From: Reyranella sp. CPCC 100927
Lineage (GTDB): Bacteria; Pseudomonadota; Alphaproteobacteria; Reyranellales; Reyranellaceae
Reading direction: 5' to 3'
Length of the DNA stretch: 39,725 nucleotides
Assembly: GCF_007859315.1 (NCBI RefSeq)
Contig: NZ_VOHA01000040.1
Location: 1 to 39,725, forward strand
Shown here: piece after piece, positions 1 through 39,725 of the stretch
How positions within the stretch are numbered: position 1 is the stretch's first letter
How the letters are laid out: every line of letters begins with the position of its first letter
The notes under the pieces: generated by a model
The model's input: the letters and a program-made list of their open reading frames with translations, nothing else
Database searches by the model: none
What the model was told of the DNA's origin: nothing
Translations under genes and position numbers: made by a program

Positions 1-133
1 GCGAGAAAACTGTCACCCATGTGCTGAGTACAATCTGTTACCCATGTGCTGCGGTCGCACTAAGGCCGGAGGGGGACCGCACGGCGTCTCCGTTACAGAG
101 ACCACGTCAGCTCCCCTCCGCCCCTGCGGGGCA

Positions 134-154
134 CCTCCCCACTGCGTGGGGAGG
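134..154. repeat. Hairpin repeat just downstream of soxZ
   Basis: A 9-bp perfect stem with a 3-nt loop lies 4 nt past the soxZ stop codon. Its core, with the preceding GGGGCAC, matches exactly (24 nt, opposite strand) the hairpin at 37051-37074 in the selA 3' end. The flanking bases from about 95 also resemble that element. It has no U-tract on the soxZ side, so I call it a dispersed repeat that may protect the mRNA 3' end rather than a classic terminator. Bases 1-133 hold no convincing gene. Confidence 0.7.
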
Positions 155-158
155 ATCA

Positions 159-488
159 TCATGTCAGCGCGATCTTCTGTTCGGCGGTGTAGACCGAGCC
201 GTCGTCGTCCTTCCACTCGAAGGCCAGCGTGCCGCTCTCCTCGACCTTGACGAAGAACGACAGGTACGGGTTGGCGGAAATCGCCGGCTCGAGCTTGCCC
301 GAAAACACCGGCTTGCCGTTGTAGGTAACGGCAACGCTGTTGACGATGCGGCGCGGTACCGTGTTGCCCTGGGAATCCTTGCGCTGGCCCGACTCCATCG
401 GGTGGGTGATCAGCGTCTTGATTTCCAGCACATCGCCCTTCTTGGGGTTCTGTGGAATGCGGATGCGCGGCTTGATGTCGTCGGCCAT
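159..488 (-). CDS. soxZ: Thiosulfate oxidation carrier subunit SoxZ
   Basis: A 109-residue protein without a signal peptide, the usual size for SoxZ. It begins MADDIKPRIRIP and has the family's PKKGDVLEIKTLITHPME segment and the Ig-like beta-sandwich pattern ending in TAEQKIALT. In the family SoxZ pairs with SoxY; the SoxYZ heterodimer carries the sulfur substrate on the SoxY swinging arm in the periplasm and is exported by hitchhiking on the SoxY Tat signal. The start has an AGGAGA ribosome site 6 nt upstream. It follows soxY by 16 nt in one minus-strand operon. soxB and soxCD are not in the window and may lie beyond the left edge or elsewhere. Confidence 0.95.
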   Translation of the reverse strand: MADDIKPRIRIPQNPKKGDVLEIKTLITHPMESGQRKDSQGNTVPRRIVNSVAVTYNGKPVFSGKLEPAISANPYLSFFVKVEESGTLAFEWKDDDGSVYTAEQKIALT

Positions 489-504
489 GGTATTCTCCTG
501 TCGC

Positions 505-966
505 TCAGCCGCCGCAGCCGCCGATGGTAACCTTCACTTCACGCGCGGCGCTCCACAGGCTGCCGTCGCTCATCTCGGCGACACAGACGATCTTCTGGGT
601 CTGCGCCATGCGCACGCGCAGCTGCACTTCGCACTTTCCGGAAGCCGGCGTGAACGTGAACGAGGCCACGCCGGGGTTGGGGTTGCCGTCGGCCACGATG
701 TGCAGCGCCTTCACGTGATCCTTGTCGGTCATCGGACTTTCGACCGACACGGTGACCGGCACGGCGTTGCCGTTCTCGGCGATCTCCGGCGCCTTCACGG
801 CGACGCGTCCTTCCTTGGGCTCGCCCTTGATCAGGGTCTGCAGCAGCTGCTTGGCGGTATCGGGCGTTGCCGACGCCGGTCGCGCGAAGATCGACGCCAG
901 CGCCGCGGCGGCGGTCATGCCGAGCGCGCCCACCATGACGCGCCGGCGGTTGATGGTGTCATTCAT
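505..966 (-). CDS. soxY: Thiosulfate oxidation carrier subunit SoxY
   Basis: A 153-residue protein. The N-terminus carries a twin-arginine signal (RRRVMVGALGM, Ala-rich core, cleavage near PASA). The C-terminus is the diagnostic SoxY swinging arm GGCGG, whose cysteine (residue 151) covalently holds the thiosulfate/sulfane intermediate in the family. SoxXA attaches the substrate, SoxB hydrolyses sulfate from it, and SoxCD (when present) oxidises the sulfane sulfur. I chose the ATG at 966, though a GTG directly before it at 969 is equally served by the GGAGA ribosome site. A 122-nt hairpin-bearing gap separates it from the upstream soxXA. Confidence 0.96.
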   Translation of the reverse strand: MNDTINRRRVMVGALGMTAAAALASIFARPASATPDTAKQLLQTLIKGEPKEGRVAVKAPEIAENGNAVPVTVSVESPMTDKDHVKALHIVADGNPNPGVASFTFTPASGKCEVQLRVRMAQTQKIVCVAEMSDGSLWSAAREVKVTIGGCGG

Positions 967-1004
967 CACCTAGTCTCCATCGATACGTGTCGTCCCAGGC
1001 GCCC

Positions 1005-1070
1005 GTCATCCCGAGCGAAGCGAGGGATCTTGTCCTGACAGGAAAGATTCCTCGCTTCGCTCGGAATGAC
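1005..1070. repeat. Long dispersed hairpin, copy 1 (inside the sox operon)
   Basis: Arms starting GTCATCCCGAGCGAAGCGAG (1005-1031) and its near-perfect reverse complement (1044-1070) form a 27-bp stem with two mismatches and a 12-nt loop. It sits in the intergenic region between soxXA and soxY on the same transcript. Copies of the same family lie at 6606-6695 and 34060-34148. A stem this long could stabilise or attenuate one part of the operon mRNA (inference). Confidence 0.85.
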
Positions 1071-1091
1071 AGACGCTGCATCGTCGTTCCC

Positions 1092-2360
1092 TCAGTGCCG
1101 GATGTTCGGCGCGGTGAGCTTGAGGCCCTGGTTGAGGCTCTTCAGGAAAATTTCGAGATCGCCGTATTCCTTGGCATCGGGCGGCAACTCGTTGGCGCGC
1201 ACCTGCACGGCGCACCACTGGAAGCGTTTACGCACGTCCCACGTCTCGCCGCTGCCGCGGCTGGTGCGCCAGGTCGGGAAGTGGTCGAGCTGGCCGCGGA
1301 ACTCGCCCAGCCACTGGCCGCGCAGCCACTTCAAGGCGCCCTTCTCCGGCGTGTGGCAGTCGACGCAGGCAAAGTTGAGCTGGCCGATCTTCGTTTCGGT
1401 CAGGCTCTTGCCACGCTCCACCGCCGCCTTGGCCTCGGGACTGGAGACGTCGACACGGATCTCACGGCCGTTGGACAGCGAATGCAGGAAGATGGTCAGG
1501 TCGGTGTTCTCGGTGCTCTGCATGCGCCAGTCGACCTCCAGGGTCGCCTTGGCGTGACGGTAGATGAACTCCTCGACGCCCAGCACCTTGTTGAGCCGCG
1601 GCTCCCATTTCGGCATCGATGTCGCCCAGCCCGCGAATGTCGCCTTGGGATCGGCGTGGCACGACACGCAGCTCTTGCCGTTGGCCATCGTCTTGGCGGC
1701 CAGCGCCTGGCCGACCTCGATGCGCTCGGCGGCCGGGTTGATGAACGGATCGAGCGCATCGCGGTCCTCGACCGGTGTCGGCCGCTTGCCCGGATCGTCG
1801 AGCGCGCTCTTGAACGCCGCCGGCGTCTTCAACGTCTTGAGGAACGCCACGATGTCGCGGATTTCATCCTGAGTGTAGAAGCCGTGCGCGCCCCAGGGCG
1901 GCATCGATGTCTCCGGATTATAGACGCGCGCGTCGAAGACGTAGTTGAACAGCCATTGATCGGTGCGGCCGGCCGTGCCGATCTCCGACAGGTCCGGCGC
2001 GAAATTGCCCGGCGCCTCCTGGGTCGACGTGCCCATCACATGGCAGGCGAGGCAGCCGCCGCCGCGGGTGCGGGAAAACGCCAGCTCCTGGCCCTTCCTG
2101 GCATCGCCCGTGATGGCGCCGGTGAGCTCGATTTCCTTGCCCGGCGGCGGCGTCAGGTCGCGCCTGGCCAGCGTATTGTAGGTATCCCAGCGCGCCGTGT
2201 TCCAGCCGCCATAACGCTTCCACGGCTCGGGCGCCGCCGAGCCTTCGACATGCAAGGGCGCCGGTGCCTTGGGCTGCGCCAGGGCACTGCCGGCCGCTGC
2301 TGCTGTCATCACCAGGACAACCATGCCCGTGGCAAGCCGTCCACTACGCTTGATCCCCAT
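1092..2360 (-). CDS. soxXA: Fused SoxXA cytochrome c (SoxX domain + dihaem SoxA domain)
   Basis: A 422-residue exported protein. The signal peptide is residues 1-29 (ends GSALAQ). Residues about 45-180 form a SoxX-like monohaem domain with CLACH at 103-107 and a likely Met ligand in SMPPWG (M153). Residues about 200-422 form a SoxA domain with CVSCH (231-235), CVDCH (332-336) and the isolated cysteine in RFQWCAVQVRAN (C383), at the position of the SoxA active-site cysteine that becomes a persulfide. SoxAX joins thiosulfate to SoxY oxidatively and passes electrons to a c-type cytochrome. Normally SoxX and SoxA are separate chains; here no stop or frameshift separates them. The start MGIKRSG at 2360 has GGGGAAG upstream; 55 more upstream codons are open but lack signal-peptide character. 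Confidence 0.9.
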   Translation of the reverse strand: MGIKRSGRLATGMVVLVMTAAAAGSALAQPKAPAPLHVEGSAAPEPWKRYGGWNTARWDTYNTLARRDLTPPPGKEIELTGAITGDARKGQELAFSRTRGGGCLACHVMGTSTQEAPGNFAPDLSEIGTAGRTDQWLFNYVFDARVYNPETSMPPWGAHGFYTQDEIRDIVAFLKTLKTPAAFKSALDDPGKRPTPVEDRDALDPFINPAAERIEVGQALAAKTMANGKSCVSCHADPKATFAGWATSMPKWEPRLNKVLGVEEFIYRHAKATLEVDWRMQSTENTDLTIFLHSLSNGREIRVDVSSPEAKAAVERGKSLTETKIGQLNFACVDCHTPEKGALKWLRGQWLGEFRGQLDHFPTWRTSRGSGETWDVRKRFQWCAVQVRANELPPDAKEYGDLEIFLKSLNQGLKLTAPNIRH

Positions 2361-2406
2361 CGTCTTCGCTTCCCCTCGTTCCGGGTCCGTCACCCGGCCG
2401 CTTTTT

Positions 2407-2796
2407 TTAGCACTTGGCGGCAAGTGCTGTCCGGTTGCGTTCGATCTCCTTGCCCAGCAGGCCCCAGAAATGATCCTCGCCCGGATAGCCGATGATGCGG
2501 CCGATCTCCCGGCCGCAAGCGACAATCACGAAGGTCGGCGTCACCTCCACCGGCCGCGCCAGCTTCACGCCGCCGTCGGTTTCACGGTCGGCATCGACAC
2601 GGCGCAGCGTCAGCACCCGGGCTTCCTTGGTCTTGTCGTAGACCTTGCCGATGTCGCGATCCCAGGCGGCGCACCACGGGCAGCTCTTGGAGTGGAACAT
2701 CACCAGATCGGCAGCACGGGCGATCGCCGGGCTGGTCGCCAGGACGGCGGCCGCCAGAAGCGTGCCACGCACTGCTTGACCGACCCGACCGGTCAT
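2407..2796 (-). CDS. soxS: Periplasmic thioredoxin-like SoxS
   Basis: A 129-residue protein with a signal peptide (1-28, ends AIARA) and a thioredoxin-like domain. The redox motif CPWC is at 39-42, a cis-proline segment is in VEVTPTFVIV, and a lone Cys ends the chain. The pattern CPWCAAWDRDIGKVY...LRRVD matches SoxS of sox clusters. Family members keep the SoxY C-terminal cysteine in the active thiol form. It is the first gene of the minus-strand operon, 46 nt upstream of soxXA, and is divergent from the repressor at 2875. SoxW is the alternative label; the small size and motif context favour SoxS. Confidence 0.82.
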   Translation of the reverse strand: MTGRVGQAVRGTLLAAAVLATSPAIARAADLVMFHSKSCPWCAAWDRDIGKVYDKTKEARVLTLRRVDADRETDGGVKLARPVEVTPTFVIVACGREIGRIIGYPGEDHFWGLLGKEIERNRTALAAKC

Positions 2797-2874
2797 GCCG
2801 ACATTCCCTCGCCCGTTCTTATTTCAATTGTCGCTAATATTAGAAACCTCTAAAGTGCTTTGCAACAGGGAACC
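2797..2874. promoter_or_regulatory. Divergent control region with palindrome CTAATATTAG
   Basis: This 78-bp AT-rich gap separates the starts of soxS (minus) and the ArsR-family repressor (plus). A perfect 10-bp palindrome CTAATATTAG lies at 2834-2843, 31 bp before the repressor start and 37 bp before soxS. It is flanked by TTTC (2822-2825) and GAAA (2843-2846), which makes a wider imperfect dyad. This is where an operator for the neighbouring repressor, controlling both transcripts, would be expected. No protein binding is shown by sequence alone. Confidence 0.6.
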
Positions 2875-3297
2875 ATGCTGGACGGCATCGACAGGAAAGA
2901 GTTCGAGCGCAGCGCGGCGAATGCGGCGCAGCTGCTGAAGGCGCTCGCCAACCACCGCCGCCTGATGATGCTGTGCGCGCTGGCCGATGGCGAGCGTTCG
3001 GTAGGCGAACTCGCCAGCGAAGTCGGGCTGGGCCAGTCGGCTCTGTCGCAGCACCTGGCGCGCCTGCGCAAGCTCGGCATCCTCGCCGCCCGGCGCGATG
3101 CGCAATCGGTCTATTACCGGGTCGCCGATCCCTCGGCGGCACGCCTGCTGGAGACCCTGGCGGCGATTTTCTGTCCGCCGCGGGCGAAACGCGCGAATGG
3201 CGCCGCCGCCGGGCCGCGTGCCCCGCGGCCCGGCAAGACGAAGAGCGCGGCGGGAACGGGGGCAGCGAACGGGCGCCGTTCCGTGCGGTCGGGCTGA
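2875..3297 (+). CDS. soxR: ArsR-family persulfide-sensing repressor (SoxR/SqrR/BigR type)
   Basis: A 140-residue winged-helix regulator. The helix-turn-helix is about residues 42-66 (SVGELASEVGLGQSALSQHL), followed by a wing (RRDAQSVYYRV). Two cysteines at 34 (MMLCALADGE) and 100 (AIFCPP) are 66 residues apart, the same spacing as the paired cysteines that form a polysulfide bridge in SqrR and BigR. By analogy, sulfane sulfur would release DNA and induce the sox genes. The tail (105-140) is basic and Ala/Gly-rich. I chose the ATG at 2875, which has AGGGA 4 nt upstream, over the TTG at 2860. It is not the MerR-type redox SoxR of enterics. The downstream hydrolase starts 5 nt later. Confidence 0.88.
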   Translation: MLDGIDRKEFERSAANAAQLLKALANHRRLMMLCALADGERSVGELASEVGLGQSALSQHLARLRKLGILAARRDAQSVYYRVADPSAARLLETLAAIFCPPRAKRANGAAAGPRAPRPGKTKSAAGTGAANGRRSVRSG

Positions 3298-3301
3298 AAC
3301 G

Positions 3302-4186
3302 ATGCGCGCCTTGTCATGGCTGACCGTGCTCGCCGCGATGCTGACCACGCCCGGGTACGCCCGCGCCGAGGCGGTGCAGTTGCAGCACGACGGCCGCACG
3401 CTCAACGCCGACCTGACGCTGCCGGCCGGTGGCGACATCAGCGGCGGCCTTGTTGTCCTGGTGCACGGCACGCTGATGCACGGGCGCATGGAGATCATGG
3501 CGGCACTGCAGAAGGGCCTCGCCGAGCGTGGTGTCGGCAGCCTCGCCATCACGCTGTCGCTGGGTCTGAACGACCGTCGCGGTCCCTATGACTGCGCCAC
3601 GCCGCACCGCCATATGCTGGACGATACGGCACGCGAGATCGGCGCCTGGACGCAATGGGCCAAGGAGCGCGGCGCCGCGCGTGTCGATCTCGCCGGCCAT
3701 TCGCGCGGCGGCGCCCAGGTAGCCTACGCGCTCGCCAACCATACCGTATCCGGCGTGCGCCGCGTCGTGCTGATCGCGCCCGCAGTGTCCGAACCCGGCG
3801 AGGTCGCCACCGGCTACGAGAAAACCTACGGCATTCCGCTGGCGGCGCTGCTGGCGGGCGCGATCACCCGCAGCGCCGCACCCGATACATTGTTGCGGCC
3901 GATCGGGTTCCTCACCTGCCGCGATGCCGCCGTGGCGCCACGGACTTTCCTCGACAACTACACCGGCCTGAGCCGTCATGACACGCCGACGCTGTTGGCG
4001 CGCATCGGCGATCCGACCCTGGTGGTGATCGCCGGCAACGACGAGGTGGTGCGCGGTCTCGATCGCCGCCTGCCGCCGGCATCCGACCGCCTGCGGATCG
4101 TCACCGTCGACGGCGCCGATCACCAGTTCCTCGACCTCTACGGCGAGGACCTGGCCGAAGCCGTCGCGACGTTCATCAAGGAGTAG
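3302..4186 (+). CDS. Exported alpha/beta hydrolase
   Basis: A 294-residue protein with a signal peptide (1-22, ends YARAEA). The alpha/beta-hydrolase fold shows the oxyanion segment LVHGTLMHG (53-61), the nucleophile elbow AGHSRGG with Ser134, an acid candidate Asp247 (VVIAGNDEVV) and catalytic-type His274 (DGADHQFLD). The chain is a complete triad-bearing hydrolase; its substrate cannot be read from sequence. The start is 4 nt after the repressor stop, so it is probably co-transcribed and may belong to the same sulfur-responsive unit. It converges with the next gene, leaving 5 nt between the two stop codons. Confidence 0.82.
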   Translation: MRALSWLTVLAAMLTTPGYARAEAVQLQHDGRTLNADLTLPAGGDISGGLVVLVHGTLMHGRMEIMAALQKGLAERGVGSLAITLSLGLNDRRGPYDCATPHRHMLDDTAREIGAWTQWAKERGAARVDLAGHSRGGAQVAYALANHTVSGVRRVVLIAPAVSEPGEVATGYEKTYGIPLAALLAGAITRSAAPDTLLRPIGFLTCRDAAVAPRTFLDNYTGLSRHDTPTLLARIGDPTLVVIAGNDEVVRGLDRRLPPASDRLRIVTVDGADHQFLDLYGEDLAEAVATFIKE

Positions 4187-4191
4187 GCGTT

Positions 4192-4818
4192 TCATCCCAG
4201 CAGCAACCACGCGCCGGCAGCCATCAGGGCTGCTGTCCAGATCAGGTCGACGTTGATCCAGGCGCTGCGCAGGATCGCCAGCCCGATCCATTCGTAGACG
4301 GCGATAGCGATGGCTGTCGTCACCGACAGCATCGCCAGCGTATGCACACCAACCCCCAGCAGGGCCGTGACGAACGGATCGGTGCTGCCCGGCGCCGGCG
4401 CGCCGGCTGGAAAACAGAGCGGCATCAGCACCGGCCACAGCATGAGGCCGGCGCCGTGGGCGGTGGCCATCAGGAACGACCACAGCGCCAGGCCGGCCAT
4501 GCCAGTGCGCATGCCGACGCGTACCCGGTGACGCGAGCCGAAGCGCCAATGGTAGATCGCCCAGCCGATCAGCGCGACGCCGGCCACGATCCGCACCGCG
4601 CGCGGCGGGATCATGACGCCGGCCCACACGAGCAGCAGGACGACGATCACCACCGACAGCGCGTGACCCAGGGCGATCGGCAGCGGCGACAGCCACACGA
4701 CGCGGCGATCGCGCCGATGCAGGCCCAGCGCCACCGCGAACAGCCAACCCATGGCCGGGTTCAGGCCATGGAACGCACCCAGCCCGGCCAGGGTGAGCCA
4801 GGGCCAGGGGTCGGTCAT
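4192..4818 (-). CDS. Polytopic membrane protein of unknown function
   Basis: A 208-residue hydrophobic protein with about five to six membrane segments. It starts with an HGLNPAMGWLFAVALGLHRR motif and has a second His motif (ATAHGAGLML) and a third (GVGVHTLAML). The His-plus-acid pattern in helices resembles NicO/UreH-like or LysE-like metal or small-molecule transporters, but I cannot name the substrate. The start at 4818 has AGAGGTG about 8 nt upstream, and that ribosome site lies in the 3' arm of the hairpin at 4827-4850. The gene follows the mtoX-like gene on the same strand after a 140-nt repeat block. Confidence 0.75.
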   Translation of the reverse strand: MTDPWPWLTLAGLGAFHGLNPAMGWLFAVALGLHRRDRRVVWLSPLPIALGHALSVVIVVLLLVWAGVMIPPRAVRIVAGVALIGWAIYHWRFGSRHRVRVGMRTGMAGLALWSFLMATAHGAGLMLWPVLMPLCFPAGAPAPGSTDPFVTALLGVGVHTLAMLSVTTAIAIAVYEWIGLAILRSAWINVDLIWTAALMAAGAWLLLG

Positions 4819-4826
4819 GGGTCTTC

Positions 4827-4850
4827 ACCTCTCCCGCAAGCGGGAGAGGT
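4827..4850. repeat. Hairpin that holds a ribosome binding site
   Basis: ACCTCTCCCGC, two bases, GCGGGAGAGGT: an 11-bp perfect stem. Read on the minus strand, its 3' arm supplies the AGAGGTG Shine-Dalgarno sequence of the gene starting at 4818. It pairs in family with the hairpin at 4933-4956. The bases between them (4851-4932) are a mosaic of repeat-like GC-rich sequence without a gene. Confidence 0.8.
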
Positions 4851-4932
4851 CGCCGTGCAGCCGCGGGTGAGGGCTTCACGCACGGCGCGGAGTCCTTGGC
4901 CCCTCACCCTCCCACGCTGCGCGTGGGCGCCT

Positions 4933-4956
4933 CCCTCTCCCGCGTGCGGGAGAGGG
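4933..4956. repeat. Hairpin 2 nt downstream of the mtoX-like stop
   Basis: CCCTCTCCCGC, GT, GCGGGAGAGGG: an 11-bp perfect stem ending 2 nt from the stop codon of the minus-strand gene at 4959-6350. No U-tract follows on the minus strand, so mRNA 3'-end protection or attenuation is likelier than a canonical intrinsic terminator. It shares its core with the hairpin at 4827-4850. Confidence 0.8.
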
Positions 4957-4958
4957 AC

Positions 4959-6350
4959 TCATGGATAGCAGTACGAATCGGATGAGCAGTCGCCGCCTTG
5001 CAGGCGAACCTGGTGCGGGCGGTGCGACTTGGGCCATTGGACAAAGAACCGGGGGTCGAACGCGATGCCGCCGGCCGGGGCGGCGTCGAGCTTCACCATC
5101 CAGCCCTCGATGCCGGCGGGATAGAACTGCGGATCGATGGCACCGTAGAGCGAATTGGTGAAGTAGACGCGCTTGCCGTCACGGCTGATCTCGACCATCT
5201 GCGGGCCGCCGCTGAGCGGACCCGATCCCGACGGATGCGCCGCGCGCGAGACGATGCCGCCGATGCGCACCTTGCCGGTGAGCTTGGGGTTGAACGGATC
5301 GGACACATCGTACTGCTGCAGGTCGCCGGTGCCCCAGCAGGCGACATAGAGATACTTGTCGTCCATCGACAGGTCGATGTCGGTGACCAGCGGCGGACAA
5401 GCCTTGAAGCCTTTCAGCACCGGCGGCAGGTCGTCTTCGCTCGCCGGTTCGGCCGGGATCTCGATCACCTTCTTCACCGCCCACTTGTCGCCGTCGCGGT
5501 ACCAGGTCCAGATCGACGACGACAGGTTCTCCAGGCTGATCACGCAGTTGACGAAGCCGTAGGCCTTGGTGGGATCGTGCGCCGGGCGCAGCTCGAAAAC
5601 GAGTTGGTACTTGTCGCCGAAGTCGATGGTCTGCAGGTGCTTGCGCTTGTGCAGATCCCAGAAATGCAGGCGGCGGCCATACTTCGCGCCCAGCAACACC
5701 TCGGGGATCAGGCCGTTCTCGAACGTATCGGGCGTACCCCATTCGCTGGTGACCAAGGTGTCATGGCCCAGATGCCACCAGGCGTCGTAGGCGAAATGCT
5801 GCGGCCCGCGATCCATCTCCCACTGGCCACGCACGTCGAAGCTCTGGTGGTCCATCAGGAAGATGCCGCCCGGTCCCTTGCCCTCGCGATTGCCCAGGGC
5901 GGCAACGTAGATGCCTTCGGGGCCGCAATGCACGGTGTGCGGCCGCGTGTAGCCGGCGCGCTCGGCCACTTCCGCCGGCTCGATCACCTTCACGATGCTG
6001 GGTTGCCGCGGATCGGGCTTGGTGTCGAGGATATGGATGCGCGAGGAGCGCAGGCCCGGGACCACGAGATAGCGCCGCTCCATATGCGGGTGCGGCGCAT
6101 TGGGGCACAGGCTGGATGAACAGGCGTTCCAACCGAAGTGATGCAGCTCGTCGCCGACATTGGGCATCGCCGTGGTGCCGACGATCTTCGCATAGCTGCT
6201 GGAGGCCGGATCGACGTCCACGACAGCAATCGCGTCGGGCACTTTGCGCTCGGGATCGAAGGCGGCGACATAGGCCAGCGTTTCCGGCGCCGCCTTCATC
6301 GCCATGCGCGGCGAGGGATAGAAACTGGGATCGGGTGTCCAGGTCGCCAT
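4959..6350 (-). CDS. mtoX: Methanethiol oxidase / selenium-binding protein (SBP56 family)
   Basis: A 463-residue protein matching the SBP56/MtoX family over its whole length. Features are HHFGWNACSSSLCP (conserved Cys cluster near residue 73), HPHMERRYLVVPGLRSSRIH, the metal-site-like histidines in TRPHTVHCGPEG and RGPQHFAYDAWWH, and SHRPHQVRLQGGDCSSD at the C-terminus. The family oxidises methanethiol with O2 to formaldehyde, H2S and H2O2. It has no evident signal peptide, unlike the periplasmic Hyphomicrobium enzyme. The start MATWTPD at 6350 has AGGAGA 6 nt upstream. Its place between sox genes and the lipoate/DsrE module suggests it feeds sulfide into sulfur oxidation. The usual SCO1/MauG companions are not seen here. 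Selenium binding would be non-Sec; all codons are standard. Confidence 0.85.
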   Translation of the reverse strand: MATWTPDPSFYPSPRMAMKAAPETLAYVAAFDPERKVPDAIAVVDVDPASSSYAKIVGTTAMPNVGDELHHFGWNACSSSLCPNAPHPHMERRYLVVPGLRSSRIHILDTKPDPRQPSIVKVIEPAEVAERAGYTRPHTVHCGPEGIYVAALGNREGKGPGGIFLMDHQSFDVRGQWEMDRGPQHFAYDAWWHLGHDTLVTSEWGTPDTFENGLIPEVLLGAKYGRRLHFWDLHKRKHLQTIDFGDKYQLVFELRPAHDPTKAYGFVNCVISLENLSSSIWTWYRDGDKWAVKKVIEIPAEPASEDDLPPVLKGFKACPPLVTDIDLSMDDKYLYVACWGTGDLQQYDVSDPFNPKLTGKVRIGGIVSRAAHPSGSGPLSGGPQMVEISRDGKRVYFTNSLYGAIDPQFYPAGIEGWMVKLDAAPAGGIAFDPRFFVQWPKSHRPHQVRLQGGDCSSDSYCYP

Positions 6351-6605
6351 GGCGATCTCCTTTGCCGGAGGACTCACACGACGCTGCGCTGATGCGATGA
6401 GCCTAGAGATCTCGCCGTGGCCGGCAAGGCAATTCGACGCTGTTCGCGACGAGCGGAAAGCGACCGGGTAACCCGACGGGCACTTGATGCGCGCCACTGC
6501 GGACTCGCGCATCGCCATTTGGTCGCACAACCGTCTTGATCGAAACGGAGAAGCATGGTCGACCGCCGCCGTCGTCCTGACAGCCTGTGATCTTATGGGT
6601 CCACG

Positions 6606-6695
6606 CTGTCATCCCGAGCGTAGCGAGGGATCTTTTTCCGGCCGTGAACGGCCCAGAAACTGCCGAAAGATTCCTCGCTACGCTCGGAATGACAG
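6606..6695. repeat. Long dispersed hairpin, copy 2
   Basis: Arm CTGTCATCCCGAGCGTAGCG and following bases (6606-6635) pairs with its near-perfect reverse complement at 6666-6695. The loop carries its own small GGCCGT/ACGGCC stem. It is the same family as 1005-1070 and 34060-34148. The two arms agree at the bases that differ between copies (GCGTAGCG here, GCGAAGCG in copy 1), which indicates compensatory change or duplication as a unit. Confidence 0.85.
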
Positions 6696-6782
6696 CGCGA
6701 AGCGACAAAGCTTATATCCTCTGAGTGCAGCACAGGTGGCGCTGATGATCACCAGCGCCATCAATCTTTGAACGATTCACCG

Positions 6783-6811
6783 CAAGGTCCTTCGCTGCGC
6801 TCAGGACGACG
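6783..6811. repeat. Single degenerate arm of the dispersed hairpin family
   Basis: CAAGGTCCTTCGCTGCGCTC and following bases resemble one arm of the long hairpin repeat but have no partner arm nearby. This looks like a decayed half-copy. Confidence 0.5.
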
Positions 6812-6851
6812 GCGGTGAGTCCCGACACGCTTCTACCAAGCGTAAACTGCT

Positions 6852-7931
6852 CTAGGCCGACCTGAGAATCATCGCGATCTCGGTTGCCGTGAGACCCGGC
6901 AGTTCCAGGCCGGCCAGATTGAGTCCGTTCTGAATCCGCAACGCCAGGTCCGGCGCGGCGCGGCGCAAGCCAACGAGCCTTGCCGCCAGCTTGTCCAACC
7001 CGTCGGACGACAGCGGCAGCAGCTCGCCGGTGATCTCGATCTCCTCGATCACGCCGGCGCGCTCCAGGAGCCGCAGATGGGCAAGCCCGCCGGTACCGCG
7101 ATGGGCGCAATTGACCACCGTCAGCCCGTCCCTCGCCCGCTGGTCGGCGTTGGCCAGTCGCTGACCGGCGGCGTGAAGATGGCGGATCTGGACCATCTGC
7201 GCCTCGCGCCGCGCGACGGCAGCCCGCTCGTCATCGCGCAACGCCGAATCCTGCAGGGTCCATCCCAGCAGGCTGCCGAGATGCGCCAGCAGGGCATCCT
7301 TGACCGCGGTACGATCCGGCGCCTGCCCCGCTTGCGCCAGCTGCTCGCGGATGACGTCGCCGATCCGTCCGCGAATCACATCGGACGGCAGACCTGCCTG
7401 GCGCGCGATGGTATCGGGATCGAAGTCGGTCACCAGGCTGGCGCCGACCATCAACGTGGTGCCGACAAAACCGATCTGCAGACCGCCCACACGATAGCGC
7501 GCCAGTTCGACGCCGCCCCAGATGGCACGCGTGACGGGGATCCCGAACGCCTGCCATGTCCGCAGCAGCGGCTCGACGAAACGGACGTAGAGCGGCCCGA
7601 CCGGCCCGCTCGATTCGGGCCGGGCACGCGGCACCATGATGTGGACCATCATGTTGTTGGGCGCCAACCACAGGGCCGGGCCACCGGTGGCCCGGCGCAG
7701 GACCGGCAGGTCGTTGTGGCGGCAGAAGCGCAGGTCGATCTCGCGCGACACGTCCTGGTGCGCGCCGATGCTGACGAAGGGTGTCTCGGGGTCGGCCAGC
7801 ACGACAACAGGCTCATGCCCCAGCGCCATGGCATCGGCCACGCCGTGGTGGATCGCCTGCGCCTGCAGCGGCGCGAGGCGGCCCGCATCGATCAGCCGCA
7901 CAGCCACGCCGTCCGTCGCTCCATCCGCCAT
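6852..7931 (-). CDS. Lipoate-protein ligase-like protein (sLpl(AB)-like)
   Basis: A 359-residue protein. Residues about 40-235 form an LplA/BPL-type fold with FVSIGAHQD, the lipoyl-AMP loop RRATGGPALW (79-88; usually RRxSGGGxV) and LMVGASLVTDFD. The C-terminal third looks like an LplB-type accessory domain (STLP-like TGELLPLSSDGLDKLAARL). This two-domain plan fits the lipoate ligases that load lipoate-binding proteins of the sHdr sulfur pathway. An oddity: the segment GGLQIGFVG aligns with the ligase motif GxK(I/V)xG, and the catalytic lysine appears to be Gln152. So activity may be altered, or the protein may be a transferase-like relative. I chose the ATG at 7931, with AAGGGG 6 nt upstream, over the one at 7937. 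It is divergent from dsrE with only 44 bp between starts. Confidence 0.75.
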   Translation of the reverse strand: MADGATDGVAVRLIDAGRLAPLQAQAIHHGVADAMALGHEPVVVLADPETPFVSIGAHQDVSREIDLRFCRHNDLPVLRRATGGPALWLAPNNMMVHIMVPRARPESSGPVGPLYVRFVEPLLRTWQAFGIPVTRAIWGGVELARYRVGGLQIGFVGTTLMVGASLVTDFDPDTIARQAGLPSDVIRGRIGDVIREQLAQAGQAPDRTAVKDALLAHLGSLLGWTLQDSALRDDERAAVARREAQMVQIRHLHAAGQRLANADQRARDGLTVVNCAHRGTGGLAHLRLLERAGVIEEIEITGELLPLSSDGLDKLAARLVGLRRAAPDLALRIQNGLNLAGLELPGLTATEIAMILRSA

Positions 7932-7975
7932 GAACATCCCCTTGCCGTTCGCCCGGCCCGGCGCGATGGTGAGGC

Positions 7976-8353
7976 ATGCCCCGGCGGCTCACCATCATTC
8001 TGATCAACAGCGATCCGCGCAACCCCGCGGAGCTGGGCGCGCCGCTATACCAGGCGGCGGTGGCGGCGGCGATGGATTATGAGGTCGAGGTCATCTGCAC
8101 CGGCGCCGCCGGCGAACTGATGCGCCAAGGCCGGGCGGCGGCGATCGAGATCAAGCCCGGGTCGGGCAAGACCGTCTATGACTTCATCCGCGAAGCGCAC
8201 GGGCATGGCGCGCGGTTCCTGGCCTGCTCGACCAATCTCGACCTGCACGGGTTCACCCAGGACGAGCTGATCCCGGAATGTACCGGCTTGGTCGGCGCCG
8301 CCTATATGGTCGAACGCACCATGGACGACGACACGCGGGTACTGACGTACTGA
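7976..8353 (+). CDS. DsrE-family sulfur-relay protein
   Basis: A 125-residue cytoplasmic protein with the DsrE/DsrF-like fold: LTIILINSDPRNP at the N-terminus, a glycine-rich YDFIREAHGHGARFLACST segment and a C-terminal GAAYMVERTM. Cys84 in FLACSTNLDL is at the position of the sulfur-carrying cysteine of DsrE-type transferases; Cys41 and Cys102 are additional. Family members pass persulfide sulfur between TusA, rhodanese and oxidation complexes. The ATG at 7976 is the first possible start because an in-frame stop precedes it by one codon. GGTGAGG sits only 1 nt before it, an unusually close ribosome site. lbpA follows after 13 nt. Confidence 0.82.
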   Translation: MPRRLTIILINSDPRNPAELGAPLYQAAVAAAMDYEVEVICTGAAGELMRQGRAAAIEIKPGSGKTVYDFIREAHGHGARFLACSTNLDLHGFTQDELIPECTGLVGAAYMVERTMDDDTRVLTY

Positions 8354-8366
8354 CGGAGCGATCACC

Positions 8367-8813
8367 ATGGCCATCGTCAAGGGCTGCCTGCTACCCGACG
8401 CACTGCTGTACGACGTCGAGGAGATGCTGTGGTACCAGCCGCTGCCCGACGGCGCCTACCGGATCGGCGGCACCATGGTGGCGGTCGGCATGGCGGGCTC
8501 GATCGCGGCGGCAACGCCCAAGCGCGCCGGCCGCCATGTGCTGGCCGGCCATGCCTGCGCCGTGATCGAGTCGGGCAAGCTGGTGTCAGCGGCCAAAGTC
8601 GCCTTCGCCGGCATGATCGTCGCCAGCAACGAGGACCTGATGGAAAACCCGCGCTGGCTGGAGAAGGACATGTATGGCGCGGGCTGGTTCGTCGAAATCC
8701 AACCCGACGATGCGGCCGCAGCGCGCGCCGTGCTGCTGACCGCCGCCGAGGCCGTGCCCGGCTTCCTGGATTTGATGGCGCGCGAAAAGTTCGACGGCTG
8801 CGGCGCCGGATGA
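8367..8813 (+). CDS. lbpA: Lipoate-binding protein LbpA (GcvH-like)
   Basis: A 148-residue GcvH-fold protein. YRIGGTMVAVGMAGSI and the hammerhead IESGKLVSAAKVAFAG place the lipoylated lysine at residue 71. The family signature differs from glycine-cleavage H proteins (ESVK) and fits the LbpA group that works with sHdr in sulfur oxidation. LMENPRWLEKDMYGAGWFVEI is the usual H-protein C-terminal helix and strand. The extension to FDGCGAG ends with a Cys. No glycine-cleavage P or T gene is nearby, while a DsrE-like protein and a lipoate-ligase-like gene are, which supports a sulfur rather than glycine role. GGAG lies 8 nt upstream of the start. It converges with the next gene, 5 nt between stops. 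Confidence 0.85.
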   Translation: MAIVKGCLLPDALLYDVEEMLWYQPLPDGAYRIGGTMVAVGMAGSIAAATPKRAGRHVLAGHACAVIESGKLVSAAKVAFAGMIVASNEDLMENPRWLEKDMYGAGWFVEIQPDDAAAARAVLLTAAEAVPGFLDLMAREKFDGCGAG

Positions 8814-8818
8814 CGTGC

Positions 8819-9190
8819 TTAAGACGACAGGGGATCGAGCCGCAGGGGCCGCCCCTTGCGATCGAAGAAGACGCCCTCGTTGACGGCGGCATGGTTGGCG
8901 ATGACCCGGTCCTGGACCTGCTTGAGCCGCGCCCGCGCCTCGGTGTCGTTGAGCGGACCGCCGGCAGCCGCGGCGGCCGGAAAGATCGCCACGGCGTTCC
9001 AGGACAGGTCGGAGCGGTCGAGCAGCCGGCGAAACTCGGACCACGTCAACTCGTTGCCAATGACGTTGGCGTAGGATGAACCCAGCGGCCAGATGGTGCG
9101 GGCGTCGGTCTTGACCAGCAGCAGCAAGGCCGTGAAGCCTTTGGTGGCAGCATAGGTTTCGCGCAACCACGCATCGAAGGCCGCCGACAT
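8819..9190 (-). CDS. Unrecognised 123-residue protein
   Basis: I do not recognise this protein. It is soluble-looking, with aromatic-rich segments (TIWPLGSSYANVIGNELTWSEF) and a charged C-terminal half (DTEARARLKQVQDRVIANHAAVNEGVFF). It has no signal peptide or cysteine pair. It follows the next gene (9198-9656) by 7 nt, so they are surely co-transcribed. It converges on lbpA with 5 nt between stops. Coding is supported by length, codon-position GC bias and tight packing with its partner. Whether it acts with the sulfur genes or is the tail of the TPS operon cannot be told. Confidence 0.65.
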   Translation of the reverse strand: MSAAFDAWLRETYAATKGFTALLLLVKTDARTIWPLGSSYANVIGNELTWSEFRRLLDRSDLSWNAVAIFPAAAAAGGPLNDTEARARLKQVQDRVIANHAAVNEGVFFDRKGRPLRLDPLSS

Positions 9191-9197
9191 CGGCGGC

Positions 9198-9656
9198 TCA
9201 GAAGTCCACCACCGACTGGAAGGTCGGTGCGTCGCTTGCCAGCAGCGACAGGAAATCGACGTCGAAGCGGGCCCGGTACCAGGCCTCGAAGGAGGTGAAG
9301 GCCAGGATCGGCGCCTGCAGCGCCGGCGCCGGCGCGTCCGCCGGCGGATGATCGCAGGCCCACATCGCGACCGCGACCGGCATCAGGCGCGCCCGCACCT
9401 CGGCATAGGCGGCGTTGGCCGCCGACCAGTCGGTCCGGGTGCACACATGATCGACGCCGGCTTCCAGCGCGCCGGCCTCCTCGGCCGCACCGGCAACGGC
9501 GGCCGCCATGCCTTTCAGCAGGTTGAGACGACGGTAGGCGGCGACTCGCGCCGCCTCGAGCTGTGCCAGGCGATCGCGCATCTGGAGCCGGAAATCGGCC
9601 TCATTGCGCGCCGCCGCCTGCGCCTGGCGTTCGAGATCTTGAATAAAGGCAGGCAT
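9198..9656 (-). CDS. Unrecognised 152-residue protein with N-terminal coiled coil
   Basis: I do not recognise this protein. Residues 5-65 are a charged helix, probably a coiled coil (DLERQAQAAARNEADFRLQM). The C-terminal half has conserved-looking aromatics (AFTSFEAWYRARFDVDFLSLL). It has no signal peptide. It lies 65 nt downstream of the tpsB stop and 7 nt upstream of the partner at 8819-9190. A TATAGT hexamer on the minus strand (9703-9708) could be a -10 box for the pair, but no good -35 is seen. The two proteins may form a complex (inference from coupling). Confidence 0.62.
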   Translation of the reverse strand: MPAFIQDLERQAQAAARNEADFRLQMRDRLAQLEAARVAAYRRLNLLKGMAAAVAGAAEEAGALEAGVDHVCTRTDWSAANAAYAEVRARLMPVAVAMWACDHPPADAPAPALQAPILAFTSFEAWYRARFDVDFLSLLASDAPTFQSVVDF

Positions 9657-9721
9657 GGGTCACGCGCGAGGGTCTTCATGGTTGGACGAACTCACCATGG
9701 ACACTATACAGCAGCCCGCGC

Positions 9722-11452
9722 TCAGAACCGCAATGTTCCGGCGATGTAGACGCGCCATTTATCGCGGTGTGACGCACCGCGGTCGGTATATTGCCGCGCG
9801 ACCTCGACCTGGAATTCAACGTCGCGTCCGACCGGTTCGATGCCAGCCAGGTTGGTCCGCAGGCCGACACCCAGCGATGTCGCACCGACGCTCGAACGCT
9901 CGAGCGCCGTCGGCTTGTCGACGTACACCTTGCCGCGCGCCGCGAAGAGGTACGGTACCACCAGGCCGCGCAGCGGAGTCAGGTTGAAAGCGTCGGCATA
10001 CTGCAGTTCCAGCCGCGCCAGCCAACCACTGTCGCCGGCGAAGGTCGCGACATCGTATCCACTCAGCCGGCGCGGCCCGCCCAGGGTGAACTGCTCGGCG
10101 TTGATCAGCGAGCCACCGAAGGCGTACTGGCCGTAGAATGAGGCATCCAGCGCGAACGAGGCCGGCAGACGCTGCACCACGCGGGCATTGATCTCCATCT
10201 TGGAGAAGTCGTCATCGGCGAAGGCCCGCGAGATGGGTTTGTCGAGCGTCGCATCGCGACGGCCGCGGCTGCCGAAGATCGGCAGACCCTGCGAGAAGTC
10301 GCCGCCCAGCGATACCGTGGTGTCTGTATCGAAGCTGCGCGTCCAGGTGGCGCCGATGCGCAGCGGGCGGATGCGGTCCTCGTACAGCGTGGCGCCGAAT
10401 TCCGGTGCCTTCTGGGTTTCGTTGATGACATCGAAAGTCAGCCGCGGTGTCAGGTTCTCGGTGCGCGACCGGATCAACGGATAGATGAAGCGAACCGAAT
10501 AGCGGGCATAGTCGCTCTCGGTAGCGAGCGATCCGGCCGGCAGCCGCGGCCGGGTCGTCGACCAGGTACCCTCGACATTCAGCACCAGGCCGTCATCGCC
10601 TAGCGGGATCAGCGTGCCCACCGCGCCCAGACGGCGGGCACTGCCGCCGGCGATCCAACCCTTGCCCGGCGGTCCGGCGACGTTGGCGTAGAACTGCTCG
10701 CCGAAACCGAACACGGAATTGATCGCGGCGCTGGTCGAGATCACGGTCCGGCCGAACGGCTTGGAATAGCCGTTGTCGACGCTGAGTTCGGCCGTGACCG
10801 GGCGATGCTCGGCCGTGACCACCAACTTGACTCCACCCTCCCTGCCGCCCGGCGTGATCGTCGATCGCAATGCCGTGCCGGGCGTATCGCCGGCCAGCAG
10901 CAGCTTGCGCTCCAGCACACCAAGCTTCAGACGCCGCTCCCCGACCAGGCCGGCCAGCACTCGACTGATGCGATCGCGCACCGCACCCGGCAGCTGCGCG
11001 ACGTCGACCTGTTCAATGAAACCTTCGACAATCTGCAGGCGCAGTGTCTGCCCGTCGCGCACCTGCTGCGGCGGGATGACGACGCGGGTCAGGAAATGGC
11101 CCTGCGAGGCGTAGTAACGCTCGATCGCCGCAGCGACCTCATAAAGCCGCGAGACCGCCACCCGCTTGCCAGTGACACCCGCGACCGCCGCTGCCGTATC
11201 GGCATCGAGCGGAAGATACCCGCCATCGACCTGAATCTGGCCAACGGTGACCTCGACCCGGTCGGCGCCCGGTGGCGCCGCCGCCGGAGACGCCTCGGGA
11301 ATGGTGATGGTACCCGGTGTCGGTGCCTGCACCGGCGGTCCTGTACGCGGGGCCAACTGGCCCGGTGACGGCACCGATTGTGCGACGGCCGCGCCGCCGC
11401 ACGCCAGAACCAGCAGCGACATGCTGCTGGCCAACCACTTGTTCATCCCCAT
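9722..11452 (-). CDS. TpsB outer-membrane transporter (FhaC/ShlB/HecB family)
   Basis: A 576-residue protein. The signal peptide ends at AVAQ (about 25) and is followed by a Pro-rich linker (29-63), two POTRA-like domains (about 66-215, including GFIEQVDVAQLPG) and a 16-stranded-barrel region from about 225 to the terminal Phe of AGTLRF, as expected for Omp85/TpsB proteins. GGPRRLSGYD is the counterpart of the conserved (V)RGY loop tip of FhaC. It would secrete the TpsA encoded upstream (12332-19024) across the outer membrane by recognising its N-terminal TPS domain. The ATG at 11446 is an alternative start; no strong ribosome site distinguishes them. Confidence 0.92.
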   Translation of the reverse strand: MGMNKWLASSMSLLVLACGGAAVAQSVPSPGQLAPRTGPPVQAPTPGTITIPEASPAAAPPGADRVEVTVGQIQVDGGYLPLDADTAAAVAGVTGKRVAVSRLYEVAAAIERYYASQGHFLTRVVIPPQQVRDGQTLRLQIVEGFIEQVDVAQLPGAVRDRISRVLAGLVGERRLKLGVLERKLLLAGDTPGTALRSTITPGGREGGVKLVVTAEHRPVTAELSVDNGYSKPFGRTVISTSAAINSVFGFGEQFYANVAGPPGKGWIAGGSARRLGAVGTLIPLGDDGLVLNVEGTWSTTRPRLPAGSLATESDYARYSVRFIYPLIRSRTENLTPRLTFDVINETQKAPEFGATLYEDRIRPLRIGATWTRSFDTDTTVSLGGDFSQGLPIFGSRGRRDATLDKPISRAFADDDFSKMEINARVVQRLPASFALDASFYGQYAFGGSLINAEQFTLGGPRRLSGYDVATFAGDSGWLARLELQYADAFNLTPLRGLVVPYLFAARGKVYVDKPTALERSSVGATSLGVGLRTNLAGIEPVGRDVEFQVEVARQYTDRGASHRDKWRVYIAGTLRF

Positions 11453-11543
11453 TGCCCCAATTTTTAAGATCTACAGCAATTTTCTCCGTTGCTTCGGCTC
11501 CCCCCGGAGCTTGCGGCTTTCGCTGAAAAATTCGATCAATTGC

Positions 11544-12290
11544 CTAGAAACGCCCCCGCTCGAGCTTGAAGATATCGGGAGTGGTCCGGTTGGCGATGTA
11601 GCTCACCCGTAGACTGGCCTGTCCGCCGGGTTGCGGCGCCGCTTCAATACGGCCCTCGGCCTTGCGTTCGACAGCCACACCATCGGCCACGACCTGGACG
11701 GCGCCTGTCTTCTCGTCTTCCGCCGCGAACAGCAGCAGGGTGCTGGGACCGATGGGAATACCGAGATTGACCCGTCCGTCGCGCCAGCCAAACTCGTTGA
11801 AGTAGTTCACCAGCTGAACGCCGGCGACGATGTAAGGCCCGGTATCGACCTTGTCCTTGTCGTTCTTGGCCTCGCGCGACCACACCACGTTGACCTGGAT
11901 CAATTTCTTGGACTGATAGCCGAGAATGTAGATCGCGGTTGCCGGACCGGGACCGGGATCCAGCGACGGCACCGACACCATCAGCGCCGCCGTGCGTTCG
12001 ATGGCGTTCGAGGTCTGGCGGATGTCATCGGGCTTAACCCCGAAATCCTTCTGGATCGCGGCCCGGACCTCCGCCTCGGTCATGCCGAAATTGGCCGACC
12101 GGAAGCCCTTCACTTCGTAGGCAGGCTTGGTCGGCTTGGCCGGCGCCTGAGGTGGCGCTGCCGCGCTGGGGGAGGACGATGGCGCCGGCGTGGTGGGCGC
12201 CGGCGCCGTCGGCGCTTGCCCCCACGACGGTCCAGCAACCATTGCCAAGGCTGTACCAGCCAACAACACAACAACCGATTTTGCGATCAT
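11544..12290 (-). CDS. Exported protein of unknown function between tpsA and tpsB
   Basis: A 248-residue protein with a signal peptide (1-25, ends PSWGQ), a Pro/Ala/Thr/Ser-rich linker (26-57) and a globular domain opening with GFRSANFGMTEAEVRAAIQKDFG. That motif is typical of small periplasmic domains preceding helical segments. The rest is beta-rich and ends LERGRF; the final Phe resembles an outer-membrane beta-signal, but the chain is not barrel-like. It lies 41 nt after tpsA and 91 nt before tpsB in the same operon, suggesting a role in TpsA biogenesis or periplasmic handling. I cannot name a family. Confidence 0.75.
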   Translation of the reverse strand: MIAKSVVVLLAGTALAMVAGPSWGQAPTAPAPTTPAPSSSPSAAAPPQAPAKPTKPAYEVKGFRSANFGMTEAEVRAAIQKDFGVKPDDIRQTSNAIERTAALMVSVPSLDPGPGPATAIYILGYQSKKLIQVNVVWSREAKNDKDKVDTGPYIVAGVQLVNYFNEFGWRDGRVNLGIPIGPSTLLLFAAEDEKTGAVQVVADGVAVERKAEGRIEAAPQPGGQASLRVSYIANRTTPDIFKLERGRF

Positions 12291-12331
12291 CCGACGAGCC
12301 CGTTCTGTTGTTCGTTACCTCATTGCGAGGC

Positions 12332-15300
12332 TCAGAATGTACCGCAAATCAGTGTGGCTTGCTTGCCGATCTTACAGGTGACCGGCGCCGACGACGGCTC
12401 GCCGTAGAGACCGTCCAGTGGGCCATTGCCGCCCGCCCCCGGCAGCGTCGCGCCGACAACGGTGATGCCCGGCAGCGGACCGGTCGGCAGCGGCTGGATG
12501 GTCAGCACGCCCTCGACGACGCTCAGTGCATAGTTCGATCCGAAGCTGAACGTACCCTGGGTGATCGGGTAGGCGCCGGGCGCATCGCTGGATGATGACC
12601 GGGCCAATGCTCCCGTCGGGGTGTCGCCGAACACGACGTTGCCCGCCGTCACACGCCACGTGAAAGTCGGGTCGGGCGACAACGCGATCTTGGTGTGGCT
12701 GTCGGCCGTTACCGTCAGCGGGCGCGGCGTGATGGTCAAGGCTGCCGGTGTGTAGGCCAGCGTGTAGTTGCCGTTCGCCGCGAGGCTGCCCTGGCCGATC
12801 GCATAGGGGCCGCCCAGCACAGATTCGCCCGGGCTCCGGCTGAGGCCGCCGCCGAGCACGGTGGCGGCCGAATCGGCGAACCTAAAGCCGTTCACCGCGA
12901 ACGTCAGCACGGGATCGGCATCGCCATAGACCTTGGTCCTGGCATCGGCGACGACGTTCAGCACGGCGGGCGTGATCGTCAAGTTGGCGCCGACATAGGT
13001 GATGACGTAGTTGGCGTTGTTCAGCGAACCCTGAACAATGCCATAGATACCGGCATTCTCGCCCGGCTGGCGGCTCAGGCCACCCGACAGCGTGTCGGCA
13101 AAAGCGAGATTGCCACTGGTGACACTGTAGGTCAGCGCCGAATCGGCGTCGCCATAGGTCTTGGTCTTGGCATCGGCCGTTACGGTGATCGGACGCTGTG
13201 CGATCGTGAGGTCGCTACCAACGTAGGAGATCGCGTAATTACTGTTGGCCAGCGTTCCCTGCAGGATCGTATAGGCGCCGACGTTCTCGCCCGTATTGCG
13301 CGTCAGACCACCGGAGAGTGTATCGCTGCCGACCAGGTTTCCCGACGTGACCTGATAGGTCAGCGCCGGATCGGCGTCGCCATAGGTCTTGGTCTTGCCA
13401 TCGGCCGTCACCGTGATCGGCCGTGTGCCGATGGTGAGATTGGCATCGACATAGGTGATGGCGTAGTTGCTGTTGCCCAGTGATCCCTGGAGGATCGCAT
13501 AGGCGCCAACATTCTCGCCTGCATTGCGCATCAGACCACCGGAGAGTGTATCGCTGCCGACCAGGTTTCCCGACGTGACCTGGTAGGTCAGCACCGGATC
13601 GGCATCGCCATAGGTCTTGGTCTTGCCATCGGCCGTCACCGTGATCGGACGCGCGCTAATGGTCAGGTTGGCGCCGACGTAGGTGATGGCGTAGTTGCTG
13701 TTGGCCAATGATCCTTGAAGGATGGCATAGGCGCCGACATTCTCGCCCGCATTGCGCGTGAGACCGCCGGAGAGTGTATCGCCGCCCACCAGGTTGCCCG
13801 ACGTGACCTGGTAGGTCAGCGCCGGATCGGCGTCGCCGTAGATCTTGGTCCTGGCGTCGGCCGTCACCGTGATCGGGCGCGCGCCGATGGTCAGGTTGGC
13901 GCCGACATAGGTGATGGCGTAGTTGCTGTTGCCCAGCGATCCCTGGAGGATCGCATAGGCCCCAGCGTTCTCGCCAGCGTTGCGGGTCAGTGCACCGGAC
14001 AGCGTGTCACCACCGACCAGGTTCCCGGTCGTGATCTGGTAGGTCAGCGCCGGATCGGCATCGCCATAGGTCTTGGTCTTGCTATCGGCCGTCACCGTGA
14101 TCGGACGCGCGCCGATGGCGAGGCTGGCGCCGACATAGGTGATGGCGTAGTTGCTGTTGCCCAGTGATCCCTGCAGGATCGCATAGGCTCCGACGGTCTC
14201 CCCGGCGTTGCGGGTCAGCGCACCGGACAGCGTGTCACCACCAACGAGGGTCCCGGATGTGACCTGATAGGTCAGCGCCGGATCGGCGTCGCCGTAGATC
14301 TTGCTCCTGGCGTCGGCCGTCACCGTGATCGGCCGCTGCCCGATCGTGAGATTGGCGCCGACATACGTGACGGCGTAGTTGCTGCTGGCGGTCAGCGACC
14401 CTTGCAGGATCGCGTAGGCACCGACGGTCTCCCCGGCGTTGCGGGCCAGAGCGCCGGACAGCGTGTCGGCGAAGGCCAGGCTGCCGGACGTGATCCGGTA
14501 CGTCAGCGCCGGATCGGCATCGCCGTAGGTCTTGGTCCTGGCGTCGGCGGTGATGGTGATCGGGCGCGTGGTGATCGTGAAGTTGGCACCAACGTAGGTG
14601 ATCGCGTAGTTCGGGTTACCCAGCGACCCCTGCACGATCGCATAGGTTCCGACGTTCTCCCCGGCGTTACGTGTCAGAGCACCGGACAGTGTGTCGCCGC
14701 CGATCAGGCTCCCCGATGTGACCAGGTAGGTCAGCGTCGGATCGACATTGCCGTAGATCTTGGTTCCGCCATCAGCGGTCACCGTGATCGGGCGCGCGGT
14801 GATGATGATGTTGGCGCCGACGTAGGTGATGGCGTAGTTGGGGTTGTTGGTGTTGGTCAGCGTGTTCTGGTTGATGGCGTAGGTGCCGACAGCGTTGCCG
14901 GACACGCGCGACAGAGCCCCGTTGAGCGTGTCACCGCCGACCAGGCTCCCGGACGTGATCCGGTACGTCAGCGCCGGATCGGCATCACCGTAGACCTTGC
15001 TTTTGGCGTCGGCCGTCACCGTGATCGGCCGTGCACCGATGGTGAGATTGGCGCCGACATAGGTGACGGCGTAGTTGCTGCTGGCGGCCAGCGACCCCTG
15101 AAGAATGGCGTAGGCACCGACGTTCTCACCGGCGTTACGGGTCAGCGCACCGGACAGCGTGTCGCTGAAGGCCAGGCCACCGGATGTGATCCGATACGTC
15201 AGCGCCGGGTCGGCATCGCCGTAAGTCTTGGTCTTGGCATCGGCGGTGATGGTGATCGGGCGGGCGGTGATGGCGAAGTTGGCGCCAACATAGGTGATGG

Positions 15301-18300
15301 CGTAGTTGCTGTTGCCCAACGATCCCTGCAGGATCGCATAGGTCCCGACATTCTCCCCGGCGGTGCGGGTCAGCGCACCGGAGAGTGTATCGCCGCCGAC
15401 CAGGCTCCCCGATGTGACCTGATAGGTCCGTGTCGGATCGACATTGCCGTAGATCTTGGTCCCGGCATCGGCCGTCACCGTAATCGGGCGCGCGCCGATG
15501 GTGAGATTGGCGCCGACATAGGTGATGGCATAGTTGCTGTTGGCCAATGATCCTTGAAGGATGGCGTAGGCGCCGACGTTCTCGCCTGGATTGCGCGCCA
15601 GGCCACCGGAGAGCGTGTCGCCGCCGACCAGGTTGCCCGACGTGACTTGGTAGGTGAGCGCCGGATCGGCATTTCCGTAGGTCTTGCTCTTAGCATCCGC
15701 CGTCACCGTGATCGGACGGGCGCCGATGGTGAGGTTGGCGCCGACATAGGTGAGCGTGTAATTGCTGCTGGCGGCCAGTGACCCTTGGAGGATCGCGTAG
15801 GTGCCGACGTTCTGGCCTAAATTGCGCGCCAGGCTGCCGGAGAGCGTGTCGGCAAACGCGAGACCGCTGCCGCCAACACTGTACGTCAGCGCCGGATCGG
15901 CATCGCCATATACCTTGGTCTTGGCCTGGGCCGTCACCGTGATCGGACGGCGATTGATGGTCAGGTTGGCGCCGGCAAAGGTGATGGCGTAGTTGCTGTT
16001 GGCGAGCGACCCCTGGTTGATGGCGTAGGGGCCGACGTTCTCACCGGGTGCGCGCCCCAGACTGCCGCCGAGCGCATCGGCGCCGACAAGATTGCCCGCG
16101 GTGATCTGGTAGGTAAGCGTCGGATCGACATTACCGTAGATCTTGCTGTTGGCGTCGGCCGTCACCGTGATCGGGCGGGCACCGATGGTGAGGTTGGCGC
16201 CGACATAGGTGATGTTGTAGTTGCTGTTGGTCAGGTTGTTCTGGTTGATCGCATACGTGCCGACATTGGTGCCGCTGACGCGCGACAGGGACCCGCTGAG
16301 CGCGTCGCCGTTCACCAGGTTGCCGGACGTGATCTGGTAGGTCAGCGCCGGATCGGCATTGCCGTAGGTCTTGGTCTTGGCATCCGCCGTCACCGTGATC
16401 GGGCGCCGCGCGATGGTGAGCGTGCCGCTGACGGTGCTCGTGTTCAGGAAGTAGCCACTCTTGCCGCCGGCAAAGGCGGTGCTGGCCGTGTCGCTGATAG
16501 AGAAACTCCGGCTAGTGCCGGCGCTCGTGGTCGCGGTCGGCGCCCCGCTGGGGTAGTCGACCTGGACCGACCCGGACACCAGCAGCGTCGCCAGGGTGTC
16601 ACCAGCGCGCAGGCTGCCCGCCGTCAGAACGGGCGCATCGAAGCTGGGATTGGGATCGCCGTAGGGGCGCGACTGACTCCCGCCCGGCCCGAAGCTCAGC
16701 CGTGCCGCGTCGGCTTTATCCATGACGCCGATGCGGGTGACCGTGCTGCCCTCGACAAAGCGGATCGTCTCGCCGCCAAGGACGCCCGTGATGGTCTTGC
16801 CGCTTGCTTCGCCCAACCAGCTGATGCTATCGCCGGTGCCGCTGGTGAGCACGCTGTTGGCGCCCACGATGATGTTGCGGTCCGGCAGGGCGATATTGTC
16901 GCCGGACGTCAGATTGCCGTTCAGTTCGACGCTGCCACCCGCCGAAGCCATCGCCACGGCAATGTTCTGGACGCTACCGCTGTTCACGGTGGTGATCGTG
17001 CCGAGGCGAATGTCGCCACCGGTCGAGCCGTTGCCCATCGTGATCGTGACAGCACCCGTGCCGGCAAGGATCGTTGCGCCGCGCATGTCGATCGTCGCGG
17101 CGCCGGCATCGCGTTGACCGGTGATCCTGCTGCTGTTGCTGGTGTTGGCGATCAGCGTGATACTGCCGTTGTCGGTCGTGATCACCGAGCCGGCGGCGAT
17201 GATGATGCTGCGGCCGGCCTCCAACGTGATGTTGCCGCCGTTGTTGCTGCCGGGGCCACTGGCGCTCCAGCCGTTGTTGACGAAGATGTCGTTGTTGGCC
17301 TGCAGCGTGACGCTGGTGCCCTTGTCGAGGATGGCCGTGAGGCTGCTCGGCGCGATGAAGGCGACGCCGGAGCTGTTCTCGCCGAACGCGTCGTTCCCGC
17401 TGACGCTCGCGCTGCCGCCGTTGTCGATGACGATGTTCTTGGGATCGAGCAGAAGCTGACCGCCGGCGCCGATCTCGAGCTTGGCGAGATCGACGAAGGC
17501 CAGGTTCTCCTTGCCCGAGATCTCGACCGAACCGGCCGACGACGCACCGGTCGCGCGCACCACGCCGTTCATCCAGGTCGTGCCGTTGGCCCACACGATG
17601 GCGGTGCCGCCGGTATTGCCGCCCGACACGTCGATGGTCACGCTGTTGGCGACCCGTGTCTGCGTCGCGCTGTGCAGCGCCGGTGCGTCCGCCCAGCGCG
17701 TCACGTACGTCGCCCGGAGCGCCGGCGACAGGTCGTGCGGTGCGCCGCCCTGGAAGGCGCCGCCGATACGGATCAACCCGCCGACATGACCGCCGGTCGC
17801 CAGCAGGCTCGCCTGCGTCACCCGCACATCGTCCGCCGTCAGGTCGATTCGCCCGCCTGTCGTGACGCCGCTGGCCAGGAATGTGCCCGATGCATCCAGC
17901 CGCGTGCCGCCGTTGACCGTGATCGTGCCGCCCACGGTGCCACCCGACACGTCGAGCGTACCCGTCGTCGTCACCGCGTTGCCGCTGATGCCGATGTCGC
18001 CGCCACGCTGCGTGCCGCCGCTGGCCGCGATGCGGCCGGATGTCTTCACCGAACCGCCGGGCCCGCCATCGATGTCCACCTTGCCGCGCTGCACCGTGAC
18101 CGGCGTCTTGGTCGGCGGCGCCACGGTATCGGCGCCAAACACCACGCCGCCATCGGTGCGCATCACCGTGCGCGCTTCGACGGTGCCCGAGACCGTGACG
18201 GCCGCCCGCGCCACGTCGGCCGTCGTCGCCGCGCGCATCGCCACGGGCCCGCCATTGGCCTGGATGCGCCCGGTGTGCTTGATCAGCGCCTCGCTCCGGT

Positions 18301-19024
18301 CGGCGTCGGCCGTCGGCACCGACACCTGCAGGAAGCCATCGCCCTGCAGGTCCACAACCACACGCTCACCCGCCGCCAGCCCGACACGACCGCCGTTGGC
18401 CGTGATGGTGCCCTCATTGACGACGCGGCCGCCCATCAGCACCACGCTGCCGCCCGGTGCGGCCTCGATCGTGCCCTGGTTGACGACACTGCCCGACCGG
18501 CCCTTGCCCTCGAACACCGTACGACCGGCCAGAAAGTCGCTGTTCTTGATATCCAGCGTCGATGCCACGAAGGCGCCGCCGCGCACCACGCCCGACGGCG
18601 TGATCTGGATGCCGTTGGGGTTGACCAGGAAGACCTGGCCGTTGGCGCTGAGCTGGCCGGCAATGACCGAACCGGTACTGCCGGTAACCCGGTTGAGCGT
18701 GGCCGACGACGCGGACGGCTGCTGGAAGTCGACGCGGCCCCCCGCGCCGACATTGAACGTCTGCCAATTGACGACGCCCCGATCGGTCGTCTGGCGCACG
18801 GTCATCTGACCGCCCACCGGCTGCCCGATGGTGACCGATCCGGCCGCCACCCGTCCGCCCGTCGGCAGCGTCTGGCCGGCCACGGGCGCAGCGGCCACCG
18901 TCAGCAGTCCAATGCCGACGGCCAGCGCCAGCAGCGACACAGACCCGTCACCCCACGACGACCGGCGAGACTCAAGCGGCCACGACGGCGCGCCTCCGCC
19001 CAGACGGACCCGTTGTGCGCTCAT
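12332..19024 (-). CDS. TpsA exoprotein, filamentous-haemagglutinin type, with YDG/MBG-like repeats
   Basis: A 2,230-residue secreted protein. An N-terminal extended signal region (hydrophobic SVSLLALAVGIGLLTVAA) precedes the TPS domain, with GQTLPTGG, VNWQTFNVGAGGRVDF and VFLVNPNGIQITPSG (the conserved NPNGI motif). A long right-handed beta-helix rich in G, N, T and V follows. Then come 17 tandem repeats of about 76 residues (RPITVTADAKTKTYGDADPALTY type), preceded by one degenerate unit, and a short C-terminal tail. Such proteins act as adhesins or biofilm factors in the family. I chose the ATG at 19024; a TTG at 19051 is in frame. The ribosome site is weak. The repeat region is extremely similar at DNA level, so assembly collapse is possible. 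No C-terminal toxin domain is seen. Confidence 0.92.
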   Translation of the reverse strand: MSAQRVRLGGGAPSWPLESRRSSWGDGSVSLLALAVGIGLLTVAAAPVAGQTLPTGGRVAAGSVTIGQPVGGQMTVRQTTDRGVVNWQTFNVGAGGRVDFQQPSASSATLNRVTGSTGSVIAGQLSANGQVFLVNPNGIQITPSGVVRGGAFVASTLDIKNSDFLAGRTVFEGKGRSGSVVNQGTIEAAPGGSVVLMGGRVVNEGTITANGGRVGLAAGERVVVDLQGDGFLQVSVPTADADRSEALIKHTGRIQANGGPVAMRAATTADVARAAVTVSGTVEARTVMRTDGGVVFGADTVAPPTKTPVTVQRGKVDIDGGPGGSVKTSGRIAASGGTQRGGDIGISGNAVTTTGTLDVSGGTVGGTITVNGGTRLDASGTFLASGVTTGGRIDLTADDVRVTQASLLATGGHVGGLIRIGGAFQGGAPHDLSPALRATYVTRWADAPALHSATQTRVANSVTIDVSGGNTGGTAIVWANGTTWMNGVVRATGASSAGSVEISGKENLAFVDLAKLEIGAGGQLLLDPKNIVIDNGGSASVSGNDAFGENSSGVAFIAPSSLTAILDKGTSVTLQANNDIFVNNGWSASGPGSNNGGNITLEAGRSIIIAAGSVITTDNGSITLIANTSNSSRITGQRDAGAATIDMRGATILAGTGAVTITMGNGSTGGDIRLGTITTVNSGSVQNIAVAMASAGGSVELNGNLTSGDNIALPDRNIIVGANSVLTSGTGDSISWLGEASGKTITGVLGGETIRFVEGSTVTRIGVMDKADAARLSFGPGGSQSRPYGDPNPSFDAPVLTAGSLRAGDTLATLLVSGSVQVDYPSGAPTATTSAGTSRSFSISDTASTAFAGGKSGYFLNTSTVSGTLTIARRPITVTADAKTKTYGNADPALTYQITSGNLVNGDALSGSLSRVSGTNVGTYAINQNNLTNSNYNITYVGANLTIGARPITVTADANSKIYGNVDPTLTYQITAGNLVGADALGGSLGRAPGENVGPYAINQGSLANSNYAITFAGANLTINRRPITVTAQAKTKVYGDADPALTYSVGGSGLAFADTLSGSLARNLGQNVGTYAILQGSLAASSNYTLTYVGANLTIGARPITVTADAKSKTYGNADPALTYQVTSGNLVGGDTLSGGLARNPGENVGAYAILQGSLANSNYAITYVGANLTIGARPITVTADAGTKIYGNVDPTRTYQVTSGSLVGGDTLSGALTRTAGENVGTYAILQGSLGNSNYAITYVGANFAITARPITITADAKTKTYGDADPALTYRITSGGLAFSDTLSGALTRNAGENVGAYAILQGSLAASSNYAVTYVGANLTIGARPITVTADAKSKVYGDADPALTYRITSGSLVGGDTLNGALSRVSGNAVGTYAINQNTLTNTNNPNYAITYVGANIIITARPITVTADGGTKIYGNVDPTLTYLVTSGSLIGGDTLSGALTRNAGENVGTYAIVQGSLGNPNYAITYVGANFTITTRPITITADARTKTYGDADPALTYRITSGSLAFADTLSGALARNAGETVGAYAILQGSLTASSNYAVTYVGANLTIGQRPITVTADARSKIYGDADPALTYQVTSGTLVGGDTLSGALTRNAGETVGAYAILQGSLGNSNYAITYVGASLAIGARPITVTADSKTKTYGDADPALTYQITTGNLVGGDTLSGALTRNAGENAGAYAILQGSLGNSNYAITYVGANLTIGARPITVTADARTKIYGDADPALTYQVTSGNLVGGDTLSGGLTRNAGENVGAYAILQGSLANSNYAITYVGANLTISARPITVTADGKTKTYGDADPVLTYQVTSGNLVGSDTLSGGLMRNAGENVGAYAILQGSLGNSNYAITYVDANLTIGTRPITVTADGKTKTYGDADPALTYQVTSGNLVGSDTLSGGLTRNTGENVGAYTILQGTLANSNYAISYVGSDLTIAQRPITVTADAKTKTYGDADSALTYSVTSGNLAFADTLSGGLSRQPGENAGIYGIVQGSLNNANYVITYVGANLTITPAVLNVVADARTKVYGDADPVLTFAVNGFRFADSAATVLGGGLSRSPGESVLGGPYAIGQGSLAANGNYTLAYTPAALTITPRPLTVTADSHTKIALSPDPTFTWRVTAGNVVFGDTPTGALARSSSSDAPGAYPITQGTFSFGSNYALSVVEGVLTIQPLPTGPLPGITVVGATLPGAGGNGPLDGLYGEPSSAPVTCKIGKQATLICGTF
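12494..16409. repeat. 17 tandem ~230-bp repeats inside tpsA
   Basis: Each unit encodes about 76 residues beginning RPITVTAD and ending VGANLTIG. Units 1-15 (from 16409 leftward) are strongly alike; the last two (C-terminal) are divergent. Two subtypes can be told apart by the middle: GNLVGGDTLSG versus GLAFADTLSG, the latter usually with an extra residue (AASSNY). The subtypes recur in non-random order, which points to expansion by multi-unit duplication. Confidence 0.92.
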
Positions 19025-19051
19025 TGTGGCGGTGGCCCCCAATTGACCCAA

Positions 19052-19344
19052 TCGATGAGGAAAATTGATGATCTGCTTTCTCGCGGATCACGACATCGAT
19101 TGCACTTTCATGCATGAAAGTGAATTTCACACATTAATTCAATAGGATAGCCGTAGACAAAATATACCGTGTTCGGTGATGATTTCTGTCGAATTACTTT
19201 TTATATAATCAACATAGATCCAAAAATACGCACGAGCGTATTAATGCATTGATATTGAAAGTATTAATCTTCCGGCAGGCGGGCAGCCTTGATGACCCGG
19301 CATGACTTTTGCCGAGGCGGCTCAACGCTCAAAGCCAAGCGATT
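19052..19344. promoter_or_regulatory. AT-rich upstream region of tpsA with a 20-bp perfect palindrome
   Basis: This 290-bp gene-free stretch is far richer in A+T than its surroundings, especially 19100-19270. It contains CACTTTCATGCATGAAAGTG, a perfect palindrome, at 19103-19122, about 80 bp before the tpsA ATG. It also has TATATT- and TATAAA-like hexamers on the minus strand and two GTATTAAT words near 19238 and 19261. A dimeric regulator operator over the tpsA promoter is the natural reading; the factor is unknown. Confidence 0.6.
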
Positions 19345-19713
19345 TTAGTAGCCGTGCACGCTTTTGCGCCGGCGGCGCCGGATGGCGATGAACAACAGGA
19401 GCCGGGTGGCCAGCAACACGGACAGACCGACGAGGGCAACGGCCAATGCGCCCTGGATGCCTGCCCGATCAAACCGCGAGATATACGCCAGAGCGGTCGC
19501 AACGGAGAGGCTGGCGAGGAACACGAAAAGGCCAAGCCACCAGACGACCAGGCTGGCGCGCTCGTACCAGCGTAGATGGTCGCGCCAGTACAGCCCGTGG
19601 CGCAAAAGGCTCACGGCTTGTGGCCCCGCCGGACGAAGCCACACGATCGTTCGTCCCATGAGCCATAGAAGCAGGAAACCGACTCGCTCAGCTTCCCCGT
19701 AATACCTTGCCAA
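19345..19713 (-). CDS. Small membrane protein, function unknown
   Basis: A protein of up to 122 residues with two or three hydrophobic segments (LVVWWLGLFVFLASLSVATALAY spans the clearest; a second is near the C-terminus) and a strongly basic tail (AIRRRRRKSVHGY). The longest reading begins at TTG 19713. An ATG at 19659 (MGRTIVWLRPAG) would give 104 residues, and neither has a clear ribosome site. It lies alone between the tpsA control region and a gene-free stretch. I recognise no family. Confidence 0.5.
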   Translation of the reverse strand: MARYYGEAERVGFLLLWLMGRTIVWLRPAGPQAVSLLRHGLYWRDHLRWYERASLVVWWLGLFVFLASLSVATALAYISRFDRAGIQGALAVALVGLSVLLATRLLLFIAIRRRRRKSVHGY

Positions 19714-19826
19714 TATTCAAATGGATAAAGCATTCACATTGGTTAAGTCAGACTTGCGCCACTCAATAATACAGGCCTTCGCACAACAGCCGCAAGTGAG
19801 CGGCGTGGCTGCGCAGGCACCGACGC

Positions 19827-19856
19827 GGGCGTGCGCCGATCACTCGACGCACGCCC
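19827..19856 (-). terminator. Hairpin downstream of the 19866-20444 gene
   Basis: GGGCGTGCG, 12-nt loop, CGCACGCCC: a 9-bp perfect stem starting 9 nt after the stop codon of the minus-strand gene. No U-tract follows, so termination is uncertain. The rest of 19714-19865 shows no gene. Confidence 0.4.
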
Positions 19857-19865
19857 GTCTGCGCG

Positions 19866-20444
19866 TCAGCGGGCTTCCGTCCAACTCTCGGAAAACGCCA
19901 GGGCGCAGGTGCTGAAGGGGCGTCCCTCGCGCTCCCGCGCCCACGGGCTGCCTTTGGCCTGGACACCGTTGCGCGTCAGACGGGCGGCCAGCGACGGGAT
20001 GAGAACGGTGCACACGCCGTACGGCCGGCCCGGCGTGGCGTTGGGCTGCGTGTGGATCAGCAGGGGATCGCCGATATCGTGCCAGGTCAGCGCGATTTCC
20101 TCGCCCGGCGCCGACACGTGCTCGGTCCAGAAATAGTGCGGATCGCCCGACTTGTCGAAGGTGGCATCCGTGACCGCGATCGTCGTGTCGAGCAGTTCGG
20201 CGTTGAGCATGCCCTGCACGGTCTTCTGCAGCCAGCGGGTCATGGCGATGTTGTCGGAGTAGATCCGCCAGCGATTCTCGGTCAGCTCGCTCTTGAGATA
20301 GAGGACGTGTCCCGGTCCGGCCGGGCTGAACAGGATGCGCCAGTAGCTGGCGTCGGTGGTGTTGGGATCACCGTCCTTGGCGCTCAGCCGGATGAACGGG
20401 TTCTCGCCGGTCAGGATCACGCGGTTGGGGTCGGCAGTGGACAT
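19866..20444 (-). CDS. Conserved-looking hypothetical protein, 192 residues
   Basis: Starts MSTADPNRVILTGENPFIRL at 20444 with GGAG 9 nt upstream; the upstream open frame lacks coding character. The protein is soluble-looking, with beta-rich segments (YWRILFSPAGPGHVLYLKSE), a central NRWRIYSDNIAMTRWLQ stretch and HYFWTEHVSAPGEEIALTWHDIGDP. The last resembles a small lipocalin-like or cupin-like sheet protein. I cannot assign a family. It is divergent from the Vgb-like gene (20724) with 279 bp between them, which hold both promoters. Two cysteines occur near the C-terminus. Confidence 0.65.
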   Translation of the reverse strand: MSTADPNRVILTGENPFIRLSAKDGDPNTTDASYWRILFSPAGPGHVLYLKSELTENRWRIYSDNIAMTRWLQKTVQGMLNAELLDTTIAVTDATFDKSGDPHYFWTEHVSAPGEEIALTWHDIGDPLLIHTQPNATPGRPYGVCTVLIPSLAARLTRNGVQAKGSPWAREREGRPFSTCALAFSESWTEAR

Positions 20445-20723
20445 GGCGACAGGCTCCGGTTGATCAGAGGAATGCGGCCCGGCCGGGCGGCAACGGGCGA
20501 CAACAGTGGTGGGCACATGTGACAGGGAAAAGTCGACGACGCAGCGCCAGGCGGCCCCTGACTGCCGAATCGGCGCCCGCGCGAATAGTGCCGCCCCGGT
20601 GCAACCGATGGAAAGAACTTTCATGGCATAGCCGGTGTGACATGACCTGCATGTGATCCGGCAAGCGCATCAAATCGTCCCATACTGCGCTTCCCGAGCC
20701 CTTTTTCCCGCAGGGAGGCTCTG

Positions 20724-21728
20724 ATGCAGCGACGTCGTCTGCTTGCCCTGTCCGCCGGCGCACTGGCGACCCCGGCGATGATCACCGCACCGGCGCGAGC
20801 CGCCGTCGACACCCGCGAACAGCATGGTTATCGCATCCGCACCTATGGCGTGCGTGCCGGGTCGGGCTCGCGCGATGTGGCCTGCAACGCCGACGGCACC
20901 GTGTGGTTCTGCGGCCAGCGCGACGGCACCCTGAACCTGCTCGATCCACGCGATGGCGGATTGAAGGTGATCCCCCTGGGCCCCAACGCGGCGCCGCATG
21001 GCGTGGTGATCGGGCCCGACGGCGCAGCCTGGGTGACCGAGGGCGGCCAGAACGCGATTGCCCGCGTCGATGCGCGCGACCATCGCGTGCGGCTCTGGAA
21101 GCTGCCGGCCGAGAAACCCAGCGCCAATCTCAACACGCTGGTCTTCGACACCAGCGGCATCCTGTGGTTCACCGGCCAAAGCGGCATCATCGGCCGCTTC
21201 GAGCCTGCCCGGGAGCACATGCAGGTGTGGGACGCCCCGCGCGGCTATGGCCCCTACGGCATCACGCGCACGCCCCAAGGCACCATCTGGTACGTGTCGC
21301 TGGCCGGCAACCACCTGGCCCAGATCGACCTGGCCTCGGGCACGCCCCGCCTGGTCGAACCGCCGACGCCGCAGCAAGGCGCGCGCCGCGTGTGGTCCGA
21401 CAGCCAGGGCCGGCTATGGATCAGCGAATGGAACAGCGGCAACGTCTCCCGCCATGATCCCAGGAACAGCAGTTGGAAGACGTGGAAGCTGCCCGGCGAG
21501 CGGCCGCGCTGCTACTCGGTCTATGTCGATGACCGCGACGCCGTCTGGCTGACCGACTTCGCCGCCAACGCCATCGTGCGCTTCGATCCGTCCACCGAGA
21601 CCTTCCTGTCCTTCCCGTCGGACAAGCCGGGCGCCAACGTGCGCCAGATGGCGGGCCGGCCCGGTGAGGCCTGGGGCGGCGAATCGGGGACCAACCGCAT
21701 CGTCGTCATCGACAAGCCCGTTGCCTGA
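20724..21728 (+). CDS. Virginiamycin B lyase-like beta-propeller (Vgb/SMP-30 type), exported
   Basis: A 334-residue protein with a Tat-like signal (MQRRRLLALSAGALATPAM, cleavage near ARA 27). Seven or so repeated blade motifs follow: VACNADGTVWFCGQRDGTL, GVVIGPDGAAWVTEGGQN, DTSGILWFTGQSG, TRTPQGTIWYVSLAGN, SDSQGRLWISEWNSGN and YVDDRDAVWLTDFAAN. The pattern (D/G)G-x-(V/I/L)W(F/V)T is that of the Vgb streptogramin-lyase propeller. Most such proteins in environmental bacteria are not shown to degrade streptogramin, so I claim only the fold. A cytochrome c gene starts 3 nt after its stop, which suggests a redox or periplasmic oxidation role. It should not be annotated as resistance. Confidence 0.8.
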   Translation: MQRRRLLALSAGALATPAMITAPARAAVDTREQHGYRIRTYGVRAGSGSRDVACNADGTVWFCGQRDGTLNLLDPRDGGLKVIPLGPNAAPHGVVIGPDGAAWVTEGGQNAIARVDARDHRVRLWKLPAEKPSANLNTLVFDTSGILWFTGQSGIIGRFEPAREHMQVWDAPRGYGPYGITRTPQGTIWYVSLAGNHLAQIDLASGTPRLVEPPTPQQGARRVWSDSQGRLWISEWNSGNVSRHDPRNSSWKTWKLPGERPRCYSVYVDDRDAVWLTDFAANAIVRFDPSTETFLSFPSDKPGANVRQMAGRPGEAWGGESGTNRIVVIDKPVA

Positions 21729-21731
21729 GCG

Positions 21732-22097
21732 ATGCGGTCCTGGTGCGTCCCGGTTGTCTTGCTGGCCATTGCCGGCAGCGCCCAGGCCCAGGACTGCGCC
21801 CCGCAGGCCTTTGCGCCGTGCCAGGCCTGCCATGCCCTGACGCCGGATGCCGGCACCAGGCCAGGGCCGCAGTTGGCTGGCGTGGTCGGCCGGCCGGTCG
21901 CGGGCGATCCGGGATTCGACTACTCGCCAGCCCTGCGGACCGCCCGCGACCGGGGTGACGTTTGGACCCGCGACAGGCTCGACACCTTCCTGAGCGATCC
22001 CGAGGCGATGTACCCCGGCCTGTGGATGGGCAGTCCACCGATCCGCGATGCGAACCTGCGCTCTGCCCTACTTTGTGTCCTGGAACGCGGCCGCTAA
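21732..22097 (+). CDS. Small c-type cytochrome
   Basis: A 121-residue protein with a signal peptide (1-19, ends SAQAQ) and one haem motif CQACH (30-34). The class I pattern GPQLAGVVGRPVAGDPGFDYSPAL follows, with a Met ligand candidate in YPGLWMGSPPI. The C-terminal helix is present (LRSALLCVLERGR). It resembles the cytochrome c550-like or cycA group but is shorter at the Met loop. It starts 3 nt after the Vgb-like stop, so the two are probably translated together and may form an electron-transfer pair in the periplasm. Confidence 0.85.
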   Translation: MRSWCVPVVLLAIAGSAQAQDCAPQAFAPCQACHALTPDAGTRPGPQLAGVVGRPVAGDPGFDYSPALRTARDRGDVWTRDRLDTFLSDPEAMYPGLWMGSPPIRDANLRSALLCVLERGR

Positions 22098-22341
22098 GTG
22101 CATTCAGGCCATAGACCGACAAAATAAATTAGGTTACTAATGATTTGATAACACAATAAAAAGGCCGGGAAATTGCGGCTTCCTTTGCGGATATCGGATC
22201 GCCCTGAGCTGTGGTGAGGCTTTGACAGCCGTCATGAAAGCAACAAAAAGTCGCCTCTGCATTGCCGTGACAGTTTCCACGATACGCCGCATTCGGACTG
22301 CATCAACCGCCCCCTCGTAACCGCGTATGGGGAGGGTGTCC

Positions 22342-22698
22342 GTGTCTCACGCCCAGCCAGAAGCCAATGGTATGGATCTCGATTTCGGTGGCGAGCCCGA
22401 GTCGCCACAGGACGGCCGGCGCCTGCGAGGCCGCGCCACGCACGACAAGATGGTCAACGCCTGCCGCACACTGATGCGGCGCGGGGTCATGCGACCGACC
22501 GCGCCGGATGTCGCCTCCATCTCAGGCGTGGCGACGCGAACCGTCTTCACGCACTTCAAGGATATCCGCTCGCTCTACGCGCAGGCGATCGAGGAGCCGG
22601 AGCTGATGGCGGCCCTGCTGGACCGCCTGCCCGCAGATCGCAGCGAACTGTTCCGCGTGATGCTGCTGCGCGATAACACGCCGCTGGCGACCAACTAG
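22342..22698 (+). CDS. Short TetR-type helix-turn-helix protein
   Basis: A 118-residue protein with a TetR-like DNA-binding segment at about residues 34-85 (MVNACRTLMRRG, then APDVASISGVATRTVFTHFKDI). After it only about 35 residues remain, so the usual ligand-binding domain (another 120-150 residues) is missing. I chose the GTG at 22342, with GGGGAGGG about 6 nt upstream; the ATG at 22327 lies before that site. No continuation is seen in other frames before the convergent acyl-CoA dehydrogenase stop at 22726, so this is either a minimal regulator or a truncated gene. The 244 bp before it are AT-rich. Confidence 0.65.
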   Translation: MSHAQPEANGMDLDFGGEPESPQDGRRLRGRATHDKMVNACRTLMRRGVMRPTAPDVASISGVATRTVFTHFKDIRSLYAQAIEEPELMAALLDRLPADRSELFRVMLLRDNTPLATN

Positions 22699-22725
22699 CG
22701 TCGGTCGCCGCCGCTTTCGCTGGCG

Positions 22726-23961
22726 CTACAGCAGATCGCCGCCGCAGGCGCCCGCCGTGGTGCCTGTGGCCTTGAAGGCCTTGATGATGTTGCGGCCGGT
22801 GGTCCACTTGTGGACCTCGTCCGGTCCGTCGACCAGGCGCTGCGAGCGGATGCGGGTGTACCAGCCGGCCAACGGCGTGTCCTGGGAGTAACCCAGCGCG
22901 CCGTGCAGCTGGATCGCGGTATCGACGACCTTGTGCACCATATTGGCCAGGAACACCTTGGCGATGCCGTTCTCCTGACGGATATCCATCTTGTTCTCGG
23001 CCTTGTAGGCGATGTGCAGCAGCATCAGGCGCGCGATGTAGAGTTGGCTCGCACACTCGGCCAGCATGAACTGCACCGCCTGGCGCTCGTCGAGCTTCTT
23101 GCCGAACGTCGAGCGGCTGGTGACATGCTGGGTCGCCATGTCGAGCGCACGCTGCGCCATGGCGACGTTGTGCATGCCATGCCGCAGGCGGCCGTAGGCC
23201 AGCCGATGCTGGCCCATGCTGAAGCCGTTGCCCTCGCCGCCCAGCAGATTCTCCGCCGGGACCTCGAGATCCTTGATCTCGATCTCGGCATGACCGCCGC
23301 CCATGACATGGGTCAGCGGCCCTTCGATCGCCATCGTCGGGATGTTGCGCTTGATGCGGTAGCCCGGGCTGGGCAGTTCGACCAGGAAGGTCGAGAACTG
23401 GCGATGGCGCGGCGCGTCGGGATCGGTCCTGGCCATCACCAGCGCGATGTCGGCCGCGGTCGCCGCCGACGAGAACCACTTCTCGCCGTTCAGCATGTAC
23501 TTCTCGTTGCCGACCTTGTCGGCGCGGGTCTGCATGCCCGTGGCATCGGCACCGGCGGCCTTCTCCGTCATCGAGTAGCAGATGCGCTTCTCGCCGTTCA
23601 GCAGCGGCTTGAGAAACTTCTCCTTCTGCAAGGGCGTGCCGTGCTCCAGCAGCGTCAACATCGTGGCGTCGTCGGGTCCCTGCGTGTTCATCGACAGCGC
23701 GCCGAGATGGCTCTGGCCCAATTCCATCTGCACCAGCGCGTTGGCCAGCGGGCCCAGGCCCATGCCGCCATGCTCCTTGGGGATGAACGGGCACCACAGG
23801 CCCTGCGCACGCGCCTTGGCGCGCAGCTCGGCCAGCACCGTCTTGTAGTCGGCACCATCGGTCAGGCGCTTCTCGGCCGGGATGCATTCATCCTGAACCC
23901 ACTGGCGCACGCGCGCGCGCACGGCCTTGGCGTCGGCGGGGATCTCGAAATCAATCGTCAT
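22726..23961 (-). CDS. Acyl-CoA dehydrogenase family protein
   Basis: A 411-residue flavoprotein complete for the ACAD family: N-terminal helical domain (1-130), beta domain with CYSMTEKAAGADATGMQT and YMLNGEKWFSSAAT, and C-terminal helices with RLAYGRLRHGMHN, STFGKKLDERQAVQFMLAE and the FAD-binding QLHGALGYSQDTPLAGWYTRIR. It would oxidise an acyl-CoA to the 2-enoyl-CoA and pass electrons to ETF. The chain-length class resembles the ACAD10/11 or FadE-type group used for branched or longer substrates; this is uncertain. The gene is transcribed alone and is convergent with the TetR-like gene. Confidence 0.9.
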   Translation of the reverse strand: MTIDFEIPADAKAVRARVRQWVQDECIPAEKRLTDGADYKTVLAELRAKARAQGLWCPFIPKEHGGMGLGPLANALVQMELGQSHLGALSMNTQGPDDATMLTLLEHGTPLQKEKFLKPLLNGEKRICYSMTEKAAGADATGMQTRADKVGNEKYMLNGEKWFSSAATAADIALVMARTDPDAPRHRQFSTFLVELPSPGYRIKRNIPTMAIEGPLTHVMGGGHAEIEIKDLEVPAENLLGGEGNGFSMGQHRLAYGRLRHGMHNVAMAQRALDMATQHVTSRSTFGKKLDERQAVQFMLAECASQLYIARLMLLHIAYKAENKMDIRQENGIAKVFLANMVHKVVDTAIQLHGALGYSQDTPLAGWYTRIRSQRLVDGPDEVHKWTTGRNIIKAFKATGTTAGACGGDLL

Positions 23962-24104
23962 GGTGTCGCCTCCTGGAAACGTGGTTCGCCGATAAGACTA
24001 TGATCGTGCCCGGCAGCGGTCCACACGCGCGGCACTGCGGTTCGACTGGCAAAACGTGATTCCTGCCGTGCCCCGCCGTTCCACCGTCAAACGGAGAAGA
24101 CTCG

Positions 24105-24512
24105 ATGTCCCCGACCGGCTTTCGTTTCCTGGTGGCAGCCTATGTCGTGTCGCTCGTCGTCCTGGGCGTGGCCGGCGTGCTGCTGCCACCGCCAGTATCA
24201 GAGCAGCTGGCGGAGCTTTATGACCAGGAGTCGATGACGTTCCTGCATCATCAGGACACCGCCGTCCTGGCCGCCGTCGCCGCGGTCATCATGGCCGCCA
24301 TCATCGCCGCGCTGGTCGGGCTGTACCGGCTGCGGCGGTGGGGCCTGTGGCTGGCTGCGCTCCTGACGTTGGCGGAGCTGATCGCGCTGCCGTTCTTCGG
24401 GCCGTTTTTGTCGTCCGGGCTGGACGTGTCCCTGGATGCCATTGTCGCCGGACTCTGGGGTGCCATCCTGGTGTCGGCTTTTACCCCACCCCTGCGACAG
24501 GCGTTTCGCTAG
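24105..24512 (+). CDS. Small integral membrane protein, function unknown
   Basis: A 135-residue protein with four hydrophobic segments: about 8-30, 50-72, 78-97 and 105-125. It starts at ATG 24105 with GGAGA 7 nt upstream. The segments FLHHQDTAVLAAVAAVIMAA and LYRLRRWGLWLAALLTLAEL resemble small unclassified four-helix membrane proteins. It is separated from the TctC gene by 51 bp. I see no family assignment or functional clue. Confidence 0.65.
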   Translation: MSPTGFRFLVAAYVVSLVVLGVAGVLLPPPVSEQLAELYDQESMTFLHHQDTAVLAAVAAVIMAAIIAALVGLYRLRRWGLWLAALLTLAELIALPFFGPFLSSGLDVSLDAIVAGLWGAILVSAFTPPLRQAFR

Positions 24513-24563
24513 GCCGCCTCACATGAGACACTTCGCCGGCAACGTCAAAGGGAGGCCCGTGCC

Positions 24564-25550
24564 GTGACGGCATCGATCGCGACCGTGGGCGCTCGCATGG
24601 CACTGGGGCTGGCCTTGATCCTGTGCCCGGGCGGCATCGTCCCGGCCGCGGCACAGGCTGGCTTCCCGTCACGGCCGGTCACCATCGTGGTCAACTTCAC
24701 ACCGGGTGGACCGCTCGACATCGTGGCGCGGTCGGTGGCCCAGGACATGGCGGCGGCGCTGGGCCAGCCCTTCGTGGTCGACAACCGCGCCGGCGCCGGC
24801 GGCGTGATCGGCGCCAATGTGGTGGCCAAGGGCGCCGCCGATGGCCACACGATCCTGTTCTCGATCGACACGCCGTTCACCGTCGGTCCCAGCCTCGATC
24901 CCAAGCCGCCGTTCGTGCTGGCCGACTTCAAGCCGCTGGTGCTGCTGGCCGTATCCGGTCTTGCCCTGGGCACGCATCCCAGCGTCGGCATCACGACCGC
25001 GCCGCAGTTCATCGCCAAAGGCCGGTCCGGCGACATGACCTTCGCCTCGGGCGGCAACGGTTCCCCCGGCCATCTCGCCGCCGCCATCCTGAGAGAGAAG
25101 GCGGGCATCAAGACCATCCATGTCCCCTACAAGGGCAACGCGCAGGCCGTGGGCGCCGTCGTCGCCGGCGAGGTCAACGCCGGCGTGCTGGCGACACCGG
25201 GCATGCTGCCGCACATGCAGGCCAACCGTATCGCGCCGGTGCTGGTGACCAGCCGCGTCCGCTCGGCGTTGCTGCCGCAGGTACCCACCGCGGCCGAAGC
25301 CGGCCTGCCCGACGTCGAGATCGAGGTGTCGTACGTCGCGATGGTGCCGGCGGCGACTCCGGAGCCGGTGGTGCAACGGCTGACGGCAGCCTTGCTGGCC
25401 GCGATGGCCAAACCCGAGCTGCAAAGCCGGCTGGCGCAGCTCGATCTCCACCCGACGCAGGACACCGGCAGTGCCGTAGCGGCGCGGCTCGATGCCACGC
25501 GCGAACGCTATGCCGGGCCGATCAAGGCCGCCGGCATGAAGGCCGATTGA
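24564..25550 (+). CDS. TctC/Bug family tripartite tricarboxylate transporter receptor
   Basis: A 328-residue periplasmic binding protein with a signal peptide (1-32, ends PAAAQA). The Bug fold is plain: FPSRPVTIVVNFTPGGPLDI, VVDNRAGAGGVIGANVVAKG, FASGGNGSPGHLAAAILRE, VPYKGNAQAVGAVVAGEVN and PTAAEAGLPDVEIE. Family members bind carboxylates or other small anions and work with TctAB, but many are orphan receptors. No tctAB is nearby. The start is GTG with GGGAGG 9 nt upstream. The sulfatase starts 2 nt after its stop, so the ligand may be a sulfated or aryl carboxylate (inference). Confidence 0.9.
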   Translation: MTASIATVGARMALGLALILCPGGIVPAAAQAGFPSRPVTIVVNFTPGGPLDIVARSVAQDMAAALGQPFVVDNRAGAGGVIGANVVAKGAADGHTILFSIDTPFTVGPSLDPKPPFVLADFKPLVLLAVSGLALGTHPSVGITTAPQFIAKGRSGDMTFASGGNGSPGHLAAAILREKAGIKTIHVPYKGNAQAVGAVVAGEVNAGVLATPGMLPHMQANRIAPVLVTSRVRSALLPQVPTAAEAGLPDVEIEVSYVAMVPAATPEPVVQRLTAALLAAMAKPELQSRLAQLDLHPTQDTGSAVAARLDATRERYAGPIKAAGMKAD

Positions 25551-25552
25551 CC

Positions 25553-26851
25553 ATGCCCACCAACTTCATCTTCATCCTGGCCGACGATCTCGGCCACGCC
25601 GATCTCGGCTGCTATGGCGGCCGCGCACCGGTGTCGCCCCATCTCGATCGCATGGCGGCCGACGGGTTGCGCTTCACGCAGGGCTACGCCAATTCGCCGG
25701 TGTGCTCGCCGACCCGCTTCGCGCTGATCACCGGGCGCTATCAGTACCGCCTGCGCGGCGCGGCGGAAGAGCCGCTGACCGGGCGCTACCGCGGCGACAA
25801 GGTGGTGGGCCTGCCGCCCGAGCATCCAACGCTGCCCTCGCTGCTGCGCGGCGCCGGCTATCGCACGGCGCTGATCGGCAAGTGGCACCTGGGCTATGCC
25901 CCGCATTTCGGGCCGCTGCTGAGCGGCTATGACGAGCACTTCGGCCCGATGTCCGGTGGCGTCGACTACTTCACGCACACCGACCTGACCGGCAAGCCCG
26001 ACCTCTGGCGCAACGGCGAGCCGGTGACGGCGCACGGCTATCTCACCGACCTGCTGTCCGATGCGGCGAGCCGCTTCGTGCGCCGCTGCGGCGAGGACCG
26101 GCAGCCCTTCCTGCTCAGCCTGCACTACACGGCGCCGCACTGGCCGTGGGAGACCCGCGACGACGAACATCTGGCCGGCTCGCTGGTCGGCCGCATCGCC
26201 CACCTGCAGGGCGGCGACATCGCCACCTACCAGCGCATGATCCACCACATGGACGAGGGCATCGGCGGGGTGCTCGCCGCGCTGGCCGACAGCGGACAGG
26301 CCGACAACACACTGGTCGTGTTCACCAGCGACAACGGCGGCGAGCGTTTCTCCGACAACTGGCCCCTGGTCGGCGGCAAGATGGACCTGACCGAGGGCGG
26401 CATCCGCGTACCCACGATCGCGCGCTGGCCGGCCGGCATCCGGCCCGGCGTCACGCACCAGCACTGCATGACGATGGACTGGGCAGCGACGATGCTGGAT
26501 ATCGCGGGTGTGGCGCCGCATCCCGACTTTCCGCTCGATGGGCTGTCGCTGCGGCCTGTCTTTGCCACGCCGAGCCAGGTGATCGAGCGCCACCTCTTCT
26601 GGCGCATGAAGCACCGGCAGCAGAAGGCCTATCGTCACGGCGACTGGAAGTGGCTGCAGGTCGACGAGAACGACTACCTGTTCAACGTGGCGCGTGACGC
26701 ACGCGAACGCGCCAACCAGAAGGCGGTCGAGCCGGCACGGCACGCCGCGATGGCCGACGCCTTCGCGCGCTGGGAAGCCGAGATGCCGCCCATCCCCGAC
26801 GCGGCGCGCGCCCACCTGATCTACACCGACGCCGACATGCCGCAGCGCTGA
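25553..26851 (+). CDS. Sulfatase (type I, Cys-type formylglycine)
   Basis: A 432-residue protein without a signal peptide. The metal-binding start FIFILADDLGHADLGCYGG (D11, D12) and the activation motif CSPTR (51-55; Cys51 becomes formylglycine) are present, as are LIGKWHLGY, HYTAPHWPWE and TSDNGGE. The family hydrolyses sulfate esters of arenes or sugars. It lacks an export signal, so a cytoplasmic location is likely, where formylglycine-generating enzyme must act. It is translationally coupled to the TctC receptor gene (2-nt gap). The substrate is not predictable. Released sulfate could also serve assimilation. Confidence 0.9.
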   Translation: MPTNFIFILADDLGHADLGCYGGRAPVSPHLDRMAADGLRFTQGYANSPVCSPTRFALITGRYQYRLRGAAEEPLTGRYRGDKVVGLPPEHPTLPSLLRGAGYRTALIGKWHLGYAPHFGPLLSGYDEHFGPMSGGVDYFTHTDLTGKPDLWRNGEPVTAHGYLTDLLSDAASRFVRRCGEDRQPFLLSLHYTAPHWPWETRDDEHLAGSLVGRIAHLQGGDIATYQRMIHHMDEGIGGVLAALADSGQADNTLVVFTSDNGGERFSDNWPLVGGKMDLTEGGIRVPTIARWPAGIRPGVTHQHCMTMDWAATMLDIAGVAPHPDFPLDGLSLRPVFATPSQVIERHLFWRMKHRQQKAYRHGDWKWLQVDENDYLFNVARDARERANQKAVEPARHAAMADAFARWEAEMPPIPDAARAHLIYTDADMPQR

Positions 26852-26941
26852 CGAACTGAAGCCTGCGCAGGCGGTACGCACCCTCTGCCAAACAAGACGA
26901 TGGCCGATGCCCGGCACGACGGATTGTTCTGGATATCGCCG

Positions 26942-27793
26942 TCAAGGAGGCTTCGGTCTATTGCGTTCTTCTTGCAGCTTTTTGAACACCTCCTCTTCAT
27001 ACCCATGCGTGTCGCGCTCCAACGCCGACGTCTTGCGCGAATACGCAAGCGCCCTCTTGGGGTCCTTGTAGTACGCTGCCAGCGGATTGTACGCAGCCGA
27101 TACGCCGGAAAGGGCCTTGGTGAACCAGGCGTTTTCCTTGCAGAATTTCTCGATGGCGAGAAATGCCTGAGCACTGGTGGCGAAAAACTCGAACGAACCG
27201 TTCAGTTCCCGCGGTGGCGGATCGGCCGTACGGTGATCGAAGCGCAACGCGTAACCGCGCTCGGAAGCGAAGATGTTTGTCGCGACGATCGCAATCAACT
27301 CTTCAGAGTTGCTGTACCCGTACAACCCGCCATGCGTACGGAAGAACCTGTATCTCTGATGTACGCTCTTGGAGACAGTGCGGAACGCGTGAACCAATTC
27401 GTGGAACAGCGTCTTCTCACCCAACCCCCGCAGGTCCACGCCCAAGCTGCCCGTTGCACGCCCGCATGACCCCTGGGCTCCATAGCGACCCGGCGTGTAG
27501 CGCACGGTGGGTTTCAGAATGTTAGTCCCCGGCTCGGGCTCTTTCTCGACCTCGGCATTGCAAACCTGGTCTTCACTCTCGGGGATGATGGGGATCGTGA
27601 TCGACCAGTAACTGATTGCACGAAGAAGGATCTTGCCGCTGGCGCTGCCATGGATTCTATACAGATCCGAGCGAACAGCGGCTTCGTAACGCCGGGCTGC
27701 TGACGGAGCCAATCCCTGGGGTGAGATCTTCAGCTTGAAATGCTGTTCGAACATGCGGTGCTCCAGCGTGACGTCATCGGGCAAACAGCGCAT
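26942..27793 (-). CDS. HExxH zinc-metalloprotease-like protein (NleD/M91-type resemblance)
   Basis: A 283-residue protein. The zinc motif is FHELVHAFR (His131, Glu132, His135), with a downstream acidic ligand candidate in SNSEELIAIVATN (Glu164/165). This layout resembles M91-type (NleD-like) peptidases and related toxin domains, but the resemblance is weak and family-level only. No signal peptide is seen; the charged tail ends EERNRPKPP. Base composition looks less GC-rich than its neighbours, which hints at recent acquisition. No immunity gene or secretion gene adjoins it. The ATG at 27793 has a weak ribosome site; Met14 is an alternative start. Confidence 0.62.
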   Translation of the reverse strand: MRCLPDDVTLEHRMFEQHFKLKISPQGLAPSAARRYEAAVRSDLYRIHGSASGKILLRAISYWSITIPIIPESEDQVCNAEVEKEPEPGTNILKPTVRYTPGRYGAQGSCGRATGSLGVDLRGLGEKTLFHELVHAFRTVSKSVHQRYRFFRTHGGLYGYSNSEELIAIVATNIFASERGYALRFDHRTADPPPRELNGSFEFFATSAQAFLAIEKFCKENAWFTKALSGVSAAYNPLAAYYKDPKRALAYSRKTSALERDTHGYEEEVFKKLQEERNRPKPP

Positions 27794-27943
27794 GCCATCA
27801 AAGGGACAAGCGAGCGCCCAGCCTAGCCAAGCGGCACAGGCGCGATACTACCATTTGGCAGTGGGGGACCCCGGCAGCACGAAACGCTGCCGCTAGGAAT
27901 GTCTTCCCGCGTGCGGGACGGCGGCTATCGATCTCGCCCGTGC

Positions 27944-28921
27944 CTACTGTGGCTCGATACGCGCGATCTTCACGTACTCGGCCCATTTCGCGCGCTCGGC
28001 GCGGTCTTGCTCAGCGCACTGCGCGAGATCGAGCTTGCGCGGCGTCAGCGCAAACTCCTCGACCAGCCGCTTGTTGATGGCCGGCGACAGGATCGCCTCA
28101 TTGATCAGGCCATTCAGCGTCTGCTTGATGTCGTCGGGCACGGCGCGCGGCACGGCGATCGCCAGGAAGCCCGTCGTGCTGAAATCCGGAAACGTCTCGG
28201 ACAAGGCCGGCACGTCGGGATAGAGCGGGCTGCGCTGCGGCAATGAGATCGCGAGCGGCCGTGCCTTGCTGTCGACGACCTGACCACGGGCTGCGGTCAG
28301 ATCGACGAACATGAAGTCGATGGCGCCGGCATAGAGATCGGTCCAGGCGGTACCGATCGCCTTGTAGGCCACGCCCTGCCATTCCACGCCAGCCCGTTTG
28401 GCCAGCACCTCCGACGGCACCTGCGAGCTGGCGTTGAAGTAACCGAAGTTGAGCTTGCCCGGATTGGCCTTGGCGTGAGCGAGCAGATCGGCCACGGACT
28501 TGAACGGGCTGCTGGCCGGCACGACGAGAAAGGCGCCGCTGGAGCCGATGATGCCGACGACCTGGAAATCCTTCTCCGGGTCGTATCCAGGATCCTTGTA
28601 CATGTGGATGTTGGCGGCGTTGGTCGAGGTCGTGGCCAGCATCAGCGTGTAGCCGTCCGGCGCCGACCCCTTGACCGCCAGTACGCCGACGATGCCGTTG
28701 GCGCCCGGCTTGTTCTCCACCACGAAGGGCTGGCCGGTCTTGTCCTCGATGTATTTGCCGACCAGGCGCGCGGTGATGTCACCCGAGCCGCCGGGGGCAA
28801 ACGGCACGATGATGCGCACGGCCTTGGCCGGCCACGCCTGCGCCGCGGCGGGTGTCACGGCCAGTGCCGTGACCAGCGAGAGCAACGAGCGGCGGCAGAG
28901 CGATCGATGGGGCGTGCGCAT
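27944..28921 (-). CDS. TctC/Bug family receptor, second copy
   Basis: A 325-residue periplasmic protein with a signal peptide (1-28, ends AAAQA). The Bug fold is clear: VRIIVPFAPGGSGDITARLV, VVENKPGANGIVG, MLATTSTNAANIHMYKD, FGYFNASSQVPSEVLAKRAG and VPALSETFPDFSTTGFLAIAVP. It is a distinct paralogue of the receptor at 24564-25550 (moderate similarity, different ligand-loop residues). It is single, with no TctAB. Its ligand is unknown. Confidence 0.9.
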   Translation of the reverse strand: MRTPHRSLCRRSLLSLVTALAVTPAAAQAWPAKAVRIIVPFAPGGSGDITARLVGKYIEDKTGQPFVVENKPGANGIVGVLAVKGSAPDGYTLMLATTSTNAANIHMYKDPGYDPEKDFQVVGIIGSSGAFLVVPASSPFKSVADLLAHAKANPGKLNFGYFNASSQVPSEVLAKRAGVEWQGVAYKAIGTAWTDLYAGAIDFMFVDLTAARGQVVDSKARPLAISLPQRSPLYPDVPALSETFPDFSTTGFLAIAVPRAVPDDIKQTLNGLINEAILSPAINKRLVEEFALTPRKLDLAQCAEQDRAERAKWAEYVKIARIEPQ

Positions 28922-29008
28922 GGTGCCGCAGCTTAACGCAAAGCCAGGCGCCCCGTCGTTGCCTGTTGAGGGCCGGTTCGTCCAGCAGAACCGGCCGTGG
29001 GATCGCGG

Positions 29009-29458
29009 TCAGGCCGGCGTCTTGACCTGGTCGAGATAGGCACCATAGCCCTGCGCTTCCATGTCGTTGCGATGGATGAAACGCAGCGACGCCGAATTGA
29101 TGCAGTAACGCAGGCCGCCGCGATCGCGCGGGCCATCAGGAAAAACATGCCCCAGATGGCTGTCGCCATGGGACGAACGCACTTCGACGCGGATCATGCC
29201 ATGCGAGGTGTCGCGCAGCTCGGCAACGTTGGCGGGCTCGATCGGCTTGGTGAAGCTCGGCCAGCCGCAGCCCGACTCGTATTTGTCCGTCGAAGCAAAG
29301 AGCGGCTCCCCCGAGACGATGTCGACGTAGATACCCGGCTCCTTGTTGTGGAGATGTTCGCCGCTCCCCGGCCGCTCGGTGCCGCTGTGCTGGGTGACGT
29401 GAAACTGCTCGGGCGTCAGCGCCGCGATCGCTTCGTCCGTCTTGCGATAGTCCGCCAT
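29009..29458 (-). CDS. msrB: Peptide methionine-R-sulfoxide reductase MsrB
   Basis: A 149-residue MsrB. SGCGWPSF (resolving-type Cys64), [15 protein letters not shown] and [11 protein letters not shown] (catalytic Cys119) are all present. The usual zinc-binding CxxC pairs are absent ([13 protein letters not shown] in place of the first), so this is the zinc-free subtype. The catalytic residue is Cys, not selenocysteine, although the Sec machinery is close. It reduces the R-sulfoxide of methionine using thioredoxin. GGAGG lies 6 nt before the ATG. tRNA-Sec lies 86 bp upstream on the same strand. Confidence 0.93.
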
Positions 29459-29543
29459 ATGGAACCTCCGTTTCCCCCAATATGGGGTACGGGATGGTCG
29501 CGGACAATCGCGCTGCCGCCGCGCCTGGGCATCGAGTAGCCAT

Positions 29544-29639
29544 TGGCGGAAGAGAGTGGGAGTCGAACCCACGAAGAACCGTCCAACGGCCCTTACTGGA
29601 TTTGAAGTCCAGCCGCCCCACCGGAAGCGTTTCCCTTCC
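29544..29639 (-). tRNA. selC: tRNA-Sec (anticodon UCA)
   Basis: On the minus strand, a 96-nt sequence begins GGAAGGGAAACGCTTCCGG. It has an 8-bp acceptor stem (GGAAGGGA with TCTCTTCC, one G-U), an anticodon arm CTGGACTTCAAATCCAG with UCA in the loop, a long variable arm, and a T arm GTGGGTTCGACTCCCAC, then G73 and encoded CCA. The length, long extra arm and D arm match bacterial selenocysteine tRNA. It decodes UGA at SECIS-bearing codons. SelA and SelB are encoded at 37040 and 34217 in this window. Confidence 0.96.
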
Positions 29640-29706
29640 CCATTGGCGCACGGACTGTACGATGGGCCGGTGCTTTTGACCAAGCGCTTGTGCGCAGCAG
29701 CAGGGC

Positions 29707-29985
29707 TCAATCGGTCGTGATCTTGTGTTGTCGGGCGATGGCGCCCCACTTCTGCGACTCATGGGGTATCTCCGCCGCCAGAGCCGCCGCACTCGCATAG
29801 GCCGGCACGGCGCCCCGGGCCGCCGCGAGGCCCGCCAGGTCGGGGGTGGCCATCACGCTTTGGATCGCATCGCCCAGATGCGCGACGATCGTGGCCGGCG
29901 TCCCGCAGGCGCGACGACGAACAGACGCGGCGTTGCATTGAAGCCGGGCAGCACGTCGGCTCGTGGCGTATCGCATCGAGGTTCA
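29707..29985 (-). pseudogene. Fragment of a TctC/Bug receptor, C-terminal end
   Basis: Reads DVLPGFNATP in one frame, then TPATIVAHLGDAIQSVMATPDL and [20 protein letters not shown] to the stop in another. This matches the C-terminal third of Bug receptors, with a frameshift near 29900. No N-terminal two-thirds is present. The fragment lies 67 bp upstream (minus strand sense) of tRNA-Sec. Confidence 0.7.
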
Positions 29986-29989
29986 CGAG

Positions 29990-30125
29990 CGCCGGTGCCG
30001 ACGTGGCCGTCATCACACTCGATATCGACCAGCCACAGTAAGAGCGCGGTGGTCTTGGTTCGACCCGAGACCGTGACGGTCACCGGCAGGTTCAGAGGCG
30101 TGGCATGAACACGGGTGATTTTCAT
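29990..30125 (-). pseudogene. 5' fragment of an enolase-superfamily (mandelate racemase/MLE) gene
   Basis: About 44 residues starting MKITRVHATPLNLPVTV and ending DDGHVGTG form the N-terminal capping-domain start of mandelate racemase/muconate lactonising enzymes. The reading continues directly into the TctC fragment, so a deletion probably joined the two genes. No active-site barrel remains. Confidence 0.65.
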
Positions 30126-30429
30126 GATGTCCGCCTGATGCAAGATCGCGCGGCTGGTGATCACAGCTCTGCCACAGCGCAAGCAGTGCTGCCCGACCGC
30201 GCTTACCGCACTGTGCATGCGCGCACGATGCGTGGTGAGACCGATGCCTGCTTTCACCGATAGGCAAAATTGCCCGCCGCATCAGCGTCACAGGCGCCAA
30301 CAAAACCACTCTCTCTGTGCAGGTTGACGACATCAACGATCGTTTATGCGCTCCCCCGTTTTCAACGCACGAAATCGCACTACATCTCAACGGAAAGAAA
30401 TAATCGGCAACCCGACGGGGTACGATCGA

Positions 30430-32838
30430 ATGGACAATCGGGATGCAGCGTGGGCCGTGCCGACGCCAGCGCCTCCCCAACACCCGGCCGCTGCCAGCGA
30501 CACGCCCGCGGACAGCCTCAACCCGCTGGCGCCCGACACGGCCGTCGGCAAGTACCGCATCGTGGCGGTGCTGGGCCAGGGCGCCTTCGGCATTACCTAT
30601 CAGGCGCACGACACGCAGCTCGATCGCGCGGTGGCGATCAAGGAGTACATGCCGATGTACTTCGCCGCGCGACAGAACGATCATTCGGTCCTGCCGCGCT
30701 CGACACGCGTTGCCGAGGATTTCCGCTGGGGCCGCGAACGCTTCCTCGCCGAAGCCCGCACGCTGGCACGCCTCGAAAAAGCCGTGGGCGTCGTCAACGT
30801 CTACGATTTCCTCGAAGTCAACGGCACGGCCTACATGGTCATGGAGCTGGTGGCGGGCGATACGTTGGAGATGCGCCTGCGGCGCGAGCGGCAACTGCCG
30901 CAACCCGTCATCGAACGACTCCTCTACCCCCTGCTCGACGGCCTGGAGCGCGTGCACGAAGCCGGCTTCCTGCACCGCGACATCAAACCGGCCAACATCC
31001 TGATCGATCGCACCGGTCATCCGACCCTGATCGACTTCGGCGCGGCGCGCGTCGCCCTGCACGGTCGCACGCAGGCCATGACGGCAATCTACACGCCGGG
31101 TTACGCCGCGTTCGAGCAGTTCACGTCGGCGCATCAAGGACCATGGACCGATATCTACGCACTGGGTGCAACGCTCTATCATTGCGCCACGGGTCGCCTG
31201 CCGCCGGCGGCCAGCGATCGCATGATCGACGATGCGCTGGTGCCGGCGACGCAGGCCGCCAAGGGCCAGCTGGCGCCGGGACTACTGGCGGCGATCGACT
31301 GGGCCTTGAAGTTGAAGGCCGCCGATCGGCCGCAGACGATCGGCCAGTGGCGGCGCATCCTGTCGGGCGAATCGAGCGGCCCCACGGTGCGCCTTGCAAC
31401 ACCGATTGCCGCCAACGGTCCGAAGAAGAGGACGCGAGGGTGGTGGCTCGCCGGTCTGGCGGCCGCTGTGGCCGCGGCCGGTGCCGCCGGCGGCGGCGTC
31501 CACCTCTGGCAGCAGAGGCAGGACGCGCTGGTCCGGCAGGAGGTTGAGCGCAGGGCCGTAGAAGATGCAGAACGCAAAGCCGCGGCGGAAAAGGCCGAGG
31601 CCGATCTCGCGGCGCGGCGCCAGGCCGAGGAAGCCGCCGCGCGACGCGAGGCCGAGGCCCGCGCCCGCACCGACGCCGAAAGCAAGCAGCACGGCGCGGA
31701 CGCGGCGGCGCGCCCGCAGACCGCAACGTCGGCATCACCGCCTTCCGACGCAAAGCCGGCGGGTAATGACGCGCAGGCGCGCCAGGTCCAGGCGCACATC
31801 GAGCGCGGCGCCGATCATGCCCGCAAAGGTGCCTACGATCGCGCCATCGATGAATACACCCAGGCGATCCGCCTTCAGCCCGCCAGTGCGCTGGCCTTCT
31901 ATAACCGTGGCGATGCCTACAGCAGCATGGGTGACTACGACCGCGCCATCCAGGACTTCACGCAGGCTCTCACGCTGCAATCGGATTTCGCCATGGCCTT
32001 CAATGGCCGCGGCGTTGCCTATGACGGCAAGGGCGACACTGACCAGGCCATCCGGGATTACGACCAGGCGATCAAGCTGAAGCCGGACTATGCCGAGGCG
32101 TTCTACAACCGCGGCCGCGCCTACAAGCGCAAGGGCCAGGACGACCGCGCCACGCAGGACTACGATCAGGCGATCAGGCTCAAGCCGGATTTTGCCGTCG
32201 CGTTCAACAACCGCGGCAACATCTACAGAGGCAAGGGTCAGTTTGATCGCGCCATCCAGGACTATGACGAGGCGATCAAGCGCGATCCGGCTTTCGTGAT
32301 CGCCTTCAAGAACCGAGGCGATGTCTACGCCAGCAAGGGACAGCTCGATCGCGCCATCCAGGACTACAGCCAGGCAATCCGGATCGCGCCGGATTTCGCG
32401 GTGGCCTTCAAGGACCGCGGCGACGTCTACTATCGCCGGGGCGAATACGAGCGCAGCATCCAGGACTTCAGTGCAGCGACGAAGCTCGATCCTAAGAACG
32501 CCGTCACCTGGCATGGCCTTTGCTCTGCGCGGGCCTTGGTGGGTCAACTCGAGGCGGCACTGACAGATTGCACTGAATCGCTGAAACTGCGCCCCAATGA
32601 CCCCAATGCCTTGGACAGCCGCGGCTTTGCCCTGCTGAAGCTTGGCCGCCTGGATGACGCCATCGTCGACTATACGAGCGCGCTCACCGTCGATGCACGG
32701 CGTGCCGTGTCACTCTACAGCCGCGGCATCGCGCGGCTGCGCAAGGGCGATACCGCGGCAGCCAGAACCGACATGACGGCGGCGGCAGCGATCGATCGCA
32801 ATATCGCCGCCAAGATGCGGAAATACGGTGTGCAACCA
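30430..32838 (+). CDS. Membrane Ser/Thr protein kinase with TPR repeats
   Basis: An 803-residue protein. Kinase domain about 38-315: glycine loop LGQGAFGITY, Lys71 (VAIKEY), HRDIKPANIL (Asp184), DFGAAR (Asp202) and an activation segment with YTPGYAAFEQ. The APE-type glutamate sits in AFEQ. A single transmembrane helix lies near 338-357, followed by an Ala/Glu/Arg-rich coiled coil (360-445) and about nine TPR units (465-795) of the form AFYNRGDAYSSMGDYDRAIQDF. The kinase is intracellular and the TPRs lie outside the membrane. It is a eukaryotic-type (Hanks) kinase, probably a sensor that reads protein contacts. I chose ATG 30430. The lipoprotein gene 225 bp downstream may be linked. Confidence 0.88.
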
Positions 32839-33066
32839 TAAGACGACGCGCAGCACTGCAGAGACGTGAATCATTCAAATGAAACCGTCGTGCCGTTGAC
32901 TCGCATTGACCCAGTCACCAGATGGCATCGGGGACTCTTCGGATCACAGCTCTGCGTGCAGCCGTCTGCATTCAATCGTGCAGTGCCAACAACATCAGGC
33001 GCAGCACGATCAAGAACCGTCATCCGGGCCCTTCAAGACAAGCGATGTCGACCCACGCAGGACCAC

Positions 33067-34029
33067 ATGGACACGCATCCCAGGAAGATTCGGACGGTGA
33101 TCGCTCTGGTCACCGTATTCGCAGCGACCGCTTGCGCCGCCCCTCAATACGAAAAGCCCATCGGCACGTTCGCGACAGCGACATCCGACGCCCAGGCTGC
33201 ACTGGCGAGCTACAGCAGGGGTATCATCGCGGCGCAGGAGGACAGTACCCGCAACAGCGCTGTCGCCGCGCCATACCGCGTGCGCTCGCTGGCGGGCGAA
33301 TGCGGTCCGACATCGACGCGCTGCCGGCTGGTCTTCGATCAGCAACAGGGTGATCCCAGTCCGCTCTATCAGCCGCAGGATGATCCCAGCCCAGCGGTAT
33401 CATCAACCGCCAGCGAGTTGCGCCGGGTGGTCACGTTCATGGCGGCGGTTTCCAAGTACACCGAGAGCCTGAATGCGATCGCCACAGCCGACACGGCCGC
33501 GACCGTCGACAGGAATCTCAGCGCCAGCGGCGCCTCCGTCGCCAAGATTGCAGCCCTGATGCCGGGCGAGAGCGCATCATCGCCCACCGGCTATGAGCGA
33601 TCGTCATTCGCCACCATCGGGTGGATCAGGTTCGATGCCTTGAAGCAGGCGGTATCGCGCGCCGATCCCGTACTGGCAAAAGCCGACGCCGCGTTCGGTG
33701 CTGCCGTGCAGCAGGCAACTGTGGCGATGCAGGCGCACATGGCCGATGTCGTCGCCGCGCGGCGTGCCGCGTTCCGTGCCAGGAGCACGCGAGAGAACCT
33801 CGAAAGGGTCACGGCCGCCGCCGAGGCCTATGACTCGTTCCTGAGGAACGAGGCCACACCGGACGCGGTTCTGAAGGAACTCGTCAAGGCCCACGCCAAC
33901 CTCAACAAGGCGCTGCAATCGTCCGATACCTCGGTCACGAAGCTCGCCGAGCAGATGAGCGCATTCCAAACGCACGCCAACCGTCTCGCCAAGATCCTGA
34001 CCGACCTCCAGACGGCACAGCGCAGTTGA
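33067..34029 (+). CDS. Predicted lipoprotein, helical, function unknown
   Basis: A 320-residue protein. It starts MDTHPRKIRTVIALVTVFAA with a lipobox-like ATAC before Cys25, suggesting a lipid anchor. The remainder is mostly helical and Ala-rich, with a charged region RRAAFRARSTRENLERVTAAAE and a C-terminal coiled-coil-like stretch. Segments CGPTSTRCRLVF (Cys pair) and repeated QDDPSP/QGDPSP motifs are distinctive. CAGGA lies 5 nt upstream of the start. I recognise no family. It follows the kinase-TPR gene on the same strand. Bases 32842-33066 show no gene. Confidence 0.7.
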   Translation: MDTHPRKIRTVIALVTVFAATACAAPQYEKPIGTFATATSDAQAALASYSRGIIAAQEDSTRNSAVAAPYRVRSLAGECGPTSTRCRLVFDQQQGDPSPLYQPQDDPSPAVSSTASELRRVVTFMAAVSKYTESLNAIATADTAATVDRNLSASGASVAKIAALMPGESASSPTGYERSSFATIGWIRFDALKQAVSRADPVLAKADAAFGAAVQQATVAMQAHMADVVAARRAAFRARSTRENLERVTAAAEAYDSFLRNEATPDAVLKELVKAHANLNKALQSSDTSVTKLAEQMSAFQTHANRLAKILTDLQTAQRS

Positions 34030-34059
34030 CACCCGCTATCGCTCGAGTGTGACTCGGGA

Positions 34060-34148
34060 CTGTCATCCCGAGTGTAGCGAGGGATCTTTCGATGCAGGCG
34101 CAGCTGTGCGTCACGCGCAAAGATCCCTCGCTCCGCTCGGGATGACAG
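34060..34148. repeat. Long dispersed hairpin, copy 3
   Basis: Arm CTGTCATCCCGAGTGTAGCG and following bases (34060-34089) pairs with 34119-34148 with few mismatches. Same family as copies 1 and 2. It lies between the lipoprotein stop and the selB stop, where the two genes converge, and could end or protect both transcripts. Confidence 0.85.
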
Positions 34149-34184
34149 CTGCATCAGTGATGCGTGATGTCGGGCACACAGCAT

Positions 34185-34210
34185 GATGCGGGCGGGACGC
34201 CCGCGCTCCC
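34185..34210. repeat. 26-bp repeat after selB, left copy
   Basis: GATGCGGGCGGGACGCCCGC and following bases contain a 7-bp stem with a 3-nt loop. The same 26 bases with one difference recur in the same orientation at 36225-36250, so selB lies between direct copies. The left copy ends 6 nt from the selB stop and may act as its 3' hairpin. Confidence 0.8.
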
Positions 34211-34216
34211 AGGTTC

Positions 34217-36157
34217 CTAAGACGGACCGGCGCCCTTGACGAATCGCTCGTAGCGATCCTTGTTCACGACACGCACCTGGTCACGCAAGGTCGTGATGCC
34301 GCCGCGATCGAAGAACTCCAGGATCTGGATCGCCACCTTGCGGCCGCCGCCGATGCGGTCGCGGAACTCGGCGGCCTTGAAGCGACCATCAGCGGCCTGG
34401 GCCGCGAGGTCGGCGGTGATCTTCGCCATCTCGATGACGGGCCCGCGCAGGAAGAAATGATCAGGCGCCACCTGCCAGACGACGCCCATGCGGCTCAGGC
34501 GGCGCAGAAGATCGCGCACCTTGTTCTCGGGCACACCATCGCGATCGGCAAAATCGCGCACGCGCGGCGGACCGAAGCGTTCCGCCTCCAAGGTCGGTTG
34601 GATACGCACCCACAGCTTCTCATCCTCGGGCGACAGGCGCACGGCGTGGCCGGGCAGGCGCAGCCACGGCCCGTCGGCTTCGATCGCCTTGGCCGCCAGC
34701 AGCGCCGCCGCGATGGCCGCGAACGGCGGTGCCGCGATCTTCATCGGCAGTGCCACGCGCAAGCGCTCCGGCTCCAGGCCGGCGCTGTTGGGCTGTTTCT
34801 GGTGATGTGCGCCCAACGTCTGAACGACCGCCGCCTCGATCGTCGCCCATCGCTCGGGCGCCAACGCGAAGATGCCACCGTCAGACGCCGGCAACGCCCG
34901 TAGACCTGCGGCGGCCACGGCAGCATCACGTGCGGCGGGCCGCAGGTTGCGCGCCAGCGCGACGGTGGCCAGATCGATGATGTGCGGCGGCAACGATGCC
35001 AATGCGCCCAGTGCCCGGGCAGGATCGGACTCCTCGGATGCCGCCAGCCACGCCAGCCGGTCAGGCCGGCGGCGAAAACGTGTCGGTGGCCAGGGATCGA
35101 GCACCATGCCGCCGGCCATGGTGCGCCGGGCGGACTGGTCGCGCAGGATCAAGCGATCGCCGTGCAGGGCACCCACCGGCTGTTCGAGAACGAGCTGGGC
35201 CAGCGCCGCGTCGCCTGGCGCCAGCGTTTCGGTATCGAGCAACACGACGCGGCCCATGGCATGCGCCGCACCCAGGTGCAAGTGAACCGGCGTCCAGTGG
35301 CGCAGCGGCCGTACCTCGTCGGCCAGCAGGCGCAGACGAATGTCGAGGCGATCGGTTGGCCGCCGCAACTCGGCCGATACCAGCCAGTCGCCGCGATGGA
35401 TCGCATCCTTGGCGATCTGCGGGCCGGCGATGTTGAGCGCGCAGCGCTGGCCGGCACGCCCGGTCTTGGACGGCGTGTTCTGCGCGTGGATGCCGCGCAC
35501 GCGCGCCGCCGCGCCGCTGGAGAGCAGCGCCAGCTGATCGTCGTGCCCCACCGCGCCGGTGAACACCGTGCCCGTCACCACCGTGCCGGCGCCCGCCACG
35601 GTGAAACAACGGTCGACGGGCAGGCGGAACCAGCCGTCGGCGGCGCGATCAACCGTGGCCTCCGCCTCCAGTTCCAGCCGTGTCTTCAGGTCGGCGACAC
35701 CGGTACCGCTCTGCGCCGACACCGGCATGATGTCGGCATCGGCCAGTGTCGTGCCGGCGAGCAGCGCCCGGATCTCATCCTCCATCCGCGCCAGCCGGTC
35801 GGCATCGGCGAGGTCCGCCTTGGTCAGCGCCACGACACCGCGCGTCACACCCAGCAGATCCAGGATGGCCAGGTGCTCGCGGGTCTGCGGCATCGGCCCG
35901 TCATCGGCCGCCACGACGAGCAACGCGAAGTCGATGCCGCCGACGCCCGCCAGCATGTTGTGGATGAAGCGCTCGTGGCCCGGCACATCGACGAAGCCCA
36001 GCGTACGGCCGTTGTCCAGCGGCAGGTAGGCGAAGCCGAGATCGATGGTGATGCCGCGCGCCTTCTCCTCCGGCAGGCGGTCGGTATCGACGCCGGTCAA
36101 CGCCCGCACCAGGGTGGTCTTGCCGTGGTCGATGTGACCCGCGGTGCCGATGATCAT
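34217..36157 (-). CDS. selB: Selenocysteine-specific elongation factor SelB
   Basis: A 646-residue GTPase. G1 is [10 protein letters not shown] (7-16), the G2/G3 region has [13 protein letters not shown] and [10 protein letters not shown]4 is TKAD and G5 SAQSG. Beta-barrel domains follow ([19 protein letters not shown] and others), then four winged-helix domains to the C-terminus ([25 protein letters not shown] and [11 protein letters not shown]-like helices) that bind the SECIS hairpin in the mRNA. The length is normal. It delivers Sec-tRNA to UGA codons of selenoproteins. Its AGGGAG ribosome site lies in the 3' arm of the palindrome at 36165-36177. It is last in the fdhE-selA-Sel1-selB cluster. 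Confidence 0.95.
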
Positions 36158-36164
36158 GGATTTT

Positions 36165-36250
36165 GCTCCCTGGGAGCGCGGGCCTCTGGCCCGCTCACGT
36201 CAGGCGAAAGCAAACTTGTCACCTGATGCGGGCGAGACGCCCGCGCTCCC
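36165..36250. repeat. Palindromic repeat between selB and the Sel1 gene
   Basis: GCTCCCTGGGAGC (36165-36177) is a short palindrome whose minus-strand 3' arm is the selB ribosome site. GGGAGCGCGGGC (36172-36183) pairs with GCCCGCGCTCCC (36239-36250) over 12 bp. The 26-bp unit at 36225-36250 repeats after selB (34185). This is a second palindromic repeat family distinct from the long hairpins. Confidence 0.8.
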
Positions 36251-36263
36251 GGGAGAGAGAACC

Positions 36264-37043
36264 TCATGCCTGGTCTCCCGCCGCGATCAGGCGTTCGGCT
36301 TCGGCGGTCTGCTCTATCGAAATGATCGGCTTCACGCGCGCCAGGAAGCCGGCAGCAATCTCGCTGCCCTGGCGCTGGGCGCGCGTGAGCCAGCGCCAGG
36401 CCAGCATCTGGTCGGGTGCTACGCCTAGCCCGAGGTGATAGGCGGCGCCCAGCATCGCCTGCGCCTCGGCATCGCCCAGGCGCGCGGCCTTCTCGAACCA
36501 CTGTGCCGCCTGCACCGCATCGCGCTCGACACTCCAGGCGTTGTGATGGATCTGACCGAGCCGGCACATGGCCGAGGCAATGCCTTGCGCCGCTGACGCT
36601 TCAGCCCAACGTCGCGCCAACAGCCAGTCCCGCTCCATGCCGACGCCTTCGCACGCCATCCAGCTCAGCATGTTCTGCGCTTCGGCGTCACCCGCCTCGG
36701 CGGCGCGGGCATACCAATGCGCCGCCTGCGTAAGGTCGCCATCGGTACCACGGCCCTCGTAATACATCAGCGCCAGATTGCGCTGCGCCAGCACGTCGCC
36801 GGCATCGGCGGCGTGTCGGAACCAGCGCACGGCCTCGTCGTCGTCGCGCGGCACGCCGTTGCCGGTGGCGAACAGGCCGCCGAGATTGCTCTGGGCGCGC
36901 GCTACGCCTTTGTGCGCCAGGTCGTGCCACAGGGCGAAGGCGGCTTCGACGTCGCCAGCCTCGAAAGCCAGGCGCGCACGGTCCAGCACCGCGTCGACCG
37001 GCTCGACGGCAGGCCGCCGCATCAGGCGCGCGAGGAGACTCAT
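36264..37043 (-). CDS. Sel1-like (SLR/TPR) repeat protein inside the sel cluster
   Basis: A 259-residue protein with about six Sel1-like repeats of about 36 residues ([20 protein letters not shown] and [19 protein letters not shown]), from about residue 45 to 225. It has no signal peptide. Sel1 repeats bind partner proteins. The gene is between selA and selB and its ATG overlaps the selA stop (ATGA), so it is translationally coupled to selA. Its GGGGAG ribosome site is the 3' arm of a repeat hairpin. A role in selenoprotein or formate dehydrogenase maturation is only inferred. The name Sel1 is unrelated to selenium. Confidence 0.85.
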
Positions 37044-38599
37044 TTTTTCTCCCCACGCAGTGGGGAGGTGCCCCGATACGACGTTTCGACGCGAGGCGTC
37101 GAAACGTCGGTGCGCGGAGGGAACCCGACGTGATCTTGATTACTGAGACCTCGTCGGCTCCCTTTCCGGCCCTCGGCCACCCCGGTGGAAGCTTTGCTTC
37201 CACCTGATCCCAGCGAAGCTGGGGGGAAGACAAGCTCTGCGAGTTGTTCGGCGAAGCCGGCTTCGTCCTCGAGGCAGCGCAGGTCGAACTTCAGGCGATC
37301 GTCCTCGATGCGGCCGATGACGGGCACCGGCAGGGCGCGGAAGGCATCGGCCAGGCGCTCGACCGCGGCGCCGCTTTTCGTCCCCATCGCCTTGATCGAG
37401 AGCGCATGGCTGGGCAGCAGATCGACCGGCAGGGCGCCGCTGCCGATCTGGCTGCGGCAGGCCTCGATCACGACCTCGGCCTTGCCTTCCAGCACGCGTG
37501 CCACCAGCGGCAGCATGCGCTGCGCAACGGCCTCGATATCGGCGGCCGGGCGTGTCAGCAGGCGCAAGGTCGGCAGGCGCTCGGCCAAACGATCGGGATC
37601 GGCATAGAGCCGCAGCGTCGCTTCAAGGGCCGCCAACCGTCCCTTGTCCAGACGCAGCGCGCGCTTCAGCGGATTCTTGTTGAGCTTCTGAATCAGGTCC
37701 TTGCGGCCGACGACAATGCCGCATTGCGGGCCGCCCAGCAGCTTGTCGCCGCTGAAGGTGACGAGGTCGGCACCTGCAGCGAGCGCCTCGCGCGGCGTCG
37801 GCTCGTGCGGCAGGCCCCAGCGCTCGAGATCGACGAGTTGGCCGCTGCCGAGGTCGTTGGCGAAAGGCAGGCCGTGCTTGTGCGCCAGCGCCGCGAGCTC
37901 GGCCTCGGGCACCGTGTTGGTGAAACCGACCACGGCATAGTTGGAGGGATGCACCTTCATCAGCATCGCGGTCTCGGGACCGATGGCGGCCTCGAAGTCG
38001 CGCAGATGCGTGCGGTTGGTGGTGCCGACCTCGACCAGGCGGCAGCCGGCGCGCGCCATGATGTCGGGCACGCGGAAGGCACCGCCGATCTCGATCAGCT
38101 CACCGCGCGATACCGGCACCGCCTTGCCCTGGGCCAGCGTGTTCAGCACCAGCACCACGGCGGCAGCGTTGTTGTTGACGACGGTGGCGTCCTCGGCGCC
38201 GGTCAGCTGCGTGAGCCAGCCGCGCACGTGATCATCGCGCTCGCCGCGGCTGCCGCCCGCGACGTTGAACTCGAGATTGGACGGACGCGCCAGCACCTCG
38301 GTCATCGCCGCGATGGCGGCATCGGCCAGGAGCGCGCGGCCGAGATTGGTATGCAGCACCGTGCCGGTGAGATTGAACATCGGCCGCTGCGAAGGCGCCA
38401 TGCGCGCCGCCAGCTTGTCAGCCGCCAGCGCCACGACGCCGTCCGTGTCGGCCACCGCCTTGGCGACCCGCAGGTCGGCCAGCGCCGCGCGCACCGCCTC
38501 GGTGGCCGGCATCCGGCCATAGCGCTCGATCAGCGCCAGCGCGGCGGAACCCTTGAGAACTCGGTCGACGGCGGGAAGGCGGGACAGATCAACAGTCAC
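37040..38599 (-). CDS. selA: L-seryl-tRNA(Sec) selenium transferase SelA, with repeat-derived tail
   Basis: A 519-residue PLP enzyme. The cofactor lysine is Lys286 in [33 protein letters not shown] and [11 protein letters not shown] are typical. It converts Ser-tRNA(Sec) to Sec-tRNA(Sec) using selenophosphate. Family members run about 460-470 residues; homology-like sequence stops near residue 458 (LAELVF), and residues about 459-519 are encoded by hairpin repeats ([19 protein letters not shown] and onward). The start codon is GTG. Its stop overlaps the next gene's ATG (ATGA). fdhE precedes it by 96 bp. SelD is not encoded here. Confidence 0.94.
37049..37223. repeat. Cluster of four hairpins forming the selA 3' end
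   Basis: Four perfect hairpins: 37049-37067 (CTCCCCAC/GTGGGGAG, 3-nt loop), 37079-37109 (14-bp stem, 3-nt loop), 37184-37204 (GGTGGAAGC/GCTTCCACC) and 37209-37223 (CCCAGC/GCTGGG). The first matches the repeat after soxZ (134-154) on the opposite strand. All lie inside the selA reading frame. The first supplies the ribosome site of the Sel1 gene. Confidence 0.85.
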
Positions 38600-38654
38600 G
38601 GATAGCTCGCACGCGAGACGGCGGGACCCTGCCCGCGGCAGGAACAGGGCAACC

Positions 38655-38674
38655 TAACCGCTTCATGGTGCGGT
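38655..38674. other. Small hairpin between fdhE and selA
   Basis: AACCGC, eight bases, GCGGTT gives a 6-bp stem in the 96-bp fdhE-selA gap. No U-tract follows. The role is unknown; it could set relative fdhE and selA expression. Confidence 0.35.
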
Positions 38675-38695
38675 TGTCGAACCACGAAGGCTTCA

Positions 38696-39655
38696 TCAAT
38701 GGCCGCGGGTCAGGGGCTCCGGATCGCCCTCCTCGATCTCAGGCAGCAGGTAGAAGCTGGGACAGGCGCGGGCCCAGCCGGCTTCCGACACCAGGATATC
38801 GAGCATCAGGCTGGCGAGATCGTCGGCCATGGGATCAACGCCGGCGTCCTCCTCGACATAGAGGATCTTGGTATAGGTGCGGCATTCGTCGCAGGTCTCG
38901 GCCCGCACCGCCTTCGACCCGCTCTCGACGTTCTGATAGGCAATACCCTTGGTCGAGACGCAGTGGGCGCACTGGATGCGCGTGTAGCTCCAGCGCGTCT
39001 GGCACAGGGAGCAGCACAGGAAGCGCGAGCCTTGCCGGCCACGCGCCGCATCCACGATCGACGCCACGGCCAGCGCGCCGCAGACCGGGCAGAGATTGCG
39101 CGGTTCCACCGGCTGCGGATCGCCCGGGTCGAGCAGCGCCGCCATGCGCGCGAAATGCAGCTCCAGCGCCGCCCCGGCGAATGGCACTTCGGCGGTCTCC
39201 CATCCCTCGTGTGCCTCACGCAGCACGCGATCGGCCAGCGCGTCGATCGAGGCATCGTCGCGATGACTGAAAGCAGCCAGCGCCTGCGCCGCAGCCTCCG
39301 GCATATCGACACGTTTGAGTGCCGCCGCCAGCGCGCGGGCGCCGGCCACGAACGAGGCGTCGCGCTTCCAGGTCAGGCGATCGATCAGCGGAAACTCGTG
39401 GGCATGGCAGAAGGCGATGTGGTCCTTGCCGGGCAGGGTGCCGACCGGCAAATGTGGTGCCACATCATGCTGCGCCCGCGCGATCGCGGCGAGAAAGCGC
39501 AGATAGGATTCGAGCGGATGGTCGGCCGCGAGTGCATCCAGGCGCTCGGCACGCATCCTGAAGTGCGATGCGATATCAGGCAGCCGCGCGAACGCCGGCA
39601 CGGCGATCTGGCCGATATCGACCGGTTCGGGAACCACCTTGCCTTTGAGGGCCAT
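38696..39655 (-). CDS. fdhE: Formate dehydrogenase accessory protein FdhE
   Basis: A 319-residue protein with four CxxC pairs in a rubredoxin-like zinc/iron site: 189/192 (CPVC), 215/218 (CSLC), 229/232 (CAHC) and 255/258 (CDEC). The helical N-terminal part contains RFLAAIARAQHDVAPHLP. FdhE assists maturation of respiratory formate dehydrogenase in the cytoplasm, before Tat export. It sits directly upstream of selA. Its place in the same strand cluster as selA/selB implies a selenocysteine formate dehydrogenase, expected further right. Bases 39656-39725 may hold the end of that gene, but I cannot resolve it. Confidence 0.93.
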   Translation of the reverse strand: MALKGKVVPEPVDIGQIAVPAFARLPDIASHFRMRAERLDALAADHPLESYLRFLAAIARAQHDVAPHLPVGTLPGKDHIAFCHAHEFPLIDRLTWKRDASFVAGARALAAALKRVDMPEAAAQALAAFSHRDDASIDALADRVLREAHEGWETAEVPFAGAALELHFARMAALLDPGDPQPVEPRNLCPVCGALAVASIVDAARGRQGSRFLCCSLCQTRWSYTRIQCAHCVSTKGIAYQNVESGSKAVRAETCDECRTYTKILYVEEDAGVDPMADDLASLMLDILVSEAGWARACPSFYLLPEIEEGDPEPLTRGH

Positions 39656-39725
39656 GATCAGACAGTCATGTGTGGACGGCCCCCGTTTCGCAAGGGGAAT
39701 CGAGCAGCGAGTATCGGCGACGAAG

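Follow-up and report, generated by a model that had tools for sequence, protein, structure and literature searches.

The lipoate-binding protein LbpA, a relative of the GcvH protein of glycine cleavage, is described as part of the sHdr pathway of sulfur oxidation (PMC6067878, PMC10332631). It is recognized by a pair of Cys residues near the termini that GcvH lacks, some archaeal LbpAs excepted (PMC6067878). Formate dehydrogenase (FDH) requires a sulfido ligand on its cofactor, which can be inserted in vitro by sulfide together with a reductant (PMC12140954). Alphaproteobacterial fdoGHI-selABC clusters, for their part, carry two small genes termed ORF1 and ORF2 (Mukai 2021, PMC8124441).

The locus considered here lies in a stretch of 39,725 nt (the window) from a genome of Vineibacter kin that is 99.3% complete. 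A preliminary description had noted lipoate-ligase-like, DsrE-like and LbpA-like genes together, without visible hdr genes, and their grouping is borne out: lpl, dsrE and lbpA (the trio; Table 1) are intact ORFs at unchanged coordinates, with Pfam matches over the cut-offs and a conserved arrangement. Judged from sequence comparison, there is an even chance that the block at 6852-9656 is an accessory module of a selenocysteine-containing (Sec), membrane-bound FDH, in which the carrier part of an sHdr system would have been reused for maturation.

Table 1. Coordinates of the trio, its conserved neighbors and the Sec-related genes of the window.
Feature	Position	Strand	Basis or remark
lpl, lipoate-protein-ligase-like, altered motifs	6852..7937	-	361 aa; LplA-B_cat match, motif comparison
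dsrE, DsrE-type sulfur or selenium carrier of the kind heading sHdr clusters	7976..8353	+	125 aa; Pfam, alignment
lbpA, GcvH-family lipoate-binding protein, LbpA type	8367..8813	+	148 aa; Pfam, NCBIfam, tree, residues
Small conserved protein in Sec-FDH clusters, no family assigned	8819..9190	-	homologues in Sec-FDH loci
Small conserved protein, no family assigned, beside the 8819..9190 gene in several Sec-FDH clusters	9198..9656	-	
tRNA-Sec (selC)	29544..29641	-	
selB, Sec-specific elongation factor	34217..36157	-	translation; homologues near fdoGHI/fdhE/selA in L131, L132, L034
selA, Sec synthase	37040..38599	-	matches annotated selA in L136, L137
fdhE, formate dehydrogenase accessory protein	38696..39655	-	70 bp from contig end; matches annotated fdhE in L136, L137

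Identity and phylogenetic position of LbpA

The window LbpA matches the Pfam GCV_H family at 70.7 bits (cut-off 22.2) and falls under both NCBIfam GcvH cut-offs (50.5 vs 115.85 and 74.5 vs 117 bits). A separate gcvH on contig C24, adjoining a gene that resembles gcvT on reading of its sequence, reaches 149.9 and 172 bits with the same two models. Lys71 of LbpA occupies the lipoyl-lysine position, which is Lys in all 29 LbpA rows of the alignment. Cys residues near both ends, Cys7 and Cys145 in the window protein, are present in 29/29 LbpA rows vs 0/13 GcvH rows. The GcvH rows separate in the tree at 100/100, and the window LbpA groups with LbpA. A housekeeping GcvH, which the preliminary description had held open, is not what the phylogeny returns; the GcvH of a second glycine cleavage system is likewise ruled out by the model scores, the tree and the separate gcvH.

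The FDH-linked LbpAs, that of the window included, form one clade (support 100/99) nested inside alphaproteobacterial sHdr LbpA, in a tree where a single gene of G429 appears twice, as L122 and L103. At the level of sequence, this LbpA is thus shown to descend from sHdr LbpA. With its hdr genes taken out, the sHdr cluster in G353 (L123) has the same order, <lbpA <dsrE lpl>, as the trio.

Absence of sHdrB and LipS2

No hdr-like gene lies within the window, and a profile search for sHdrB found no match in its genome, nor in any of the nine module or same-genus genomes (0/9); G456 and G457 each gave an sHdrB match, G458 none. LipS2, which occurs in most, not all, sHdr genomes, was likewise found in 0/9 of these genomes, the window's included, and is present in G456, G457 and G458. 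The sHdrB profile, made from two Bacillota proteins, matched nine Alphaproteobacteria at 429-452 bits but nothing in G458, a Gallionellaceae MAG with both LipS2 and LbpA, where either the MAG may be incomplete or sHdrB divergent. Six CCG-domain stretches in the window's genome belong to four proteins, of which one exceeds the GlcF cut-off; the remaining three exceed none and have LdhH or GlpC as their best models. One CCG protein (L002) weakly matches the CoB-CoM heterodisulfide reductase B model, at 30.5 bits (cut-off 345). An sHdr system elsewhere in the genome is thus ruled out for sHdrB and LipS2, the two components that the genome-wide search covered. The earlier remark that hdr genes are not visible therefore holds for the whole genome as far as sHdrB goes, and the full sHdr cluster elsewhere that would have spoken against a detached or new carrier module is missing, as no sHdrB was found.

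Linkage to selenocysteine-containing formate dehydrogenase

The Sec-FDH set is complete in the genome, comprising fdoG with an in-frame TGA, selA, selB, fdhE and tRNA-Sec. The link to FDH is hard to see in the window because selB, selA and fdhE lie 25-31 kb from the trio and fdoGHI, with one in-frame TGA, sits on another contig, at the end of C39. Other genomes make it plainer. The trio is found near fdoGHI-fdhE-selAB in two genera of the window's family, in one genus of another family and in MAG G456, a genome that has an sHdr cluster as well; a second genus of that other family has lbpA alone, without dsrE and lpl, near Sec-FDH. Whether accompanied by dsrE and lpl or not, lbpA is near Sec-FDH in 12 genomes from five groups (g1, g3, g62, g164 and MAG G456). 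All 12 FDH-clade genomes have fdoG, and in 11/12 it shares a contig with lbpA at a distance of 1.4-22.6 kb.

Trio order and strands are identical in the fetched loci of 11/11 FDH-linked genomes that have the trio together, an arrangement that is therefore more than chance. Gene calls in these loci came from a simple script based on composition and from tblastn; a neighbor counted as missing is one that their thresholds did not reveal within the stretch. The conserved block comprises five genes rather than three in the window's genus and in genus g3; the named strain Vineibacter terrae CC-CFT640 carries this block too. G131 has dsrE and lpl on a contig other than that of lbpA and FDH; the FDH label in the DsrE and ligase trees extends to these genes (L093), and in the ligase tree also to G073 (L021), a genome without fdoG. 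In this congener of the window's genome, fdoG, lbpA, dsrE and the 8819-9190 family are all absent, an fdoH remnant is left, selA and selB are retained, and the 9198-9656 family is absent at the two loci opened (L021, L041). Genome comparison thus shows conserved linkage and co-occurrence of LbpA with Sec-FDH and, as a single case, their joint absence in one congener.

The distribution was also surveyed in 385 Alphaproteobacteria drawn from a larger group. LbpA was found in 15 of the 385 with a search profile (A1) made from FDH-linked proteins, and sHdrB in 9, all within those 15, with only the best candidates per genome scored (about 10 for LbpA, about 4 for sHdrB). Within a search of 27 chosen genomes rather than all 385, fdoG is present in 6/6 LbpA genomes without sHdrB vs 0/9 with it (Fisher p 2e-4 by genome, 0.005 by genus). 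LbpA alone is, therefore, an unsafe marker of sulfur oxidation, as six of 15 LbpA genomes lack sHdrB and all six have Sec-FDH.

Seven Sec-FDH loci that were opened (L035, L037-L039, L135-L137) have no trio beside them, so the trio is not generally needed for Sec-FDH. In the fdoG tree, rows with LbpA group together with low support (32), and the linkage may accordingly represent one co-inherited cassette rather than several independent associations.

DsrE, the ligase-like protein and two small neighbors

DsrE matches Pfam DrsE_2 at 38.0 bits (cut-off 25) and DsrE at 27.8 (22.7), and a homologue is found at the head of the sHdr clusters of L121-L124. Its cysteines are Cys41, Cys84 and Cys102; the Cys84 column is Cys in 20/20 aligned DsrE rows.

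The product of lpl matches LplA-B_cat at 60.1 bits (Pfam cut-off 27). GGG and ND..K, which we take to be the active-site motifs of lipoate-protein ligase, are changed in this protein: GGG to GGP, ND to GG and the motif Lys to Arg. Altered motifs are found in 4/4 ligases of the window's genus, whereas the motif Lys and GGG are retained in 15/15 other ligases compared, including the remaining FDH-linked ones. These motifs are thus shown by alignment to be lost in the genus, and the window protein is probably not a standard, active ligase; LbpA would then either receive its modification from LipB/LipA or remain unmodified.

The families of the two small genes also occur in Sec-FDH clusters without nearby LbpA, and the gene after selB in Roseomonas mucosa is a homologue of 8819-9190. 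By position only, 8819-9190 is probably ORF2, and 9198-9656 perhaps ORF1, of Mukai 2021.

Possible functions of the module

A module for Sec-FDH may have arisen from an sHdr sulfur-oxidation cluster whose carrier part was kept and whose Hdr enzyme genes are gone. No export signal was seen on inspection of LbpA and DsrE, and the start of FdoG resembles that of an exported protein, so any action of the two carriers on FDH would have to precede export, which would place them in maturation. DsrE would hold a persulfide, to be reduced by the dithiol of lipoyl-LbpA at Lys71 (perhaps with Cys7 and Cys145), and LbpA would provide the sulfide and reducing equivalents needed to form the Mo-sulfido ligand on the FDH cofactor, in addition to the customary supply by IscS-FdhD or in its place. 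We know of no report of LbpA or DsrE in FdhD/IscS sulfuration, and a literature search returned no publication that treats LbpA together with FDH. The main alternative cargo would be selenide for SelD. We infer this relay chemistry, with sulfide or with selenide; that LbpA and DsrE form a dedicated chalcogen-delivery relay, the lipoyl arm freeing sulfide or selenide from a DsrE persulfide or perselenide for Sec-FDH, is a tentative proposal.

The interpretation in the preliminary description is partly supported: the detached sHdr satellite that it had considered stands as ancestry (descent of LbpA, type of DsrE, absence of sHdrB and LipS2). In its fuller form, the carrier would still serve sulfur oxidation, passing sulfane sulfur from Sox/SBP56 through DsrE/LbpA to a cytoplasmic oxidase, with the FDH neighborhood incidental. 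Besides this ancestry, soxXAYZ and SBP56 within 8 kb of the trio in the window favor such a role, as do an SQR/FCSD-flavoprotein-like gene (labeled from reading) adjoining the ligase gene or one gene off in G074 and G073, and soxYZ/tusA beside lbpA and dsrE in G304, which lies outside the FDH clade and has its Sec-FDH on another contig. It nevertheless appears rather unlikely: sHdrB and LipS2 are absent, G073 has the flavoprotein-like gene yet lacks lbpA, dsrE and fdoG, and sox genes occur in the fetched stretches of only 2/13 LbpA loci (G304 and the 12 loci in the FDH clade), those of the window and G304 (L094), vs fdoG in every genome of the clade. By the same count, the link to Sox is not the conserved one, and the earlier suggestion of a route linking Sox to another acceptor is not supported. 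Methanethiol catabolism is the least probable reading, with SBP56 converting methanethiol to formaldehyde and sulfide, FDH clearing formate and LbpA/DsrE the sulfur. In the window and in G075, SBP56 is the immediate neighbor of the trio, but the stretches fetched for the other FDH-linked loci yielded none. The neighbor previously called a methanethiol oxidase proves to be an SBP56 protein (647.7 bits) and stays far under the threshold of the NCBI methanethiol oxidase model (98.9 vs 650).

Selenium delivery, in which DsrE/LbpA would bind selenium and supply SelD with selenide after reducing it, allowing Sec-FDH to be made at safe selenide levels, must be considered quite unlikely. Each of the 16 full-length matches to fdoG contains a single in-frame TGA, and the block includes small genes common to sel clusters; Sec in fdoG is, however, common to genomes without LbpA and so does not discriminate, G073 has selA and selB without LbpA/DsrE, and the trio-free Sec-FDH loci argue similarly. 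The block might, finally, be a hitch-hiking or decaying remnant in a horizontally moved Sec-FDH cluster, without function of its own. The degenerate ligase motifs of one genus, a shorter ligase ORF (260 aa) in L118 and the grouping of LbpA-bearing rows in the fdoG tree would fit. Reading frames are intact, however, and Lys71 and a Cys near each end are kept in 12/12 LbpAs, as are Cys84 and Cys102 in 12/12 DsrEs, even though the LbpAs are only 44-86% identical to that of the window; the remnant reading is very improbable.

Should the block indeed be an accessory module of Sec-FDH, protein-bound lipoate would have a role other than those in carbon metabolism and sulfur oxidation, perhaps in the maturation of enzymes. 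The module would be a candidate for a sulfur or selenium route to a selenoenzyme; the delivery of selenium to selenophosphate synthetase is called unsettled (PMC8538045).

Comparison with known systems

With the sHdr-LbpA system, described in Hyphomicrobium denitrificans (PMC6067878, PMC10332631), the locus shares LbpA with its Lys and two Cys, DsrE and a ligase-like gene, and with the G353 cluster also gene order and strands; it differs in lacking sHdrB and LipS2, in its Sec-FDH link and in its separate LbpA clade. The lpl product resembles the sLpl(AB) lipoate:protein ligase in its LplA catalytic domain and its place beside lbpA/dsrE, and departs from it, in the window's genus, at GGG, ND and Lys. 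LbpA has the family and lipoyl-lysine position of the GcvH of glycine cleavage, but scores below the GcvH cut-offs in a genome with its own gcvH. FdhD/IscS sulfuration (PMC12140954) would have the same destination, the sulfido ligand of the FDH cofactor, through protein families different from LbpA/DsrE. With the fdoGHI-selABC clusters (PMC8124441), finally, the window's genome has in common fdoGHI, the sel genes and the small ORFs that those clusters carry beside selB, to which it adds the LbpA, DsrE and ligase-like genes, not described in the consulted portions of that report.

Gene content of the block

The 9.08-Mb genome holding the window (99.3% complete; the window is its contig C35) carries lpl, dsrE and lbpA with all three frames intact, followed by two small genes. 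This five-gene block is kept together in two further genomes of the genus (G074, G075) and in those four genomes of g3, a second genus of the family, that yielded the ligase (G003-G006). The nearest named relative found to carry it is Vineibacter terrae CC-CFT640.

Features of contig C35 in and around the block ("reads like" marks a label given by reading)
Feature	Position	Strand	Remarks
Apparent SoxX-SoxA fusion	1092-2525	-	Single ORF scoring above both NCBIfam cut-offs: SoxX 79.9 (61), SoxA 142.1 (110)
SBP56 protein	4959-6530	-	647.7 bits; NCBI methanethiol oxidase model 98.9 versus cut-off 650; substrate uncertain
lpl	6852-7937	-	Divergent from dsrE, 38 bp start codon to start codon
dsrE	7976-8353	+	13 bp from lbpA
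lbpA	8367-8813	+	
8819 family gene	8819-9190	-	5 bp beyond lbpA, opposite strand
9198 family gene	9198-9656	-	7 bp beyond 8819-9190, strand opposite to lbpA
Transporter-like gene	9722-11452	-	Reads like two-partner-secretion transporter; between module and sel genes; not seen at corresponding place in G075
Uncharacterised gene	11544-12290	-	Near block within genus (L019, L021), about 70-88% identical
2239-aa protein	12332-19051	-	Many repeated units; between module and sel genes; not seen at corresponding place in G075
Uncharacterised gene	19866-20624	-	Near block within genus (L019, L020, L021), about 70-88% identical
tRNA-Sec	29544-29641	-	About 4.6 kb from selB, not nested in it; within 5' part of ORF that reads like MsrB
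selB, selA, fdhE	34-39.7 kb		

The trio had been described as a lipoate/DsrE module without visible Hdr genes, and genome-wide searches for sHdrB and LipS2 bear this out. Profiles for the sHdr markers sHdrB and LipS2 both gave zero matches in nine genomes, namely the window's (G000), G073-G075, G003-G006 and G131; the sHdrB profile matched G456 and G457 but not G458, and the LipS2 profile matched all three. The six CCG-domain stretches in the window's genome belong to four proteins, one above the GlcF cut-off and three scoring best, below cut-offs, on LdhH or GlpC models.

The lbpA product has the lipoyl-lysine position (K71) and a cysteine near each terminus, two terminal cysteines being the mark of LbpA according to PMC6067878; in our alignment, cysteines lie near both ends in 29 of 29 LbpA rows versus 0 of 13 GcvH rows. 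In the phylogeny that the preliminary description had proposed as a check, the protein groups with LbpA, and GcvH splits off at 100/100 (42 rows). An identity as GcvH is ruled out by this position, by the terminal cysteines and by a score of 50.5 bits on the gcvH model, below its cut-off of 115.85. The genome's separate gcvH lies on contig C24, adjoining a gene that reads like gcvT.

Throughout the four genomes of the window's genus, the ligase-like protein has its GGG motif changed to GGP, ND to GG, and the motif Lys, which we take, after E. coli LplA, to be the key active-site residue, to Arg. GGG and the motif Lys are retained in all 15 other ligases compared, and by its sequence the protein is probably not a ligase. 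The window's genome has a single further LplA/LipB-type match, on C2. The congener G073 keeps a degenerate ligase-like gene (locus L021, 9150-10280; L041) with neither lbpA nor dsrE found, so the protein may serve an independent function.

Association with selenocysteine formate dehydrogenase

The gene order in g3 is fdoG-fdoH-fdoI-fdhE-9198-8819-(lbpA-dsrE reversed)-lpl, and MAG YF1.bin20 (G456) has fdoGHI-fdhE-9198-(lbpA-dsrE reversed)-lpl. Genus g164 of family f58 (G252, G347, G423) shows (lbpA-dsrE reversed)-lpl-fdoG-fdoH, with fdoI, fdhE, selA and selB following within reach of the fetched stretches. G131 (f58, g62) has fdoGHI-fdhE-selA-selB-9198-8819 and then lbpA, its dsrE and lpl sitting together but on a different contig from lbpA. 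Thus one group places the trio upstream of fdoG, and the others place it downstream, beyond fdhE or selB. In Vineibacter the block lies farther out, 22.6 kb (G075) and 16.6 kb (G074) from fdoG on the same contig; in the window's genome 70 bp separate fdhE from the end of its contig, C35, and 144 bp separate fdoI from that of C39, as would be expected if these contigs were neighbours. In 11 of the 12 genomes with FDH-linked LbpAs, lbpA stands on the contig that carries fdoG, 1.4-22.6 kb from it.

Among 385 sampled Alphaproteobacteria, LbpA was found in 15 and sHdrB in nine, all within the 15. A search for fdoG in 27 genomes found it, among these 15, in 6/6 without sHdrB and 0/9 with it (Fisher test: 2e-4 counting genomes, 0.005 counting genera); each of the 16 full-length matches contains one in-frame TGA, and a seventeenth match is truncated where its contig stops. 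Five of the six carry an lbpA of the FDH-linked clade. In the sixth, G304, which gave no sHdrB match in the profile search, LbpA occurs without sHdrB in a different setting: its lbpA-dsrE lies near soxYZ, tusA and a gene that reads like SoxT/YeeE (L094, 5806-13205), on a different contig from its Sec-FDH. G456 has two sets: besides the FDH-linked trio it holds an sHdr cluster that includes a separate lbpA and a dsrE interrupted by a run of N.

G073 (99% complete) yielded no match for lbpA (GcvH only), dsrE, the 8819 family or fdoG, and its two opened loci showed no member of the 9198 family. It retains fdhE, fdoI, selA, selB, a degenerate lpl and a C-terminal piece of fdoH; this piece points, in a single case, to loss rather than a missing contig.

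The 8819 family was found in seven of the 385 genomes, the window's and six others. Four of the six other loci (L035, L037, L038, L039) place it inside a Sec-FDH/sel cluster without a nearby LbpA (L037 is from G304, whose lbpA is on another contig); one, L034, has it in such a cluster together with lbpA, and fdhD adjoins it in L035 and L036. It also matches 46 plasmid records, and all three opened (Sinorhizobium meliloti pSymA, Terrarubrum, Roseomonas mucosa) hold fdoGHI-fdhE-selA-selB in the same stretch, the R. mucosa homologue directly following selB. Mukai 2021 (PMC8124441) names two such alphaproteobacterial ORFs next to selB, ORF1 and ORF2; judged by its position, the family is probably ORF2.

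Read from its genes and their neighbours, the block is a carrier module of sHdr type that lacks the accompanying enzyme and is associated with Sec-FDH. The preliminary description was right in what it observed and in part of its interpretation; the new Sox-linked route that it offered found no support.

Possible function

The FDH cofactor requires a sulfido ligand, placed in E. coli by FdhD with IscS and obtainable in vitro with sulfide plus reductant, as reported in PMC12140954. In sHdr, LbpA is thought to accept electrons as dihydrolipoamide (PMC6067878). We propose that a DsrE persulfide would be reduced by the LbpA lipoyl dithiol (lipoylation being putative in the window's genus), yielding sulfide and reductant at FDH before export. 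E. coli Fdh-N and Fdh-O have their catalytic subunits in the periplasm (PMC3160892); with such subunits, cytoplasmic carriers would have to act before export. A bolder alternative makes selenide for SelD the cargo of DsrE/LbpA, and delivery of selenium to selenophosphate synthetase is described as unsettled in PMC8538045; G073, however, has kept selA and selB without the carriers.

Origin of the FDH-linked trio

In the LbpA tree all 12 FDH-linked proteins group as a single clade (100/99) within alphaproteobacterial sHdr LbpAs, with that of G304 adjoining at weaker support (84/70). The DsrE tree agrees (88/93), and the ligase tree is less firm (78/65). In the fdoG tree, the LbpA-bearing rows all fall on one side of a branch of low support (32), making it possible that the cassette was inherited or transferred jointly; proposals of horizontal transfer of fdoGHI-selABCD are mentioned in PMC8124441. 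G353 has an sHdr cluster (L123) with the order (lbpA ... hdr genes ... dsrE reversed)-lpl, which, minus its hdr genes, matches the FDH-linked trio in order and strands. The simplest reading of these arrangements is that the trio arose when an L123-like cluster lost its hdr core, in a single event.
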